A stretch of 64,000 bases of DNA, from assembly GCF_021401245.1 (NCBI RefSeq), contig NZ_JACBFY010000008.1, forward strand, positions 62,001-126,000, read 5' to 3'. Within the stretch, counting starts at the first letter, position 1; each line of letters begins with the position of its first letter. Source of the DNA: Pseudacidovorax sp. NFM-22. GTDB taxonomy: Bacteria > Pseudomonadota > Gammaproteobacteria > Burkholderiales > Burkholderiaceae_C. Shown here piece by piece: positions 1-64,000 of this stretch. The notes beneath the pieces were generated by a model. It did not search any database. It was not told the origin of the DNA and saw only the letters and a list, made by a program, of their open reading frames with translations. The translations under genes and the position numbers were made by a program.

Positions 1-34
1 TGGCGGCCTAGCATCGCCGCCTGCACTGCACGCC

Positions 35-1447
35 ATGTCCGCTGTCTTTTCTCCCTTTGCTCCCAACGATCCTTCCGGTGACCGCCAGGTGGCGCAGCTG
101 CGCGTGCCGCCGAACTCGGTGGAAGCCGAATCCAGCGTGCTGGGCGGCCTGCTGCTCGACAACAGCGCCTGGGACCGCGTGGGCGACCTGCTCACCGACG
201 GCGACTTCTACCGCCACGAGCACAAGCTGATCTTTGCTGCCGTCGGCCAGCTGATCAACGGCAACAAGCCGGCCGACGTCATCACGGTGCACGAGCACCT
301 GCAGAACCTCGGCCAGTCCGAGGAGACGGGTGGCCTGGCCTACCTCAACTCGCTGGCGCAGTTCGTGCCGAGCGCGAGCAACATCCGCCGCTACGCCGAG
401 ATCGTGCGCGAGCGGGCGGTGCTTCGAAAGCTGATCTCCGCCGCCGACGAGATCTCCACCGCGGCCTTCAATCCGCAGGGCAAGGCCGTGGACAAGATCC
501 TGGACGAGGCCGAGCAGAAGATCTTCAACATCGGCGAAGAGGGCGCGCGCAACAAGCAGGGCTTCCACAGCATGGACTCGCTGGTGGTCGAGCTGCTGGA
601 CCGCGTGACCGAGATGGCCGACAACCCCAACGACATCACGGGGGTGCCGACCGGCTTCTACGACTTCGACCGCATGACCTCGGGCATGCAGGCTGGCGAC
701 ATGATCGTGCTGGCGGCGCGGCCGTCCATGGGCAAGACCTCGCTGGCCATCAACATCGCCGAGCACGTGGCGCTCAACGAGGGCCTGCCGGTGGCGGTGT
801 TCTCGATGGAAATGGGTGCCGCTCAGCTGGCCATCCGTATCGTGGGCTCCATCGGCCGCATCGACCAGGGGCACCTGCGCACCGGCAAGCTGACCGACGA
901 GGAATGGCCGCGCCTGACCGAGGCCATCGAGAAGCTGCGCAACATCTCGCTGCACATTGATGAGACGCCGGGCCTGACCACCAGCGAGCTGCGCGCCAAT
1001 GCGCGGCGGCTGGCGCGCCAGTGCGGCCAGCTGGGCCTGATCGTGGTCGACTACCTGCAGCTGATGAGCGTCTCGGGCGGCATGGCCGACGAGAACCGCG
1101 CGACGGCGGTGGGCGAAATTTCCCGCGGCCTCAAGATGCTGGCCAAGGAGCTCAAGTGCCCGGTGATCGCGCTGTCGCAGCTGTCGCGCGGCGTGGAAAG
1201 CCGCACCGACAAGCGCCCGATGATGAGCGACCTGCGCGAATCGGGCGCCATCGAGCAGGATGCGGACGTGATCATGTTCATCTACCGCGACGACTACTAC
1301 AACAAGGACTCCAAGGAGCCGGGCGTCGCCGAAGTGATCATCGCCAAGCAGCGGAACGGCCCGACCGGCACGGTGAAGCTGGCCTTCCTGAAGCCGTTGA
1401 CCAAGTTCGAGAACCTGGCAGGCGGCTTCGGGGGCGATGACTTCTGA
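35..1447 (+). CDS. dnaB: Replicative DNA helicase DnaB
   Basis: This is the hexameric 5'-3' helicase that unwinds DNA at the replication fork and binds primase. The 470-residue product has the usual length. An N-terminal DnaB domain (about residues 22-125) is followed by the RecA-like ATPase with Walker A ARPSMGKT near residue 228, Walker B LIVVDYLQ near 335, and a conserved DLRESGAIEQDAD stretch. ATG 35 is the first start giving a normal N-terminus; no clear Shine-Dalgarno is visible. In related genomes dnaB follows rpsF-priB-rpsR-rplI, which would lie just outside the window. Identification is secure. Confidence 0.97.
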   Translation: MSAVFSPFAPNDPSGDRQVAQLRVPPNSVEAESSVLGGLLLDNSAWDRVGDLLTDGDFYRHEHKLIFAAVGQLINGNKPADVITVHEHLQNLGQSEETGGLAYLNSLAQFVPSASNIRRYAEIVRERAVLRKLISAADEISTAAFNPQGKAVDKILDEAEQKIFNIGEEGARNKQGFHSMDSLVVELLDRVTEMADNPNDITGVPTGFYDFDRMTSGMQAGDMIVLAARPSMGKTSLAINIAEHVALNEGLPVAVFSMEMGAAQLAIRIVGSIGRIDQGHLRTGKLTDEEWPRLTEAIEKLRNISLHIDETPGLTTSELRANARRLARQCGQLGLIVVDYLQLMSVSGGMADENRATAVGEISRGLKMLAKELKCPVIALSQLSRGVESRTDKRPMMSDLRESGAIEQDADVIMFIYRDDYYNKDSKEPGVAEVIIAKQRNGPTGTVKLAFLKPLTKFENLAGGFGGDDF

Positions 1448-1587
1448 GTAGGAGCGACCGCCGACCCGCTGGTGAATGCACCGCGGCGGGAGGCCGGCGT
1501 GGCTGGGGGCGCTCCCGATGCTGCATGTGCGGTGCGCCGTCGTGGCAATCCGCACGCTCTGTTTCTTGAACGTCGCCGGTCGGCCGC

Positions 1588-2289
1588 TCAGATGCTGCGG
1601 TCGTCCGCGCAGTTGGCTTCGATCCGGCGGCGCAGGTCGGCCAGTGTGCGACCGGGCTCGTCCCTGAAGCCTTCCTCCAGCATGCGCGCATCGCGGATCC
1701 GGTCCATGCGGAAGGCGCGGAAGTCCTGCCTCAGCTCGCACCAGGCGGCCAGCGTCCAGACCTTGCCCCAATAGAAGCAGCCCAGCGGACGCACCTGGCG
1801 CTCGCTGGGCTTGCCGCCCTCGTCGCGATAGTCGAGCCAGAGCTTGCGGCGCGCCTGCACTGCCTCGCGCAGGGTGCGCAGGTGGACGCGGGTCGCGTCG
1901 TCCAGGGCGATGGCGGGCGCGTACAGCGCCAGCGACTCGGCGGCCGCGCGCGCCGTTGGCGGCAGCACCGACAGGATCTTGCCCAGCGCGCCGTCGATGT
2001 TGTCGCCCAGCGCCGGATCGACCCAGCTTTGCGCCAGCCGTGCCGCAGCCACCAGCGCCCGGGCCTCGTCCTGCGTGAACATCAGCGGCGGCAGGTCGAA
2101 ACCCTGGCCTAGCCGGTAGCCGATGCCGGCTTCGCCCTCGAGTGGCACGCCCTGGCGCTGCAGGTCGGCGATGTCGCGGTAGACGGTACGCTCCGACACC
2201 TCCAGCCGCCCGGCCAGGAAGGCGGCCGTGGTGAGCCGCCGGCCGCGGATCAGCTGGACGATCTGGAACAGGCGGTCGGCACGGCGCAT
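1588..2289 (-). CDS. YafY-type transcriptional regulator (HTH plus WYL domain)
   Basis: A 233-residue regulator with an N-terminal DeoR-like winged helix (about residues 1-60, beginning MRRADRLFQIVQLI) and a WYL-type ligand-sensing domain (about 130-215; WTLAAWCELRQDFRAFRMDR). It is the third gene of a minus-strand set: VOC protein, EVE protein, then this regulator 12 bp further on. WYL regulators of this type commonly control a neighbouring VOC gene, so it probably binds the palindrome at 3229-3258 and controls its own operon; that is inference. The effector is unknown. Confidence 0.88.
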   Translation of the reverse strand: MRRADRLFQIVQLIRGRRLTTAAFLAGRLEVSERTVYRDIADLQRQGVPLEGEAGIGYRLGQGFDLPPLMFTQDEARALVAAARLAQSWVDPALGDNIDGALGKILSVLPPTARAAAESLALYAPAIALDDATRVHLRTLREAVQARRKLWLDYRDEGGKPSERQVRPLGCFYWGKVWTLAAWCELRQDFRAFRMDRIRDARMLEEGFRDEPGRTLADLRRRIEANCADDRSI

Positions 2290-2301
2290 GGGGGAAACGG
2301 A

Positions 2302-2805
2302 TCAGGCGGGATCGGCGATGGGAAGGCGGGCCTGCATGGCGGCGGCGATGCGGCGCATGTCGTCCGCGCTGATCTCGAACAGGCCGAAGCGCAGCTTATA
2401 GCCCCATCCGCGGCGGTCTCGGGTGAAGTCCAACTGGTCCACCAAGCCGGCGATCGGCACCTCGCAGGCCTCGGCGTAGTGCATGTCGCGCCGCCATGGC
2501 ACGAAGCCGCCGCCCATGTCGGCCTGGTAGGGCGCGGACGCGGCGACCGTGCCGACCGAGACGAAGGCCTGCAGCCGGTCGCGCGCGCCAAAGTGCTCGG
2601 AGGGCGCGTAGTAGGCTACGCAGTCGCCCGTCGCCAGGCGCCGCAGCGGCGCGCCGTGGCCATGGCACACCTGCATGAAGCCGGCGGGCCGGTGATCGCG
2701 GCCCAGGCGGGCATGTTCGGCGCTGGCCACGGCGATCCAGTGGCGGGCCGGCCGGGCGGACGCGCTGCACGGCGGCATGAGCAGGCCGAAAGGTGGGGGC
2801 GGCAT
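2302..2805 (-). CDS. EVE domain-containing protein
   Basis: A 167-residue protein whose body from about residue 22 (RHWIAVASAEHARLGR, then GDCVAYYAP, and a C-terminal YKLRFGLFEIS) matches the EVE (PUA-like) family, small soluble proteins whose relatives bind modified bases in DNA or RNA. Known EVE proteins are about 145 residues and start near the RHWI motif, so the first 20 residues are an extension. ATG 2805 is 4 bp from the preceding VOC stop; an in-frame ATG at 2778 is an equally good start. Cellular role unknown. Confidence 0.82.
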   Translation of the reverse strand: MPPPPFGLLMPPCSASARPARHWIAVASAEHARLGRDHRPAGFMQVCHGHGAPLRRLATGDCVAYYAPSEHFGARDRLQAFVSVGTVAASAPYQADMGGGFVPWRRDMHYAEACEVPIAGLVDQLDFTRDRRGWGYKLRFGLFEISADDMRRIAAAMQARLPIADPA

Positions 2806-2809
2806 GGCG

Positions 2810-3181
2810 TCAGTCCAGGGCATGCAGGCCGACCACATTGCCCTCGGGGTCGCGCACCAGGGCGAAGTAGCCGATGCCGGGCGCGATGAGCGTGCGCGGC
2901 GCGACGACCTGGCCACCGGCGGCCACGGCACGGTCGAGGGCCCCCTGCACGCCCGGCTCGCAGTCGAGGTAGACGACGGTGCCGCCCTCGGCCGGGCGGT
3001 GGCCCTCGCGGCGCACGAGACAGCCGCCGGCGCCGGGCTTGTCGTGGTCGAACACGGCCATGATGTCGCCGCCCACGTCCTCGGTGCCGCGCATCGCGCG
3101 GTCGAGCATGCGTTCGTAGAAGCGCTGGGCAGCAGCAAGGTCGGTGACGGGGATCTCGAACCAGGTATTGGCATTGCGCAT
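2810..3181 (-). CDS. VOC family (glyoxalase-like) protein
   Basis: A 123-residue single VOC domain (N-terminal NTWFEIPVTDLAAAQRFYE; C-terminal YFALVRDPEGNVVGLHALD) typical of small cytoplasmic glyoxalase/bleomycin-resistance-fold proteins. The ligand histidine expected at the N-terminus is absent (phenylalanine in WFEIP), so metal-dependent lyase activity is doubtful. It has a good ribosome site (AAGGAG 7 bases before ATG 3181). It is the first gene of the VOC-EVE-WYL operon and has a 12-bp-arm palindrome 48 bp upstream. Substrate unknown. Confidence 0.88.
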   Translation of the reverse strand: MRNANTWFEIPVTDLAAAQRFYERMLDRAMRGTEDVGGDIMAVFDHDKPGAGGCLVRREGHRPAEGGTVVYLDCEPGVQGALDRAVAAGGQVVAPRTLIAPGIGYFALVRDPEGNVVGLHALD

Positions 3182-3228
3182 GGAAAGCTCCTTCCGGTGG
3201 TGTTGAACAGGAGCGTGATGCTGCGCCG

Positions 3229-3258
3229 GGCCTCCTGACAGCGTGTTGTCAGGAGGCC
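3229..3258. promoter_or_regulatory. Palindromic operator candidate upstream of the VOC-EVE-WYL operon
   Basis: A perfect inverted repeat: GGCCTCCTGACA, 6-nt spacer GCGTGT, then TGTCAGGAGGCC. It lies 48 bp before the VOC start codon and beyond the phoH terminator. No T-run follows on either strand, so it is not an intrinsic terminator. The TGACA-N6-TGTCA core looks like a dimeric regulator site; the WYL regulator encoded in the operon is the obvious candidate binder (inference). Confidence 0.7.
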
Positions 3259-3293
3259 GGCGGCGGTCCGCATTCGGCCTTCGATCGCCCAGG

Positions 3294-3327
3294 AAAAAGC
3301 CCGCGCGGCCTGGCGGCGGCGCGGGCT
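3294..3327 (-). terminator. Intrinsic terminator of the PIN-PhoH gene
   Basis: Read on the minus strand, AGCCCGCGC and GCGCGGGCT form a perfect 9-bp stem around a 12-nt loop, followed by TTTTT. It begins 29 bp after the stop codon at 3356. Confidence 0.85.
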
Positions 3328-3355
3328 GACGGCGATGCGAGCGTCTACGGCCGCG

Positions 3356-5092
3356 TCAGAGCACGTCGCTGGCGAAGTCGGCCAGCCGCGAGCGCTCGCC
3401 GCGCGCCAGCGTGATGTGGCCGCTGTGCGGCCAGCCCTTGAAGCGGTCGACCGCGAAGGTGAGGCCCGACGAGCCCTCGGTGAGGTAGGGCGTGTCGATC
3501 TGCGCCAGGTTGCCCATGCAGATGATCTTGGTGCCCGGGCCGGCGCGGGTGATCAGCGTCTTCATCTGCTTGGGCGTCAGGTTCTGTGCCTCGTCGATGA
3601 TCACGTACTTGTTGAGGAAGGTGCGGCCGCGCATGAAGTTCATGCTCTTGATCTTGATCTTGGAGCGGATCAGTTCGTTGGTGGCTGCGCGGCCCCATTC
3701 GCCGGCGCCGCCGTTGTCGCCCTTGGCCAGGAACTCCAGGTTGTCGTCGAGTGCGCCCATCCAGGGGCCCATCTTCTCTTCCTCGGTGCCGGGCAGGAAG
3801 CCGATGTCCTCGCCCACGCTCACGGTGGCGCGGGTCATGATGATCTCGGTGTAGCGACGGTCGTCGAGCACCTGCGTCAGGCCCGAGGCCAGGGCCATCA
3901 GCGTCTTGCCGGTGCCGGCGGTGCCGGTCAGCGTGACGAAGTCGATGTCCGGGTCCATGAGCAGGTTCATGGCGAAGTTCTGCTCGCGGTTGCGCGTGGT
4001 CACGCCCCAGACGGCGTTCTTGCCCGAGCTGTAGTCCTTCAGCGTCTTGAGCACCGCGGTCTTGTCGCGCACCTCGGTCACGCGGGCGTACATGCTCGGC
4101 TCGCCGGGGGCTTCGAAGTAGACGAACTGGTTGATGTACAGGCTGGGCACCATCGGGCCGGTGACGCGGTAGAAGGTGCTGCTGCCCGACTGCCAGCTTT
4201 CCACCGCCTTGCTCTGGCGCGTCCAGAAGTCGGGCGGCAGCGCGAGCGAGCCGGAATACAGCAGGTCGCCGTCCTCGAGTGCCTTGTCGTTCTGGTAGTC
4301 GTCGGCGGCCAGGCCCAGGGCGCGCGCCTTGACGCGCATGTTGATGTCCTTGGACACCAGCACCACCTCGCGTCGGTCGGCGCCCTTGTTCTTTTCGTGG
4401 AGCGCGCGCAGGGCCTGCACCACCCCCAGGATCTGGTTGTCCGCCTTGCCCTGGGGCAGGCTGGTGGGCAACTGGTAATCGAGCGGCTGGGTCTGGAAGA
4501 ACAGCCGGCCACCCGCTTCCTTGTGGCCGGTGGTGTCGAGCTTGAGCCCTTCGCCCATGTCGGCGCCCTGCGCGCCCGCCAGGGCGTCGAGCGTGCGGCT
4601 GGCCTGGCGGCCGTTGCGCGCGACTTCGGTCGTGCCTTTCTTGTGGCCGTCCAGTTCCTCCAGCACGATCATCGGCAGGTAGATGTCGTGCTCCTCGAAG
4701 CGGAACAGGCAGGTCGGGTCGTGCAGCAGCACGTTGGTGTCGAGCACGAACAGGCGCTTGGGGCCGGTCTTCTTCACGCTGCGCTTGCGGCGATCCTGGG
4801 CCGGCTCCTCGGCGGCACGGCTGGCCAGCGGTGCCGGGGGCAGCGGGGCGACGACTGGCTCCGCCTGGCGGACCGTGATCGGCGCCGCGACGGGCGCGAG
4901 CGCCACGGCTGGCGAGGCACCGCCTGCATCGGGCAACTGGCGGTCGTCGAACAGCGTGGGGGATTCTTTCCGCGCGTCCGTCTGCCGTTCAGCCGAAGTA
5001 CGGCGCGCCTTGGGGGCGGCGCGCGCCGGTGCGTCGAGCGCTTCCGGCGAAAGCAGGGCTGCACGCTTGGTCGGGGCGGGGGGCAGGGGCAT
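3356..5092 (-). CDS. PIN domain-PhoH family ATPase
   Basis: A 578-residue protein combining a low-complexity Ala/Pro-rich N-terminus (about 1-130), a PIN nuclease domain (about 135-270; KRLFVLDTNVLLHDP with acidic residues, then ELDGHKKG) and a C-terminal PhoH ATPase (about 340-575; Walker A GTAGTGKT, Walker B VIIDEAQNLTP). PIN-PhoH (PhoH2-type) proteins are proposed RNA helicase/nucleases; the physiological role here is unproven. I prefer ATG 5092 over the ORF's first ATG at 5125 because MPLPPAP begins the protein in a more typical way. It is monocistronic, with its own terminator at 3294-3327. Despite the name, PhoH proteins are not reliably phosphate-regulated. Confidence 0.9.
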   Translation of the reverse strand: MPLPPAPTKRAALLSPEALDAPARAAPKARRTSAERQTDARKESPTLFDDRQLPDAGGASPAVALAPVAAPITVRQAEPVVAPLPPAPLASRAAEEPAQDRRKRSVKKTGPKRLFVLDTNVLLHDPTCLFRFEEHDIYLPMIVLEELDGHKKGTTEVARNGRQASRTLDALAGAQGADMGEGLKLDTTGHKEAGGRLFFQTQPLDYQLPTSLPQGKADNQILGVVQALRALHEKNKGADRREVVLVSKDINMRVKARALGLAADDYQNDKALEDGDLLYSGSLALPPDFWTRQSKAVESWQSGSSTFYRVTGPMVPSLYINQFVYFEAPGEPSMYARVTEVRDKTAVLKTLKDYSSGKNAVWGVTTRNREQNFAMNLLMDPDIDFVTLTGTAGTGKTLMALASGLTQVLDDRRYTEIIMTRATVSVGEDIGFLPGTEEEKMGPWMGALDDNLEFLAKGDNGGAGEWGRAATNELIRSKIKIKSMNFMRGRTFLNKYVIIDEAQNLTPKQMKTLITRAGPGTKIICMGNLAQIDTPYLTEGSSGLTFAVDRFKGWPHSGHITLARGERSRLADFASDVL

Positions 5093-5146
5093 GGAGGAAC
5101 AGGCTCGCTGAAAAGTCGCGCGCAAAGGCGCAGGGGCCGAAAAACG

Positions 5147-5174
5147 AAAAAGCCGCCTGGAGACCAGGGCGGCT
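5147..5174 (-). terminator. Intrinsic terminator downstream of bcp
   Basis: On the minus strand a GC-rich stem (AGCCGCCCTGG / CCAGGCGGCT with a bulged base and a TCT loop) is followed by TTTTT. It lies about 110 bp after the bcp stop codon and just upstream of the PhoH gene start, so it separates the two transcripts. Confidence 0.7.
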
Positions 5175-5285
5175 TCTTTCGGGGGATGCTGTCGTCGGGC
5201 TCAACGGCATGGGGCCATTATGCACACCGACCGGGCTCCCTCTCGTGACGGACAGCGCCGCTTGGCGATGAACGCCACCAGGGCG

Positions 5286-5762
5286 TCAGGTGGCCTTCTT
5301 GAGCGCCTTGACTTCCTTGAGGACCTCGTCCACATGGCCGGGCACCTTGAGTCCGCGCCATTCGGCCTTGAGCACGCCGTCGGGGCCGATCAGGAAGGTG
5401 CTGCGCTCGATGCCCTTGACCTTCTTGCCGTACATGATCTTGTTCTTGACCACGCCGAACATGTGGCACATCTTTTCTTCGGTGTCGGCGATCAGTTCGA
5501 AGGGCAGCTCGAGCTTGGCCTTGAACTCGTCATGGGACTTCATGTTGTCGCGCGACACCCCGAAGACCACCGCGCCGGCCTTCACGAAATCCTTGTAGTG
5601 GTCGCGGAACTGCATGGCCTCGGTGGTGCAGCCGGGCGTGTTGTCCTTGGGGTAGAAGTACAGCACGACGGTCTGGCCGAGGTGGGACGTGTTCGAGACC
5701 TTGATTCCGCCGGTGGCGCTGGCATCGAATTCGGGAATGGGTTTGTTGACAACGATCGCCAT
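5286..5762 (-). CDS. bcp: Thiol peroxidase Bcp/PrxQ (peroxiredoxin)
   Basis: A 158-residue peroxiredoxin that would reduce hydrogen and organic peroxides using thioredoxin. The peroxidatic site is NTPGCTTEAMQFRD: the catalytic cysteine is present, but the resolving cysteine found five residues later in E. coli Bcp is methionine here. Another cysteine in MCHMFGV, aligned with the third E. coli Bcp cysteine, could serve instead. The N-terminal MAIVVNKPIPEF fits ATG 5762, with GGAG 11 bases upstream; a longer reading frame upstream is spurious. Overlapping inverted repeats lie about 60-90 bp upstream. Confidence 0.94.
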   Translation of the reverse strand: MAIVVNKPIPEFDASATGGIKVSNTSHLGQTVVLYFYPKDNTPGCTTEAMQFRDHYKDFVKAGAVVFGVSRDNMKSHDEFKAKLELPFELIADTEEKMCHMFGVVKNKIMYGKKVKGIERSTFLIGPDGVLKAEWRGLKVPGHVDEVLKEVKALKKAT

Positions 5763-5822
5763 GAAACTTGTAATCTCCGCTCTGGGTTCCCGAGAAATGA
5801 CGCGAAACCGGGATCCCTTGAT

Positions 5823-5849
5823 GCAACGTGGTTGCGTTCCACGACGCAA
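5823..5849. promoter_or_regulatory. Overlapping inverted repeats upstream of bcp
   Basis: Three overlapping palindromes occur in 27 bp: GCAAC-GTG-GTTGC, CGTGG-TTGCGTT-CCACG and TTGCGT-TCCACG-ACGCAA. They sit 61-87 bp before the bcp start in a 153-bp spacer. This could be an operator or an alternating RNA hairpin; no regulator can be assigned from the sequence. Confidence 0.4.
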
Positions 5850-5915
5850 GCATGTGCAAATTCTTCGAGGGAACGCGGTCCGGTCTGCAACCGCCGATTT
5901 TATCCCGATTGCCAA

Positions 5916-6302
5916 TCAGCGGATAGCCGTCCGTGCTTCCAAAAGGAGGGCGGCGACCACATGGCGCCCTTCGCCGGCCAGGATGTTGTAGGTGCGGCAG
6001 GCGGCGGCGGTGTCCATGGTCTCCACCCCGGTGCCCGCCGCGATCAGCGGGGCAAGCCATGCAGGCTTGGGAAAACGGATCCGCTCCCCGCTGCCGAAGA
6101 TCACCACCTCCGCCTTCAACGCGGCCAGCTGTGCGAAGTGCGCGGGCGTCAGCGCCTCGAACCGGTCGCAGGGCCAGTCGAAACGCTCGTCGCGCGAGCC
6201 GACAACCACGCTCGCATCCACCCGCTGACCATTGATGGCCACCCATCCAGGCCCCGTCGCGGTAACGGTCTGGACGTCGTGTTTGTCGGGCTGGAGCTTC
6301 AT
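5916..6302 (-). CDS. Mth938-like domain (DUF498) protein
   Basis: A 128-residue protein of the Mth938/NDUFAF3-like fold (NGQRVDASVVVGSR near residue 24, EVVIFGSGERIRFP in the middle, and MDTAAACRTYNILAGEGRHVVAALL near the C-terminus, quoted in part). Bacterial members have no firmly established function; the eukaryotic relative assists complex I assembly. It lies upstream of bcp on the same strand with a 153-bp gap, so the two are probably separate units. It diverges from alaA with only about 68 bp between starts, which must hold both promoters. Confidence 0.85.
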   Translation of the reverse strand: MKLQPDKHDVQTVTATGPGWVAINGQRVDASVVVGSRDERFDWPCDRFEALTPAHFAQLAALKAEVVIFGSGERIRFPKPAWLAPLIAAGTGVETMDTAAACRTYNILAGEGRHVVAALLLEARTAIR

Positions 6303-6370
6303 CGGGAGGGGGCTTTCATCTGTGTTCCAATTGTAGGTTTCCCCTTTTGGCGGCGCCCCTCGGAGGGACT

Positions 6371-7594
6371 TTGAAAGCGATCAAGAAATCGGCCAAGCTG
6401 GCCCATGTGCTGTACGACATCCGCGGTCCCATCATGGACGCGGCCAAGCAGATGGAGGAAGAGGGCCAGAAGATCATCAAGCTGAACATCGGCAACCTCG
6501 CGCCCTTCGGCTTCGATGCGCCCGAAGAGGTGCAGCAGGACATGATCCGCCACCTGCCGGCGTCGGCGGGCTACTCCGACAGCAAGGGCATCTTCGCCGC
6601 GCGCAAGGCGGTGATGCACTACACCCAGCAGCAGGGCATCGCCGGCGTCACGCTCGAGGACATCTACCTGGGCAACGGTGCCAGCGAACTGATCGCCATG
6701 GCCACCAACGCGCTGCTGGACGACGGCGACGAACTTCTGCTGCCCGCGCCCGACTATCCGCTGTGGACCGCCGTCACCAGCCTGTCGGGGGGCAAGCCGG
6801 TGCACTACCTGTGCGACGAGGCCAACCAGTGGATGCCCGACCTGGACGACATCCGCGCCAAGATCACGCCGCGCACCAAGGGCATCGTGGTGATCAACCC
6901 CAACAATCCCACGGGCGTGGTCTACAGCGACGCGCTGCTCAAGGGCCTGGTTGAGATCGCCCGCGAGCACGAGCTGGTTCTGCTGGCCGACGAGGTCTAC
7001 GACAAGGTGCTGTACGACGGCGTCAAGCACACGGCGCTGGGCAGCCTGTCGACCGACGTGCTGACGCTGACCTTCAACTCGCTGTCCAAGAGCTACCGCT
7101 CCTGCGGCTACCGCGCGGGCTGGATGGTGGTGTCGGGCGACAAGCGCGCCGCCAGCGACTACATCGAAGGCCTGAACATGCTGGCCAACATGAAGCTGTG
7201 CTCCAACGTGCCGGGCCAGTGGGCCATCCAGACAGCGCTGGGCGGCTACCAGAGCATCAACGAGCTGGTCGGCCCCGGCGGCCGGCTGCGCCGCCAGCGC
7301 GACCTGGCCTACGACCTGATCACCTCGATCCCCGGCGTGAGCTGCGTCAAGCCGCAGGCGGCGCTGTACATGTTCCCGCGGCTCGACCCCAAGGTCTATC
7401 CCATCGCGGACGACCGGCAGTTCTTCCTCGAACTGCTCAAGGAAACCCGCGTGATGCTGGTGCAGGGCACCGGCTTCAATTTCCCCGACCAGCAGCACTT
7501 CCGCATCGTCTTCCTGCCGCACGAGGACGACCTGCGCGAGGCCATCGCCCGCATCGAACGCTTCCTTGCGCGCTACCGCCAGCGCCACGCCTGA
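6371..7594 (+). CDS. alaA: Alanine aminotransferase AlaA-type (PLP-dependent)
   Basis: A class I aminotransferase that makes alanine from pyruvate and glutamate. The product (407 residues) follows E. coli AlaA almost end to end: IRGPIMDAAKQMEEEG, NPNNPTGVVYS, and the PLP lysine K240 in SLSKSYR. No ATG fits the N-terminus. A TTG at 6371 gives MKAIKKSAKL, collinear with AlaA MSPIEKSSKL, and GGAGGG lies 3 bases before it; a second TTG at 6347 is possible. It starts the alaA-hom-thrC-mobB-moeA-moaD plus-strand run. Confidence 0.93.
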   Translation: MKAIKKSAKLAHVLYDIRGPIMDAAKQMEEEGQKIIKLNIGNLAPFGFDAPEEVQQDMIRHLPASAGYSDSKGIFAARKAVMHYTQQQGIAGVTLEDIYLGNGASELIAMATNALLDDGDELLLPAPDYPLWTAVTSLSGGKPVHYLCDEANQWMPDLDDIRAKITPRTKGIVVINPNNPTGVVYSDALLKGLVEIAREHELVLLADEVYDKVLYDGVKHTALGSLSTDVLTLTFNSLSKSYRSCGYRAGWMVVSGDKRAASDYIEGLNMLANMKLCSNVPGQWAIQTALGGYQSINELVGPGGRLRRQRDLAYDLITSIPGVSCVKPQAALYMFPRLDPKVYPIADDRQFFLELLKETRVMLVQGTGFNFPDQQHFRIVFLPHEDDLREAIARIERFLARYRQRHA

Positions 7595-7631
7595 TTCCCG
7601 AGCATCCCGATTGACTGACGAGTGATCCGCT

Positions 7632-8969
7632 ATGACGACTGAATCCATGAAACCCATCCAGGTCGGCCTGCTCGGCATCGGCACCGTGGGCAGCGGCACC
7701 TTCGAAGTGCTGCGCCGCAACCAGGAAGAAATCCGCCGCCGCGCCGGCCGCGGCATCGAGATCGCCATGGTGGCCGACCTCGACACCGAGCGCGCCCGAC
7801 GCGTGGTGGGCGAGGGCGTGAAGGTGGTGGGCGACGCCCGCGAGGTGATCGCCAATCCCGAGATCGACATCGTGATCGAGCTGATCGGCGGCTACGGCAT
7901 CGCCAAGGCGCTGGTGCTGGAGGCCATCGCGGCCGGCAAGCATGTGGTCACGGCCAACAAGGCCCTGCTGGCCGTGCATGGCACCGAGATCTTCGCGGCC
8001 GCCCACCAGCGCGGCGTGATGGTGGCCTTCGAGGCTGCGGTGGCCGGTGGCATCCCGATCATCAAGGCGCTGCGCGAGGGCCTCACCGCCAACCGCATCG
8101 AATGGATCGCCGGCATCATCAACGGCACCACCAACTTCATCCTGTCGGAGATGCGGGACAAGGGCCTGGACTTCGGCACCGTGCTGAAAGAAGCGCAACG
8201 CCTGGGCTATGCCGAAGCCGACCCCACCTTCGACATCGAAGGCGTGGACGCCGCCCACAAGCTCACGCTGATGAGCGCCATCGCCTTCGGCGTGCCGGTG
8301 CAGTTCGACAAGGCCTATGTCGAAGGCATCACGCAGCTGGCCGCGCAGGACATCAAGTACGCCGAGCAACTGGGCTACCGCATCAAGCTGCTGGGCGTGA
8401 CGCGCCGGACGCCCAAGGGCATCGAGCTGCGCGTGCACCCCACGCTGGTGCCGACCAAGCGCCTGCTGGCCAATGTGGAGGGCGCCATGAATGCCGTGGT
8501 CGTGCACGGCGACGCCGTCGGCACCACGCTGTACTACGGCAAGGGCGCGGGCAGCGAGCCCACGGCCAGCGCCGTGATCGCCGACCTGGTCGACATCACC
8601 CGCCTGCATTCGGCCGACGTGCAGCACCGCGTGCCGTACCTCGCCTTCCATCCGCAGTCGATGAGCGACCTGCCCGTGCTGCCGATGAGCGAGGTCACCA
8701 GCAGCTACTACCTGCGCCTGCGCGTGGCCGACCAGGCCGGCGTGCTCGCCAAGGTGACGGGCCTGCTGGCGACCGCCGGCATCAGCATCGACGCCGTGCT
8801 GCAGCGCGAGGCGGAGGACGTGGGCGGCGAAGGCTCCACCGACACCGACCTGATCATCCTCACGCACGACGCGCGCGAAGGCGCCGTGGACAGCGTGATC
8901 GCCGAACTGCAGGCCCTGCCCACGGTGCTCGCCCCGGTGGTGCGCCTGCGCAAGGAAGAACTGCGCTGA
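7632..8969 (+). CDS. hom: Homoserine dehydrogenase
   Basis: It reduces aspartate semialdehyde to homoserine with NAD(P)H, the branch point to threonine, methionine and isoleucine. The 445-residue protein has an N-terminal Rossmann motif GLLGIGTVGSG (about 12-22), VTANKALLA around the conserved lysine, the GIINGTTNF substrate region, and a C-terminal ACT domain (about 357-430; YYLRLRVADQAGVLAKVTG) for allosteric feedback, presumably by threonine. It lies 37 bp after alaA and 10 bp before thrC, so hom and thrC are co-transcribed. ATG 7632 was taken; an in-frame ATG at 7647 also fits. Confidence 0.97.
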   Translation: MTTESMKPIQVGLLGIGTVGSGTFEVLRRNQEEIRRRAGRGIEIAMVADLDTERARRVVGEGVKVVGDAREVIANPEIDIVIELIGGYGIAKALVLEAIAAGKHVVTANKALLAVHGTEIFAAAHQRGVMVAFEAAVAGGIPIIKALREGLTANRIEWIAGIINGTTNFILSEMRDKGLDFGTVLKEAQRLGYAEADPTFDIEGVDAAHKLTLMSAIAFGVPVQFDKAYVEGITQLAAQDIKYAEQLGYRIKLLGVTRRTPKGIELRVHPTLVPTKRLLANVEGAMNAVVVHGDAVGTTLYYGKGAGSEPTASAVIADLVDITRLHSADVQHRVPYLAFHPQSMSDLPVLPMSEVTSSYYLRLRVADQAGVLAKVTGLLATAGISIDAVLQREAEDVGGEGSTDTDLIILTHDAREGAVDSVIAELQALPTVLAPVVRLRKEELR

Positions 8970-8979
8970 AGACGCCGCG

Positions 8980-10398
8980 ATGAACTACCTTTCCACCCGC
9001 GGGGACCCGACCCCCCGCAAGTTCTGCGAGATCCTGCTCGAAGGCCTGGCCCCTGACGGCGGCCTGTACCTGCCCGAGCGCTATCCGCAGGTCGATGCCG
9101 CCATGCTCGCGCGCTGGCGCACGCTGGCCTACCACGAGCTGGCCTTCGAGATCCTGTCGCTCTACATCGACGACATCCCGGCCGACGACCTGCGCACGCT
9201 GTGTGCAAAGACGTACACCGAAGAAGTCTTCGGCACGGCCGACATCACGCCGCTGCGTGAGCTGGAAGACGGCGTCTACCTCGAAGGGCTGTCCAACGGC
9301 CCGACGCTCGCCTTCAAGGACATGGCGATGCAACTGCTGGGCAACCTGTTCGAATACGAACTGGGCCGCCGCGGCGAGCAACTGAACATCCTGGGCGCCA
9401 CCAGCGGCGACACCGGGAGCGCCGCCGAATACGCGATGAAGGGCAAGAAGGGCGTGCGCGTCTTCATGACCTCGCCCGACGGCCGCATGAGCCCCTTCCA
9501 GCAGGCGCAGATGTTCAGCCTGCAGGACGCCAACATCCACAACATCGCCATCACCGGCGTGTTCGACGACTGCCAGGACATCGTCAAGGCGGTGAGCAAC
9601 GACCTGGCCTTCAAGCGCCAGTACCGGATCGGCACCGTCAATTCGATCAACTGGGCACGCCTGCTGGCCCAGGTGGTCTACTACTTCAAGGGCTGGATCG
9701 AAGCCACCGGCCCGCAGGGCGGCGAGGTGAGCTTCACCGTGCCCTCGGGCAACTTCGGCAACGTCTGCGCCGGCCATGTGGCGCGCATGATGGGCCTGCC
9801 GATCCGCAAGCTGGTGGTGGCCACCAACGAGAACGACGTGCTCGACGAGTTCTTCCGCACCGGCGTCTACCGCGTGCGCGGCGCGGCCGACACGCACGAG
9901 ACCTCCAGCCCGTCGATGGACATCAGCAAGGCCAGCAACTTCGAGCGCTTCGTGTTCGACCTTTTGGGCCGCGACGGCGCGCGCACCAAGGCGCTGTTCC
10001 AGGACGCGCTGGCGCGCGAAGGCAAGTTCGACCTGAGCGCCGACCCGGTCTTCGCCGATGCGGCGGGCCGCTTCGGCTTCCGCTCGGGCCGCAGCACGCA
10101 TGCCGACCGCCTGGCCACCATCCGCGACACCGACGAGCGCTTCGCCGTGCTCATCGACACCCACACGGCCGACGGCCTGAAGGTGGCGCGCGAGCACATT
10201 GAGCCCGGCGTGCCGATGGTCGTGCTCGAGACGGCGCTGCCCATCAAGTTCGCCGCCACCATCGTCGAGGCCCTGGGCCGCGAGCCCGACCGGCCGGCCA
10301 GGTTCGAGGGCATCGAGTCGCTGCCCAAGCGCGTGGTGCGCATGCCGGCCGACGCCGAGCAGGTCAAGCGCTACATCGCCGAGCACTGCGCCGCATGA
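8980..10398 (+). CDS. thrC: Threonine synthase
   Basis: A PLP enzyme converting O-phosphohomoserine to threonine. The 472-residue product is the long form used by Proteobacteria: N-terminal MNYLSTRGDP, PLP lysine K113 in TLAFKDMAMQ, the phosphate-binding GATSGDTGSAA loop, and VPSGNFGN in the middle. It follows hom by 10 bp; its stop overlaps the mobB start (ATGA), implying translational coupling. With hom it completes the pathway from aspartate semialdehyde except homoserine kinase, which is not in the window. Confidence 0.97.
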   Translation: MNYLSTRGDPTPRKFCEILLEGLAPDGGLYLPERYPQVDAAMLARWRTLAYHELAFEILSLYIDDIPADDLRTLCAKTYTEEVFGTADITPLRELEDGVYLEGLSNGPTLAFKDMAMQLLGNLFEYELGRRGEQLNILGATSGDTGSAAEYAMKGKKGVRVFMTSPDGRMSPFQQAQMFSLQDANIHNIAITGVFDDCQDIVKAVSNDLAFKRQYRIGTVNSINWARLLAQVVYYFKGWIEATGPQGGEVSFTVPSGNFGNVCAGHVARMMGLPIRKLVVATNENDVLDEFFRTGVYRVRGAADTHETSSPSMDISKASNFERFVFDLLGRDGARTKALFQDALAREGKFDLSADPVFADAAGRFGFRSGRSTHADRLATIRDTDERFAVLIDTHTADGLKVAREHIEPGVPMVVLETALPIKFAATIVEALGREPDRPARFEGIESLPKRVVRMPADAEQVKRYIAEHCAA

Positions 10399-10940
10399 AG
10401 GTCGTGGTCTTTGCCGGCTACTCCGGGGCGGGCAAGACCACCCTGGTCGAGCGGGTGATCGCCGAGTTGCGCGGCCAGGGCCAGCGCGTGTCGGTCATCA
10501 AGCATGCCCACCACAAGTTCGACATCGACCATCCCGGCAAGGACAGCTGGCGCCATCGCCAGGCGGGTGCCTTCGAGGTGGTGGTCGCCTCCGACCGGCG
10601 CATGGCGCTGATGCGCGAGTTCGAGCAGCCGACCGAGCCCGACGTGCATCACCTGCTGGCCGAACTGTGGGACGGCGTGGACTGGGTGCTGGTCGAGGGC
10701 TTCAAGCACTGCGACCTGCACAAGGTCGAGGTCATGCGCCGCATCGAGCCGGGCCAGGAGCCGCGTCCGGCGCTGTATCCGCTGGACGATTCCGTCTGCG
10801 CCATCGCCACCGACACGACCGAGAACCTGCCCCAGCCCACCGGCCTGCCGGTCTTCGACCTGGACGATGCCGCGGGCGTGGCGCAGTGGCTGCTGCAGAG
10901 CGGCGAACGCTTCGTCTACCACCCCGAGCACCATGTCTGA
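10395..10940 (+). CDS. mobB: Molybdopterin-guanine dinucleotide biosynthesis protein MobB
   Basis: A 181-residue P-loop GTPase (GYSGAGKTTLVE, lysine 14; then SVIKHAHHKFDIDHPGKDS) that assists MobA in attaching GMP to molybdopterin. The HHKFD..GKDSWRHRQAGA region is diagnostic of MobB. It overlaps thrC at the 5' end by four bases and moeA at the 3' end by eight bases, so it is coupled to both amino-acid and cofactor genes. Confidence 0.95.
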   Translation: MKVVVFAGYSGAGKTTLVERVIAELRGQGQRVSVIKHAHHKFDIDHPGKDSWRHRQAGAFEVVVASDRRMALMREFEQPTEPDVHHLLAELWDGVDWVLVEGFKHCDLHKVEVMRRIEPGQEPRPALYPLDDSVCAIATDTTENLPQPTGLPVFDLDDAAGVAQWLLQSGERFVYHPEHHV

Positions 10941-12228
10941 CGCAACCGCTGCCCCGGCGCCAGCTGCGCGCCGCCCGCTGATGCCCCTGGACGACGCCCT
11001 GGCCCGGCTGATGGCCCAGGCGCAGCCGCTGGCGGGCATCGAGGACTACAACACCTTCGACGCCGATGGCCGCGTGCTGGCGCGTGACCTCGTCGCGGCG
11101 CTCACCGTGCCGCCGGCGGACAACAGCGCCATGGACGGCTATGCGGTGCGCACCGCCGACTGCGCCGCGCCGGGCACGGTGCTGCGCGTGGCGCAGCGCA
11201 TCCCGGCCGGCAGCACGGGCGAGCCGCTGGCGGCCGGCACGGCGGCGCGCATCTTCACCGGCGCGCCCATCCCGCCCGGTGCCGATGCCGTGGTCATGCA
11301 GGAAGACACCGAGGCCCTGCCCGAAGAGGGCAGCCTGGGCCGGGTCCGTGTGACGAACCTGCCGCAGGCCGGCCAATGGATCCGCCGCGCTGGCGAGGAC
11401 GTCGAGCGCGGCAGCGTGGTGCTCGCCGCCGGCCAGCGTCTCACGCCCCAGGCGCTGGGCCTGGCCGCCAGCATCGGCTTCGCCAGCCTGCCGGTGCGCC
11501 GCCGGCCGCGCGTGGCGATGCTTTCCACCGGCGACGAGCTGGTCATGCCCGGCACCATCGCGCCCGAGGCCATGCCGCCCGGCGCCATCTACAACTCCAA
11601 CCGCTTCTTCCTGCGCGCGCTGCTGCTGCGCATGGGCTGCGAGGTGCAGGACCTCGGGCTGGTGCCCGACCGGCTGGAGGCCACCATCGACGGCCTGCGC
11701 GCCGCCGCCTCGCAGAACGACCTGATCATCACCACCGGCGGCGTGTCGGTGGGCGAGGAAGACCATGTGAAGGCCGCCGTGCAGTCGCTCGGCACGCTGG
11801 AGCACTGGGCGCTGGCCATCAAGCCGGGCAAGCCGTTCGCGTACGGCACCATCGCGCGGCCGGCGCTCGAAGAGGGCGGCATCGAGCTGTGCCATGTCTG
11901 CGGACTGCCGGGCAATCCGGTCTCCAGCTTCATGACCTTCCTGCTGCTGGTGCGGCCCTTCCTGATGGCGCTGCTGGGCGCCACCCAGGCCGTGCCGGCC
12001 GCGGTGCAGATGACGGCGGGCTTCGACTGGCCGCGGCCCGACCGGCGGCGCGAGTTCCTGCGCGCGCGCATCGGCGCGGACGGCCGTCTCGAACTTTTCG
12101 CCAACCAGGGCTCGGGCGTGCTGACCTCCACCGTGTGGGGCGACGGCGTGATCGACAACCCGGGCGGCCAGGCGATTGCGGCTGGCGACACGGTGCGCTT
12201 CATCCCCTTCGGCGCGTGGCTGGCATGA
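10933..12228 (+). CDS. moeA: Molybdopterin molybdenumtransferase MoeA
   Basis: MoeA inserts molybdate into adenylylated molybdopterin. The 431-residue protein carries the family motifs DNSAMDGYA (about 60), STGDELV (about 195), TTGGVSVGEEDHVK (about 262) and GLPGNPVSSFMTF (about 323). ATG 10933 overlaps the mobB end; a longer in-frame extension inside mobB is not credible because MSDATAAPAP starts a normal N-terminus. Its stop overlaps the moaD start (ATGA). Confidence 0.96.
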   Translation: MSDATAAPAPAARRPLMPLDDALARLMAQAQPLAGIEDYNTFDADGRVLARDLVAALTVPPADNSAMDGYAVRTADCAAPGTVLRVAQRIPAGSTGEPLAAGTAARIFTGAPIPPGADAVVMQEDTEALPEEGSLGRVRVTNLPQAGQWIRRAGEDVERGSVVLAAGQRLTPQALGLAASIGFASLPVRRRPRVAMLSTGDELVMPGTIAPEAMPPGAIYNSNRFFLRALLLRMGCEVQDLGLVPDRLEATIDGLRAAASQNDLIITTGGVSVGEEDHVKAAVQSLGTLEHWALAIKPGKPFAYGTIARPALEEGGIELCHVCGLPGNPVSSFMTFLLLVRPFLMALLGATQAVPAAVQMTAGFDWPRPDRRREFLRARIGADGRLELFANQGSGVLTSTVWGDGVIDNPGGQAIAAGDTVRFIPFGAWLA

Positions 12229-12482
12229 CGAAGACCATCCGCGTCCGCTATTTCGCCTCGATCCGCGAGGCCCTGGGCACGGGCGAAGAAGCCATCACGA
12301 CCCAGGCCGAAACGCTCGGCGCCCTGCGCGACGAACTCATCGCACGGGGTGGGTCGCATGCCGCCGCGCTGGCCCGCGGCCGCGCCGTGCGGCTGGCGCT
12401 GGACCAGGTGATGGCGAGGGACGACGCCGCGCTGCGCGACGGCGCCGAGGTCGCCTTCTTTCCGCCCGTGACAGGCGGCTAG
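12225..12482 (+). CDS. moaD: Molybdopterin synthase small subunit MoaD
   Basis: An 85-residue ubiquitin-fold sulfur carrier ending in the required Gly-Gly (FFPPVTGG), which is thiocarboxylated to supply sulfur for molybdopterin. It is translationally coupled to moeA by a 4-base overlap. Its partner moaE is not adjacent: a DapA-family gene on the opposite strand and a small spacer lie between them. Confidence 0.95.
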   Translation: MTKTIRVRYFASIREALGTGEEAITTQAETLGALRDELIARGGSHAAALARGRAVRLALDQVMARDDAALRDGAEVAFFPPVTGG

Positions 12483-12567
12483 GGCCGGTCAACGGCCCCT
12501 GGGCGTCTGCCACCGTCCTCTGCGTCATCGGCCCGGCGCTGTCGTGTCCCGATGATGCTGATCGACC

Positions 12568-13515
12568 TCAGCCGCCGCTGGACAGCGCCGCATCCAACGC
12601 CAGCAGGCGCGCCGTCAACGCCGCACCGGCGCTGGTCATCGGTGCGCGCAGCTCACCGGCCATCTCGCCACGGCCGCTCAGCAGCGCCTTGATCGGTGCC
12701 GGGTTGGGCGCCTCGAACAGCCCTTCGATCAGCGGCAGCAGCGGCTGCCACAGCGCCCGGGCCTCCAGCAGCCGGCCCTGGCGCAGCAGCGTGATGACGC
12801 GGGCCAGCCGTGCCGTCTGCACGTGGGCGCAGGCCGCAATGGCGCCGCAGCCGCCTTCGGCGACGGTGGGGAAGATCTGGGCGTCCTCGCCCGCCAGCAC
12901 CTGCAGCCGGCCGTCGGCGAGGAGGGCGCGGGTCTTGCCGAAGTCCCCGCCGCAGTCCTTGATGCCGACGATGCGCGGGTGGGCGGCCAGGGCCAGCAGC
13001 GTGTCGCGGGCCAGCGTGCTGCCCGTGCGATACGGGATGTCGTAGACGAGCACCGGCACCGGGCTGGCATCGGCCAGCTGCTGGAACCAGTCGAGCAGGC
13101 CGGCCTGCGAAGGACGGATGTACAGCGGTGCAGGCAGCAGCACCCCAGCCAGCTCTGCGTCGACGAGTGCGCGCAGCCGCTGCGCGGTGTCGCCCAGGTG
13201 GTAGCCGGAGATGCCGAGCACCCGACGCACGCCGGGTGCTACGCCGGCGATGGTGGCCAGCACGGCCTGCTGCTCGGCATGGCCCAGGGACGCGGCTTCG
13301 CCCGTGGAGCCGCAGACCACGAAGCCGGCGATCGGCTCCGCGGCCAGACGCAGGGCCAGCGCTGCCAGGGCCGCATGGTTCACGGCACCGTCACGGAAGG
13401 GCGTGACGAGCGGTACCCAGAGGCCCGAGAAGTCGCGGCTCGGCGAAACATTCGGCGATGCGCCGACGGCGTCCGATGCCGCATCGGTGGAGAGGAGGGA
13501 GGAGAAAGAGGACAC
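12568..13515 (-). CDS. DapA-family aldolase (4-hydroxy-tetrahydrodipicolinate synthase-like)
   Basis: A 315-residue class I aldolase of the DHDPS/NAL superfamily. The pyruvate-binding GSTGEA motif (about 69), second-subunit tyrosine in APLYIRPSQAG, catalytic Y158 in YDIPYRTG and Schiff-base K186 in VGIKDCGGD are all visible, so condensation of pyruvate with an aldehyde is likely. Whether it is the lysine-pathway DapA or a paralogue acting on another aldehyde cannot be told. The first 28 residues (MSSFSSLLSTDAASDAVGAS...) are an unusual Ser/Ala-rich extension. It lies between moaD and moaE on the other strand. Confidence 0.88.
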   Translation of the reverse strand: MSSFSSLLSTDAASDAVGASPNVSPSRDFSGLWVPLVTPFRDGAVNHAALAALALRLAAEPIAGFVVCGSTGEAASLGHAEQQAVLATIAGVAPGVRRVLGISGYHLGDTAQRLRALVDAELAGVLLPAPLYIRPSQAGLLDWFQQLADASPVPVLVYDIPYRTGSTLARDTLLALAAHPRIVGIKDCGGDFGKTRALLADGRLQVLAGEDAQIFPTVAEGGCGAIAACAHVQTARLARVITLLRQGRLLEARALWQPLLPLIEGLFEAPNPAPIKALLSGRGEMAGELRAPMTSAGAALTARLLALDAALSSGG

Positions 13516-13851
13516 GCGTTTTCCTTGAACAACAGGCTTCGACCGACGACGAGGCCGTGGGCGGATGCAGGCAACAGGGGAAACGCAAGGACGGCTGCTG
13601 CCGCCCGGAGGCTGCCGTGTCGCTCATCCGACGACGGCAGCCGCAGCTCCGGTCAGATGAGCTGGACTTTCTTGGCTTTGGTCGCAGCCGCCGGCTGCAC
13701 GCCGACCGCCTGGGCGCGATGCCGGGCGGAGAGCGTGTACAGGAAGCGGGTGGCCATGGGGCGCGAGTGTAGCGACCCTGGGCCCGCCCGCCCGCGCCCG
13801 CCCGGGGCTAGCCACACCGCCCGCCGACATCGGGCGCGGCAGAATGGGCGG
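13516..13851. other. Spacer between the dapA-like gene and moaE
   Basis: This 336-bp spacer has no gene I can identify by homology. It holds the likely promoters for the dapA-like gene (leftward) and moaE (rightward) and one short possible reading frame at 13653-13757, listed separately. Confidence 0.6.
13653..13757 (-). CDS. Possible 34-residue basic small protein
   Basis: A short frame begins MATRFLYTLSARHR and ends PAAATKAKKVQLI, giving a basic peptide with an Ala/Lys-rich tail. The composition looks more protein-like than the surrounding shadow frames, and TACACT lies just upstream, but I see no Shine-Dalgarno and recognise no family. It may be leaderless or simply chance. Confidence 0.3.
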   Translation of the reverse strand: MATRFLYTLSARHRAQAVGVQPAAATKAKKVQLI

Positions 13852-14331
13852 ATGACTGCCCCATCGCGTGTTCGCATCCAGACCCAGGACTTCGACCTGA
13901 CCACCGAGGTGGCCCTGCTGCGGGCGGGCAACGCCGGCGTCGGTGCTGTCTGCGCCTTCGTCGGCACCGTGCGCGACCACAGCGACGGCGCCACTGTGGC
14001 GGCCATGGAGCTGGAGCACTACCCCGGCATGACCGAATCGTCCGTCGAGGCCATGATCGACGAGGCGCATCGGCGCTTCGACATCCTCGGCGCACGGGTG
14101 GTGCACCGGGTCGGGCCGCTGCAGCCGACGGACCAGATCATGATGGTGGCGGTGGTCTCGGCCCACCGGGGCCAGAGCTTCGAGGCCTGCGAGTTCCTGA
14201 TGGACTACCTCAAGACCCAGGCGCCGTTCTGGAAAAAGGAATCCACGCCCGATGGTGCCCGCTGGGTCGACGCACGGGTGAGCGACGACCGGGCGTTGGC
14301 GCGGTGGGGGCTGGACCTGCCGAACGCATGA
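13852..14331 (+). CDS. moaE: Molybdopterin synthase catalytic subunit MoaE
   Basis: The 159-residue large subunit that, with MoaD thiocarboxylate, converts precursor Z to molybdopterin. Family motifs: GAVCAFVGTVRDHS (about 31), LEHYPGM (about 59), HRVGPLQPTDQIMMVAVVSAHR and the C-terminal FWKKES lysines. ATG 13852 gives the standard N-terminus; the open frame upstream is spurious. It lies 1.37 kb from moaD, so it must be expressed from its own promoter. Confidence 0.95.
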   Translation: MTAPSRVRIQTQDFDLTTEVALLRAGNAGVGAVCAFVGTVRDHSDGATVAAMELEHYPGMTESSVEAMIDEAHRRFDILGARVVHRVGPLQPTDQIMMVAVVSAHRGQSFEACEFLMDYLKTQAPFWKKESTPDGARWVDARVSDDRALARWGLDLPNA

Positions 14332-14394
14332 GCGCCACGCGGGCGTCGGTCGTGTAACGGACCGGCCCGGGTCGCCTGTCGGCATCCACGCGTC

Positions 14395-17300
14395 TCAGGA
14401 GCCGTCCTGCAGCCGCCGCCAGGAGATGCGGCGGGTGCCGGCCGCGGTGGTGGAGGTGGGCACCGTCGTGATCTTCACCGCGCCGGTCGAATCCTTGGTG
14501 GTGGCCACGATCCGGCCCGAAGGCGTGATCGAGAGCGTCGCCGCGCTCGACACGCCGGCGCTCGACAGCAGCGCCCCCACGTTGGTGGTCCCCGTCACCG
14601 CCAGGCCGGTGGCGAAGTTCACGTAGTTGATGAAGCTCGAGCCGCCCGTGGTGCAGGCGCCGGCATTGCTGGGCGTGTTCGACACGTAGACCAGCGTGCC
14701 CGCGTACAGGATCGGGTCCACATCGACCCGCTCGCCCGAGCGCGGCAGGTCGGCGAACCAGCCGTTCATCGTGCGGAAGTCCATCGTGGTGTTCGCCAGG
14801 CTGCTGGCCGTGCGCGTGCCGGCGTTGTCGGTCAGCGTGATCGGCATGAAGCAGTTGATGGTGGAACCCGTGGTGCAGGCGTTGGTGCGGGGCGTGTTGA
14901 ACAGGGCGCTGGTGCTCGTGGTCAGCGGGTCCTTGATGGCGTACATGGTCTGCGCCTGCGTGGTGGTCACGTCGGTCACGCCCAGGTAGGCGCCGGTGCC
15001 GACGAAGACCACGTGCTGCCCGGCTGCCAGGCCCAGTTCGGGCGTGGTGGTGACGGGTTGGCGGGTGTTGGCTGCATCGGTCAGCACGGCCAAAAGCTGC
15101 ACGGGTACGGTGCCACCGCTGGCGGTCAGGCTCCGCAGGTCGAAGCGCCAGAGATTGCCGTAGAGGTCGCCGCCGTAGACCTGCGTGGCGGTGTTGTCGA
15201 CGGTGCTGTCCGTCCAGGCGCTGATCTGCGACAGGCCGCTGGGGCAGGGCGCTGCCGAGCAGCCGGTGACCGTGCCCGTGCCGCTGGTGCCCAGGCCGTT
15301 GCCGATCTTCTTGATGACCGCGCCGGTCACGGCGTTGAGCACCCAGATCGTGCCCTGGCCGCTGCCGGGCGACAGGTTGTTGTAGCCCGAGCTGACGATG
15401 GCGACCCAGGTGCCGTCCGACAGCTTGGTCACCACCGGGGCGCCGTAGGTGAAGCCCACGTCGTCGTCGCGGCGGCTGGTGGGCAGCACGCTGCTGCTGC
15501 CGAATTCCCACAGCACCGTGGGCGAGGCCGGGTTGGTCACGTCGAGCGCCCAGTAGGCACGGCCGCCGCCGCCCAGGCCACCCACCAGGATCGTGCGCCA
15601 GCTGCCGCTGGCGTACACGTCCGCCTGCGTGATCTGGCCGTCGACGAAATAGCTGTGGTTGGCGGCGTAGTTCTTGTCGGCGAGCTTGTACAGATTGGGC
15701 AGCAGCACGGAGGGGATGTAGGCCCAGGCCTCGGCGCCGGTGCCGGCATTGATGGCGTGCAGCATTCCGTCGTTGGCACCCACGTAGACCATGCCGGTGC
15801 GCGAGGCCTGGCTGGACTTGTAGGCGGCGTAGCCGGTGTCCGCGTAATTGCGCAGGGGCGCCTGCACGTACACCGGCGCCGAGTTGACGATGTCGCCCAG
15901 CACATGCGTGCGCGAGCGGTAGTAGCGGGTGCGCGGCGTGCCCTCGTTGCTGCGGTCGCCGCGCAGGTAGTTGACGAGGTTGAGGCCGCCGGCGCCGGTG
16001 GTCGTGCCGGCCTGCGTGCTGTCCACCCGCTGGTCCGCCGGCAGGCAGCTGGTGCCGGCCGTGCACAGCTGGGACATCGACGAGATGGACGCGATCTGGA
16101 AATAGCCCTGCATCGTCGGCGTGAGCGAACTCCAGTCGAAGCTCACCCGGACGTTGTTGGTCGCGTCATAGGTGAAGAGGGTGCGGGCGGTGTAGGTCGT
16201 GTTGTCCAGCAGCGGCGCCGTGGTGAGGGCGCCGGAGTTGCTCGCGCAGTCGCTGCCCGCGCCCGACAGCGACCAGTCGGGTGTGGTGCCGGTCGCGCCC
16301 GTGGTGGCATCCACGGGGTAGCGTGCCAGGTCCCCGAACCACTTGCCCGAGCAGAAGGTCGCCGAGTAGGTGTAGCTGTTGGTGCTGGTGCTCAGCACCT
16401 GGGCGCTCTGCGCCACGGCCGCGGAGCTGGCGGTGGTGGCGTCCACCGTGTTCAGGAAGTTGCTCAGTCCGGCCTTGATGTCGGCGGCGTTGGCGGCGCT
16501 GTAGTAGGTGCCGCGGCCGTTGACGGCGGCGTGCCAGAGGTCGTCGATGGCCGTCTGCGTGTCGCCCACCGGCGCCGGCCAGGTGCAGCGGCCCGAGCTT
16601 TGCCAGATGCAGGTGCCGGCGGTCTGGGTGCTGCCGCTCGTGAGCGTGCCATTGGCCACGTCGAAATAGTCGCCACTGGTGGCGTTGGCATAGTCCGGGT
16701 CGTAGAGCATGAAGCCCGAGGCCCCCAGCCCGATCGTGGACGTGACCATGTTCTGCCACTTGTTGGCGTAGGCGTTGCTCGAGACGTCGGTGCCGGCGCT
16801 GTTGGTGGTGTTGCCGAAGGCCGAGGCGCGCAGGTCGGTGACGTAGTAGTACTCGGCCACGTCGGCCAGCGTGTCGGCGATGGCGTTGCCGTCCAGGAAG
16901 GGCCGCGATTCGGCGCCATCGCGATCGCCGATGGCGCCGCCGGTGACGGTGACGCCCAGCTGGCCGGTGGCGGTCGAGGCGTTCCAGTAGCCGTCGGTGG
17001 ACAGCAGCGTGTAGTTGCGCTGGCAGGCGTACTGCATCGGGTCGGTCGTGGTCACGCCGTTGATGCTGCTCACCTTGGCCGCGTAGTACTGGCCGGCCTG
17101 CGACAGCGCGAAGCGCAGCGGCGTACCGCCGCCGGGCAGGGCGGTGGTCAGGCGGCTGTACCACAGCTGCTTCTGGCCGCCGCTGCCCGCGTTGTTGTCC
17201 GCCACGTTCAGGAAGTTGGTGGTGCCGCTGCTGTTGTTGATGCTCATGTACCCCAGCCGGTAGTTGGCCGTCAGGGTGTTGAAGGCGATGCTGGTGGCGC

Positions 17301-18498
17301 TCTTCATGGCCTGCATCCGCGTGCGGTAGTACGCCCACCAGTTGGCGAAGTTGGTCATCTCCTCCGCGTAGGTGCAGGTGGTGGTGTTGGTGGTGCAGTC
17401 GGTGCGGGTGCTGGCGCGGGTCGTGGTGCCGGGGTAGGTGTAGGTGGCCGTGCTGGACGTGATCGTCGTCAGCAGGTTGCTGCCGGGCGTGCCGCCGCTG
17501 AAGGCGGAGGGCGTGACCGAAAGCACGCCAGAGCTGGTGACCACCGGCGTCGCCGTCGTGCCGCCGCTCGCCGCGTTCACGGTCACGGTGCTGCCGCTCA
17601 CGCTGGCGCTGTAGCCCGAGACCTGGCAGTTGCCCGTGGCGGCGGCCGTGCAGTTGTTGATGTTGGCGGCGATACGCGAGGCCACGGTCGAGGTGCTGGT
17701 GCTGCCCGAGGTGGTCCCCGACAGGATCTCCAGCCCATTCACCTTGATGCTGCTCACGCTGGTGTTGGTGAACAAGGCGAAGCCCGAGACTGAAATGGTT
17801 GCCGTGGCTGGAATTCCGGCGGGGCGTTCCCAGGTGTAGGTGGCCGGTGCACTGCTGCTGTCGATGCGCGAGGCCTGGCAGTTGGTCAGCGACGCCGACG
17901 TGCACCAGCGCAGGTAGGCCGGAAAGGGGTAGGTCGTCGAGGGCGCGTTCTGCGTGTTGCAGGTGCGCAGGTTGGCAGCGGTGCAGTACTCGCCGGGCAC
18001 GAAGGTGTAGTAGTAGGCCTGGCTGGTGAGGTTCTGCGTGCTGCCCGAATTGGAGTTGGTGAACAGGTTGGTGGTGCCGGTGTTCGGGATGTTGCTCGTC
18101 GACATGGCGCCGAAGCCGTCGTAGGGCACCCGCGTCCAGCTCGACGTGTTGGCCGCCGTCATGCTGGGATAGCTGCTGCCGTCGTAGTAGAGCGGCGGCG
18201 AGTAGGTGATGGCCGGGTCGTAGTACACGCCGTTGAAGCGGCTGTTGCGCACCAGCGGATCGTTGCCGGCATAGTCGCCCGCCCAGTCGGGCATGAAGTC
18301 CCACACCATGCTCCCGGAGTTGTCGAGCACGTACAGGATGTTGGGCTTGACCAGCGTGGCGCTCGACGTTTCCAGCGGGGCGGTGGCCAGGTCGGTCACC
18401 GCGCCGAGCGCCGGCGCCACCAGGCCTAGCGCCAGCAGGCCCAGGTGCACCCGCCAGCTGCGGGCGCGCGCGACGTGACGGCGAAGGGATGCATTCAT
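14395..18498 (-). CDS. pilY1: Type IV pilus tip adhesin/biogenesis factor PilY1
   Basis: A 1367-residue exported protein. A signal peptide (about 1-32) precedes a von Willebrand A-like domain with an intact MIDAS motif (DNSGSM, residues 59-64), a Ser/Thr-rich middle, and a C-terminal PilY1 beta-propeller beginning around residue 840 (YLRGDRSNEG, then YVGANDGMLHAINAGTG and a GGGGRAYWALDV strand). The propeller region includes an RGD triplet. PilY1 promotes pilus extension, adhesion and surface sensing with the minor pilins. It is the last gene of pilE-fimT-pilV-pilW-pilX-pilY1; its ATG overlaps the pilX stop. An upstream extension of the frame lies inside pilX and is not used. Confidence 0.93.
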   Translation of the reverse strand: MNASLRRHVARARSWRVHLGLLALGLVAPALGAVTDLATAPLETSSATLVKPNILYVLDNSGSMVWDFMPDWAGDYAGNDPLVRNSRFNGVYYDPAITYSPPLYYDGSSYPSMTAANTSSWTRVPYDGFGAMSTSNIPNTGTTNLFTNSNSGSTQNLTSQAYYYTFVPGEYCTAANLRTCNTQNAPSTTYPFPAYLRWCTSASLTNCQASRIDSSSAPATYTWERPAGIPATATISVSGFALFTNTSVSSIKVNGLEILSGTTSGSTSTSTVASRIAANINNCTAAATGNCQVSGYSASVSGSTVTVNAASGGTTATPVVTSSGVLSVTPSAFSGGTPGSNLLTTITSSTATYTYPGTTTRASTRTDCTTNTTTCTYAEEMTNFANWWAYYRTRMQAMKSATSIAFNTLTANYRLGYMSINNSSGTTNFLNVADNNAGSGGQKQLWYSRLTTALPGGGTPLRFALSQAGQYYAAKVSSINGVTTTDPMQYACQRNYTLLSTDGYWNASTATGQLGVTVTGGAIGDRDGAESRPFLDGNAIADTLADVAEYYYVTDLRASAFGNTTNSAGTDVSSNAYANKWQNMVTSTIGLGASGFMLYDPDYANATSGDYFDVANGTLTSGSTQTAGTCIWQSSGRCTWPAPVGDTQTAIDDLWHAAVNGRGTYYSAANAADIKAGLSNFLNTVDATTASSAAVAQSAQVLSTSTNSYTYSATFCSGKWFGDLARYPVDATTGATGTTPDWSLSGAGSDCASNSGALTTAPLLDNTTYTARTLFTYDATNNVRVSFDWSSLTPTMQGYFQIASISSMSQLCTAGTSCLPADQRVDSTQAGTTTGAGGLNLVNYLRGDRSNEGTPRTRYYRSRTHVLGDIVNSAPVYVQAPLRNYADTGYAAYKSSQASRTGMVYVGANDGMLHAINAGTGAEAWAYIPSVLLPNLYKLADKNYAANHSYFVDGQITQADVYASGSWRTILVGGLGGGGRAYWALDVTNPASPTVLWEFGSSSVLPTSRRDDDVGFTYGAPVVTKLSDGTWVAIVSSGYNNLSPGSGQGTIWVLNAVTGAVIKKIGNGLGTSGTGTVTGCSAAPCPSGLSQISAWTDSTVDNTATQVYGGDLYGNLWRFDLRSLTASGGTVPVQLLAVLTDAANTRQPVTTTPELGLAAGQHVVFVGTGAYLGVTDVTTTQAQTMYAIKDPLTTSTSALFNTPRTNACTTGSTINCFMPITLTDNAGTRTASSLANTTMDFRTMNGWFADLPRSGERVDVDPILYAGTLVYVSNTPSNAGACTTGGSSFINYVNFATGLAVTGTTNVGALLSSAGVSSAATLSITPSGRIVATTKDSTGAVKITTVPTSTTAAGTRRISWRRLQDGS

Positions 18499-19127
18499 AG
18501 CGCCACCATGGCTTGGATGAAGGAGACGGTGTTGCGCGGCCCCGCCACGCGCACGGTGATGCGGTAGTACACCTGAGCGTTGGTCGGAGGCGCCAGGCTG
18601 CCGGCCTTGCGGCTGCTGGAGGTGTCCAGCGCCAGCGGCGAGGCGCTGCATCCGTTGGTGCTGGAGGCATCGCCGGCCGTGCTGCACATGCGCTGGATCA
18701 GGTAGGCGGGGGTGTTGCCTGCGCTGTCCTGGGCGGGACTCAGCGTGACGGCGGTGTAGCCGGCCGCGACGAGGGTGTTCCAGACCGTGGTCCAGGTCTG
18801 GCCGCTGGCCGGGTCGGTGCGCACTGCCGCATAGCCGGCGGCCTTCTGGTCGCAGGCGAGCACCGTGGTGCCGGTGCTGCAGGTGCCCAGGCCCGACACG
18901 CTGGCCTTGCCCGTGCTGTTCTCCAGCCACGCGATGGCCGCCTCGACGGCGCGGTCGGCCGACGTCGCGGCCGCCTGTTCGAACGCGAGGTTGCCTGCGA
19001 TGGTGGCCGAGGTGGAGACAGTGCGCATCAGGCCCAGGGCCGCCAGCGTCATGATGACCAGCGCCACCAGCGCAATCACCATGATGAAGCCGCGCTGGCC
19101 GCGGCGTGGCCGGCGCGTGCTCAGCAT
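18495..19127 (-). CDS. pilX: Type IV pilus minor pilin-like protein PilX
   Basis: A 210-residue pilus assembly protein. A short basic leader with Gly before a hydrophobic stretch (GQRGFIMVIALVALVIMTLA, residues 10-29) is followed by a PilX-type periplasmic domain with cysteine pairs and a C-terminal YRITVRVAGPRNTVSFIQA strand. The residue after FIM is Val rather than Glu-5, as is usual for PilX. It overlaps pilW by 7 bases and pilY1 by 4, indicating translational coupling. It forms part of the pilus-tip priming complex. Confidence 0.9.
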   Translation of the reverse strand: MLSTRRPRRGQRGFIMVIALVALVIMTLAALGLMRTVSTSATIAGNLAFEQAAATSADRAVEAAIAWLENSTGKASVSGLGTCSTGTTVLACDQKAAGYAAVRTDPASGQTWTTVWNTLVAAGYTAVTLSPAQDSAGNTPAYLIQRMCSTAGDASSTNGCSASPLALDTSSSRKAGSLAPPTNAQVYYRITVRVAGPRNTVSFIQAMVAL

Positions 19128-20320
19128 TTGACGTTGCCCCCCTGGTAGCTCTGCTGGTTGCCGTTCCAGATGATGTTGCGCAGCGGGATGCTCACCTCGA
19201 TGGTCTTGTAGCGGTAGTGCTGCCATTCGCTGTTGCCGCTCAGGTCGATGGGGGCGGCCGTGGGCGTGACGGTGGCGAGCGTGCTCGTGGTGCTGGTGTT
19301 GGCCGTGGCACCCGACCAGGTCGGCGCGGCCGTGGTGACGAGCGCCTTGTCGTACTGCTGGCTGCGTGCCACCAGCGCCAGGCGCAGCCCGATCACGCGC
19401 AGCCAGCCGCAGTACAGCGGCACGGTGCCGCCGCTCGCCGGCGTGGTCTGGTCGAAGCTGTCGACCACGCCGTCCATGACCGGTGGCGTGCTGCTGGTGC
19501 CGCTGGTGTCGCGGCCGTACTGGGCACGCAGGCTCACCACATTGCTGGCGATCGGCACCCACACCGCGCTGTTGCTGGTGGCGCTGCTGCTGCCGCAGTT
19601 GTTGACCAAGTAGTCGCACATGGTCAGGTTGCCGTTGCGCACGGCAAAGGCATGGATGTTCGGCCGGGCCCCCAGGTTGTAGGCGCCGCTGTTCAGGGGC
19701 AGGCTGGCTGTCGCCGAGGTCAGTGTCAGGGCCGAGCCGGAGATGGCCGTCACCCGGCCCAGGCGCAGTGCGCAGGCCGAGCTGCTGTCGCGCGTGGTCC
19801 CGGCCGCCACCACCCAGTCGCCGACGGCAAAGCTGGTGGGCGTGCTGACCGTGAGGCTGGTCGATGTGCTCACGGCCAGGGTCGCGTCGCCCTCGGACGG
19901 GCTGCCGGAGGCGCCGCCGATGACCAGCAGCGTGTCGGTGTTCGCGTCGCCCGCCGGCACCAGCGAGGTGGCGGGATTGACCGTCACCGGCGCCAGTGCC
20001 CCCAGCGTCACGGCCGCGCCATCGCCGGTCGTGGTGTAGCCCAGCGAGCAGCCGAGCAGCGTGTAGGCGCTCAGGCCCAGGCCGGCCTGCGTCAATTCGC
20101 GGCTGAGCAGGTGCGAGGCGATGGCGCCGTTGATCTGCGCGTCGCCGCTGCTGCCCGCCAGCCGCTGCTGCGTGCTGGTGGAAGAAAGCAGCTGCAGGAT
20201 CACCAGCACGGCGAACATGCCGATGAGGATGCCCACCATGATCTCGACCAGGCTGAAGCCGCCCAGGCGGCTGCGGCGCCCGGTGCGGGGGGCAGGGAGG
20301 GTAAGGCGGGTGGCGGTCAT
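19121..20320 (-). CDS. pilW: Type IV pilus minor pilin-like protein PilW
   Basis: A 399-residue pseudopilin. A class III prepilin leader ends in GGFSLVEIMVGILIGMFAVL (about residues 20-39) with Glu at position +5, followed by a large globular domain rich in Ser/Thr with several Cys pairs (LGCSLGY, YCGW). This matches PilW in length and position. ATG 20320 overlaps the pilV stop by four bases; the frame extends further upstream into pilV but without a pilin leader. Confidence 0.91.
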   Translation of the reverse strand: MTATRLTLPAPRTGRRSRLGGFSLVEIMVGILIGMFAVLVILQLLSSTSTQQRLAGSSGDAQINGAIASHLLSRELTQAGLGLSAYTLLGCSLGYTTTGDGAAVTLGALAPVTVNPATSLVPAGDANTDTLLVIGGASGSPSEGDATLAVSTSTSLTVSTPTSFAVGDWVVAAGTTRDSSSACALRLGRVTAISGSALTLTSATASLPLNSGAYNLGARPNIHAFAVRNGNLTMCDYLVNNCGSSSATSNSAVWVPIASNVVSLRAQYGRDTSGTSSTPPVMDGVVDSFDQTTPASGGTVPLYCGWLRVIGLRLALVARSQQYDKALVTTAAPTWSGATANTSTTSTLATVTPTAAPIDLSGNSEWQHYRYKTIEVSIPLRNIIWNGNQQSYQGGNVKC

Positions 20321-20793
20321 GGCTTCATCTGCGCCAGGGCGACGTACTGGTGGGCGGTGGCATCGCCGGGGCCCTTCCAGAAGATGGTGATGGTGGCCAG
20401 GCTGGTACTGACGGGCGATGTGCCGCCGCCGCTCACGGTGCTGAAGGTGACGGTGGGGGCCAGCGTGCTGCTGTCCGCCCCGGGCAGGCCCGAGTTGGTG
20501 ACCGCGGCGCGCCAGCTGGCATAGCCGGCGCCGTTGCCGCTGCTGCCGTAGTTGCCCTGCAGCGTGGCGGCGGTGCGGTCGCTCATCCACATGCGGCCGA
20601 TCAGGTCGTTGGCCAGCATGGCCGCGGTGGTGCGGTACTCGGCACCCGAGGCCTGGCGCACGGCCGTGGCATAGAGGCCGGCGATGCCCAGCATGCCGAT
20701 GGCGAAGATGGCCAGCGCGACCAGCACTTCGATGATGGTGGCGCCCTGCTGCGGCCGGGCGCGGCGGGCGCGGGTGTGCACCGGGGTCAGCAT
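20317..20793 (-). CDS. pilV: Type IV pilus modification/minor pilin PilV
   Basis: A 158-residue minor pilin with leader QQGATIIEVLVALAIFAIGM (about residues 15-34; Glu +5 present) and a globular domain ending with a conserved beta hairpin. Start ATG 20793 overlaps fimT by 7 bases. PilV, PilW and PilX with a GspH-like pilin make up the initiating complex that carries PilY1. Confidence 0.91.
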   Translation of the reverse strand: MLTPVHTRARRARPQQGATIIEVLVALAIFAIGMLGIAGLYATAVRQASGAEYRTTAAMLANDLIGRMWMSDRTAATLQGNYGSSGNGAGYASWRAAVTNSGLPGADSSTLAPTVTFSTVSGGGTSPVSTSLATITIFWKGPGDATAHQYVALAQMKP

Positions 20794-21416
20794 TTCATGG
20801 GGTCGTTGGTGGTGGTGCGGGTCAGGTCGCACAGGCGCGCGTCGCCGCTGACGCTCACGGCGATGCGCAGGCAGCGCACGTTGCCGCCCTGGGCGATGCA
20901 GCTGCCGCCGCTGCTGCCCAGGTCGACCGTGAACTGCGCCGGCGTCGCGACGGTGGGGTTGGTGGTGCCCGTCATGCGGCCGAGCGGATCGAAGGCGATC
21001 ACGCCGCTGCCGCTGGCGGTCAGGGTGATGTCGCTGGTCGCATTGCTCACCACCGGACTCTTCTGGATCAGGAAGGGCGAGACGGTCGCGCTGATGGCGC
21101 CGGCGCAGCCCGAGGCCGGCGACACGGAGGCGCCGGCGTTGCTCACCCAGAAGGGCCCGCTGGTGCTCAGCGCGCAGCCGTTGTCCAGGGTGGTCACCAG
21201 CTGGAAGCGCACGTTGGCGTTGCGGCGGATGGCTTCGGCGCGCGCCTGCTGCAGCCCGGCGCGCAGCGACTCGGCCGTGGTGCGCACCCGGGCGTTGCGC
21301 ATCCAGTCGCCGAAGGCGGGCACCGCGAGCGCCAGCAGGATGGCCAGCAGGGCCACGCCCACCATCAGCTCGATCAGGCTCATGCCCCCCGCGCCCCGCC
21401 GACGCCCCCGCTGCAT
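20787..21416 (-). CDS. fimT: GspH/FimT-family minor pilin
   Basis: A 209-residue pseudopilin: leader GAGGMSLIELMVGVALLAIL (about residues 8-27) then the GspH/FimT domain (RTTAESLRAGLQQARAEAIRRN) and a C-terminal Cys-containing region (RCLRIAVSVSGDARLC). The start is an ATG sharing one base with the pilE stop (TGATG). The symbol could equally be fimU; the two are hard to separate by eye. Confidence 0.87.
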   Translation of the reverse strand: MQRGRRRGAGGMSLIELMVGVALLAILLALAVPAFGDWMRNARVRTTAESLRAGLQQARAEAIRRNANVRFQLVTTLDNGCALSTSGPFWVSNAGASVSPASGCAGAISATVSPFLIQKSPVVSNATSDITLTASGSGVIAFDPLGRMTGTTNPTVATPAQFTVDLGSSGGSCIAQGGNVRCLRIAVSVSGDARLCDLTRTTTNDPMKC

Positions 21417-21934
21417 CAGCAGATCCCGCCCTTGTTGGTGACCCAGCAGTTGTTGGGCGTGGCGGCCGTCCAGCCGGAGACGCCGGTGATGGTGCTCGTC
21501 TTGTTGCCGTCCTGGTCGACGGTGTAGGTGAAGCCAGCCATGCTGCCGGAGCCCATGGCGGTGAGGGTGTAGGTGGTGGTCGAGCCGTTCGTGTTGGCCG
21601 CGCCGGGCGTGCAGCTCAGGCCGAAGTACTTCAGCGTGACCGCCGCCTGCATGGCGCCGCAGACCGTGGCGGAACCGGGCGCGGAGTAGGTCTTGGCGTC
21701 CTGGAACCATTGCTCCATGCGCCCCTGGTAGGCGGCGAGGTTCGAGGTGGCCTCGGGGATGCGCCCGCGGCGGACGTAGTCCGAGTAGGCGGGCAGGGCG
21801 ATCGCCGCCAGGATGCCGACGATGGCCACGACGATCATCACCTCGATGAGGGTGAAGCCCGCCGACGCGGGGCGCCGTAGGCGGCCGGAGGAGGAGAGGG
21901 GGCAGTGCGAGGAGGTCACGTCAAGATTCTTCAT
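21416..21934 (-). CDS. pilE: Type IV pilin (PilE-type)
   Basis: A 172-residue pilin with leader [20 protein letters not shown] (about residues 24-43; processing after Gly, Phe +1, Glu +5), [20 protein letters not shown] typical of PilE minor pilins, and a C-terminal disulfide region ([12 protein letters not shown]). As the first gene it probably sets operon expression. The start codon is embedded in an 8-bp-stem hairpin (21933-21954), with the GAGGA ribosome site 20 bases upstream, an unusually long spacing unless the hairpin folds. Confidence 0.92.
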
Positions 21935-21954
21935 ATTGCAAACAAGTGCAATAT
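21933..21954 (-). promoter_or_regulatory. Hairpin overlapping the pilE start codon
   Basis: On the transcript AUAUUGCA pairs perfectly with UGCAAUAU around a CUUGUU loop. The last two stem bases are the AU of the pilE AUG, and GAGGA lies just 5' of the stem. Folding would occlude the start codon or alter ribosome-site spacing. As DNA it could instead be an operator. A second inverted repeat (TGTTAA at 21984-21989 with TTAACA at 22009-22014) lies 50-80 bp upstream. Confidence 0.6.
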
Positions 21955-22148
21955 TCCTCGAACTTAACGTGGCGTCGGGCGGGTGTTAACGCTTTCGGTT
22001 GACGTTCATTAACATTTCCGACGAGCGGTTTTCATGGCGCGACGAGTGGCACGGGCGGCGCTTGGCTCTGTCAGAGGGCCGGCCTCGTCCCCGTGCATGG
22101 GTGGGCCTGCCCGGCAGCCCGCGACCTTCCCGACCGAGGGCGGACATG

Positions 22149-22177
22149 AAAAAGCCCCGGGCCGGAAGCCGCGGGGC
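22149..22177 (-). terminator. Intrinsic terminator of the orphan Bug gene
   Basis: On the minus strand GCCCCG and CGGGGC form a stem around a GC-rich 12-nt loop, followed directly by TTTTT. It begins about 46 bp after the stop codon at 22224 and insulates the pil operon promoter. Confidence 0.8.
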
Positions 22178-22223
22178 AAGTGGGACGTCGGTGCCGTCGG
22201 CCGCGCAGGCGCGGCCCACCGGC

Positions 22224-23213
22224 TCACTGGGGCTGGAAGCCGCTGTCCTTGATGATGCGTTCCCAGGTCTGGGTATAGCTGCGCACGCGGCCGGCGAACT
22301 GGCCCTGCGGCTCGTAGTTCACATGCAGGCCCATGTCGACCAGCTTCTTCTTGGTCTCGGGCTGCGCCAGCACCTTCTGCAGCGCCGCGCTGAACTTGTC
22401 GATGACGGGCTGGGGCGTGCCCACGGGGGCGAAGACGCCGTACCAGGGATAGTCGTCCAGGTTGTCGAAGCCGAGTTCGGTGAAGGTGGGCACCTGCGGC
22501 AGCAGCGGATCGCGCTTGGCGCCGATGGCGGCCACCACGCGGACCTTGCCGGTGCGCTGCAGTTCCATCAGGTCGGGCACGCCCGCGATGCCGGCAGCGA
22601 TCTGGTTGCCCATCATGTCGGCCAGCAGCGGCGCGCCGCCGCGGTAGGGCGCGGCCTGCACGTCGATGCCGTACTTCTTGCCGATCAGCTGCGTCAGGAA
22701 GACCGGGATCGAGCCCGGCGCGGGCACGCCGATGGAGTCCTTGCCGTCCTTCTTGGTCTTCACCCACTGGACGTATTCCTGGATCGTCTTGGCGGGCGTG
22801 CCGCCCGAGACGGCCAGCACGTTGGAGAAGGTGGCGATGCCGGCCACGGGCGTGAAGTCGGCCGCGGGGTTGAAGCCGGGGTTCTTGGTCACGGCCGGCA
22901 GGATCGAGATCGTGTGGTCGTGCGACACGAAGAAGACGTGGCCGTCGGCCGGCGCGGTCTTCAGGTACTGCGCGGCGATCTGTCCGCCCGCGCCGGCGCG
23001 GTTCTCCACCACCACGGGAGTGCCCAGCTCGTCCTTGAGCTTGTCGGCGATGGTGCGGGCCAGCGCGTCGGTGCCGGCACCGGCCGGGAAGCCGACCAGC
23101 AGGCGGATCGGACCGGTCGACTGGGCCTGGGCCAGACCGGCGGCGACCAGCAGCGCGCCGAGTGCGAAGGTGCGGCGCATCAGGCCCGGACGAAAGACAG
23201 AAGGCAGGGACAT
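22224..23213 (-). CDS. Bug/TctC-family tripartite tricarboxylate transporter substrate-binding protein
   Basis: A 329-residue periplasmic binding protein. A signal peptide (about 1-31, cleaved near AQA) precedes the Bug fold (IRLLVGFPAGAGTDALAR; VVENRAGAGGQIAAQ; ADGHVFFVSHDHT). Bug proteins deliver carboxylates to a TctAB permease; no tctA or tctB is nearby, so this is an orphan receptor. ATG 23213 gives MSLPSVFRPGLMRRT with the signal peptide; the upstream in-frame ATG at 23294 is unlikely. Ligand unknown. It is divergent from clpB with a palindrome between. Confidence 0.9.
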   Translation of the reverse strand: MSLPSVFRPGLMRRTFALGALLVAAGLAQAQSTGPIRLLVGFPAGAGTDALARTIADKLKDELGTPVVVENRAGAGGQIAAQYLKTAPADGHVFFVSHDHTISILPAVTKNPGFNPAADFTPVAGIATFSNVLAVSGGTPAKTIQEYVQWVKTKKDGKDSIGVPAPGSIPVFLTQLIGKKYGIDVQAAPYRGGAPLLADMMGNQIAAGIAGVPDLMELQRTGKVRVVAAIGAKRDPLLPQVPTFTELGFDNLDDYPWYGVFAPVGTPQPVIDKFSAALQKVLAQPETKKKLVDMGLHVNYEPQGQFAGRVRSYTQTWERIIKDSGFQPQ

Positions 23214-23285
23214 GGGGCAGAACTCCGAGGAAAAAAGCGAGCGTACCCGCAACAGGGACAGGGGACCGACTCGTTTGTTGAAGGA

Positions 23286-23313
23286 ATGATCCATGGTTTC
23301 ACCAATGGATCAT
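23286..23313. promoter_or_regulatory. GntR-type palindrome between the orphan Bug gene and clpB
   Basis: Perfect 9-bp arms, ATGATCCAT at 23286-23294 and ATGGATCAT at 23305-23313, enclose a second symmetric element TGGT-TTC-ACCA. The inner ATTGGTGAAACCAT (minus strand) resembles FadR/PdhR-type GntR operators. It is 73 bp before the Bug start and upstream of the clpB heat-shock promoter. Assignment of a GntR protein is inference; none is encoded in the window. Confidence 0.55.
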
Positions 23314-23355
23314 GTGAGAGGTTTGAGCCAACGCAAGAGATGTGCCCGCGCTGGT

Positions 23356-23383
23356 CTTGAATCGTCCGCGGCCAGCCCAATCT
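23356..23383 (+). promoter_or_regulatory. Sigma-32 (heat-shock) promoter of clpB
   Basis: CTTGAA at 23356-23361 and CCCAATCT at 23376-23383 are separated by 14 bp, close to the RpoH consensus CTTGAAA-N(13-14)-CCCCATNT. The clpB Shine-Dalgarno GGAGG follows at 23396-23400. Confidence 0.8.
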
Positions 23384-23412
23384 CCCCGTCAACCCGGAGG
23401 TTTTTCACCACC

Positions 23413-26034
<2,622 letters not shown>

Positions 26035-26057
26035 TCGCAGCGCCTGGCGCCCACAGG

Positions 26058-26086
26058 AGGCCTGCGCCCTTTGAAGGCGCAGGCCT
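26058..26086 (+). terminator. Hairpin terminator after clpB
   Basis: A perfect 11-bp stem (AGGCCTGCGCC / GGCGCAGGCCT) with a 7-nt loop lies 24 bp after the clpB stop. Only a weak T-run follows, so termination may be partial, or the stem may protect the transcript end. Confidence 0.65.
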
Positions 26087-26185
26087 TCGTGCATCTGCGC
26101 CCTGAGCGCACGCGCGTCTCCTGCTGCTTCTTTTCAATTCGTATCGATGCGGGAACCGCAGGTTTCCGCCTTCGCCTAAGCTTTC

Positions 26186-26536
26186 ATGATGAACTTCCTG
26201 ATCCGAATCGTCCTCGTGCTCATCGGCCTCGTCTTTGCGGCGAGCCTCGCCGTCGCAGCCCTGCTGCTGGCGGCCGTGCTGATGGTTCGGAGCCTGTGGG
26301 CGCGGCTGACGGGCAAACCGGTGTCGCCCCTGGGGGCGGCGGTGTTCGGCAGCCGCTTCGATCCGCGCGCCGGCTTCGAGCGCTTCCGCGCCGCGGCCGA
26401 GGCCCGCAAGCCCGAGCGCACCGCGGCCGACGAGATGGCCGCGCGGGCTCGTGGCGAGCTGGTGCCTGCCGGCCGTCGCGGCTTCAACGCCGACGTGAGC
26501 GACGTCAGCGCCCGTCCGGTCGGCCGCGACGACTGA
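26186..26536 (+). CDS. Hypothetical single-pass membrane protein
   Basis: A 116-residue protein with an N-terminal transmembrane helix (about residues 4-34; FLIRIVLVLIGLVFAASLAV) and a charged Arg/Ala-rich cytoplasmic tail (about 50-116). I recognise no characterised domain. The ATG at 26186 is followed by a second ATG at the next codon. It stands alone between clpB and the amidase. Confidence 0.75.
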   Translation: MMNFLIRIVLVLIGLVFAASLAVAALLLAAVLMVRSLWARLTGKPVSPLGAAVFGSRFDPRAGFERFRAAAEARKPERTAADEMAARARGELVPAGRRGFNADVSDVSARPVGRDD

Positions 26537-26587
26537 GCATTCTTGCGGGCGCGCGGCCCGCCGCCGGGGCGTGCTAGAAACGCCCGC

Positions 26588-27946
26588 ATGACCTCCGCGC
26601 TTCCTCCCATTTCCGAACTGCGCCGGCGCATCGCTGGTGGCGCCCTGACGCACCTGTCACTGGTCGAGCAGGTACTCGAAGGCGCCTCGGCGCCGGCCGC
26701 TGGCCACGTCTTCACCCGCCTCTATCCCGACGCCGCGCGGGCGGCCGCGCACCATGCCGATGCCATGCAGGCCGCGGGCGTGACGATGCCCCCGCTGGGG
26801 GGGCTGCCGGTGTCGATCAAGGACCTGTACGACGTGGCCGGGGAGGTCACGCTGGCCGGCTCGGTGGCCTGCCAGGGCGAGTCGCCAGCCAACCGGGATG
26901 CAGCGGCCGTGGCACGGCTGCGGCTTCAGGGCGCCGCCATCGTCGGCAAGACCAACATGACCGAGTTCGCCTTCTCCGGCGTGGGCATCAATCCGCACTA
27001 CGGCACGCCGCGCAATCCGGCGGATGCGCAGGTGGCGCGCATTCCCGGCGGCTCCTCCAGCGGCGCCGCGGTGTCGGTGGCGCTGGGGCTGTCGGTGGGC
27101 GCGCTGGGTTCGGACACGGGCGGCTCCATCCGCATCCCGGCCGCGCTCTGCGGGCTGGTGGGCTTCAAGAGCACGCAGTCGCGCACGCCGCGCGACGGGG
27201 CCTTCGAGCTGGCCCGCTCGCTGGACACCGTCTGCGCCATGGCGCGCACGGTCGAGGATTGCCTGGCCTTGGACGCTGCCATCGCCGACACGCCGCTCGT
27301 GGTGCGTCGGCGCGACGGCGTGGCGGGCTTGCGCCTAGCCGTGCCGACCTCGCTCATGTTCGACGGCGTCGAGCCTGCCGTGGCCCGCGCCTTCGACCGC
27401 GCGCTGTCGTGCCTTTCGGCTGCGGGGGCGCTGGTGACCGAATTGCCGCTGGAGGAATTGACCGAGATCGCCCGCATCAACGCGCCCGGTGGCTTCTCGC
27501 CGGTGGAGGCCGCGGCGGTGCACCGCCATCGCATCGGCGCCCGGCGTGCCGAGTACGACCCCCGCGTGGCGGCCCGCATCGACCTGGGCATGTCGGTGGG
27601 GGCGGCCGACTACATCGCCATGCAGGACGGCCGCCGGGGCTGGATCGCGCGCATGGAGGCGGCCTTGCAGGGTTTCGACGCGCTCGTCTGCCCCACCGTG
27701 CCGATCACCGCGCCGCCCATCGACGAACTGCTGGCCAGCGACGAGGCCTTCTTCAAGGCGAATGGCCTGCTGCTGCGCAACACCTTCGCCATCAACTTCC
27801 TCGACGGCTGCGCCTTCAGCCTGCCCTGCCAGGCGCCGGGCGAACTGCCGGTGGGGCTGATGCTGGCCTCGGTGCGCGGCGACGATGCGCGGCTGGCGGC
27901 GGCCGCGTTGGCGGTGGAGGCGGCGTTGCAGGCGGCCCCTGTCTGA
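26588..27946 (+). CDS. Amidase-signature hydrolase
   Basis: A 452-residue amidase-signature enzyme that hydrolyses a carboxamide. The Ser-cisSer-Lys triad is visible: Lys in PVSIKDLYDV (about 79), and the GGSSSG loop (about 156) followed by ALGSDTGGSIRIPAALCG carrying the nucleophilic serine. It is shorter than GatA and has no gatB/gatC neighbour, so it is a stand-alone amidase of unknown substrate. ATG 26588 is chosen because the extension upstream is Arg/Pro-rich shadow sequence. Confidence 0.92.
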   Translation: MTSALPPISELRRRIAGGALTHLSLVEQVLEGASAPAAGHVFTRLYPDAARAAAHHADAMQAAGVTMPPLGGLPVSIKDLYDVAGEVTLAGSVACQGESPANRDAAAVARLRLQGAAIVGKTNMTEFAFSGVGINPHYGTPRNPADAQVARIPGGSSSGAAVSVALGLSVGALGSDTGGSIRIPAALCGLVGFKSTQSRTPRDGAFELARSLDTVCAMARTVEDCLALDAAIADTPLVVRRRDGVAGLRLAVPTSLMFDGVEPAVARAFDRALSCLSAAGALVTELPLEELTEIARINAPGGFSPVEAAAVHRHRIGARRAEYDPRVAARIDLGMSVGAADYIAMQDGRRGWIARMEAALQGFDALVCPTVPITAPPIDELLASDEAFFKANGLLLRNTFAINFLDGCAFSLPCQAPGELPVGLMLASVRGDDARLAAAALAVEAALQAAPV

Positions 27947-27999
27947 GCCGTTCGCGGACGCCAGGCCGAAGTGCCCGGGCCGCCGTGCCCGGTCGCGGA

Positions 28000-29532
28000 T
28001 CAGGCGGCGCCGCGCGTGGCGGGCAAGTCGAGCACGATGCGCTGCGGCATCCGCACCCAGGCATGCCGCTGGTCCGGGCCGATCACGCGCACCAGCACAT
28101 CCAGGACGCCGCTGCGCAGCCGGTCCTTGGGAGGCGGGCGCAGCAGCACCTCGTCGCGGTAGACCAGTCCCGGTCGCCACAGTGAGGTGGGATGCATCCA
28201 GTCGCAGGGGTCGTGGTCGGAGTCGCCGCCCCAGGCCAGCGGCGGCTGCGCGCCGTCCTGGCACACGGCGCGGATCTCTAGCCGCCAGTCCTGCGCCAGC
28301 GGGTGCGCCGCCAGTCGCCAGAAGGACGTGACCCGCAGCAGCGCGCGGCCATCGAGGCGCGGCGGGCCGATGCGCAGGCCCAGCAACCGCAGCGGGCCGA
28401 AGTCGCAGGGCGCAGGCAGACGGGCGTCGGCCGGCACCTCGTCGGCCAGCCATTCGGGTGCAGGCACCTGCGCCGCCCTTAGCTGGGGCAAATTGCGCAC
28501 CGGCCAGGGGGCGCCCTGAGGCGAAAGCGCCAGAAAGGCCGTGCCGTCGGCATTGCGGGTGAAGTGGCTGCCGAGGGCCTCGCTGCGTGCCATGAAGCAC
28601 GCCACGGTCGACTCGGCGTGCGCGCCTTCATCCTGCCGCGAGTGGCCGAAATCCACCCGCAAGGGCGTGAAGCCCACCCGTTCGATGCCGCCGGGTCCCA
28701 ACGTCAGCGAGAACACGCCGCCCCGATGGTCCTGGCGCTGAACGGCGTCGAACAGCAGGTCGCCCGCGTCATGCAGGATCGGCCGGCCTTTGTGAATCTC
28801 CACGCCCTGGACCACATGGGCGGAGGCACCGAGCACTGCGTCGGCACCGAGGTCGATCAGCGTGCGACAGAAAGCGCGCGAATGGGCATCCGGTTCGGCG
28901 GCGAAATTGCGGCCGGCATGCACGGCCACCAGCACCGCGCTGGCGAAGCGCCGGGCGAATCGGATCGGCCCGGCCAGGTGCTTGCGCAGCCCATCCAGAT
29001 CGGCTGTCCGCAGGTAGGCGTGGCCCGGTCGACCGGGGCCGGCGGCGCTGCTGGCCTGGGTGGTGTCCACGGCGAACAGGGCGATCAGGAACGGCCCTGC
29101 GTCGCACCAGAGCGGCCGGAAGGCCTGAACATCGTCCAGGCCCGAGCCGACTTGGCCGATGCCTGCGGCGGCCAGCCAGCGATGTTGATCGAGCATCGCG
29201 GCGGGCCCGTAGTCGCCGCTGTGATTGTTGGCCGTCACCACAACGTTCACGCCCGCTTCGGTCAGCACACGCAGCATGTCGGGCCGTGCGCGAAAGTGGT
29301 AGGGGCCCTTCTCGCCTTTGTCGAGGGCCGGCGTGCCCAGCGGCGACACCACGCATTCGAGGTTGACGATGGTGAGGTCCGCCTCGCGCAGGACGGGGAC
29401 GTCCAGCACGGGCGAGGGCAGGGCAGCCGCACGGGCATGCTGGCGCCGGCCAAGATTGACGTCGCCACCCCAGGCGATGACCGCGCGTGCGGCCGGGTTC
29501 ATTTGCCCGGGGTCACCCGATGGCTGGTGCAT
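28000..29532 (-). CDS. CapA/PgsA-family metallophosphoesterase-like protein
   Basis: A 510-residue protein with a CapA (PGA_cap) domain in about residues 15-290: GGDVNLGR, IVNLECVVS, VVTANNHSGDYGP, VAVHAGRNF and HDAGDLLF are the expected metal-site motifs. The C-terminal 200 residues are of unrecognised fold. CapA/PgsA proteins act in poly-gamma-glutamate export, but many are orphan hydrolases; no capBC is present and no signal peptide is evident. It starts 36 bp after the PheC-like gene, so the two form an operon. An alternative ATG is at 29502. Confidence 0.85.
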   Translation of the reverse strand: MHQPSGDPGQMNPAARAVIAWGGDVNLGRRQHARAAALPSPVLDVPVLREADLTIVNLECVVSPLGTPALDKGEKGPYHFRARPDMLRVLTEAGVNVVVTANNHSGDYGPAAMLDQHRWLAAAGIGQVGSGLDDVQAFRPLWCDAGPFLIALFAVDTTQASSAAGPGRPGHAYLRTADLDGLRKHLAGPIRFARRFASAVLVAVHAGRNFAAEPDAHSRAFCRTLIDLGADAVLGASAHVVQGVEIHKGRPILHDAGDLLFDAVQRQDHRGGVFSLTLGPGGIERVGFTPLRVDFGHSRQDEGAHAESTVACFMARSEALGSHFTRNADGTAFLALSPQGAPWPVRNLPQLRAAQVPAPEWLADEVPADARLPAPCDFGPLRLLGLRIGPPRLDGRALLRVTSFWRLAAHPLAQDWRLEIRAVCQDGAQPPLAWGGDSDHDPCDWMHPTSLWRPGLVYRDEVLLRPPPKDRLRSGVLDVLVRVIGPDQRHAWVRMPQRIVLDLPATRGAA

Positions 29533-29568
29533 GCGGAAGGACGTCCGATTGTTCGCGACAGGCCGCGC

Positions 29569-30351
29569 TCACTTCAGCCATTTATCCGCGGCTTGCCGCA
29601 GCGCGCCACGCGTCTCCAGCTGGTCCCAGACGAAGTTCATCACGCGCAGGTAGTCGGTGTCGTCGGCCGGCAGCATGAAGCCCAGCTTGCTCGGCGGGGT
29701 TAGCGGCGTGTCGATGAAGGCGGCATGCAGGCGCGGGTCGGCCTTGGCGTAGACCAGCGCCTCATAGGTCTCGGTGATCATCACGTCGCCCTTGCCCTCG
29801 GCGATCAGCGCGGGGATCTCGGCGTTCTTCTCGTGGGTGCTGACCTCGGCGGCCTTGAGGTTCTCCAGCACGAAGGCCTCGTTGGTGCCGCCGGGGTTCT
29901 TGATGACGCGCACGCCGGGCTGGTTGAGCGATTCGAGCGTGGTGAACCTGGCCTTGTCGGCCGCGCGCACCAGTGCCACCTTGCCGAAGGGCGCATAGCC
30001 CGGGAGCATCGCCACCACGCGCAGGCGCGTCACGTTGCGCGTGATGCCGCCCACGGCCAGGTCGTACTTGTCGGCCTGCATGTCCTTGAGCAGGTTGGGC
30101 CAGGTGGTGGGCACCCATTCGATGCGAACGCCCAGCTCCTTCGCCATGCGCTCGACCAGGTCGATGTCATGGCCCGAGTAGCCGTCGCCGGTCTTGATGG
30201 CGAAGGGCCGGTAGTCGCCCGGCGTGCCGACGCGCAGCACCTTGGTGTCCAGCACGCGGTCCAGGCGCGGGCCGGCGTGGGCGGTCGAGATCAGCGTGAG
30301 GCCGGCGACCAGGGCGGTGGCTGCGAAGGAGAAGAAACGACGGGTGAGCAT
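29569..30351 (-). CDS. Periplasmic solute-binding family 3 protein, PheC (cyclohexadienyl dehydratase)-like
   Basis: A 260-residue exported protein with signal peptide MLTRRFFSFAATALVAG...AHA (about 1-26) and an SBP-3 fold. The sequence RLDRVLDTKVLRVGTPGDYR, then WPNLLKDMQADKYDLAVGGI, GVRVIKNPGGTNEAFV, and DVMITETYEA follows Pseudomonas PheC closely in wording and order. PheC converts prephenate or arogenate to phenylpyruvate or phenylalanine in the periplasm. It may thus be an enzyme rather than a transporter receptor; no ABC permease is adjacent. Start ATG 30351; longer frames upstream run into the divergent gene. Confidence 0.82.
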   Translation of the reverse strand: MLTRRFFSFAATALVAGLTLISTAHAGPRLDRVLDTKVLRVGTPGDYRPFAIKTGDGYSGHDIDLVERMAKELGVRIEWVPTTWPNLLKDMQADKYDLAVGGITRNVTRLRVVAMLPGYAPFGKVALVRAADKARFTTLESLNQPGVRVIKNPGGTNEAFVLENLKAAEVSTHEKNAEIPALIAEGKGDVMITETYEALVYAKADPRLHAAFIDTPLTPPSKLGFMLPADDTDYLRVMNFVWDQLETRGALRQAADKWLK

Positions 30352-30555
30352 GGGCGGTGGCTCTTCGGGGAAGTGGAAGTGCGCGCATTGTGCGGCGCGC
30401 CCGCCGCGCGCCGGCATGGGTGACGCGTGCCCGGCATCGGCGACCGGCGCGGCGCCGCGGTGCCGGGGCGCGCGCCGCAGGAGGCCGTCCCTAGAATCCG
30501 GCGGCCCGCCCGTCCATCGCCGGCAGCGGGCGTCCTTCATCGGAGACAAACGAGC

Positions 30556-31341
30556 ATGAGCGACGACGCATCCCCCCTGCTGACCTCGCGCGAAGGCGCG
30601 GTGGCCATCCTGCGATTCAACCGGCCGCAGGCGCTCAACGCCATCGACGTGCCCATGGCCCAGGCCTTCCTGGCGGCTGTCCAGGGGCTGGCCGCCGATC
30701 CGGGCGTGCGGGCCCTGCTGCTGTGCGGCGAGGGCAAGGGCTTCATGGCGGGCGGCGACCTGGCGGTGCTGTCGGCCGATCCGCAGGGCGGCGCTGCCGC
30801 GCTGATCGGTCCGCTGCACGAGGCCCTGCAACTGCTCGCCACGCTCGACCTGCCCGTCATCGCCCAGGTGCACGGCGTGGCGGCCGGTGCGGGCCTGAGC
30901 CTGATGCTGCAGGCCGACTTCGTGCTCGCCGCCAAGGGCACCCGCTTCAACCTGGCCTACGTCAACATCGGCGCCAGCTGCGACGTCGGCGCCTCCTGGG
31001 CGCTGCCCCGCTGGGTGGGCCTGCGCCGCGCGCTGGAGATCGCGATGCTGGGCGACATGCTCGACGCCGAGGCGGCCGAGCGCATGGGCCTGATCAACCG
31101 CGTGGTCGAACCCGACGCCCTGCCGGCCGAGGCCCTGGCGCTGGCGCAGCGGCTGGCGGCCGGCCCGACCCGGGCGCTGGGCCAACTGCGGCGTCTCCTG
31201 CGTGGCAGCGTGGAGCGCGATCTTCCGGCACAGTTGGCGGCCGAGGAGGCCGCCTTCCAGGCCTGTGCCGCCACCGCCGATTTCCGCGAAGGCGTCGACG
31301 CCTTCTTCGCCCGGCGCAAGCCCGCCTTCCAGGGCCGCTGA
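30556..31341 (+). CDS. Enoyl-CoA hydratase/isomerase family protein
   Basis: A 261-residue crotonase-fold enzyme with oxyanion-hole motifs GKGFMAGGDL (about 64) and VHGVAAGAGLSLML (about 107). The first catalytic Glu of classic hydratases appears replaced by Ala (FNLAYVNIG), while the Asp of the CDVGASWALP segment is kept, as in PaaG-type isomerases. It is therefore more likely an isomerase-like crotonase than a hydratase (inference). It is followed 40 bp later by a thiolase, fitting fatty-acid or aromatic acyl-CoA oxidation. Confidence 0.88.
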   Translation: MSDDASPLLTSREGAVAILRFNRPQALNAIDVPMAQAFLAAVQGLAADPGVRALLLCGEGKGFMAGGDLAVLSADPQGGAAALIGPLHEALQLLATLDLPVIAQVHGVAAGAGLSLMLQADFVLAAKGTRFNLAYVNIGASCDVGASWALPRWVGLRRALEIAMLGDMLDAEAAERMGLINRVVEPDALPAEALALAQRLAAGPTRALGQLRRLLRGSVERDLPAQLAAEEAAFQACAATADFREGVDAFFARRKPAFQGR

Positions 31342-31381
31342 TCCGCCGCCCGCTTTCGACTTTCACGACGAGGACTTCACC

Positions 31382-32569
31382 ATGACCCCACGCGACATCT
31401 ACGTCGTCGGCACCGCCCGCACGGCCATCGGCACCTTCGGCGGCGCCCTCAAGGACGTGCCCAACACCCAGCTCGCCACTACCGCCGTCAAGGCCGCCCT
31501 GACCCGCAGCGGCGTGGCGCCCGACGCCATCGGCCATGTGGTGATGGGCAACGTGATTCCCACCGACACCAAGGACGCCTACCTCAGCCGCGTGGCCGCC
31601 ATCGACGCGGGCTGCCCCATCGAGACGCCGGCCTTCAACGTGAACCGGCTGTGCGGCTCGGGCCTGCAGGCCATCGTGTCGGCGGCGCAGGCCATCGCCC
31701 TGGGCGACTGCGACATCGCCATCGGTGCCGGCTCCGAGTCGATGAGCCGCGGCCCGTACTTCGACACGGCCGCCCGCTACGGCGCCCGCATGGGCGACGT
31801 GCAACTGGTCGACTACATGCTGGGCATCCTGCACGACCCCTGGCAGAAGATCCACATGGGCATCACGGCCGAGAACGTGGCCGAGCGCCACGGCATCACG
31901 CGCGAGCAGCAGGACGCCCTGGCCGCCGAGAGCCACCGCCGCGCCGCCGCCGCCATCGCCGCGGGCCGCTTCAAGGAGCAGATCGTCCCGGTCGAGATCA
32001 AGACCCGCAAGGGCGTGGTCGTCTTCGACACCGACGAGCACGTCAAGGCGTCCACCACCGTCGAAGTGCTGGCCGGCATGAAGCCCGCCTTCAAGAAGGA
32101 GGGCGGCACGGTCACCGCCGGCAACGCGTCGGGCATCAACGACGGCGCTGGTGCCGTGGTGCTGGCCGAAGGCGAACGCGTCAAGGCGCTGGGGCTCAAG
32201 CCGTTGGCGCGCCTGGTGGGTTATGCCCATGCGGGCGTGGAGCCCGCGTACATGGGCATCGGCCCGGTGCCGGCCACGCGCAAGGTGCTGGCGCGCACCG
32301 GCCTGAAGGTGAGCGACCTGGACGTCATCGAGTCCAACGAGGCCTTCGCCGCCCAGGCCTGCGCCGTGATGAAGGAGCTGGACTTCGACCCGGCCAAGGT
32401 CAACCCCAATGGCTCGGGCATCTCGCTGGGCCATCCCGTGGGCGCGACCGGCGCCATCATCACCGTCAAGGCGCTGGCCGAGCTGCACCGGGTGCAGGGC
32501 CGCTATGCGCTGGTGACCATGTGCATCGGCGGCGGCCAGGGCATCGCCGCCATCTTCGAGCGCGTGTGA
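31382..32569 (+). CDS. Beta-ketothiolase (acetyl-CoA C-acyltransferase)
   Basis: A 395-residue thiolase, normal length. The nucleophilic C91 (NVNRLCGSG), NEAFAAQACAV, the His in GHPVGATG, and C-terminal cysteine in CIGGGQG are all present. It cleaves 3-ketoacyl-CoA or condenses acetyl-CoA. The sequence resembles the BktB/PhaA group; the chain-length preference is unknown. It is probably co-transcribed with the preceding crotonase. Confidence 0.93.
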   Translation: MTPRDIYVVGTARTAIGTFGGALKDVPNTQLATTAVKAALTRSGVAPDAIGHVVMGNVIPTDTKDAYLSRVAAIDAGCPIETPAFNVNRLCGSGLQAIVSAAQAIALGDCDIAIGAGSESMSRGPYFDTAARYGARMGDVQLVDYMLGILHDPWQKIHMGITAENVAERHGITREQQDALAAESHRRAAAAIAAGRFKEQIVPVEIKTRKGVVVFDTDEHVKASTTVEVLAGMKPAFKKEGGTVTAGNASGINDGAGAVVLAEGERVKALGLKPLARLVGYAHAGVEPAYMGIGPVPATRKVLARTGLKVSDLDVIESNEAFAAQACAVMKELDFDPAKVNPNGSGISLGHPVGATGAIITVKALAELHRVQGRYALVTMCIGGGQGIAAIFERV

Positions 32570-32600
32570 GGCGCACGCGCAGCCAGGCGAGGGCGACGCG

Positions 32601-33200
32601 GTGCCGGGCCTGATCACCAGCCCGGCGGCCGAGCGCAACAAGGGGCCGATCCTGGCCGAGTTGCTGCGCCTGCTGCCGGTGCGCGGCCACATGCTGGAGG
32701 TGGCGGCCGGCACCGGCCAGCATGCGGCGCACTTTGCGGCGGCGCTGCCCGAATGGACCTGGCTGCCCACCGAGCCCGACGCCGCCATGCTGCCCGCCAT
32801 CGCGGCGCGCACGGCCGATCTGCCCCAGGTGCTGGCGCCGGTGGCGCTGGATGTGCGCGAGGCCTGGCCCGTCGCCCCGGCCAGCCTGGACGCCGTGTAC
32901 TGCGCCAACATGGTCCACATCTCACCCTGGGACTGCACAGAAGGCTTGATGCGGGGCGCGGGCCGGGCGCTGCGGCCGGGCGGGCTGCTGGTGCTCTATG
33001 GCCCCTATGTGGTCGAAGGCGAGCCCCTGGCCCCCAGCAACGCGGCCTTCGACGCCGACCTGCGCCGCCGCAATCCCGCCTGGGGGCTGCGGACGCTGGC
33101 CGAGGTCACGGCAAAGGCGGCCGAGGCCGGGCTCGACGCGAAGGAGCGGGTGGACATGCCTGCCAACAACCTGCTGCTGGTCTTCGTGCGGCGGGCCTGA
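32601..33200 (+). CDS. DUF938 family SAM-dependent methyltransferase
   Basis: A 199-residue class I methyltransferase-like protein of the DUF938 family: SPAAERNKGPIL at the N-terminus, SAM motif LEVAAGTGQHAAHF (about 32) and NMVHISPWD (about 103). The start is GTG 32601; no ATG fits. Substrate is unknown. It lies 31 bp after the thiolase and may be read through from it. Confidence 0.85.
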   Translation: MPGLITSPAAERNKGPILAELLRLLPVRGHMLEVAAGTGQHAAHFAAALPEWTWLPTEPDAAMLPAIAARTADLPQVLAPVALDVREAWPVAPASLDAVYCANMVHISPWDCTEGLMRGAGRALRPGGLLVLYGPYVVEGEPLAPSNAAFDADLRRRNPAWGLRTLAEVTAKAAEAGLDAKERVDMPANNLLLVFVRRA

Positions 33201-33341
33201 GGGCGCCCGTCGGCCGCAACCCGGCCGGGCCCGGGTCGGCGCAATAAGGCGGGCTGCGATCCTACGTCGTCCTACGCCGACGTCTCTCCATCCCCCGCCC
33301 GGCTCGGTCGCATATTGAGCGCGCAAACTGCAGAGACACCC

Positions 33342-33695
33342 ATGCGCATCACCAACATGCTGGCCGGCGTGGCCGTGAAGGACCTGGACCAATCCATCGC
33401 GTGGTATGCGCTGCTCATCGGCAGCGCGCCCGTGCGCCGCGATGCCGAAGTCGCCGAATGGCGCTTCGAAGGGGGTTGCTGCCTTCGGCTGATGCGACAG
33501 ACGCGGGGCGCGGCGGGTGCGTCGGTCACGATGGTGGTCGACGACCTGGATCAGCAGCTGGAGCAGATGGACTTCGCAGGCCTGCGCCCGACCCGGCGCC
33601 AGGATGCGGATGCCGTGCGCATCGCCTTCCTGCGCGATCCCGATGGCAACCAGCTGGTGCTGGCGCAGGTACTGAGCGCGGCGCTCGCCTGCTGA
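33342..33695 (+). CDS. VOC family protein
   Basis: A 117-residue single-domain VOC protein (MRITNMLAGVAVKDLDQSIA, MVVDDLDQQ, FLRDPDGNQLVLAQ). N-terminal metal-binding His is absent. ATG 33342 is preferred to a TTG at 33315. No function can be assigned; it lies between a methyltransferase and a convergent LysR regulator gene. Confidence 0.83.
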   Translation: MRITNMLAGVAVKDLDQSIAWYALLIGSAPVRRDAEVAEWRFEGGCCLRLMRQTRGAAGASVTMVVDDLDQQLEQMDFAGLRPTRRQDADAVRIAFLRDPDGNQLVLAQVLSAALAC

Positions 33696-33749
33696 CTTCT
33701 TCCCGCCTTCGCCCGTTCCGGTCACCCTTCGCGTTGCTGGCGTGCGTTC

Positions 33750-34646
33750 TCAGCGTGCGCGGGCGTGGGCTTCGATCTGCTGCACCAGCGGATGATGCTG
33801 GCCCCGCCGCGACCGGATCAGGTGGATCTCCTCCTGCAGGTCGTCGCTGCGGCCCAGCAGCCGCAGCCCGCGCATCAGCCCCAGGTCGCCGGCCCCGAGC
33901 CGGCTGACCGGAAACACCCCCAGCCCACGGGCCGCGAACACCGCCAGCAGCGCGGAATCCTCGAACTCGCCCGCCACGCGCGGGCGCAGGCCATGCCGGT
34001 CGAACCAGCGCTCCAGTTGCGGGCGCAGGGCCGAATGCGCGGTCGGCAGCAGCACGGGCAGGTCGGCCAGGCTCTGGGGAAACTGGCGCATGGCGGCCGC
34101 ACGCACCAGCGCCGCCGGCCCCCACCAGTCGACGGGTGCCTCGGCAATGCGATGGCTGCTCAGCCGCAGGGCCGGCCTGGAGGGCGCCGGCTGGCCGGCC
34201 AGAACCATGTCGAGGTGGTGCATGGCCAGCTCGCCCAGCAGTTGCTCCAGTTCCCCCTCATGGCAGACCAGGCGCAGGGCCGGGGTGTGCAACACCGGCT
34301 CCACCATCGCATGCGCGGCGAGCTTGGAGATGCCGTCCGACAGTCCGACGGCCAGGCGCACCGCCGGCTCGGTGGCGGCCTGGCGGACCAGCTCGGGCAG
34401 CTCCTGGCCGAGCTGGAAGATCTCCTCGGCCCGCTGCAGCGCGGCCATGCCGGCCTCGGTCAGCGCGACGCTGCGGCCCTCGGGCTTGAGCAGCTGGTGA
34501 CCCAGCGACTTCTCCAGTTCGCGCACCTGGGCGCTCACTGTCTGCACCGCCACGCCCAGCCGCGCGGCCGCCTTGGAGAAGCCGCCCTCGCGCGCCACGG
34601 TCCAGAAGTAGTGCAGGTGCCGGTAGTTGAAGTCGTAGGACGCCAT
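33750..34646 (-). CDS. NhaR-like LysR-family transcriptional regulator
   Basis: A 298-residue LysR regulator. The N-terminal HTH (YDFNYRHLHYFWTVAREGGF...; about 1-62) has the YFW spacing characteristic of NhaR, the Na+/H+ antiporter activator, and the effector domain (about 90-295) also follows NhaR (LGELAMHHLDMVLAGQP). It diverges from the terC gene with a 109-bp spacer holding a T-N11-A inverted repeat. It likely controls terC and itself (inference). Confidence 0.88.
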   Translation of the reverse strand: MASYDFNYRHLHYFWTVAREGGFSKAAARLGVAVQTVSAQVRELEKSLGHQLLKPEGRSVALTEAGMAALQRAEEIFQLGQELPELVRQAATEPAVRLAVGLSDGISKLAAHAMVEPVLHTPALRLVCHEGELEQLLGELAMHHLDMVLAGQPAPSRPALRLSSHRIAEAPVDWWGPAALVRAAAMRQFPQSLADLPVLLPTAHSALRPQLERWFDRHGLRPRVAGEFEDSALLAVFAARGLGVFPVSRLGAGDLGLMRGLRLLGRSDDLQEEIHLIRSRRGQHHPLVQQIEAHARAR

Positions 34647-34656
34647 GCCTTGAAGT

Positions 34657-34671
34657 TTCGTAAAAACCGAA
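34657..34671. promoter_or_regulatory. LysR box candidate in the NhaR-like/TerC divergent spacer
   Basis: TTCG-TAAAAAC-CGAA is an inverted repeat containing the T-N11-A signature of LysR sites, 11 bp from the regulator start codon. A wider repeat of AAAAACC (34662-34668) and GGTTTTT (34692-34698) overlaps it. Placement suits autorepression plus divergent activation. Confidence 0.5.
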
Positions 34672-34755
34672 GGGTTGTTCCATCTCTGGCTGGTTTTTCT
34701 TGAGCGGATGGCTGGGCATCATCGCCGCCAGTTTCACTCCAACACCCCCGACACC

Positions 34756-35769
34756 ATGGAAACCCTGCTCTCCTTCCTTGCGGCCGACTTCCTCGGCCGG
34801 CCGGCCGGCCTCTGGCTGGCCTTCATGGCCATCGTGGTCACCCTGCTGGCGCTCGACCTGGGCGTGCTGCACAAGGGCGACCGCGAGATCGGCGTGCGCG
34901 AAAGCCTGCTGCTCTCGGGCGGCTACATCAGCGTGGCCCTGCTCTTCGGCGGCTGGGTCTGGGGGAGCCTGGGTGCGCAGAGCGGCATGGAATACCTCAC
35001 CGGCTTCATGATCGAGAAGTCGCTGTCGATGGACAACGTGTTCGTCATCGCGCTGATCTTCAGCTTCTTCGCCATCCCGCGGCAGTACCAGCACCGGGTG
35101 CTGTTCTGGGGCATCCTGGGCGTGATCGTGCTGCGCGCGCTGCTCATTGGCGCAGGCGCGGCCCTGATCACCAACTTCAGCTGGGTGCTGTACTTCTTCG
35201 GTGCCTTCCTGGTGTTCACCGGCATCAAGATGTGGCGCATGGCCGATGCCGAGCCCGACATCGCCAACAACCCGGTGCTGCGCTTCCTGCGTGGCCGCAT
35301 GCGGGTGACCGAAGGCCTGCGCGGCAACGCCTTCACGGTGAAGGAGGTCGACCCCAAGACCGGCCGCGTGGCCCGCTTCGCGACGCCGCTGCTGCTGGCC
35401 CTGGTGCTGATCGAGATCGTGGACCTGGTGTTCGCCGTGGACTCGGTGCCGGCCATCTTCGCCATCACCACCGATCCGTTCATCGTCTACACCAGCAACA
35501 TCTTCGCCATCCTGGGCCTGCGCGCGCTGTACTTCGCGCTGGCCGCGATGATCCATCGCTTCCATTACCTCAAGTACGCGCTGGCCCTGGTGCTGGTGTT
35601 CATCGGCACCAAGATCTTCCTGGTGAACTTCATCGGCAAGTTCCCGCCGGTGATCTCGCTGGCCGTGACCTTCGGACTGATCGCGGGTGGCGTGCTGTAC
35701 TCGCTCTACCGCACCCGCGGTCAGCAGGCCGAGACGCCGCCGTTGCCCGACCAGTCGGCCGCGCGCTGA
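34756..35769 (+). CDS. TerC family integral membrane protein
   Basis: A 337-residue polytopic protein with about nine predicted transmembrane helices and TerC hallmarks (GLWLAFMAIVVTLLALDLGV, EKSLSMDNVFVIALIF, EIVDLVFAVDSVPAIFAITT; acidic residues in the two DNVF/DSVPA motifs). TerC/Alx proteins are implicated in manganese export and in metalation of exported proteins; the tellurite name is historical. ATG 34756 gives METLLSF at the membrane entry. It ends with a very strong terminator. Confidence 0.92.
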   Translation: METLLSFLAADFLGRPAGLWLAFMAIVVTLLALDLGVLHKGDREIGVRESLLLSGGYISVALLFGGWVWGSLGAQSGMEYLTGFMIEKSLSMDNVFVIALIFSFFAIPRQYQHRVLFWGILGVIVLRALLIGAGAALITNFSWVLYFFGAFLVFTGIKMWRMADAEPDIANNPVLRFLRGRMRVTEGLRGNAFTVKEVDPKTGRVARFATPLLLALVLIEIVDLVFAVDSVPAIFAITTDPFIVYTSNIFAILGLRALYFALAAMIHRFHYLKYALALVLVFIGTKIFLVNFIGKFPPVISLAVTFGLIAGGVLYSLYRTRGQQAETPPLPDQSAAR

Positions 35770-35791
35770 CCGTCGGCAGGCCCCGCGAAAA

Positions 35792-35824
35792 GCGGCCGGG
35801 GTTGGCGCCCCGGCCGCTTTTTTT
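35792..35824 (+). terminator. Strong intrinsic terminator after terC
   Basis: GCGGCCGGGG and CCCCGGCCGC form a perfect 10-bp stem with a TTGGCG loop followed by seven T residues; AAAA precedes the stem, so it could also terminate leftward transcription of the small gene at 35844-36041. Confidence 0.92.
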
Positions 35825-35843
35825 CCTGGGCGCGGCGCGGGGC

Positions 35844-36041
35844 TCAGCGGGTCTCGGACTGCATCTGATGCAGCGCCTGCTGGCCCGCATGGAGCGCCGA
35901 CATCAGGGTCGGGAAGGTGCCCAGCGATTCGCACAGTGGCACGTCCTCCTCGTCCAGGCGTTCGACGATCAGCCAGGCATAGCGGCGGTAGGGCGGGGGC
36001 GTCTGCGTGGCGAGGACGGCGAACGGCTGGGAAGGCGACAT
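35844..36041 (-). CDS. Hypothetical 65-residue protein
   Basis: A small frame (MSPSQPFAVLATQTPPPYRR...DEEDVPLCESLGTF) of ordinary protein-like composition ending next to the bidirectional terminator at 35792-35824, which supports transcription on this strand. No signal peptide, helix or family is recognised, and no obvious Shine-Dalgarno is seen. Confidence 0.6.
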   Translation of the reverse strand: MSPSQPFAVLATQTPPPYRRYAWLIVERLDEEDVPLCESLGTFPTLMSALHAGQQALHQMQSETR

Positions 36042-36139
36042 GGCCGGCAGCTTGGCGGGCTTTCAAGTCGGCCTCATGAAGGCGCGGGTGGGGGCCCTGT
36101 GGCCGGGAGCGCCATGTCCGCCGGGTAAGCTCGCGCCCC

Positions 36140-37063
36140 ATGAAGCGCAGCAGCCCCGCCCGACCGTCCCATGCCAAGACCCCTGCGCCTGCGCCCCGGC
36201 CGGCCGCAGCGGGCGGGCAGGCCCTGGCGGTGCTCGCGCGCATCGAGACGCTGTGGTCCTCGCTCGGGCCGGTGGGCCAGCGCATCGCCAGCTTCATCGC
36301 CAACCATCCCCGCGAGGTGGTGCACATGTCGGTGAGCGAGGTGGCCGAGCGAACCGGCTCCAGCGAAGGCAGCGTGGTGGGCCTGTGCAAGAACCTGGGC
36401 GCCACCGGCTTCCAGCAGGTCAAGATCGCCCTGGCGCAGGAGATCGTGCGACCGGTGCAGTTCATCCATGAGGACCTCGACCCGCAGGACACGTCGGCGG
36501 CCGTGATCCGCAAGATCTTCCAGAGCAACATCCAGACCCTGCACGACACGCAGGCCTCGCTCGACGCGGCGGCGCTGGAGCGCGCGGTCAAGCTGCTGCG
36601 CGAGGCCGAGCGCATCGAGATCTACGGCATCGGCAGCTCGGCCACCATCGCCGAGGATGCGCACTACCGCATGCTGCGCATCGGCCTGAATGCCAAGGTG
36701 GTGGTCGATTCGCATGTGCAGGCGATCTGTGCCTCGCTCACCGATGAACGTGTGGCGGTGCTGACCATCTCGCATTCGGGCAGCACGCACGAGACGGTGA
36801 CGGCCACGCGGCTGGCCAAGGAGGCGGGCGCCTCCACCGTGTGCATCACCAACTTCGGCAAGTCGCCCCTGCAAGCATTCGCCGACGTGGTGCTGTTCAC
36901 CATGGCGCGCGAGACCCATTTCCGCACCGAGGCCATGACCAGCCGGCTCGCGCAGCTGGCCATCATCGACGTGCTGATCGCGTGCCTGGCGCTGTCGGAC
37001 TACGACACCGCCGTGCGCACCCTGCGCCAGACCTTCGACGTGCTGTCGATCAAGCGCTACTGA
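36140..37063 (+). CDS. MurR/RpiR family transcriptional regulator
   Basis: A 307-residue regulator: a Pro/Ala-rich N-terminal tail, an RpiR HTH domain (about 30-105; VSEVAERTGSSEGSVVGLCK) and a SIS phosphosugar-binding domain (about 140-280; IEIYGIGSSATIAED, ISHSGSTHETV). Such regulators sense phosphosugars or similar phosphorylated ligands. Its 3' end overlaps by 14 bp the tail of a convergent HAD phosphatase gene. It probably regulates the phosphatase and/or the PhnDCE transporter (inference). Confidence 0.92.
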   Translation: MKRSSPARPSHAKTPAPAPRPAAAGGQALAVLARIETLWSSLGPVGQRIASFIANHPREVVHMSVSEVAERTGSSEGSVVGLCKNLGATGFQQVKIALAQEIVRPVQFIHEDLDPQDTSAAVIRKIFQSNIQTLHDTQASLDAAALERAVKLLREAERIEIYGIGSSATIAEDAHYRMLRIGLNAKVVVDSHVQAICASLTDERVAVLTISHSGSTHETVTATRLAKEAGASTVCITNFGKSPLQAFADVVLFTMARETHFRTEAMTSRLAQLAIIDVLIACLALSDYDTAVRTLRQTFDVLSIKRY

Positions 37064-37880
37064 GCCGTACCGGCGCCGCCGGCAGGGCCGCCAGCTGCGC
37101 CACGGAGGCGGCGTGGGCGCCGGGCGCATCGCCCACCAGCAGGCAGGCCAGGCCCATCCGGGCCGCACCGGCAGCGTCGGTGGCCGGGTTGTCACCCACC
37201 ACCAGCGTGCGGGCCGGGTCGGCGCCCAGGCAGCGCAGCCCCTGCTCGAAGAGAAGCGGCTCGGGCTTGCCCACCACGCGCCAGGGCCGCACGCCGCTGG
37301 CGGCCACCACGGCGGCCAACAGGGCGCCCGTCTCCGGCACCAGGCGGCCCTGCGGACCCGGATGGCTGGTGTCGACATTGGCCACCAGCAGGCGGGCGCC
37401 GCCGCGCAGCTCGTGCACCACGGCCGACAGCCGGGCGTGGCTGAAGCGCAGGTCCAGCGCCAGCAGCACCACGTCGGCTCCTGTGGCCACGGGCCGCAAG
37501 CCCCGGCCCGCCGCGAGCCGCTGCAGGGCCGCGCTGCCCACCACCATCACGCGCGCGCCGGGCTGCTGCCGTGCCAGCAGGTCCACGGCGCCTTCGCCAG
37601 CCAGCACGATGCGCGCAGGCGGCACCCGCAGGCCCAGCCGCCGCAGGCGCAGCGACAGGCCCTGGGCCGTGTGCGTGGAGTTGTTGGAGACGATGGCGAA
37701 GCGGCCCTCGAAGCGCGCGAGCAGCTCGGCGGCGCCGTCGATGGTTTCGTTCTGCCGCACCAGCGTGCCGTCGAGGTCCAGCAGCAGGTGGTCGGCCCGT
37801 GCCAGCGCGTCGCGGACGGAAGCGCCCGTCTTCTGCAGGGGCAGCGGCGACGGGCGGGCGAGGGAAGCGAAGGTGTTCAT
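37050..37880 (-). CDS. HAD-IIA family phosphatase (NagD/phosphoglycolate phosphatase-like)
   Basis: A 276-residue HAD hydrolase. Motif I LLLDLDGTLV (nucleophile D35, D37), motif II SNNSTHTAQG, and motif IV VVGDNPATDAAGA are complete. The NagD-type class IIA cap lies between. It dephosphorylates small phosphate esters such as sugar phosphates or nitrophenyl phosphate; the true substrate is unknown. It is divergent from phnD with a 188-bp AT-rich spacer and tail-to-tail with the RpiR gene. Confidence 0.9.
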   Translation of the reverse strand: MNTFASLARPSPLPLQKTGASVRDALARADHLLLDLDGTLVRQNETIDGAAELLARFEGRFAIVSNNSTHTAQGLSLRLRRLGLRVPPARIVLAGEGAVDLLARQQPGARVMVVGSAALQRLAAGRGLRPVATGADVVLLALDLRFSHARLSAVVHELRGGARLLVANVDTSHPGPQGRLVPETGALLAAVVAASGVRPWRVVGKPEPLLFEQGLRCLGADPARTLVVGDNPATDAAGAARMGLACLLVGDAPGAHAASVAQLAALPAAPVRLSSA

Positions 37881-37933
37881 GAATCGACGGGGCAGGCGGC
37901 CGGCGGGCAGGGCGCCGGCGTGGGGCGGGATTC

Positions 37934-37994
37934 TATTGAGTAAAGCTCAGTAGATCGTATTGAATAAAATGAGCTTATTTCATTTGCCTGTCAT
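37934..37994. promoter_or_regulatory. AT-rich regulatory region between the HAD phosphatase and phnD
   Basis: In an otherwise GC-rich spacer, TATTGAGTAAA (37934) recurs as TATTGAATAAA (37958), 24 bp apart, and TGAG-TAAAG-CTCA is an inverted repeat. CTGTCAT at 37988-37994 matches a half Pho box, but its expected second half is poor. RpiR and/or PhoB sites are plausible; neither is proven. Confidence 0.45.
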
Positions 37995-38068
37995 CTTGGC
38001 TTCCTAAGCTCACCGGCATCCGAGCGGCACCGGCCCTCGTCCCCGCCTCAGCAACGAAGGAATCCATC

Positions 38069-39004
38069 ATGAAGAAGCTCCTGGCCCTCGCGGCCGCCGC
38101 CGTCTCGCTCACCGCCATGCTGGCACTGCCTTCGGTCGCGCAGACCGTCGCCGACGGCTCGCGCGAGCATCCGCTGCGCGTGCTGCTGATTCCCGCCGAT
38201 GGCGGCACCGAATCGGGCACCAAGGCCGACTACGCGCCAGTCTTCAACGCCGTGAGCCGGGCCACCGGCCTGAACTTCGACCTCAAGGTGGGCCAGTCCT
38301 ACGGTGCCGTGGTGGAGGGCATGTGCAACCAGCTGGCCGACATCGCCTTCTTCGGGCCGGTGTCGTACGTGCAGGCCCACAAGCGCGGCTGCGCGCAGCT
38401 GCTGGCCGTGGGCGTGGAGAAGGGAGCCTCGGTCTACTACGCCGGCATGTTCGCCAAGGCCGATGCGCCCATCGCCACCATCGCCGACGTCAAGGGCCGG
38501 CGCGTGGCCTTCGGCGACGTCAATTCGGCCTCCAGCTTCACCTTCCAGGTCGCGATGCTCCTGGACGCAGGCATCGATCCGGCGCGCGACCTGGCCGCCA
38601 TCCGCATGACGGGCAGCCATGCCAGCAGCCTGGCGGCGCTGGTCCAGGGCCAGGTGGACGTGGCCTCGCTCTCCTTCGATTCGTACGAGAAGGCGGTCAA
38701 GCAGGGCGCGGTCGATCCGAAGACCATCAAGGTCGTCGCGCGCAGCATGGCCATTCCCTATCCGCCGCTGGCGCTCAACGCCCGCCTGCCCGAGGCGATG
38801 AAGGCCCGCCTGAAGGAGGCCTTCCAGACCGTCAACAAGGCGCCGGGCGTGACGCCCGAGATGATCCGCGGCTACGGCGGCGCGCGCATCGACGGCTACG
38901 ACACCCGCTTCTCGGAAGACGAGTTCAACGTCGCGGCCGAGAAGCTGGGCCTGCTGACGGACGACCTCAAGGGCCGCATCCTCGCCAAGGCGGCCGAGCG
39001 TTGA
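38069..39004 (+). CDS. phnD: Phosphonate ABC transporter substrate-binding protein PhnD
   Basis: A 311-residue periplasmic receptor with signal peptide (about 1-25; MKKLLALAAAAVSLTAML) and the PhnD fold: LRVLLIPADGGTESG, DIAFFGPVSYV, and RVAFGDVNSASSF are ligand-loop motifs. It binds phosphonates or related phosphorus compounds for PhnCE. It is the first gene of phnD-phnC-phnE. Confidence 0.92.
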   Translation: MKKLLALAAAAVSLTAMLALPSVAQTVADGSREHPLRVLLIPADGGTESGTKADYAPVFNAVSRATGLNFDLKVGQSYGAVVEGMCNQLADIAFFGPVSYVQAHKRGCAQLLAVGVEKGASVYYAGMFAKADAPIATIADVKGRRVAFGDVNSASSFTFQVAMLLDAGIDPARDLAAIRMTGSHASSLAALVQGQVDVASLSFDSYEKAVKQGAVDPKTIKVVARSMAIPYPPLALNARLPEAMKARLKEAFQTVNKAPGVTPEMIRGYGGARIDGYDTRFSEDEFNVAAEKLGLLTDDLKGRILAKAAER

Positions 39005-39048
39005 GCGCCGGCGCCCGCATCCCGATCCCCCATACCGGAGGCCTGCCC

Positions 39049-39888
39049 ATGCTGTGCTTCGACTCGGTCGCCCTGCGCCATGCCGACGGCACCCAGGCGC
39101 TGGACGGTGTCTCGCTCGACGTGCCCGCGGGCCAGTTCTGCGTGGTGCTGGGGGCTTCGGGAGCGGGCAAGTCCACGCTGCTGCGCACGGTCAACGGCCT
39201 GGCCCGGCCCACCGCGGGCGCGGTGCGCGTGCAGGGCACGCCGGTGGCGCCGCGCAACCTGGCCCGCCTGCGCCCGCGCATCGGCATGATCCACCAGCAG
39301 TTCAACCTGGTGGCGCGGGCCACGGTGGCGCAGAACGTGCTGTGCGGCGCGCTGCCGGCCATGCCGCTCTGGCGCGTGCTGCCGGGCCTGTTCACGGAGG
39401 CGGCCCGGCGCAAGGCCTGTGCGCTGATCGAGGCCGTCGGCCTAGGCGAGGAACATCTGCTGCGCCGGGTGGGCGAGCTTTCCGGCGGGCAGCAGCAGCG
39501 CGTGGGCATCGCGCGCGCCTTCATGCTCGATCCGCCGCTGGTGCTGGCCGACGAGCCCGTCGCCAGCCTGGACCCGCAGACCAGCCACGACGTGCTCGAC
39601 CTGCTGCGCCGCCAGGCGCGCGAGCGCGGCGCCACCGTGCTGTGCAGCCTGCACCAGCTCGACCTGGCGCGGGAGTTCGCCGACCGCATCGTGGCGCTGC
39701 GCCGTGGCCGCGTCGTGTTCGATGGCGCGCCGCAGGCCTTCGGGCAGGACGCCTTCGAGGCGGTCTACGGGCGCAGCGCCGAGACGCCGGCCCAGGCCGC
39801 GTCTCCGGCCGGACGCCGCCCCTTGCCCATCGCGGCGCCGATGCCGCCGTCGGCGCTGCCGGCCGGTCTTCTGGAGCTTGCGCCATGA
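39049..39888 (+). CDS. phnC: Phosphonate ABC transporter ATP-binding protein PhnC
   Basis: A 279-residue ABC ATPase: Walker A GASGAGKST (about 35), signature LSGGQQQRVGIARAF (about 148), Walker B VLADEPVASLD (about 170). MIHQQFNLV and CSLHQLDLA are PhnC-like. ATG 39049 lies 44 bp after phnD with GGAG upstream. The C-terminal 40 residues are a Pro/Ala-rich extension. Its stop overlaps the phnE ATG. Confidence 0.93.
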   Translation: MLCFDSVALRHADGTQALDGVSLDVPAGQFCVVLGASGAGKSTLLRTVNGLARPTAGAVRVQGTPVAPRNLARLRPRIGMIHQQFNLVARATVAQNVLCGALPAMPLWRVLPGLFTEAARRKACALIEAVGLGEEHLLRRVGELSGGQQQRVGIARAFMLDPPLVLADEPVASLDPQTSHDVLDLLRRQARERGATVLCSLHQLDLAREFADRIVALRRGRVVFDGAPQAFGQDAFEAVYGRSAETPAQAASPAGRRPLPIAAPMPPSALPAGLLELAP

Positions 39889-40922
39889 CGGTCCCCGCAT
39901 CCTTCGCGACCGGCGCGCAGGCGCCCGTGCGCCCCGCGGCGCAATGGGCCTTGCCGCGGCCCTTCGGCCTGCGCACGCTGCTGGTCCTGGCGCTGGTGCT
40001 GGCCGGCGGACTCTGGGCCGGGCAGCGCGTCGAGCTGGGCCGCATGCTCTCGCTCACGGGCGAAGGCGTGCTGGCGGCCGTCGGCCTGCGCGAGCAGTCG
40101 CAGGTGCTGAACGGGCTGGGCACGATCGCCCGGTCGCTCTTTCCGCCGCAGATTTCCGAGCGCACCGAAGTTACCCGCATCGAGGGCTTCGACCGCCAGC
40201 GGCTGCCCTGGCTCTCCCACATCGAGACGGTGGAGATGCACGAGCCGCGGCTCAATCCGCAGACCCTCGCCATGGAGGACCGCGTGGTGCGCCAGGAGGT
40301 GCTGGTCGAGCCGCTGGGCTACCTGTGGCATGTGGCGGCCAAGATGCTGGAGACCTTCGAGATCGCCGCCTGGGCCACGCTGATCGCCGTCGTGCTGAGC
40401 GCGCCGCTGGCCTGGTGCAGCGCCCGCAACTACGCGCCGCACCGGCTGGTCTATGCCGCGGCGCGGACGGTGGTCGGCCTGCTGCGGGCGGTGCCCGAAC
40501 TGGTGAGCGCGCTCTTCCTGGTGCTGGCCTACGGCTTCGGTCCCATCGCCGGCGTGCTGGCGCTGGCCCTGCATGCGGCCGGCTTCCTGGGCAAGTTCTA
40601 CGCGGAGGACATCGAGACCGCCGACAAGGGCCCGCAGGAGGCGCTGCGCGCCATCGGTGCCGGCCCGCTGGCGGTGATGCGCTTTGCCGTGCTGCCGCAG
40701 GTGATGCCGGGCTTCATCGCCTACACGCTCTACGTGCTGGACCGCAACGTGCGCATGGCCACCGTGGTGGGCCTGGTGGGGGCGGGCGGCATCGGGCAGG
40801 AGCTCAAGGGCCGCTACGACATGTACAACTATGCGCATGTCGGGACGATCCTGATCGCGATCTTCCTGACGGTGCTGGTGCTCGACCGCGTCGCCGCCCG
40901 GCTGCGCAGCCGCTATGGCTGA
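39885..40922 (+). CDS. phnE: Phosphonate ABC transporter permease PhnE
   Basis: A 345-residue permease. A first transmembrane helix (about 30-48) is followed by an unusually long loop (about 50-150) and a core of five or six helices with the EAA-type loop (EALRAIGAGPLAVMRFAVLP, about 248). Common PhnE proteins are about 260-290 residues, so the loop is an insertion. Translationally coupled to phnC (4-base overlap). Confidence 0.92.
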   Translation: MTVPASFATGAQAPVRPAAQWALPRPFGLRTLLVLALVLAGGLWAGQRVELGRMLSLTGEGVLAAVGLREQSQVLNGLGTIARSLFPPQISERTEVTRIEGFDRQRLPWLSHIETVEMHEPRLNPQTLAMEDRVVRQEVLVEPLGYLWHVAAKMLETFEIAAWATLIAVVLSAPLAWCSARNYAPHRLVYAAARTVVGLLRAVPELVSALFLVLAYGFGPIAGVLALALHAAGFLGKFYAEDIETADKGPQEALRAIGAGPLAVMRFAVLPQVMPGFIAYTLYVLDRNVRMATVVGLVGAGGIGQELKGRYDMYNYAHVGTILIAIFLTVLVLDRVAARLRSRYG

Positions 40923-41106
40923 GCCCTGATCCCGCGCTGGCCGCTTGACGCGCGCCTGTCCGCGCCCCGGCCTGCCGCCGCATTCCGCTTTCCTCGTCTG
41001 CCCGATTCCGTGGGGCCTGCCCGGCCCTGCGGATCGGTCCTGGCCGCGCCCTGCGCGCGCGTGCCTTCTTCTCCCCCTCGTGTCCTTCGATCCCAAAGGA
41101 AACCCC

Positions 41107-41316
41107 ATGAAGACAGCATCTTCCCGATACGGCCTCGCTGCGGCGGGCCTTCTCCTGTGCCTGGCCCTCGGCGCCTGCGGCGGTGGCAGCGGCGGTGGTG
41201 GCCTGGCCTTCCTGCCCGGGCAGGGCGCGCCGGCCGGCAATGGCAACGGCAGTGGCACGCCGCCCGCCGCGGGCGGCGGCACGGCCGCCGAGCCTGCGCT
41301 CAAGTGCGCGCCCTGA
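41107..41316 (+). CDS. Small Gly-rich lipoprotein
   Basis: A 69-residue product with a type II signal peptide: basic start, hydrophobic core GLAAAGLLLCLALG and lipobox LGAC (Cys 24), followed by a Gly/Pro/Ala-rich linker of low complexity ending in KCAP. AAAGGAAA precedes the ATG. No family recognised; it is 61 bp upstream of the phospholipase C gene and may be co-transcribed. Confidence 0.65.
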   Translation: MKTASSRYGLAAAGLLLCLALGACGGGSGGGGLAFLPGQGAPAGNGNGSGTPPAAGGGTAAEPALKCAP

Positions 41317-41377
41317 GCCCCTGGCGCACCGCCTTCTTCACCGAATCCCCTGTCGTCCCTGGCGTTGAAAGAACCCC

Positions 41378-43630
41378 ATGAACCCCTCTTCCCGTCGCGA
41401 TTTCTTCCGCAAGTCGGCCGGTGCGCTCGGCGCAGCCTCGGCCCTGAGCGTGCTGCCGCCCGCCATCCGCAAGGCCCTGGCCGTCGAGGCCGCGGTCGAC
41501 AAAGGCACCATCGATGACGTCAAGCACATCGTCATCCTGATGCAGGAGAACCGCAGCTTCGACCACTACTTCGGCACCCTGCGTGGAGTGCGCGGCTTCG
41601 GCGACCGCTTCCCGCTGCCGCTGTCCACCGGCAAGCCGGTGTTCTACCAACCCAACCCCAGCGGCGGCGCGGACATCCCGCCCTTCCGCCGCGACTCGCG
41701 CATTGCCAATGCGCTGATCGGCTCGGGCACGCCGCACAACTTTCCCGACCAGCAGGCAGCCTGGAACCAGGGAAAGATGGACCGCTGGATCCAGTTCAAG
41801 AACCAGGCCACGATGGGCTACTACCTGCGCGACGACATCCCCTTCCAGTTCGCGCTGGCCGATGCCTTCACGCTGTGCGACGGTTACCACTGCTCCATCC
41901 TCACCGGCACCGATCCCAACCGGATCATTTTCTGGTCGGGCTCCAACTTCAATCCGGAGCTGCGCAAGAAGGGCATCAACAGCACCGATGCCGACTCCGA
42001 GCCCGTCAACTCGCGCTGCTGGCCCAGCCCCTCGAACTGGGTCGCCGGCCGCGCGCAGCAGGCGGACGGCTCCGGCCAGGTCGATCCGGGCACTGGCGCC
42101 TACAACTACAAGTACGTCAACACCGCCTTCAAGTGGGACACGCTGCCCGACGTGCTGCAGAGGGCCGGCATCAGCTGGCACATCTACCAGAACATGAACA
42201 ACAACTGGACCGGGGCGATGCACGGCTGCCTGGCCTTCCAGAGCTTCCGCACCGCGCAGCCGGGCTCGCCCATCTACGAGCACGGCCTCACCGGCGGCCC
42301 GGCCACCGCCGATGGCGCCACCAACTTCCTGGCCCAGCTCAGGCAGGACGTCATCAACAACACGCTGCCGCAGGTCTCGTGGGTGCTGCCCACGCAGGCG
42401 CTGGCCGAGCATCCGGGCAGCAGCGAGGGCGTGGCCGGTGCGGCCGACTTCATCGCCGACGTGCTGGACGCGCTCACCGCCAATCCGGCCGTGTGGAGCA
42501 AGACGGTGCTGTTCGTCACCTTCGACGAGAACGACGGCTTCTTCGACCATGCGGCCATGCCGGCGGTGCCGTCGTACGACGCCAGCGGCAACCTGATGGG
42601 CAAGTCCACCGTGTCGCTGGACGGTGAGTACTTCGACGCCTCGGTCGGCAGCTACCTCAAGGCCGAGGACACCACCAGCGGCAAGATCCGCCCCTGGGGC
42701 CTGAGTTCGCGCGTGCCGATGTACGTGGTCTCGCCCTGGAGCAAGGGCGGCTGGGTCAACTCGCAGGTGTTCGACCACACCTCGGTGGCCCGCTTCCTGG
42801 AGCAGCGCTTCCGTATCAGCGTGGACGCCATCAGCCCCTGGCATCGCGCGGTGTGCGGCGACCTGACCTCGTGCTTCGACTTCGCCACGCCCAACGATCC
42901 GGTGGTGCCCAGGCTGCCCGACACGAGCAACTACGCGGCCATCAATGCCGCGCAGCGCCTGCTGCCCACCTCGCCCGTGACCACGGCGCCGGCCACGCCG
43001 CAGCCGCTCTACCAGGAGACCGGCACGCGCCCCTCGCGCGCACTGCCCTACGAGCTGCACACCAGCGCGCGCGTGGAATCGCGTGGCATGGTGCAGCTGA
43101 TCTTCAGCAACACGGGCAGCCAGGGGGCCGTGTTCCATGTCTACGACAAGCTGCACCTGGACCGCATTCCGCGCCGCTACACCGTGGAAGCGGGCAAGCA
43201 GCTGTCGGACTACTGGGACGCCGGAGCCTCCGATGGCGGCAAGTACGAGCTGTGGGTCTACAGCAGCAACGGCTTCGTGCGCACCTTCAAGGGCGATGCG
43301 CTCGCCCAGGACGCGGCCGGCTTCAAGCCCGAAGTGCAGGTCTGCTACGAGCCGGCGGGCGGGCAGGTCTACGTCAAGGTGCGCAACGCCGGCAAGGCCG
43401 CCGGCAGCGTCACCGTGACGTCCAACGCCTACCGCAACGACGGGCCGTGGACGCTGGCCGTGGACGCCGGCGCCACCGGCATGCTGCACTGGAACCTGGA
43501 CGGCAGCGGCCGTTGGTATGACTTCACGGTCGCCGCCGCCGGCATGGAGCGCCGCTTTGCCGGCCGCGTGGAGACCGGCAAGCCCAGCGTGAGCGACCCG
43601 GCCATGGCGCTGCACCTGGCCAAGCTCTGA
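41378..43630 (+). CDS. plcN: Phosphocholine-type phospholipase C (PlcN/PlcH family), Tat-exported
   Basis: A 750-residue secreted phosphoesterase. A Tat signal (SSRRDFFRKSAGALGAA; about 4-40) precedes the catalytic domain (about 48-500; HIVILMQENRSFDHYFGTLR, CDGYHCSILTGTDPNR, FVTFDENDGFFDH) and two C-terminal DUF756-like beta domains (about 535-745). These enzymes hydrolyse phosphatidylcholine or sphingomyelin to release phosphocholine, often under phosphate limitation. Placement after PhnDCE and a HAD phosphatase suggests phosphorus scavenging. Exact substrate cannot be told; the symbol denotes the family. Confidence 0.93.
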   Translation: MNPSSRRDFFRKSAGALGAASALSVLPPAIRKALAVEAAVDKGTIDDVKHIVILMQENRSFDHYFGTLRGVRGFGDRFPLPLSTGKPVFYQPNPSGGADIPPFRRDSRIANALIGSGTPHNFPDQQAAWNQGKMDRWIQFKNQATMGYYLRDDIPFQFALADAFTLCDGYHCSILTGTDPNRIIFWSGSNFNPELRKKGINSTDADSEPVNSRCWPSPSNWVAGRAQQADGSGQVDPGTGAYNYKYVNTAFKWDTLPDVLQRAGISWHIYQNMNNNWTGAMHGCLAFQSFRTAQPGSPIYEHGLTGGPATADGATNFLAQLRQDVINNTLPQVSWVLPTQALAEHPGSSEGVAGAADFIADVLDALTANPAVWSKTVLFVTFDENDGFFDHAAMPAVPSYDASGNLMGKSTVSLDGEYFDASVGSYLKAEDTTSGKIRPWGLSSRVPMYVVSPWSKGGWVNSQVFDHTSVARFLEQRFRISVDAISPWHRAVCGDLTSCFDFATPNDPVVPRLPDTSNYAAINAAQRLLPTSPVTTAPATPQPLYQETGTRPSRALPYELHTSARVESRGMVQLIFSNTGSQGAVFHVYDKLHLDRIPRRYTVEAGKQLSDYWDAGASDGGKYELWVYSSNGFVRTFKGDALAQDAAGFKPEVQVCYEPAGGQVYVKVRNAGKAAGSVTVTSNAYRNDGPWTLAVDAGATGMLHWNLDGSGRWYDFTVAAAGMERRFAGRVETGKPSVSDPAMALHLAKL

Positions 43631-43782
43631 AGCCCGCCACCGCGGCCCGGCCGCCAACCGGGACGGCCGCTACGGCATCAACTTGGGCCGAGGCGTGACG
43701 CGGCGCGTGCGTGGTGACGTGGCGGGCGCTGATGACGGGCCTGTTCGCCTGCGCGACCACGCCGCCGGCCAGCCCCGGGCGT

Positions 43783-44766
43783 TCAATGCGCGCGCCCGCC
43801 GCCCGGGGCCGGGCGCTGCTGCTTGTGCCGGTACATGGCCCGGTCCGCGTCCTGGAGCAGGTCGTGGATGTCGGTGCCTTGCCGGGGCGACCAACGGGCC
43901 AGGCCCGCGCTGTAGCGCAGGGCCATGGCCGGCGGGCGGCCCGCGTTGCAGTCGTCGATGACGGCCCGCAGCCGGGCGAGCGCCGCCTCGGCCGCCGCAT
44001 CGTCGGCATGGCTCATGAGCACCACGAACTCGTCGCCGCCCAGCCGCGCGCCCACGTCGGCCGCGCGGAAGACCCGCCGCAGCGCCTCGGCAAAGCGCTG
44101 CAGCGCGGCGTCGCCCTCGGCATGGCCGAAGCGATCGTTGATCTGCTTGAAGCCGTCCAGATCGAGAAAGAGCAGCCGCGCGGGCATGGCCAGCCGCTCG
44201 CACACCTTCAGCACATGGCCGCCCAGCAGTTCCAGGCCGCGCCGGTTGCTGAGCTGGGTGAGGTGGTCGGTGGTGGCCGCGTGGGCGGCGATCAGCTCCT
44301 CGCGCACCATGTCGGCCAGGTCGCGCAGCAGGGCGCGGTCCTCTCCCGTCAGGTGGCGTGGCTCGCGGTCGAGGATGCACAGCGTGCCCAGACGCAGGCC
44401 CTGCCGGTCCGTCAGGGGTGCGCCGGCATAGAAGCGCACGCGCGGGTCATCCACCACGAAGGGGTTGTCGTGGAAACGCTCGTCGAGGGTGAGGTCGGGC
44501 ACCTCCAGGATCCCGTCCTGCAGGATGGCGTGGCCGCAGAAGGACGTCTCGCGCGCCGTCTCTGCCGTGTCGAGGCCCTGGCAGGACTTGAACCACTGGC
44601 GGTCGGTATCGACCAGCGAAACCAGGGCGATGGGCACCTGGAACATGCGGCGCGCCAGGCGGGTGACGCGGTCGAAGCGTTCCTCGGGCGGCGTGTCCAG
44701 CACCCGCAGGGCATGGAGGGCGCACACGCGGGCGGTGTCGTCGGGTGGAATGGGGGCAGCAATCAT
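43783..44766 (-). CDS. GAF-GGDEF diguanylate cyclase
   Basis: A 327-residue protein with an N-terminal GAF domain (about 15-155) and a C-terminal GGDEF domain (about 170-320). The active-site motif LGGDEFVVL is intact, and RAAD five residues before it is a classic RxxD inhibitory site, so an active, product-inhibited cyclic-di-GMP synthase is expected. DHLTQLSNRRG starts the GGDEF domain. ATG 44766 gives the GAF start; the longer upstream frame is Arg/Pro-rich shadow. No membrane segments: it is cytosolic. Confidence 0.92.
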   Translation of the reverse strand: MIAAPIPPDDTARVCALHALRVLDTPPEERFDRVTRLARRMFQVPIALVSLVDTDRQWFKSCQGLDTAETARETSFCGHAILQDGILEVPDLTLDERFHDNPFVVDDPRVRFYAGAPLTDRQGLRLGTLCILDREPRHLTGEDRALLRDLADMVREELIAAHAATTDHLTQLSNRRGLELLGGHVLKVCERLAMPARLLFLDLDGFKQINDRFGHAEGDAALQRFAEALRRVFRAADVGARLGGDEFVVLMSHADDAAAEAALARLRAVIDDCNAGRPPAMALRYSAGLARWSPRQGTDIHDLLQDADRAMYRHKQQRPAPGGGRAH

Positions 44767-44962
44767 GGCGCGGGTCGAAGGCGCGGCGCGGCGGCCATGG
44801 CGGGCGGGCAGGCGCCGGCGGGCTTCGCACGTTGGGATGTCTCCAGGGAGAAGGGCGGCGGGCGGCCGGGGACGGCCCACGATGCGATCCATTCTGCGGG
44901 CCGTGTCCCGCACGGGGCAAGATCAGCCGAAAGTGCTACTTCTTGCAGCCGGCGCCGGCGGC

Positions 44963-45958
44963 TCAGCGCCAGCCCTTGGCCAGGGCCATCACCTTGCCCA
45001 GGTCCATCTGGCTGGCCTGCTGCTGCATCTGCGGCAGGTGGCGGCCCTGCAGGCCCTTGCCCTGTTCGAGGATGCTGGCGTAGCTGTCCTTGAGCATCTG
45101 CGGCGAGAAGCTGCGGCCCCCGGCGTAGTAGCGCCGGGCCAGGTGACCCAGCGCATAGGTGGTGGCGAAGCTCATGCCCGAGCTCACAGCCTGTTTGCCA
45201 ACCCCGCCCAGCAGCCCGCCGCCCATCTTGCCGAACAGCCCGCCGATCAGCTTGCGGCCGGCCTGCTCGAGGTACTGCGAGGTCAGGCCGACCCCGGCGG
45301 TGGCCAGGAAGTCCTTGATGTGGCCGCGGTCGAGCTCGTAGCCGTGGGCCTGCCCGATGGTGTAGACCAGCCGCATCTGCAGCGGAATGATGGCCAGCGT
45401 GGACAGGGTCTCGGGCAGCAGTTCCAGCGCGCCACAGGTGATGGCGGCCTTGAGGATGCGGTCGTCCAGTTCGGCGCCGTCCACCGCGGCGGCCGGTCGT
45501 GCGGCGGGTTCATCGAGCGGTGTGGGCGGGAGGGCTGCTGCGCCCGCGGCAGCGGCCGGCGCCAGGGCGGTCGGGCCGGCCAGGGGCGCCTCGGCCAGCG
45601 TGCGGGCCTCGGACTCGAAGGCTTCTGCCGCGCCGTCCAGCGCCAGGACGCGGCGGGCCTCGGCCAGGAAGGCCTGCTCGCGGGGGGACAGGGCGCCGTC
45701 GGCATCGCACACGCACACGGCCATCTCGTAGGCCAGTTGCCGGGCGCCGCGCTCGGGCAGTCCCTGTGTCACGTCGGCCAGCGTCACGCGCTGCAGCAGC
45801 ACGTCCTGGTAGAGCGTAGGCAGGTGCACCGCGCCCTCGGCGCCCAGGCCCTGGGCGATGCGGCGGATCTCTTCGCGCTCGCGCTCGTGCTTGTCGCCAT
45901 CGGCAAAGGCCGCCATCAGGCTGAGCGACAGGGTGGCGCGTAGGGCGGAGGTGTCCAT
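44963..45958 (-). CDS. TerB-like/DUF697-type protein
   Basis: A 331-residue cytosolic or peripheral protein. The N-terminal 115 residues (AAFADGDKHEREREEIRRIA, then CDADGALSPREQAFLAEA) resemble the TerB/DjlA acidic helical domain with its DG...ER pairs; an Ala/Pro-rich linker (about 120-160) leads to a C-terminal domain (about 165-290; hydrophobic, Gly-rich LIGGLFGKMGGGLLGGVGKQ) like DUF697/YcjF. Function unknown; TerB-type domains are thought to bind metal and sit at membranes. Confidence 0.72.
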   Translation of the reverse strand: MDTSALRATLSLSLMAAFADGDKHEREREEIRRIAQGLGAEGAVHLPTLYQDVLLQRVTLADVTQGLPERGARQLAYEMAVCVCDADGALSPREQAFLAEARRVLALDGAAEAFESEARTLAEAPLAGPTALAPAAAAGAAALPPTPLDEPAARPAAAVDGAELDDRILKAAITCGALELLPETLSTLAIIPLQMRLVYTIGQAHGYELDRGHIKDFLATAGVGLTSQYLEQAGRKLIGGLFGKMGGGLLGGVGKQAVSSGMSFATTYALGHLARRYYAGGRSFSPQMLKDSYASILEQGKGLQGRHLPQMQQQASQMDLGKVMALAKGWR

Positions 45959-46117
45959 GAAGGCATCCTTTCTGGGTGAAGAACGCCAGTCAGGTCATGG
46001 TCAGGAAGAAAAGTTTCCGCGAGGCCAAGGGCCGGCCTTGCGGGCACTCGGCCCGGCCCTGGCGCCCGGCCCCCGGCGGAGGCGACCGGGCCGCCCGAAC
46101 CCGCGCCGGGGTGCCGC

Positions 46118-49100
46118 TCAGAACCGGAAGTCCAGATTGCCGCGCAGGCCCTGGCTGCGGGCGTGGCTGCCGAACTGCCCGGTGTAGGACAGGCGCAGCG
46201 AGGCATTGCGTGCGAGTTGCGTGGACACGCCGGCCTCGACGAGGGCGGCGTTCTTCGCGATGGGCACGCCGCTCACGCCGAAGGCGTCCGAGCCGAGGAA
46301 GCGGAAGCTGGCCTGCGGCGTGGTGTCGCCGAAGGCATGGCGCCAGGCGAGCGAGGCGCTGGCGGTCAGGGTGCGCCCGCCCAGGTTGAACTCGCCCGAG
46401 CCGCGCAGTCCCAAGGTGGAGAAGTTGACGTCGGTGTTGCTGCTGCCGGAGGTCAGGGCCGCCACGCCGCCGCGCTCGGTGAAGCCGTCGGTGCGCACCG
46501 CCACATGCGCCAGGCCGGCGAAGGGCTCGAGCGCCACCGCGCCGGCGTCGATGCGGTAGCCCGCCTCGGCGAAGGCCTGGAAGGTCCGGCCGTCGTACTT
46601 GGCCGACAGGCCGTTGGCCAGGCCGCTGAAGACGACGTCGCGATGGGTGCTCACGTCGCTCCAGGTGTAGGCCGTGCCCAGCCGCACGCCGACGCCGCCG
46701 ACCTGCGTGCCGCCGTAGGCGCCCAGGGTGTAGCCGTTGGACGAGCCCGAGGCGCTGCGTCCGTCGCCGTCGTACGAAGCATGGCCGTAGCCCAGCAGCA
46801 CACCGGCCCGGGCCGTGTCGAAGACGGGCAGGTCCGCGCCGCCGACGAAGCCACCCGTGTCGTGCGAGAGCGAGGAGGCATTGCCGTTGCCGCTCGTCTT
46901 GCCCCAGGTGCCGTAGACGTGGGACCACACGGCCAGGCCGTTGGCGTCGGCACTGGCGCCTGCCGGCACGGTCGCAGCGCCGGAGGCGGCGCGCAGCCGG
47001 TCGATGGCGGCCGTGCGCACGAAGCGGCTGTCCTCCACCATCGCACCGCGGAGGGAGGCGTGGATCTCGCCCGAGAGCTGGTCGAAGGCGACGCGGGCCT
47101 GGGCGTCGTCCGGCAGGTAGCCGATGGCGGTGCGCAGGGCGCCGCCGGCGGCCAGGCTCTGCAGCGCGCCGGCCGTGGCGACCTGGTTGGGCGTGAGCGC
47201 CGCGCTGGTGAAGGCGCGCACCTGCTGGGCGGCGACGTAGACGCTGCCCGCGTCGGTGCCGGTCGTGAGGGCGTAGAAGGTGGAGATGCCGGTGTCGCCG
47301 GTCAGCACGTAGCGGCCGGTGACGCCGCCGTCGGCGGTCAGCACCGTGTAGCGGTCGGTGAGGCTGAAGGGCGCGGTGCTGCCGTAGCGCGAGACATGCA
47401 GGACGGCGCCATCGGCGATCTGGGCCGTGCCCTTGACGGCGATGCGGTCGGAGGTGCCGGTGCCGGGCACGAACTCGGCCTCGTAGGTGGAGCCGGCGGC
47501 CTGGGTGTAGTTGCCGGCGACGGTGAGCGTGCCGGGGCTGTTGCCGGGCGCCACGGTGGCGCCGGACTGCAGGCTCAGGCTGCCCACCGTGCCGCTGCCC
47601 GACAGGCGCGCGCCGCTGCCCACCGTCACCGCGGAGCCGGCCAGCGAGCCGTTGACCCGCAGCTCACCGCCCTTGACGGCGGTGCTGCCCGTGAAGGCCG
47701 AGCTGTCGCCGCTCAGGATCGTGGTGCCGGCCAGTGCCTTCAGGGTGCCGTTGCCGCTCAGCGTGCTGCCGAACAGCAGGCCCGTGCCCGTGTGGTTGAA
47801 GACCAGCTCGCCCGCGCCGTCGCCGAAGACGATGCCGTTGGCTGCGATCACGTTGCCGGGTGCGGCCGCGGCCTGGCCTTCCTGGGCGCCGATGACCAGC
47901 TTGCCGGAGCCGCTGTCGTAAGCGATGCGCACCTCGTTGTCGGCCTTGATGGTGCCGCCGTCCGAGACCACGACCAGCGCGTCGCCCGCGTAGCCGACGT
48001 AGAAGTTGCCGCGCGTCGGCGTAGTCAGCGCCGTGTTGGCCTTGGCCCAGAGCTGCGAGCCGTTGCCGGTCACCACGGCCACGCCCTTGGAATGCGGGTC
48101 CATGCCCACGCCCACCGTGCCGCCCCAGGCGGTGGCGCCGTCCGCGATGGTCAGCAGGCCATTGCCGTTGACCGGATCGACGTCGCGCGAGCCGTTCTGC
48201 CCGCCGACATAGATGCGCTGCTCGCCGATGAAGCTGGTGCCCTGGCCCGTCACGGTCATGGTGGTGGCCCAGGCGCCGCTCGCACCGACGTAGGTGCCGC
48301 TCGTGTAGAGGCTGGCGCCGCCCGAGACCCGGATGTTGCCGCCATCGGCGCTCAGCCAGCCCGAGGACGTGGCCTGCAGATCGTTGGGGTCGGTGGGGTC
48401 GCCGATCTCGACGCGGGTACCGGCGCCCGTGAAGTTGAGCGTGGCCCCCGCGCCGGTGTAGACGCCCGTGCTGCGGATGCGTGCCGTGGCACCGTCCGAG
48501 ATGGTCAGGGTGCCGGTGGACCCCGGGCTTTCGTTGCGCGCGACGTCGACGCCCGCGGTGTTCTCCCACAGCGTGCCGGCACCGCTCACGGTGAGCGAGC
48601 CCGAGCCGCCAGCGGGCGTGCCGCCGGCCACCTCCCAGGTCGGCGTGCCGAGGGCCAGCCGGCGAGACACCAGGTGCGCGCCGCCGGTGACGGTGAGCGA
48701 GCCGGTGCCGTTGCGGCCGATGGTCATTTCCGAGGTGTTGGTCAGCATCGAGCCGGGGCCGCTGACCACGACGCTGCCGCTGCCGCCCGTGGCGCCGATC
48801 ACCCCGAGGGCGGCGGTCAGTCGGCCGCCGCCGCTGATGGTGAGGCGCGTCGTGTCCGCGAGGCTGGTGGCCAGCGAGAAGGCATTGAGGGTCACCGATT
48901 GGTCGGCGATCAGGATGCTGCCCGTGCCGTTGAGCACGGCCGTGTCGGTGCTGCCGGGGACCGCGCCGCCGATCCAGTTGCCGGCCGTGGACCAGTTGCT
49001 GCCGCTGGGGTCCGACCAGCTGATGTCGGCGGCATGGGCTGGCCCCCAGATGGACGCCAGCAGCAACGGAAGAGCGAGGCGTTTTGGCAGCCGCACGAAT

Positions 49101-49168
49101 ACTTTTTTTTGCACGTCGTATTTCGTGTCTTCCGGGTGCGGCGGGCGCTTTGCTGAATGTGGGGCCAT
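46118..49168 (-). CDS. Type V (autotransporter) outer-membrane protein with PATR repeats
   Basis: A 1016-residue autotransporter. An extended signal peptide (about 1-47, charged first 30 residues, cleavage after AHA) precedes a beta-helical passenger (about 48-710) built of short Gly/Thr/Ser repeats (GTLTISDGATARI, GSGSLTVSGAGTLWEN) and an autotransporter-associated strand repeat (LSGNGTLKALAGTTILSGDS), then a C-terminal 12-strand barrel (about 745-1016) ending in the required aromatic (NLDFRF). AAGGAG lies nine bases before ATG 49168. Passenger function unknown; adhesion is likely. A long 766-bp leader separates it from the divergent IclR gene. Confidence 0.9.
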   Translation of the reverse strand: MAPHSAKRPPHPEDTKYDVQKKVFVRLPKRLALPLLLASIWGPAHAADISWSDPSGSNWSTAGNWIGGAVPGSTDTAVLNGTGSILIADQSVTLNAFSLATSLADTTRLTISGGGRLTAALGVIGATGGSGSVVVSGPGSMLTNTSEMTIGRNGTGSLTVTGGAHLVSRRLALGTPTWEVAGGTPAGGSGSLTVSGAGTLWENTAGVDVARNESPGSTGTLTISDGATARIRSTGVYTGAGATLNFTGAGTRVEIGDPTDPNDLQATSSGWLSADGGNIRVSGGASLYTSGTYVGASGAWATTMTVTGQGTSFIGEQRIYVGGQNGSRDVDPVNGNGLLTIADGATAWGGTVGVGMDPHSKGVAVVTGNGSQLWAKANTALTTPTRGNFYVGYAGDALVVVSDGGTIKADNEVRIAYDSGSGKLVIGAQEGQAAAAPGNVIAANGIVFGDGAGELVFNHTGTGLLFGSTLSGNGTLKALAGTTILSGDSSAFTGSTAVKGGELRVNGSLAGSAVTVGSGARLSGSGTVGSLSLQSGATVAPGNSPGTLTVAGNYTQAAGSTYEAEFVPGTGTSDRIAVKGTAQIADGAVLHVSRYGSTAPFSLTDRYTVLTADGGVTGRYVLTGDTGISTFYALTTGTDAGSVYVAAQQVRAFTSAALTPNQVATAGALQSLAAGGALRTAIGYLPDDAQARVAFDQLSGEIHASLRGAMVEDSRFVRTAAIDRLRAASGAATVPAGASADANGLAVWSHVYGTWGKTSGNGNASSLSHDTGGFVGGADLPVFDTARAGVLLGYGHASYDGDGRSASGSSNGYTLGAYGGTQVGGVGVRLGTAYTWSDVSTHRDVVFSGLANGLSAKYDGRTFQAFAEAGYRIDAGAVALEPFAGLAHVAVRTDGFTERGGVAALTSGSSNTDVNFSTLGLRGSGEFNLGGRTLTASASLAWRHAFGDTTPQASFRFLGSDAFGVSGVPIAKNAALVEAGVSTQLARNASLRLSYTGQFGSHARSQGLRGNLDFRF

Positions 49169-49934
49169 GGGTGTGATCTCCTTGGTGAAGACCGGACATT
49201 GGCGTTGGGTCCGATCAATTGGCTGGGAAATTGAATTGGCAGGCGCACCGAGCCGCGGCGCAAAGGCAATGGCTCGCGCGAAATGAATTTAAAAGGAATT
49301 GCCCCGCTGCCAGGCGGCGTCGGGGCCCGCGGATCAGGGCGCTGCGGCCATGCGCACCGCTTTCCGGGCGGGCCGAGGGGTGCCTGCCCCGGTATCGGCG
49401 GGTGTGTTCGTCCAGGGAAGAACGCTCGCTTCATGGCGAGGTGGGATGCAGCTTTCAAGGACTGCAGATCGACGGCTCATGCCCCCTCCGGAGACTCATT
49501 GTTTTTGATTCATGGATCGTCGGGATCCGACACGGAACTGGCGGCCCGCATCCCGGCGAGCGAATAAATCGGCTTTCAATCCGGGAGCGCCATAGCGTAT
49601 GTTGTCGGCGCGCAGGAGGCAAATATTTTTTCCCGCCTGTTGTTCACGGTCAATTTCACAATTGATCGTGATTAATTGAAACGGTGAATTTGCATCTGAA
49701 ATTTCTGGCGGGGCGGCGCAAGATTTCGGGTCGGCAATCCGCCCGACGACCTCGCGTTCCTCCGGGCCGGGGCGTGCTGTCTGGCGCTGCAGCGCGGCGA
49801 TGCGCTGGCTCAGCCGCGCAACCGGGATGCCGCTGCTGTGGCCGGCCGGCCGGCTGCGCTTGCGGTGGAACCTCTGCCTGTGCCGCCTTCGCTACCATCG
49901 TGTGAAGCAGTGATGTACAAGGAAAGTCGAGTCG
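49169..49934. other. Long intergenic region between autotransporter and IclR gene
   Basis: This 766-bp stretch has no convincing gene: open frames lack family features. It holds divergent promoters. An AT-rich island at about 49620-49710 contains poly-T, repeated AATT boxes and partial palindromes (CAATTTCACAATTG; TTAATTGAAACGG), unlike the surrounding GC-rich DNA. Confidence 0.6.
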
Positions 49935-50828
49935 ATGGCGCACAAAGGCCGGCGCAAGGCGCTGCAGGAACCAGTCGAGCCGGCCGCGCGCCCGGTACAG
50001 ATGGATGAAGATGAAGGGCCGGAACGGCGCGTGCAGACCGATGCTCTGGACGAGGCCGGAGCCGAGCCCCCATCGCGTGCGGCCAGCGAATCCAGCCTGT
50101 CCCGCCTGCTCGGCACACTGGGCCTGTTCTCCACCGACGCCCCCTCGCTCACGGTCGAGGAGATCGCCGCCCGCCTGGGCGTGCCCAAGAGCACGGCCTA
50201 CCGCTACATCCAGGAGCTGTCGAAGGTGGGCCTGCTGGTGCGCCTGGACCGCAGCATCACGCTGGGTCCGCGGATCATCGAGCTGGACCGCTGCATCCGC
50301 GAGTCCGACCCCGTGATCCGCGCCGCCGCGCCGCCGATGCGCGAACTGGCCGAGCAGACGGGGCTGGACGTGTTCCTGTCCAAGCTCTACGGCCATTCCA
50401 TCATCACGGTGCACACCGAGTTCAACGACCCGCTGCCGCATCTGCGCTATGGCCGCGGCCGGCCGGTGCCCGTCTCGCGCGGTGCCAGTGCCAAGGCGCT
50501 GGTGGCCTTTCTCCCGGCGGCGCGGCTGCGGCGGCTTCACCAGGAGCTGGCGAGCGAATCGCCGGACACGCTGCCCTGGGAGGCCTTCTACGAAGAGGCG
50601 CAACGCATCCGCCGCGAGGGCTACTGCCGCACCTCGGGCGAACTCAATGTGGGCAAGACGGGCGTGTCGGCGCCCATCTTCGGCCGCGGGCGGCTGGTGG
50701 TGGCCAGTGTCACGGCGCTGGGCAGCGATGCGCGGCTGGCGCTGTTCGACGCCGAAGCCATTGCCGAACTGGTGCAGCGAACGGCCCACATGATCAGCGT
50801 GCGGCTGTCGGCGGACGGCCACCTGTAG
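49935..50828 (+). CDS. IclR-family transcriptional regulator
   Basis: A 297-residue regulator. After a charged N-terminal extension (about 1-50), an IclR winged helix (about 53-115; LTVEEIAARLGVPKSTAYRY) is followed by the IclR effector domain (about 120-290; FGRGRLVVASVTALG). AGGA lies 11 bases before ATG 49935. It faces a set of transporter and enzyme genes and probably regulates the catabolic operons from 50.9 kb on; the operator repeats at 55421 and 55563 are candidate sites (inference). The extension makes the true start less certain; ATG codons at 50001 and 50040 are possible. Confidence 0.9.
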   Translation: MAHKGRRKALQEPVEPAARPVQMDEDEGPERRVQTDALDEAGAEPPSRAASESSLSRLLGTLGLFSTDAPSLTVEEIAARLGVPKSTAYRYIQELSKVGLLVRLDRSITLGPRIIELDRCIRESDPVIRAAAPPMRELAEQTGLDVFLSKLYGHSIITVHTEFNDPLPHLRYGRGRPVPVSRGASAKALVAFLPAARLRRLHQELASESPDTLPWEAFYEEAQRIRREGYCRTSGELNVGKTGVSAPIFGRGRLVVASVTALGSDARLALFDAEAIAELVQRTAHMISVRLSADGHL

Positions 50829-50896
50829 CCGGCCGCGGTGCAGCCCGCTTCGTATGGCCAGGCCGCTGGCGTGATGCAGGGCCTGCCGCGCGAGGC

Positions 50897-51895
50897 TCAG
50901 AAGACGATGTTCGCCTTCTTGACGATGGGCGCTGCAGCCGCCAGCGAGCGGCGCCAGGTGTCCATCGCCTGGGCCGGCGTGCTCACGACGGGTTCCAGGC
51001 CCAGGGCCACCATGCGGGCCTGCACGTCGGCATCGGCGGCGATGGCCTGCAGCGCCGTGGCGAGCGTGCTCACCACCGACGCGGGCGTGCCGGCCGGCGC
51101 GAAGACGGCGAACCAGCCGGCATTGCCCATGTCGCGCACGCCCAGTTCCTCGAAAGTGGGCACCGCGGGCAGGGAGCGCACCCGGCGCAGTCCCGTCACC
51201 GCCAGGGGGCGCACCGAGCCGGCCGTGACCATGGCCTCGACCGCGGCGACGGTGAGGAACACCGCATCCACCTGTCCACCCATCAGGTCCGTCAGGGCGG
51301 GGGCGGAGCCCTTGTAGGGCACGTGCAGCAGATCGATGCCGGCCGATTCGGCCAGCACCTCGCCCATCACGTGGGCCGACGAGCCCGCGCCGAAGCTGCC
51401 GTAGCTGAGCTTGTTGGCCCTGGCCCGCTGCAGAAAGCCGCGGAGGTCGTGGGCCGGGCTGTCGGCACGCACGGCCAGCACCAGCGGCGCATTGGCCATG
51501 ACGCTCACGATGGTGAAGGCCTCCTGCATGGTCTTGCCCGGTGCCACCGACTGCTTGGAGGCCAGGGCGGCGATCACATGGGTGGAATTGCTGCCAAACA
51601 TCAGCGTGTGGCCATCGGCCGGCGCCTGCAGCACGGCGCGGGCCGCGATCAGGCCGTTGGCGCCGGGGCGGTTGTCGATGACCACCGTGCCGCCGAGCGC
51701 CGCCTGCAGCTTCTGGCCAATGAGCCGGGCCACGGTGTCGGTACCGCCGCCGGCGGCGAAGGGCACCACGAGGTTGATCGGGCGCTCGGGCCAGGCCGCG
51801 GCGCGGGCCATGCTGCAGCCCGCCGCGGCGAGTGCGGCCAGGGTGGCCAGCGCCTGGCGGCGCTGTGGCAAGAAGGTTGTGCGTGAAGAAGGCAT
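50897..51895 (-). CDS. Bug/TctC substrate-binding protein (1 of 4 in the catabolic region)
   Basis: A 332-residue periplasmic receptor with a Tat- or Sec-like N-terminus (MPSSRTTFLPQRRQALATLA; cleavage near ARA) and the Bug fold (INLVVPFAAGGGTDTVARLI; PGANGLIAARAVLQAPADG; HVPYKGSAPALTDLMGGQ). The signal peptide contains AAAGCSM, a possible lipobox. Likely ligand: a carboxylate of the pathway. It is the last gene of the minus-strand set; no permease genes are present. Confidence 0.88.
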   Translation of the reverse strand: MPSSRTTFLPQRRQALATLAALAAAGCSMARAAAWPERPINLVVPFAAGGGTDTVARLIGQKLQAALGGTVVIDNRPGANGLIAARAVLQAPADGHTLMFGSNSTHVIAALASKQSVAPGKTMQEAFTIVSVMANAPLVLAVRADSPAHDLRGFLQRARANKLSYGSFGAGSSAHVMGEVLAESAGIDLLHVPYKGSAPALTDLMGGQVDAVFLTVAAVEAMVTAGSVRPLAVTGLRRVRSLPAVPTFEELGVRDMGNAGWFAVFAPAGTPASVVSTLATALQAIAADADVQARMVALGLEPVVSTPAQAMDTWRRSLAAAAPIVKKANIVF

Positions 51896-51928
51896 GGAAG
51901 GTCTGGAGAACAAGAGAGTGGGGAGCCG

Positions 51929-52918
51929 TCAGTCGACGTGGATCTGCCGCGCCTTGACGATGCGCGCATAGGTGGCGCGGCCCTCGGCGATGCGGGCGGC
52001 CATCTGTTCGGGCGTGCTGTAGACCGTGGTGAAGCCCAGGTTGCCGAAGGCCTTGGCCACGGGCTCCGAGGCCAGGGCCGTGCGCATCGCTCCGTTGAGC
52101 CGTGCCACGATCTCCGGTGGCGTGCCGGCCGGCGCCAGCAGGCCGAAAAAGCCCTGGATGGTCATCTCGGGCAGGCCCGCCTCGGCGGCGGTGGGGATGT
52201 CGGGGAAAGCGGGGTCGCGCCGCTCGCCGGTCATGAACAGGGGCACCAGTTGCCCGGCGCGCAAGGCGCCGATCAGGGGCGAGGTCACTTCGTCCATCAA
52301 CTGCGCCTCGCCGCGGATCACGGCGTCCTTGGCCATCACCGCGCCCTTGTAGGGCACATGCACCACGGGTGCACCGGTGGCGGCCAGAAAGATCTCGCCC
52401 AGCAGGTGGTTGCTGGAGCCCATGCCGGCCGAGGCGAAGTTGAGCTGGCCCGGCTGCCGTTTGGCCAGCGCGACGAATTCCTGGACCGTGCGTACGCCGA
52501 GTGAGGGGTTGGTGACGAAGACGAAGGACTGGGTGGCGCCCAGGCTCACCGGCACCAGCGTTGCCACATGGCCCTGGTCGGGGTAGAGCACCGGCGCGGC
52601 GGTCAGGCTGCTGCCGCTGCCCCACAACAGGGTGTAGCCATCGGGCCGGGCCAGTGCGGCGGCCTTGGTGCCGATGCGCCCGCCTGCGCCGGTGCGGTTC
52701 TCGACCACCACCGGCTGTTTGAGCTCCACCGCCAGTGCCTGCGCCACGGCGCGGGCCGAGATGTCGGTCGAGCCGCCGGGCTCGAAAGAGACGATGAGCG
52801 TGATGGCGCGCGCCGGCCAGCTGTCGGCGGCGCGGGCAGCGGTGCTGGCGAAAAGGCTGGCGACCGCCAGCAGGAGGAACAGGCCGGCGCGGCGGCGGGT
52901 GGCATGACGAAGGGGCAT
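51929..52918 (-). CDS. Bug/TctC substrate-binding protein (2 of 4)
   Basis: A 329-residue Bug-family receptor with a Sec signal peptide (MPLRHATRRRAGLFLLLAVA, cleaved near ARA) and canonical motifs ITLIVSFEPGGSTDISAR, VVVENRTGAGGRIGTK and VHVPYKGAVMAKDAVI. ATG 52918 is supported by GGAG 8 bases upstream; another ATG at 52933 is possible. It sits 27 bp after the third Bug gene, in the same transcript. Confidence 0.9.
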   Translation of the reverse strand: MPLRHATRRRAGLFLLLAVASLFASTAARAADSWPARAITLIVSFEPGGSTDISARAVAQALAVELKQPVVVENRTGAGGRIGTKAAALARPDGYTLLWGSGSSLTAAPVLYPDQGHVATLVPVSLGATQSFVFVTNPSLGVRTVQEFVALAKRQPGQLNFASAGMGSSNHLLGEIFLAATGAPVVHVPYKGAVMAKDAVIRGEAQLMDEVTSPLIGALRAGQLVPLFMTGERRDPAFPDIPTAAEAGLPEMTIQGFFGLLAPAGTPPEIVARLNGAMRTALASEPVAKAFGNLGFTTVYSTPEQMAARIAEGRATYARIVKARQIHVD

Positions 52919-52945
52919 GGCGGACTCCGGCAACTGAGGGAGGTG

Positions 52946-53920
52946 TCAGTCCAGCGACACGTTGGCCTCGCGGGCCACGCGGCGCCACTTGTCCAGCTCG
53001 GCCTGCAGCTTGATGCGGAACTGGGCGCCGTCTGCGGCCGTGACCACCACGCCGCGGGCATTGAGCCGGGTTTCCATGTCGGGCGTGCGGATGACCTTGT
53101 CCAGCGCCGAGCCCAGGGTGCGCACGATGGCAGGCGGCGTGCTGGCGGGGGCGAACACGCCCATCCAGCCTTCGGCGACCAGGCCGTCGTAGCCCAGTTC
53201 CTGCAGCGTGGGCACCTCCGGCAGGCTGGGCAACCGCGTGGGCGAGGGCGTGGCCAGGGCGCGCAGCTTGCCGGCCTTGATCTGCGGCAGCGCCACGGCG
53301 GTGGTGTCGAAGGTGAAGTCCACGTCGCCGGCCAGCAACGAGGACATGGCCTGCTGGCTTCCCTGGAAGGGCACATGCGTGGCCCGCGTGCCGGTGGCGT
53401 GGAGGAAGAGCTCGCCGATCAGGTGATTGGTCGAGCCCATGCCGAAGGACGAGTAATTGAGCTTGCCCGGCTGCGCCTTGGCCCGGGCGATCAGCTCCTG
53501 CACGTTCTGCACCGGCGAGCCCGCGGGCACGGCCAGCACGAAGGTCACGATGCCCACCTCGGTGATCGGCACGAAGTCCTTGAGCAGGTCGTAGGGGGCG
53601 GTCTTGCGGGTGACGGGGTTGATGAGCAGCTCGGCCCCGGTGCCGAAGAACAGCGTCTGGCCGTCGGGCCGGGCGCGCGCGACCGACTGTGCGCCGATGG
53701 TGCCGCCCGCGCCTGCGCGGTTGTCCACGACCACGGACTGGCCGAGCTCGGGCGCCAGCTTCTCGGCGATCAGCCGGGCCGCACCGTCGGTACCGCCACC
53801 GGGCGGAAAGGCCACCACCAGGTGGACCGGCGCGGAGGGGTAGGCGGCCGGCTGGGCGCAGGCCAGTGCCGGCGCCAGGGCGGCCAGGCAGGACAGAAGA
53901 AGACGTCGCGACAACGGCAT
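52946..53920 (-). CDS. Bug/TctC substrate-binding protein (3 of 4)
   Basis: A 324-residue Bug receptor with a short signal peptide (MPLSRRLLLSCLAALAPAL; AQP) and motifs VHLVVAFPPGGGTDGAARLI, VVVDNRAGAGGTIGAQ and FGMGSTNHLIGELFLHATG. AAGGA lies 7 bases before ATG 53920. It is 30 bp downstream of a GST gene on the same strand, making a GST-GST-Bug-Bug-Bug operon. Confidence 0.9.
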   Translation of the reverse strand: MPLSRRLLLSCLAALAPALACAQPAAYPSAPVHLVVAFPPGGGTDGAARLIAEKLAPELGQSVVVDNRAGAGGTIGAQSVARARPDGQTLFFGTGAELLINPVTRKTAPYDLLKDFVPITEVGIVTFVLAVPAGSPVQNVQELIARAKAQPGKLNYSSFGMGSTNHLIGELFLHATGTRATHVPFQGSQQAMSSLLAGDVDFTFDTTAVALPQIKAGKLRALATPSPTRLPSLPEVPTLQELGYDGLVAEGWMGVFAPASTPPAIVRTLGSALDKVIRTPDMETRLNARGVVVTAADGAQFRIKLQAELDKWRRVAREANVSLD

Positions 53921-53950
53921 GGTCGTTCCTTCGAGGAGTGGAATCCGGGG

Positions 53951-54610
53951 TCAATGGGCCGGGGCGGCGGCGGCTCGGGCGGCGGCCCGTTCGCGCTCCC
54001 GCACGCCCTGCGCGGCAGCGGCCGCCTCGGCGGCGCGCACGCTCGGGCGGGCGCCGCAGCGCGCCAGGTAGCCCTCCAGGTGGGGCCAGCCCTGCGTGTC
54101 GATGGCATGGGCGCGGGTCCACATGGCGATCGTGTAGCAGTGCGCGTCGGCGATGGTGAAGTGCTCGCCGGTGAGGAAGCTGCGCCCGGCCAGCTGTTCG
54201 TCCACCCACTGCAGCTTGGCCTCGACGATGCGGCGCGCGATGGCCTTGTACTCGGGCGGCGTCACGGCCTTGAACAGCGGCATGAAGCCGCCCTTGTGCA
54301 GGTCGGCGGCGATGAAGCTCATCCACTCCAGCACGCGGTAGCGCGGCAGGCCCGCGGCCGGCAGCAGGGTGTTGCCGGGGCACTGGTCGGCCAGGTACTG
54401 CATCACGATGCAGCCCTCGCTCAGGTGCTGGCCGTCGGGCATCTCCAGCGTGGGCACGGTGCCCTTGGAGTTGACGCTGAAGTAGTCGCGCCCGTCCTCC
54501 AGGCGCTTGGTCTTCATGTCCACCCATTCGAGTGCCAGGGGCAGCTGCAGTTCGCGCGCGACGATGTCGACCGCGAGCGAACAGCCGCGGACTTCGTGAT
54601 AGAGCTTCAT
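53951..54610 (-). CDS. Glutathione S-transferase family protein (second of a pair)
   Basis: A 219-residue GST with a thioredoxin-like N-terminal domain (1-80; MKLYHEVRGCSLAVDIVARE, Cys 10 in the beta-class catalytic position; TVPTLEMPDG) and helical C-terminal domain (90-210). About 46% alike by eye with the upstream GST, so a tandem duplicate. The Cys-10 type suggests a thiol-transfer, dehalogenation or isomerisation role. The start ATG 54610 is inferred from the family N-terminus. Confidence 0.88.
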   Translation of the reverse strand: MKLYHEVRGCSLAVDIVARELQLPLALEWVDMKTKRLEDGRDYFSVNSKGTVPTLEMPDGQHLSEGCIVMQYLADQCPGNTLLPAAGLPRYRVLEWMSFIAADLHKGGFMPLFKAVTPPEYKAIARRIVEAKLQWVDEQLAGRSFLTGEHFTIADAHCYTIAMWTRAHAIDTQGWPHLEGYLARCGARPSVRAAEAAAAAQGVRERERAAARAAAAPAH

Positions 54611-54704
54611 GGGGTTCTCCGTGGAAGGGTTCGCAAGGTGTGAATGGATCCGGCGTGTTCCGGCGGGAGGAGCGGGCAGGGCGGGCTCGTTCGCCTTGTC
54701 AGGG

Positions 54705-55331
54705 TCAGGCGTTGGCCCGCCGGGCGATCTCGGCACGCTCCGCGGCGCGGGCGGCCTGCACGCTGGGCCGCGCCTCGATGCGCTGCACATAGGCCTGAAG
54801 GTGGGGCCAGGCCCCGAGCGGGATGGCCTGCAGCCCGGCCCAGCTCACGACGGCATAGGCATGGGCATCCGCGGCGGTGAAGCCCTCGCCGTGCAGGAAG
54901 TCGCGCCTGGCCAGCACCTCGTCGAGCCAGGCCAGGCGGCGCTGCACGTTCTCGGTGGCGATGGGCCGGTACTCGGGCGGCGTGTTGGCGCGGAACAGCG
55001 GCGTGAAGCTCTTGTGCAGCTCCGAGCCGAGGAAATTCATCCACTCCAGCACGCGGTAGCGCGCCATGTCCAGCGCGCGGGGCAGGAGCGCGTCGGCGCC
55101 GTGCCGGTCGCATAGGTACTGGAGGATCACGGCCGCCTCGGTGAGCACCTGGCCGTCGTCCGTTTCCAGCGCGGGCACCTGTCCCTTGGGGTTGATGCGG
55201 TGCAGATCGCGGCCGTCGGCCAGCCGCTTGGCGCGGACATCCACCCAGACGAGGTCGAGCGGCACACCGATCTCGCGCGCGACGACGTCCACTGCCAGGG
55301 CGCAGGTGTGGGGGCTGAGGTAGAGCTTCAT
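54705..55331 (-). CDS. Glutathione S-transferase family protein (first of a pair)
   Basis: A 208-residue beta-class-like GST: MKLYLSPHTCALAVDVVARE with Cys 10, NPKGQVPALETDDGQVLTE for the glutathione site, and the C-terminal domain LLGEGFTAADAHAYAV-like segment at about 145-165 (HGEGFTAADAHAYAVVSW). First gene of the minus operon; its promoter is in the 502-bp spacer with two operator repeats. Possible roles: conjugation or glutathione-dependent cleavage/isomerisation in a catabolic pathway. Confidence 0.88.
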   Translation of the reverse strand: MKLYLSPHTCALAVDVVAREIGVPLDLVWVDVRAKRLADGRDLHRINPKGQVPALETDDGQVLTEAAVILQYLCDRHGADALLPRALDMARYRVLEWMNFLGSELHKSFTPLFRANTPPEYRPIATENVQRRLAWLDEVLARRDFLHGEGFTAADAHAYAVVSWAGLQAIPLGAWPHLQAYVQRIEARPSVQAARAAERAEIARRANA

Positions 55332-55420
55332 TGGCGGGTGGTCCTTGCGCGGCGTGGTTGCCGCCTTGTGGTGCGGCTGTGCACCGATTCGTTGCATAGG
55401 GTCAAAACCATGGTCATGAA

Positions 55421-55438
55421 ATTACTGCTATGCGATAA
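55421..55438. promoter_or_regulatory. Operator repeat, copy 1
   Basis: ATTACTGCTATGCGATAA at 90 bp from the GST start codon. It matches copy 2 (55563-55580) at 15 of 18 positions; shared form ATTACTGC-WW-TGCGRTAA, a near-palindrome. Copies are 142 bp apart, about 13.5 helical turns, compatible with regulator looping. Confidence 0.6.
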
Positions 55439-55562
55439 ATGTGCCATTCGGCGCGGCGGGGGTGTGTTGGTGGAACTACCTGAGGGGGAAGGGCGTGCCT
55501 CTGTCCTTCGGCGCGTCGAATGACCGGCCTCGCTTGAAGAAGGGCATCCGGGTGGATCGTGG

Positions 55563-55580
55563 ATTACTGCATTGCGGTAA
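55563..55580. promoter_or_regulatory. Operator repeat, copy 2
   Basis: ATTACTGCATTGCGGTAA, with one more base (T) making ATTACTGC-ATT-GCGGTAAT, a 19-bp palindrome with a single mismatch. The likely binder is the IclR regulator at 49935 or another not encoded here. Confidence 0.62.
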
Positions 55581-55684
55581 TTCGTGGTCCTTCATCGGTC
55601 ATCCAGCCTGGAACGACCCTTGCATGCTCCGATGTCACTTGGACAAAACTGTGCACTTCACCGCCATTTTGTTGCTTGATATTA

Positions 55685-55717
55685 ATGCTGTATTTCGTCA
55701 CTAAGAAAAAACAGCAT
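55685..55717. promoter_or_regulatory. Inverted repeat upstream of the catabolic operon
   Basis: ATGCTGT (55685-55691) and ACAGCAT (55711-55717) are perfect 7-bp arms with a 19-bp spacer, about 120-150 bp before the Bug start. It overlaps the most AT-rich part of the spacer, so it may mark the plus-strand promoter. Confidence 0.45.
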
Positions 55718-55833
55718 ATGATCTGCACATCGACGAGCGGTTCGGAGTTGCCCGTTGTCCATCGCCGCCCAGGTGCTCACCCCCGGCACCTGGTCCCGGC
55801 CCCGTCTTCGCTGGGGTGCCAAGGAATCGCGCA

Positions 55834-56820
55834 ATGAGAAGGAAATCCGTACTGCAGGCCTGTGCCGCCATCGCTCTGGCGGCGGCATCCGGGCTGCTGC
55901 CGCTGCAGGCATCGGCCCAGGGCAACTGGCCCTCGCGGCCCATCCGCATCGTGGTGCCGTACCCGCCGGGCACCGGCCCCGACGTCATGGCCCGCCTGGT
56001 GGCAGACGGCCTGGGCAAGGAGCTCAAGGCGTCCATCGTGGTGGAGAACAAGGCGGGGGCCAACGGCATCATCGGCACCACCGAAGTGGTGAAGGCGCCG
56101 GCCGACGGCTACACCTACCTGCTGGTCGACCGGCTCACGCTCACCGTGAATCCGCTGCTCTACCAGCCGCCCTACGACCCGAAGAAGGACCTGGTCTCCG
56201 TCAGCAACATCGCCGACGTGAACCTGTACCTGGTCACCAGTGCCCAGTTGCCGGCCAACGACTTCAAGTCCTTCATCGCCTACGCCAAGGCGCATCCGGG
56301 CAAGGTCACCTTCGGCACCGGCGGCGTGGGCAGCGTGATGCACCTGAACATGGAACTGCTGCAGTCGGGCACCGGCGTGCAGTTCCTGCATGTGCCCTAC
56401 AAGGCGCTGGCCGAGGTGATCCCGGCCATGCTGGGCGGGCAGGTCGAGGCCACTTCCGGCGGGGTCGAGGCCATGCTGCCCTACGTGCAGAAGGGCAGCT
56501 TCAAGCTGCTGGCGGTAGGCGCGCCCACGCGCCAGTCCATCGTGCCCAACGTGCCGACCATCGTGGAGGCGGGCGGCTCCGACATGCTGCTGTCCACCTC
56601 GTACTCCTTCCACGCGAAAAGCGGCGTGCCGCCGGAGATCCTGGCGCGCATGAACGAGGCGCTGACCAAGGTGCTCTCCCAGCCCGAGCTCAAGCGCTGG
56701 GCGGCCGAGCGTGGCCTGGGCGCAGGTGCTTCCACGCCGGCCGAGCTGGACGCGCGCATCGCCGTCGACAACGAGCGCATCGGCCGCCTGGTGCGCGAGC
56801 GCGGCATCAAGGTGCAGTGA
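55834..56820 (+). CDS. Bug/TctC substrate-binding protein (4 of 4)
   Basis: A 328-residue periplasmic receptor with a signal peptide (about 1-29; MRRKSVLQACAAIALAAASG, cleaved near SAQ) and Bug motifs IRIVVPYPPGTGPDVMARLV, VVENKAGANGIIGTTEVVKA and LHVPYKALAEVIPAMLGGQ. ATG 55834 has AAGGAA 7 bases upstream; a GTG at 55816 is less likely. First gene of the plus-strand catabolic operon, presumably binding the growth substrate. Confidence 0.92.
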   Translation: MRRKSVLQACAAIALAAASGLLPLQASAQGNWPSRPIRIVVPYPPGTGPDVMARLVADGLGKELKASIVVENKAGANGIIGTTEVVKAPADGYTYLLVDRLTLTVNPLLYQPPYDPKKDLVSVSNIADVNLYLVTSAQLPANDFKSFIAYAKAHPGKVTFGTGGVGSVMHLNMELLQSGTGVQFLHVPYKALAEVIPAMLGGQVEATSGGVEAMLPYVQKGSFKLLAVGAPTRQSIVPNVPTIVEAGGSDMLLSTSYSFHAKSGVPPEILARMNEALTKVLSQPELKRWAAERGLGAGASTPAELDARIAVDNERIGRLVRERGIKVQ

Positions 56821-56859
56821 GCACCGCGTCTCGACCCACAAGCAAAGAGGACATCGGCG

Positions 56860-58422
56860 ATGACTGAGCAGACTGGCGCGCAGGCCCTGTGGGCGGCGCT
56901 CTCCGGCGAGGGGGTGGACACCTGCTTCGCCAACCCCGGCACGACGGAGCTGGATCTGGTGCGCGCGCTGGAAGGCCAGGATGCGATCCGCTGCGTGATC
57001 GGCCTGCAGGAGAACGTCTGCACCGGCGCGGCCGACGGCTACGGCCGCATGACGGGGCGGCCAGCCGCCACGTTGCTGCACCTGGGGCCTGGCTTCGCCA
57101 ACGGCATCGCCAACCTGCACAACGCGCGGCGTGCGCGCACGCCCATCGTCAACCTCATCGGCGACCACACCAGCTGGCACCTGCCCTTCGATGCCCCGCT
57201 CAGCTCGGACATCGAATCGCTGGCGCGGCCGGTGTCGGGCTGGGTGCACCGCATCGCCAGCACGGCCGATGCGCCGCGGGCGGCGGCCGAGTCGGTGCGC
57301 CAGTCGCTGGCCGACGGGGGGCAGGGCGCGACGCTGATCTTTCCGGCGGACTACCAGGCCGAGCCGCTGCCGGGCACGCCCGCGCCGGCCGCAGTGCCTG
57401 CCGCGGTCGCGGCGCCCGAGGCGCCTGCCCTCGACCTGGCGGCCTGCGCGCAACGCCTGCGCACGGCCCGCCGCATCGTGCTGCTGCTCGGCGGCGGTGG
57501 CGAAGCGGGCGGCCTGGGTGCACGGGCCCAGCGCGCGGCGTCCCGCCTGTGCGCCGCCCTGGGCGCCACCGCCTATGCCGAGACCTTCCCGGCCCGCGCC
57601 GAGCGCGGCCAGGGCCTGCCGGCCTTCGACCGGCTGCCCTACTTTCCCGAGCCGGCACGCGCCGTGCTCGACCCGGCCGACCTGGTGCTGCTGGCCGGTG
57701 CGCTGCCGCCGGTCACCTACTTTGGCTACGCGGGGCATCCCAGCCTGCTGGTGGCGCCCGAGCGCCTGCTGAGCCTGGGCTCCCCCGGCCGTCCGGTGGC
57801 CGAGGTGCTGGAGCAACTGGCCGACGCGCTCGATGCACCGCCCTTCGAGGCCCCGGTTCACCCGCTGCCTGCCGCGCCCACCGGGCCGCTCACGCCGGCC
57901 GCCATCGGTGCAGTGCTCACGCGGGCTCTGCCGGAAGGCGCCATCGTCTCGGTCGAAGGCGGCACCTGCGGCTATCCCTTCTATGCCGCTTCGGCCGTGG
58001 CGCCGCTGCACACGGCGCTCACCAACACCGGCGGTGCCATCGGCCAGGGCCTGCCTGTGGCGGTGGGCGCGGCCATCGCCTGCCCGGGGCGGCAGGTGGT
58101 GGGGCTGCTGTCGGACGGCAGCACCCAGTACACGATCCAGGCGCTCTGGACGATGGCGCACGAGCAGCTCGACGTGGTCGTGCTCATCGCCGCCAACCAC
58201 CAGTACGCCATCCTGCGCAACGAACTGCGCCGCGGCGGCGCACCGCTGGGCAAGCGGGCCGAGGCGCTGACGGCGCTCGATTCGCCGCGCATCGACTGGG
58301 TCGGGCTGGCGCAGTCGTACGGCGTGCCCGCCACGCGCGCGGCCACGGCAGAGGAACTCGCGGCCCAACTGCAGGACGCCTTCGGCCGCCGCGGCCCGGC
58401 CCTCATCGAAATGGCCCTCTGA
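56860..58422 (+). CDS. Thiamine-diphosphate-dependent enzyme (acetolactate synthase/benzoylformate decarboxylase-like)
   Basis: A 520-residue ThDP enzyme of the acetolactate-synthase superfamily. N-terminal Pyr domain with catalytic Glu in GLQENVCTGAADGYGR (about 51), middle domain, and C-terminal PP domain with the metal/ThDP motif LLSDGSTQYTIQALW (about 420; SDG where most have GDG) and ANHQYAILRNE. It lacks a clear ilvN partner and flavin-type features are not evident. By context it decarboxylates a 2-keto acid or cleaves a C-C bond of a pathway intermediate (inference). Confidence 0.85.
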   Translation: MTEQTGAQALWAALSGEGVDTCFANPGTTELDLVRALEGQDAIRCVIGLQENVCTGAADGYGRMTGRPAATLLHLGPGFANGIANLHNARRARTPIVNLIGDHTSWHLPFDAPLSSDIESLARPVSGWVHRIASTADAPRAAAESVRQSLADGGQGATLIFPADYQAEPLPGTPAPAAVPAAVAAPEAPALDLAACAQRLRTARRIVLLLGGGGEAGGLGARAQRAASRLCAALGATAYAETFPARAERGQGLPAFDRLPYFPEPARAVLDPADLVLLAGALPPVTYFGYAGHPSLLVAPERLLSLGSPGRPVAEVLEQLADALDAPPFEAPVHPLPAAPTGPLTPAAIGAVLTRALPEGAIVSVEGGTCGYPFYAASAVAPLHTALTNTGGAIGQGLPVAVGAAIACPGRQVVGLLSDGSTQYTIQALWTMAHEQLDVVVLIAANHQYAILRNELRRGGAPLGKRAEALTALDSPRIDWVGLAQSYGVPATRAATAEELAAQLQDAFGRRGPALIEMAL

Positions 58423-58462
58423 GCACCCGCTCGGGCCGGAACCCTCCAAGGAGCAAACGAAC

Positions 58463-59257
58463 ATGGACCTCAGACTCAAGGGCAAGGTGGCCGTGGTGAC
58501 CGGCGGCAGCCTGGGCATCGGCCGCGCGGTGGCCGAGGCCTTCGCGGCCGAAGGCGTGCGCGTGGCCATCGTGGCCCGCAGTCAGGGCGCGCTGGAGCAG
58601 GCCGCGCGCGAGATCACCGAGAAGACTGGCACCGAGGTGCTGGCCGCCCCGGCCGACGTGAGCGACACGGCGCAGGTGCAGGCCGCCGTCGACAAGGTGG
58701 CGGCGCACTTCGGCCGCATCGACATCCTGGTCAACGGTGCTGCCCATCCGGGTGGCCTGGTGCGCAGCGAGATCGAGAACGCCGACCCCGAAGGCCTGCT
58801 GCAGGACATCGACATCAAGGTCGTGGGCTACATGCGCTTCGCCAAGGCCTGTGCGGCGCACATGCGAAAGGGCGGCTGGGGCCGCATCGTCAACATCGGC
58901 GGGCTCACCGGGCGCGGCAGCAAGCAGCTGTCGGGCATGCGCAACGTGGCCGTGGCGCACCTGACCAAGACGCTGTCCGACCAGCTCGGCCCCTCGGGCA
59001 TCACCGTCAACGTGATCCATCCGGGCGTGGTGGAGACGCCGCACATCCACGAGCTCTACGCCAAGGAGGCCAAGCTGCAGGGCCTGACGCCCGCGCAGGT
59101 GGAGGCCAACTACGCCAAGGCGACGCCGATCCGCCGCGTGCTGCAGGTGGACGAGATCGCGGACGTGGTGCTCTTCCTTTCGTCCGACCGCGCGGCGGCC
59201 ATCACCGGCGAATCCATCGCGGTGGATGGCGGCATCACGCGCGGCATCTTCCTCTGA
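58463..59257 (+). CDS. SDR-family protein lacking the catalytic triad
   Basis: A 264-residue Rossmann-fold protein with the cofactor motif TGGSLGIGRAVAEAFAAEGV (about 12-31) and C-terminal VDGGITRGIFL. In the catalytic region, where SDRs have Ser, Tyr-x-x-x-Lys, the sequence is NIGGLTG then SGMRN: by alignment from AVAHLTKTL, Ser, Tyr and Lys are replaced by Gly, Ser and Asn. The cofactor fold may be used for binding or for a different chemistry. Related proteins of this type exist to my memory but without known function. Confidence 0.85.
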   Translation: MDLRLKGKVAVVTGGSLGIGRAVAEAFAAEGVRVAIVARSQGALEQAAREITEKTGTEVLAAPADVSDTAQVQAAVDKVAAHFGRIDILVNGAAHPGGLVRSEIENADPEGLLQDIDIKVVGYMRFAKACAAHMRKGGWGRIVNIGGLTGRGSKQLSGMRNVAVAHLTKTLSDQLGPSGITVNVIHPGVVETPHIHELYAKEAKLQGLTPAQVEANYAKATPIRRVLQVDEIADVVLFLSSDRAAAITGESIAVDGGITRGIFL

Positions 59258-59292
59258 GACCGAGACATCCAGCCATCCAAGGAGCGATCGAC

Positions 59293-60330
59293 ATGAACGG
59301 AACCATTCTTGTGGGCACGGCGGGACAGGGCATCCTGCGCAGCGTGGACGACGGCGCCACCTGGCACCGCCTGGGCCTGAAGGAGGCCATCGAGTTCGAC
59401 GGCACAGTGCGGGCGCTGGCGGTGGATCCGTCCGACCCGAGCCGGGTGCTGGCCGGCGCCGACGTGGGCATCTGCCTGTCCACCGACGGCGGCGCGCATT
59501 TCCAGCGCGTGGCCTCGCCGGCGGACGGCCAGACCGTCTGGGCCCTGGCCTTCTGCCCGACCGATCCGCAACTGGTGCTGGCGGGCACCGGAGCACCCTC
59601 GCGGGCCTGCATGTACCGTTCGCGCGATGGCGGGCGCAGCTGGCAGACGCTCGACGTGGAACTGCCCGAGTTCTGCGCCGGCGTGAACCGCCCGCGCATC
59701 CTCACCATCGCCTTCCATCCGCAGAAGGCCGGCGAGGCCTGGTTCGGCGTGGAGGAGGGCGGCGCCTGGCGCACGCGCGATGCCGGCGACCGGTGGGAGC
59801 GCATCGACACGCCCGGCCGCGGCATCAACAACTCCGACATCCACGCCATCGCCGTGCTGCCCGCCACGGCCGATGCGCCAGCCAAGCACATCGTGGTGAC
59901 GGTCAACGCCGTGTGCGAGAGCACGGACGACGCCGAAAGCTTCCGCTGCCATCCGTCGAAGGACCGCTTCGATGGCCTCTACTACACCCGCACCGTGCAG
60001 CCGCTGGACGCCGAGGGCCGCGAGCTGCTGCTGGCCATCGGCGACGGCACGCCGGGCTCGCGCACGCGCATCTACCGCTCCGCCGACCGCGGCGAGACCT
60101 GGGCGCAGACCCTGCTGAACACGGCGCCCAATTCCACCGTGTGGACCTTCGGCACGCATGCCAGCGACCGCGGCCTGCTCTTCGCCGGCACCAAGTACGG
60201 GCACCTGCTGCGCTCGACCAACGGCGGACGCAGCTGGTTCAAGGAATGGCGCGACTTCAGCGAGATCACCTCGGTGGCCTGGACGCCCTTCGTGGCGCCC
60301 GTGCACGCGCATCCGCAGTCCATCAACTGA
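59293..60330 (+). CDS. Cytoplasmic Asp-box (BNR/sialidase-type) beta-propeller protein
   Basis: A 345-residue protein made of repeated blades, each with an Asp box: SVDDGATW, STDGGAHF, SRDGGRSW, TRDAGDRW, SADRGETW and STNGGRSW. No signal peptide is present (MNGTILVGTAGQG), unlike most propellers of this type. No catalytic residues of sialidases can be placed. It might be a scaffold, lactonase-like hydrolase or sensor in the pathway. It begins 35 bp after the SDR gene. Confidence 0.8.
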   Translation: MNGTILVGTAGQGILRSVDDGATWHRLGLKEAIEFDGTVRALAVDPSDPSRVLAGADVGICLSTDGGAHFQRVASPADGQTVWALAFCPTDPQLVLAGTGAPSRACMYRSRDGGRSWQTLDVELPEFCAGVNRPRILTIAFHPQKAGEAWFGVEEGGAWRTRDAGDRWERIDTPGRGINNSDIHAIAVLPATADAPAKHIVVTVNAVCESTDDAESFRCHPSKDRFDGLYYTRTVQPLDAEGRELLLAIGDGTPGSRTRIYRSADRGETWAQTLLNTAPNSTVWTFGTHASDRGLLFAGTKYGHLLRSTNGGRSWFKEWRDFSEITSVAWTPFVAPVHAHPQSIN

Positions 60331-60346
60331 CATCCGAAGGCCGGCC

Positions 60347-60847
60347 ATGAACACCCGCACCCCCGCATCCGCCAACGGCGCCGGCACCGAGGTCCGCCCG
60401 CGCATCCGACGTACCCACCTGGCGCTGTTCGTGAAGGACCCCTTCGCCTCGGCCCCGTGGTACGAGGATGTGCTGGGCATGCAGGTCACGGCGCGCGGGG
60501 CGCGCTGGGTGTTCCTGTCCTTCGGCCAGAAGCACCACGACATCGCGCTGATCAAGGTGGACGACCCGGAGACCGCCACGCGCGGCACGATCAACCTGCA
60601 GCACTACGGCCTGGAGATCGAGGGCGACATCGACGACCTGCGCCGCCTCTACGGCATGCTGCTCCGCAAGAACGTGGAGGTGGTCAAGACCACCGACCAC
60701 AAGGTGGGCTACGGCCTGTACTTCCACGACCCCGACGGGCACCGCTTCGAGTTCTTCCTCGAAGTGGTGCACGACGACGAGGAGGCCAAGCGCCTGCTGG
60801 GCGAATACAACGCCCCCAGCGATGCCTTCGACCTGCAGCCGTTGTGA
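60347..60847 (+). CDS. VOC family protein, extradiol-dioxygenase/glyoxalase-like
   Basis: A 166-residue VOC protein (about 22-150) retaining candidate metal ligands: His in RTHLALFVKDP, His in NLQHYGLEIEG and Glu in GHRFEFFLEV. A single complete metal site suggests a lyase, isomerase or single-domain type I dioxygenase role. ATG 60347 lies 16 bp after the propeller gene. A ring-cleavage dioxygenase would be expected to be larger (two modules). Confidence 0.85.
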   Translation: MNTRTPASANGAGTEVRPRIRRTHLALFVKDPFASAPWYEDVLGMQVTARGARWVFLSFGQKHHDIALIKVDDPETATRGTINLQHYGLEIEGDIDDLRRLYGMLLRKNVEVVKTTDHKVGYGLYFHDPDGHRFEFFLEVVHDDEEAKRLLGEYNAPSDAFDLQPL

Positions 60848-60891
60848 GCCGCCGGTCCCGACCCTTCTCCGCATTCAGAAAGACGCCTTCC

Positions 60892-61494
60892 ATGAGCACC
60901 CCCGACCTCAGCGCCTTCCACATCCGCAAGTGGTACCTCCAGATCGAGGACACCCTGGCCGGCGAGACCGGTGCGCCCGCCGACGGCGAGCCGCTGCGCA
61001 AGATCGTCATCGCCGCCTGCCTGCGCAACCCCTTTGCGGGCCGCTTCGTGCAGGACCTGTCCGAATGGATCGGTCCCTCGCCCGAGCTGGGCAAGGAATT
61101 CGGCCGCCGCATCCGCGAGGCCGCGGCCGGCCAGCGCATCGAGAGCTACGGCAAGGCCTGCCTCGTCGGCATCGACGGCGAGTACGAGCACGGCAACGCG
61201 CTGCTGACCAACCCCGCCGCCAACCCGGTGCGCGAGGGCGTGGGGGGCGGCAAGTCCTGGGTGCCTTCCACCGGCAAGCGCGGCGGCCCCGGCACCATCA
61301 TCGACATCCCGCTGGCGCACAAGGACGCGCTGTACGTGCGCTCGCACTACGACACCGTGTCCGCCATGTTCGGCGACGGACCCAACCGCGACGAGGTGGT
61401 GCTGATCTGGGCCTTCGCCACGCGCGGCCGTCTCAATGCACGCCTGGGCGGCCTGAAGGCCTCCGAGATCAAGGGCGCGGACGGCCTGGTCTGA
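60892..61494 (+). CDS. AA_synth (DUF1185) family protein
   Basis: A 200-residue protein of the family annotated as amino acid synthesis (DUF1185), commonly found in Burkholderiales beside catabolic genes. It has FHIRKWYLQIEDTLAGE at the N-terminus, GKACLVGIDGEYEHGNAL (about 84) and a basic GKSWVPSTGKRGGPGT segment. Enzymatic role unproven. It lies 44 bp after the VOC gene. Confidence 0.78.
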   Translation: MSTPDLSAFHIRKWYLQIEDTLAGETGAPADGEPLRKIVIAACLRNPFAGRFVQDLSEWIGPSPELGKEFGRRIREAAAGQRIESYGKACLVGIDGEYEHGNALLTNPAANPVREGVGGGKSWVPSTGKRGGPGTIIDIPLAHKDALYVRSHYDTVSAMFGDGPNRDEVVLIWAFATRGRLNARLGGLKASEIKGADGLV

Positions 61495-61513
61495 GCGCCG
61501 CAGGAGAGGCTCC

Positions 61514-62386
61514 ATGCAACGCTGCGATCATCGCCTGGCCCTGAACGGCCTGGTCTTCCATGTCACCGAATGGGGCGAGCCCGACGCCTGGCCGGTGCTG
61601 ATGCTGCACGGCATCCGCGGCTATGCCGAGACTTTCGCCGGCGTGGCTGCCGCGCTGCAGCCGGGATCGCGCGTCATCGCCTTCGACCAGCGCGGCCGCG
61701 GCGAGACCGACTGGGACCCGAAGCACGACTACTACACCGACGCCTACGTGGCCGATGTCGAGGCGCTGGTGGCGCAACTGGGCCTGGCGCGCTTCGACCT
61801 GTTGGGCCATTCCATGGGCGGCATCAACGCCATCGTCTATGCCGCCCGGCATCCACAGCAGCTGCGCCGCCTGGTCATCGAGGACGCCGGGCCCGGTGCC
61901 TTCGAGGCCAGCGATGGCGCCACCCGCATCCGCAAGGAGCTGGCGACCACGCCCACCACCTTTGCCAGCTGGGACGAGGCCGCCGCCTTCATGCGCGCGC
62001 TGCGACCCACGGTGACCGAAGAGGCACGCCAGCAGCGGCTGCAGAACATGCTCAAGCCCCTGGAAGGCGGCGGCTTCACCTGGCGCTACGACCATGCGGG
62101 CATCGTCGCCACGCGGCTGAACCCGGACCCGGCCCGCAAGGTGGACCTGGCCGCGCATGTGCAGCAGCTGCGCTGCGAGACGCTGGTGGTGCGGGGCGGC
62201 CGCTCCGATTACCTGCAGCCGGCCATGGTCGCGCACATGCAGGCGCTCAATCCGCGCATCGCCGCCATCGAGATTCCCGATGCGGGCCACTACATCCACG
62301 ACGACCAGCCGGCGCGCTTCGCCGAGGCCGTCACCGCCTTCCTGAAGCGGCCCGACGCGGCCGCCATCGACCCCCTCCGACCATGA
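61514..62386 (+). CDS. Alpha/beta hydrolase
   Basis: A 290-residue alpha/beta hydrolase: HGIRGYAETF oxyanion region, nucleophile elbow GHSMGG (about 99-104), acid RGGRSDYLQ (Asp about 229) and His in PDAGHYIHDDQ (about 256). The layout fits C-C bond hydrolases (MhpC/BphD group) as well as esterases or lactonases. In this operon a role in opening or cleaving a ring-fission or lactone intermediate is plausible. Its stop overlaps the NIPSNAP start by four bases. Confidence 0.88.
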   Translation: MQRCDHRLALNGLVFHVTEWGEPDAWPVLMLHGIRGYAETFAGVAAALQPGSRVIAFDQRGRGETDWDPKHDYYTDAYVADVEALVAQLGLARFDLLGHSMGGINAIVYAARHPQQLRRLVIEDAGPGAFEASDGATRIRKELATTPTTFASWDEAAAFMRALRPTVTEEARQQRLQNMLKPLEGGGFTWRYDHAGIVATRLNPDPARKVDLAAHVQQLRCETLVVRGGRSDYLQPAMVAHMQALNPRIAAIEIPDAGHYIHDDQPARFAEAVTAFLKRPDAAAIDPLRP

Positions 62387-62679
62387 TTCACGAACTGCGA
62401 ACCTACACCCTGGTGCCCGGCGGTGTGCGCGACTACCTGCGCATCTACAACGAGACCGGCCGCGAGTTGCAGACCGGCATCCTGGGCCGGCTGGTGGCGC
62501 TCATGACGCCCGAGAGCGGCGACGTCAACCAGCTGGTCTTCCACTGGTCCTTCGACAGCCTGGACGAGCGCAGCCGTCGCCGCGCCACGCTGATGGCCGA
62601 CCCGGCCTTCGCGGAGTTCCGCAAGCAGGTGCGTCACCTGCTGGTGCGGCAGGAAAGCCGGCTGCTGTCGGCCGCCTGA
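62383..62679 (+). CDS. NIPSNAP family protein
   Basis: A 98-residue dimeric alpha-beta barrel protein (MIHELRTYTLVPGGVRDYLR, LVFHWSFDSLDERSRRRA, FRKQVRHLLVRQESRLL). NIPSNAP domains are frequent in catabolic operons beside monooxygenases and hydrolases, though their role there is unclear. Coupled to the alpha/beta hydrolase (ATGA overlap). Confidence 0.85.
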   Translation: MIHELRTYTLVPGGVRDYLRIYNETGRELQTGILGRLVALMTPESGDVNQLVFHWSFDSLDERSRRRATLMADPAFAEFRKQVRHLLVRQESRLLSAA

Positions 62680-62719
62680 GTTCCCGGCCCCGTTCCCCTC
62701 CCACGTCTCCGGAGTCCCC

Positions 62720-64000
62720 ATGAGCGCTTCCGCGGAAGAAGTCCCCGTCCTCATCATCGGTGCCGGCCCGGTCGGCGTGACGCTGGCCAACCTGCTCGGC
62801 ACCTACGGAGTGCAGACGTTGGTGGTCGAACGCAGCCCCGCGGTGCTGGACTTCCCGCGTGCCGTGGGCCTGGACGACGAAGCCCTGCGCACCTTCCAGG
62901 CCACCGGCCTGGCCGAAGAGATGCTGCGCGACATGATCCAGAACGTGCCCATGCGCATGTACACGGCGCGCAAGCAGTGCTTCGCCGAGATCCTGCCCAG
63001 CACACGCGAGTTCGGCTGGTTCCGCCGCAACCTGTTCTCGCAGCCGCTGGGCGAGAAGACGCTGCGGCGCGGCCTGGCGCGCTTTCCCCACGTGCAACTG
63101 CGGCTCGGTGTGGAACTGGTCGCGCTGACGCAGGACGAGGCCGGCGTCAGCGCCAGCCTGCGCGACGAAGCCGGAGCCGAGCGGCAGGTGCGCGCCGCCT
63201 ATGTGGTGGCCTGCGACGGCGGTCGCAGCACGGTGCGAGAGATGCTCGGACTGCCCTACGAGGGCCGCACCCATCCCGCCAAGTGGGTGGTGATCGAATG
63301 CGACCAGGATCCGCTGGACGCGCCCTACACCGCGCTGCACTGCGAGCCCGCGCGCCCCTACGTCTGCCTGCGCCTGCCCTACGGTCTGCGCCGCTGGGAG
63401 TTCATGCTCTTTCCCGGCGAGGACGGCGAGCAGATGCTGGCGCCCGACAAGGTGCGCGAGCTGCTGGGCCGCCATGTGGCCGATCCGTCGGCGCTCAACG
63501 TGATCCGCGCGCGGGTCTACACCCACAACTCGCGTGTGGCCGGCCGCTTCGTCAGCGGGCGCGTCTGCCTGGCCGGCGATGCCGCCCACATCACGCCGCC
63601 GTGGATCGGCCAGGGCCTCAATGCCGGCCTGCGCGATGCCTTCAACCTGGGCTGGAAGCTGGCCTGGATCCTCCAGGGCCGGCTGCGGCCCGCGCTGCTG
63701 ACCAGCTACCACGACGAGCGCCATGCCCATGCCAAGGCCATGATCGACCTGGCCGACACCTTCGGCGCCGTGCTGTCGCAGCGCAATCCGCTGCTGGCCT
63801 GGGCGCGCGACCGCTTCTTCATGGCCATCCGCGGCGTTCCGGCGGTGCGCGACTATGTGCTGCAGATGAAGTTCAAGCCTATGCCGCGCTTCGTGCAGGG
63901 CGTGGTGCGCAACAGCGGCGTGGCGGCGCGGGACGCGCTGGTGGGCCGCATGTTCATCCAGCCCAACGTGGAGCGCCGGCGCGGCGGCGCCGAGAAGCTG
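62720..64000 (+). CDS. FAD-dependent monooxygenase, MhpA-like (partial, runs off window)
   Basis: The first 427 residues of a flavoprotein aromatic hydroxylase. FAD GxGxxG is in LIIGAGPVGVTLANLLG (about 11-27), then VACDGGRSTVREMLG (about 160) and the second FAD motif GDAAHITPPWIGQGLNAG (about 285), as in 3-(3-hydroxyphenyl)propionate 2-hydroxylase. It likely adds a hydroxyl to a phenolic or heteroaromatic ring using NAD(P)H and O2. The C-terminus is outside the window. Start ATG 62720 follows GGAG closely. Confidence 0.9.
   Translation, partial: MSASAEEVPVLIIGAGPVGVTLANLLGTYGVQTLVVERSPAVLDFPRAVGLDDEALRTFQATGLAEEMLRDMIQNVPMRMYTARKQCFAEILPSTREFGWFRRNLFSQPLGEKTLRRGLARFPHVQLRLGVELVALTQDEAGVSASLRDEAGAERQVRAAYVVACDGGRSTVREMLGLPYEGRTHPAKWVVIECDQDPLDAPYTALHCEPARPYVCLRLPYGLRRWEFMLFPGEDGEQMLAPDKVRELLGRHVADPSALNVIRARVYTHNSRVAGRFVSGRVCLAGDAAHITPPWIGQGLNAGLRDAFNLGWKLAWILQGRLRPALLTSYHDERHAHAKAMIDLADTFGAVLSQRNPLLAWARDRFFMAIRGVPAVRDYVLQMKFKPMPRFVQGVVRNSGVAARDALVGRMFIQPNVERRRGGAEKL

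Follow-up and report, generated by a model that had tools for sequence, protein, structure and literature searches.

A stretch of 64,000 nucleotides from Pseudacidovorax sp. NFM-22 (GCF_021401245.1, contig NZ_JACBFY010000008.1, positions 62,001-126,000; hereafter the window) carries a single-strand run of genes for a Bug binding protein (Bug4), a ThDP enzyme, an SDR, an Asp-box propeller, a VOC protein, an AA_synth protein, an alpha/beta hydrolase, a NIPSNAP-family protein and an MhpA-like hydroxylase. The set recurs as a unit in many soil- and plant-dwelling bacteria, and its probable role is to open a cyclic nutrient compound that may contain nitrogen. We give an even chance to a fuller reading, that of a patchy catabolic operon in which a ring of phenolic or hydroxypyridine type would be opened by oxidation, with hydrolysis and conversion of a semialdehyde to an acid to follow; the analysis establishes the gene set, its synteny, the families, the conserved catalytic residues and the SSADH of relatives, whereas every reaction, the reaction order and the substrate are what we infer. 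Three families for which we found no assigned reaction (PF06684/DUF1185, the Asp-box propeller and a triad-less SDR subfamily) are found in this one conserved operon, and three "function unknown" annotations can be reduced to one growth-and-assay experiment. Literature searches for the cluster returned a 7-hydroxycoumarin paper and a structure paper and no paper describing the cluster, and a search on NIPSNAP gave none naming that family among the matches listed.

Operon layout

Pfam and NCBIfam scans confirmed the gene families given in the initial annotation for positions 50897-64000 (Table 1). Intergenic spacings from ORF coordinates are 39, 40, 35, 16, 44, 19, -4 and 40 bp, agreeing with the range of -4 to 44 bp claimed there, and a single transcript, also claimed, is likely because of this short spacing and the conserved gene order. 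The nine genes described as an operon are all present, but they are not the whole operon, since it continues past the window. Beyond 64 kb, the MhpA-like gene ends at window-scale position 64426 (L009:8927) and is followed by an SSADH-like ALDH, a gene of the nitroreductase family and another IclR regulator (IclR2); the initial annotation missed the ALDH/SSADH end and IclR2 because they lie outside the window.

Table 1. Features of the operon and its left arm, in window coordinates
Feature	Position	Strand	Family or basis
IclR1 regulator	49935..50828	+	Pfam IclR_C, HTH_IclR
Bug1, TctC-type binding protein	50897..51913	-	PF03401, 206 bits
Bug2	51929..52933	-	PF03401, 194 bits
Bug3	52946..53920	-	PF03401, 251 bits
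GST1	53951..54610	-	Pfam GST_N/GST_C; ORF could start out to 54790
GST2	54705..55331	-	Pfam GST_N/GST_C; ORF could start out to 55397
Operator-like motif CTAWNCGATAAA	55428..55439	+	divergent gap between GST2 and Bug4
Bug4, first gene of right operon	55816..56820	+	PF03401, 202 bits
ThDP enzyme, benzoylformate-decarboxylase-like	56860..58422	+	PRK07586 family; NF005760, 662 bits (cut-off 363)
SDR without Ser-Tyr-Lys	58463..59257	+	Pfam adh_short_C2
Asp-box beta-propeller, probably seven-bladed	59293..60330	+	Pfam Sortilin-Vps10/BNR
VOC protein, single-domain, type-I extradiol-like residues	60347..60847	+	PF00903
AA_synth	60892..61494	+	DUF1185, PF06684, 221.5 bits
Alpha/beta hydrolase	61514..62386	+	PF00561
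NIPSNAP-family small protein	62383..62679	+	PF07978, 72 bits
MhpA-like FAD hydroxylase	62720..64000, cut by window end	+	PF01494, 259 bits

Conservation and distribution

Fifty-four loci were compared, all found through AA_synth and with flanks ending at 10 kb or earlier, so every count on them is conditional on AA_synth; gene presence was counted by tblastn because automatic ORF calling picked incorrect frames in a number of GC-rich loci. Rare co-occurrence, which by the initial annotation would have refuted the pathway idea, was not seen: the propeller gene accompanies AA_synth in 53/54 of these loci and the hydrolase gene in 51/54. A seven-gene core is present in 25 of the 54, with the same order and strand in 25/25; NIPSNAP is present in 24/25 full loci, and 14 sphingomonad loci hold the core without MhpA. 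Across 399 genomes of the order, scored on the best few first-look candidates per genome, close SDR, ThDP and propeller genes were found only in the strain's own genome and one other, clustered in both and dispersed in none. The constant order and strand, together with the joint presence or absence of these three genes in the 399 genomes, argue for more than chance. The operon occurs in both beta- and alphaproteobacteria, including several plant-associated genera, and its patchy distribution suggests horizontal transfer.

Some neighbouring genes hint at a nitrogen-bearing substrate in the ring-opening reading: a class-III aminotransferase occurs in 13/14 sphingomonad and 4/25 full loci and an amino-acid permease in 8/25 full loci. 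Neighbours of this kind also bear on an improbable alternative, the catabolism of an arylalkylamine or amino-acid side chain, in which transamination and aldehyde oxidation would precede the ring steps and the operon would be the ring part. The aminotransferase lies near the cluster in 3/3 Herbaspirillum loci and one Paracidovorax locus, and Herbaspirillum and Roseateles-type loci add to the permease an EutR-like AraC regulator and a phenylacetaldehyde-dehydrogenase-like ALDH. Within the flanks, however, aminotransferase and permease are absent from most full loci, with no match in four Pseudacidovorax, 4/5 Variovorax and five Pigmentiphaga-type loci; neither was matched near the window's own operon (in the window or in 32.5 kb taken past 55.5 kb), and elsewhere they may be unrelated neighbours.

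Enzymes and proposed reactions

In the ring-opening reading, the Bug proteins would bind an anionic substrate, as is usual for their family; Bug4 is found at at least 60% identity in 13/54 loci. The MhpA-like FAD enzyme, which passes the NCBIfam cut-off (NF004831, 765 bits; cut-off 546), would hydroxylate an aromatic or hydroxypyridine-type ring. In the sphingomonad loci, a different type of flavin monooxygenase lies near the edge in 9/14, and was PF08028 in all three tested.

The resulting diol would be opened with O2 by the VOC protein. Its full metal site, noted in the initial annotation, is intact (H24, H86, E135), and H24, H64, H86, H118, Y125 and E135 are kept in 42/42 and, in a further comparison, 24/24 sequences; we take the first, third and last of these to be a 2-His-1-Glu site and H64, H118 and Y125 to be second-sphere His/Tyr residues. 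The predicted structure (pLDDT 87.3) gave Foldseek matches to FosA, to 9u42 (rank 2) and to HPCD (from rank 22), the latter two being ring-cleaving VOC enzymes; the titles of 15 of the top 20, among them the first-ranked, name Fos-type thiol transferases, and in sequence the protein matches dioxygenases only weakly. The suggested course of ring hydroxylation, cleavage and hydrolysis would fit the presence of a flavin hydroxylase, a VOC protein of extradiol type and a hydrolase.

The alpha/beta hydrolase (S100, H259, D124 and D232 conserved across 52 sequences) would cut the opened chain at an N-acyl/enamide, ester or C-C bond. Its proposed identity as an MhpC-like C-C hydrolase was not supported: among solved structures it scores 79.7 bits to an esterase and 74.6 to the enamide hydrolase 3kxp, against 52.3 for MhpC-type entries, and in ten loci the propeller, AA_synth and the hydrolase persist where VOC, ThDP and MhpA genes are all missing, so that the product of the VOC protein is not necessarily the hydrolase's substrate. 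AA_synth and the propeller may then finish the hydrolase product by tautomerisation, enamine hydrolysis or decarboxylation. AA_synth (solved relatives 2qtp and 3byq) has a chorismate-mutase-like fold, shared by the RidA enamine deaminases. The propeller (AlphaFold2 pLDDT 94.2; Foldseek matches 3b7f, GH74 and YCF48) has no visible export signal in its sequence.

A 2-oxo acid would next be decarboxylated to an aldehyde by the ThDP enzyme, in keeping with the keto-acid decarboxylation suggested for it, as its best solved relatives are benzoylformate decarboxylase (BFDC). E51, H74, D419 and N446 are kept in 40/40 sequences, E51 and H74 aligning with what we take to be the catalytic Glu and His70 of BFDC. 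Ser26 and His281, presumably functional residues of BFDC, are not matched, T28 and F288 standing there in 40/40 sequences (His281 was placed by eye, on an alignment whose BFDC chain is a variant at that position). The NCBIfam BFDC model scores 211 bits, under its cut-off of 493, and a plain benzoylformate operon was rejected, its defining parts missing. The SDR indeed lacks the triad, with Gly146, Gly147, Ser157 and Asn161 in 42/42 sequences, which shows that this is not a sequencing error.

Finally, a dicarboxylic semialdehyde would be oxidized to an acid by the ALDH, joined in many relatives by a true SSADH. The ALDH of this operon has as best solved match 5vbf, named SSADH (679 bits), and scores 483 bits on the SSADH family model, under the cut-off of 646. 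A true SSADH next to the operon in relatives is exemplified by the gene of locus L029 (738 bits on that model), with relatives at least 65% identical in 14/54 loci; no second ALDH was matched at the corresponding place in the window's lineage.

Comparison with known pathways

The mhp pathway is the 3-hydroxyphenylpropionate route, with an MhpA-type hydroxylase, a LigB-type dioxygenase and MhpD/E/F. The operon shares with it an MhpA-type hydroxylase and a hydrolase of MhpC's alpha/beta superfamily, and no LigB-type MhpB, MhpD, MhpE or MhpF is among the operon proteins scanned; a plain mhp operon was rejected for these missing defining parts. The trigonelline (tgn) pathway uses a two-component luciferase-like oxygenase, and a tgn-type set combines AA_synth, a hydrolase and an SSADH. 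Locus L102 resembles such a set in having AA_synth, hydrolase, flavin reductase, luciferase-like oxygenase and ALDH, and has no match to the MhpA-like enzyme, VOC protein, ThDP enzyme or propeller. The window has the AA_synth and hydrolase of a tgn-type set, and the ALDH that follows past its end stays under the SSADH cut-off that the relative's second ALDH exceeds; the two-component luciferase-like oxygenase is absent among the operon proteins, and a plain trigonelline operon was likewise set aside as lacking its defining parts. In the tgn system of Acinetobacter baylyi, as cited in excerpts of the coumarin study, the AA_synth homologue TgnF is said to stimulate oxidation of succinate semialdehyde by TgnE (PMC7913881).

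The same excerpts describe the hcd genes for 7-hydroxycoumarin in Pseudomonas mandelii 7HK4, where the AA_synth protein HcdD, a point in common with the operon here, is encoded beside hcdABC (HcdA, hydroxylase; HcdB, dioxygenase). The pathway there acts on a carbocyclic coumarin, and HcdD could not be shown to have an effect (PMC7913881). The hcd set differs in that hcdDEFG includes a Zn-ADH, a cupin and an FMN reductase, and ThDP, propeller and SDR proteins go unnamed in the excerpted description (PMC7913881). In the kpi cluster of Arthrobacter sp. IN13, a PF01494 monooxygenase, an extradiol enzyme and a PF00561 hydrolase open 4-hydroxypyridine, according to the excerpted account (PMC7356986). 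This is a precedent for the ring opening proposed here. The monooxygenase and hydrolase families recur in the operon, and the FAA-family gene of kpi recurs in its sphingomonad form; in contrast, the kpi dioxygenase KpiC has an amidohydrolase fold in place of VOC, and the gene-table rows in the excerpts hold no ThDP, SDR, propeller, AA_synth or NIPSNAP entry (PMC7356986). No amidohydrolase is among the operon proteins, no enamidase match was found in the window, L009 or L010, and a plain kpi operon was rejected because defining parts are missing.

Enamidase-like genes do accompany AA_synth elsewhere. Thirteen other AA_synth loci were fetched (5 of the 10 genome matches that lie neither in the strain's own genome nor in G267, together with all 8 non-operon places from another AA_synth search), and 6/13 have an enamidase-like amidohydrolase within ~5 kb, two of these loci (L081 and L082) coming from one genus; the protein of L079 scores 342 bits against the solved enamidase 2vun. 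In 2/13 (L102 and L103) an alpha/beta hydrolase and then a flavin reductase directly follow AA_synth, and 5/13 have no match to the enamidase or hydrolase queries. It may be, however, that these enamidase-like proteins are dioxygenases of the KpiC type (PMC7356986).

These comparisons bear on whether the substrate is carbocyclic. A pathway of mhp/hcd type, in which a phenylpropanoid- or coumarin-derived acid would be hydroxylated, cleaved by VOC as an extradiol enzyme and cut by C-C hydrolysis to succinate-level products, is somewhat unlikely. The hydroxylase falls within NCBIfam 3-(3-hydroxyphenyl)propionate hydroxylase models, and HcdD, the FAA-hydrolase-family gene of the sphingomonad loci and a sulfatase-family gene in five Pigmentiphaga-type loci point the same way; the missing mhp proteins, the esterase- and enamide-hydrolase-like scores of the hydrolase, the ten loci that keep the trio without oxygenase genes and the frequent enamidase-like neighbours of AA_synth speak against it. 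We favour a nitrogen-bearing ring or side chain over a carbocyclic phenol, the chances being about even. A bolder and unlikely extension is that propeller, AA_synth and hydrolase form an unrecognised module for nitrogen-heteroaromatic ring-fission products, the hydrolase cutting an enamide, AA_synth being an enamine/formyl-acid enzyme and the cytosolic propeller a new enzyme class, on a route that would start from a pyridine-type compound of plants and end at succinate semialdehyde. An enamine or formyl-acid activity of AA_synth, if it has one, would also account for the occurrence of the family in gene sets of coumarin, trigonelline-like and enamidase-bearing kinds.

Left arm and regulators

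The IclR regulator, GST pair and Bug set, proposed as part of the system, are found again in relatives as a single arm next to the operon. IclR1 belongs to the system as annotated and lies just outside the 50897-64000 range in which it had been placed. Its orthologues (91-99% identity) adjoin Bug1 in 7/7 relatives searched, just past the fetched-locus edge, so the left arm is real. IclR1 had seemed missing in relatives because fetched loci with the GST/Bug arm end at Bug1, an edge effect, and the choice of IclR2 as the likelier regulator was withdrawn; IclR2 orthologues (95-100%) lie ~9-11 kb past the opposite locus edge in 4/5 relatives searched. By tblastn, Bug1 (at least 40% identity), Bug2 (at least 55%) and Bug3 (at least 50%) occur in 18, 17 and 18 of the 54 loci. 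GST2 relatives occur in Reyranella-type loci, the GST1 start is conserved among relatives, and starts at the conserved MKLY (~54610 and ~55331) would leave the two genes non-overlapping. No GST match lies within the flanks of 16/25 full loci, and for that reason a general role of the GSTs as essential maleyl-isomerases was rejected.

That count also weighs against a detoxification set, in which GST, VOC and hydrolase would remove a toxic electrophile instead of feeding growth; the Fos-type titles among the VOC structural matches and the two adjoining GST genes favour it, but a single conserved layout that combines four binding proteins with an SSADH-like ALDH and a ThDP enzyme of decarboxylase type resembles catabolism, and we regard detoxification as very improbable. 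In the divergent gap, the operator-like motif CTAWNCGATAAA, derived from these same gaps, recurs with at most one mismatch in 20/54 loci and is the sole match at that threshold in the window, where the chance mean is 0.11.

Genome organization

The window lies on contig C20 in a genome of 6.4 Mb (feature coordinates in the table). Coordinates of the reading frames bear out the gene set and spacing of the divergent operon described in the initial annotation, which starts at Bug4, ends at the MhpA-like hydroxylase and has its nine genes spaced by 39, 40, 35, 16, 44, 19, -4 and 40 bp. The range assigned to the system, 50897-64000, leaves out the IclR gene (IclR1) listed with it. Extension past 64 kb, which had been proposed as a check, adds on the same strand genes for an ALDH, a nitroreductase-family protein and another IclR regulator (IclR2), followed by further genes, the first of the octopine-dehydrogenase family. 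The left arm (IclR1, Bug1-3, GST1 and GST2) belongs to the unit, because an IclR1 orthologue (91-99%) adjoins Bug1 in all seven relatives searched that have a GST/Bug arm. The closest named relative of the cluster is that of Pseudacidovorax intermedius DSM 21352 (L018), with 99% identity in AA_synth and 97-100% in the remaining genes from Bug4 to IclR2.

Coordinates of features in the window, in own-contig DNA running on past it (L009) and in other fetched loci
Sequence	Coordinates	Strand	Feature
Window	46118-49168	-	1016-aa ORF near IclR1, reads like an autotransporter
Window	49935-50828	+	IclR1
Window	55331-55816		Divergent gap
Window	55428-55439		Motif match in divergent gap
L009	12700-14830		ODH and HCDH genes downstream of operon
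L009	17191-19362		Large ThDP-domain protein (PF02775) downstream of cluster, with divergent MarR gene; by eye resembles indolepyruvate ferredoxin oxidoreductase
L023 (Pseudacidovorax NS331)	18276-19316		Second propeller-like ORF (29%) downstream of operon
L059	5406-17110		AA_synth locus with Rieske dioxygenase
L097 (own genome, G000:C14)	7135-14011		Tandem AA_synth genes

Conservation across genomes

A scan with the AA_synth protein alone, using one genome per species, gave 54 loci in which each gene was then counted by tblastn, the counts being conditional on AA_synth: propeller (53/54), hydrolase (51/54), VOC (41), SDR (41), ThDP enzyme (39), MhpA (27), NIPSNAP (25) and ALDH at 60% or above (25). 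The ThDP enzyme, SDR, propeller, VOC, AA_synth, hydrolase and MhpA are all present in 25 full loci, on one strand and in identical order in 25/25, from Pseudacidovorax, Variovorax, Acidovorax, Paracidovorax, Herbaspirillum, Roseateles, Pigmentiphaga, Rubrivivax and other Burkholderiales, the order in which the initial annotation had suggested comparing these families. Fourteen sphingomonad loci have six of these seven core genes, MhpA being absent, with a different flavin monooxygenase gene close to the locus edge in 9/14 (PF08028 in all three tested). Among the other 15 loci, two (L021, L043) are the full form with genes lost at a contig end, and L059 has AA_synth alone of the operon genes counted. 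Twelve have propeller and AA_synth, joined by the hydrolase in ten and by GST and Bug matches in ten; in one of the twelve, L069, AA_synth reaches the end of its contig.

A check independent of AA_synth started from the SDR, ThDP enzyme and propeller in 399 genomes of the order (own included), scoring the best few first-look candidates per genome. Matches of at least 64% to these three are confined to the own genome and one other (G267), within ~5 kb on one contig, and the next best matches are 48%, 47% and 39%. AA_synth itself has extra matches without the three, in three genomes at 61-65% and in seven at 48-51%. The AA_synth-based loci and this check therefore speak against rare co-occurrence of the genes, the finding that had been set against the pathway idea.

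Neighbouring genes differ among relatives. A class-III aminotransferase is found in 13/14 sphingomonad loci and another type in 4/25 full loci, an amino-acid permease in 8/25 full loci, and a sulfatase-family gene in all five Pigmentiphaga-type loci (three so named, L046 and L070).

Predicted enzymes

The MhpA-like hydroxylase scores 765 bits against NF004831 (cut-off 546). The 166-residue VOC protein keeps H24, H86, E135, H64, H118 and Y125 in 42/42 sequences, so the full metal site first reported stands (H24, H86, E135); the six positions correspond to residues that bind the metal or form the second sphere in type-I extradiol dioxygenases. By sequence, the protein matches homoprotocatechuate dioxygenase weakly. 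The protein could instead be a thiol transferase: in structure searches with its AlphaFold model (pLDDT 87.3), FosA ranks first and 15 of the top 20 matches are Fos-type by title, with 9u42 (titled homogentisate 1,2-dioxygenase) second and homoprotocatechuate dioxygenases from rank 22 on.

The alpha/beta hydrolase conserves S100, H259, D124 and D232 across 52 sequences; it had been called MhpC-like. Its top matches among solved structures are 7c4d, 3bwx and 3kxp, an enamide hydrolase, all scoring above MhpC types. Among solved structures the ThDP enzyme comes closest to benzoylformate decarboxylases (144 bits, against ~90 for acetolactate synthases), and it passes NCBIfam PRK07586, a family called acetolactate synthase. 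Of the catalytic residues of benzoylformate decarboxylase it retains the Glu and an equivalent of His70, with Thr in place of Ser26 and Phe at the His281 place (placed by eye). The SDR has its nucleotide-binding motif, and its reported lack of a catalytic triad holds in 42/42, where Gly/Gly, Ser and Asn replace Ser-Tyr-Lys.

The propeller model (pLDDT 94.2) matches 3b7f, GH74 enzymes and YCF48. Because polar residues outside the Asp-boxes (R135, E154, D182, H184, Y231, R233, N280, E324) stay invariant in 39 sequences with identity down to 30%, they suggest an active site. Eight loci (L072-L077, L084, L085) hold distant propeller relatives (30-38%), with Bug genes within ~2 kb in all except L084 (7/8). 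Some have neighbouring genes for an amidohydrolase (PF04909), a member of the arylmalonate-decarboxylase family, an HpcH/HpaI aldolase and flavin monooxygenases. The propeller family may have a broader place in organic-acid catabolism.

The ALDH is nearest among solved structures to 5vbf (named SSADH; 679 bits), followed by 9zh8 and 5x5t (2-oxoglutarate semialdehyde dehydrogenase; ~508), and scores 483 against NCBIfam SSADH, below the cut-off of 646. A second ALDH, matching the L029 gene at 65% or above, lies downstream in 14/54 loci, with no match in the stretch examined of the window's own locus. The L029 gene is above the SSADH cut-off (738), and the one sphingomonad ALDH tested falls slightly below it (627).

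AA_synth in other contexts

Among 13 other fetched AA_synth loci, six (L079, L080, L081, L082, L097, L100) have an enamidase-like amidohydrolase within ~5 kb, L081 and L082 belonging to one genus. The L079 amidohydrolase scores 342 bits against the solved enamidase 2vun, L081 and L082 have an MhpA-like match directly downstream (27-28%, ~105 bits), and L100 also has a molybdenum hydroxylase. In L102 and L103 the order is AA_synth, alpha/beta hydrolase, flavin reductase; in L102 a luciferase-like oxygenase gene and an ALDH gene come next, a layout that resembles the trigonelline genes. Five loci (L078, L098, L099, L101, L104) gave no match to the enamidase or hydrolase queries: a carboxylesterase-family gene neighbours AA_synth in L078, the amidohydrolase in L099 belongs to a different family, and Bug genes are present in L098 and in L104, the latter with VOC and FAA-hydrolase-family genes as well.

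L097 carries, beside its two tandem AA_synth genes and the amidohydrolase gene, a gene resembling ferredoxin-NADP reductase and one for a large protein with a cysteine motif that by eye resembles the L100 one; the set may, we presume, form a reductive nicotinate-type pathway. At L059, AA_synth shares 71% identity with the window protein and stands alongside sarcosine-oxidase-like, Rieske dioxygenase, alpha/beta hydrolase and Bug genes, with relatives of the ODH (64%) and HCDH (50%) genes that lie downstream of the window operon.

Proposed pathway

We commit to oxidative ring opening as the predicted role of the operon. The flavin hydroxylase would first hydroxylate the ring, dioxygenation would open it, the opened product would be hydrolysed, the ThDP enzyme would remove CO2 from a 2-oxo acid, and oxidation of a semialdehyde to the acid would come last. 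The absence of aminotransferase and permease matches near the window's operon counts against ring opening as read here. The closest worked-out logic, as outlined in PMC7356986, is 4-hydroxypyridine breakdown by a PF01494 monooxygenase, extradiol cleavage and a PF00561 hydrolase whose substrate is an N-formyl product. The AA_synth contexts and the amine genes of relatives lean towards a nitrogen-bearing ring, at about even odds with a carbocyclic one, to which the MhpA family name of the hydroxylase and HcdD, an AA_synth protein in a 7-hydroxycoumarin cluster as outlined in PMC7913881, would point. The same outline cites the HcdD homologue TgnF as stimulating TgnE-dependent succinate semialdehyde oxidation, an effect that could not be shown for HcdD (PMC7913881). 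Also against this pathway, ten loci keep propeller, AA_synth and hydrolase without the oxygenases, so their step may be separate from the oxygenase steps. The families are known singly; among the open-access papers listed, none describes this gene set, and we did not find the combination, or the reactions of three of the families, described.

Regulation

Both IclR genes are linked to the operon by gene order, because IclR1 adjoins Bug1 and IclR2 recurs at the loci or past their edge. IclR2 relatives (at least 50%) occur in 13/25 full loci. The gene is divergent from the ThDP gene at the loci of Herbaspirillum, Rubrivivax and the Pigmentiphaga type, and from Bug4 at L031; in 4/5 further relatives searched, it lies ~9-11 kb beyond the locus edge. 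With IclR1 beside Bug1, IclR2 is not preferred over it as regulator, and the proposed mechanism does not rest on IclR2. In the divergent gap, CTATGCGATAAA is the sole window match to CTAWNCGATAAA at no more than one mismatch (chance mean 0.11). Such matches occur in 20/54 loci (exact in 15), counted in the very gaps from which the motif was derived; the gaps of the Herbaspirillum and Rubrivivax loci have none. Outside the motif's source loci and those close to them, L027 has a match in the gap before the propeller, but the matches of L028 and L037 lie elsewhere. The motif is a lead, as a candidate operator.
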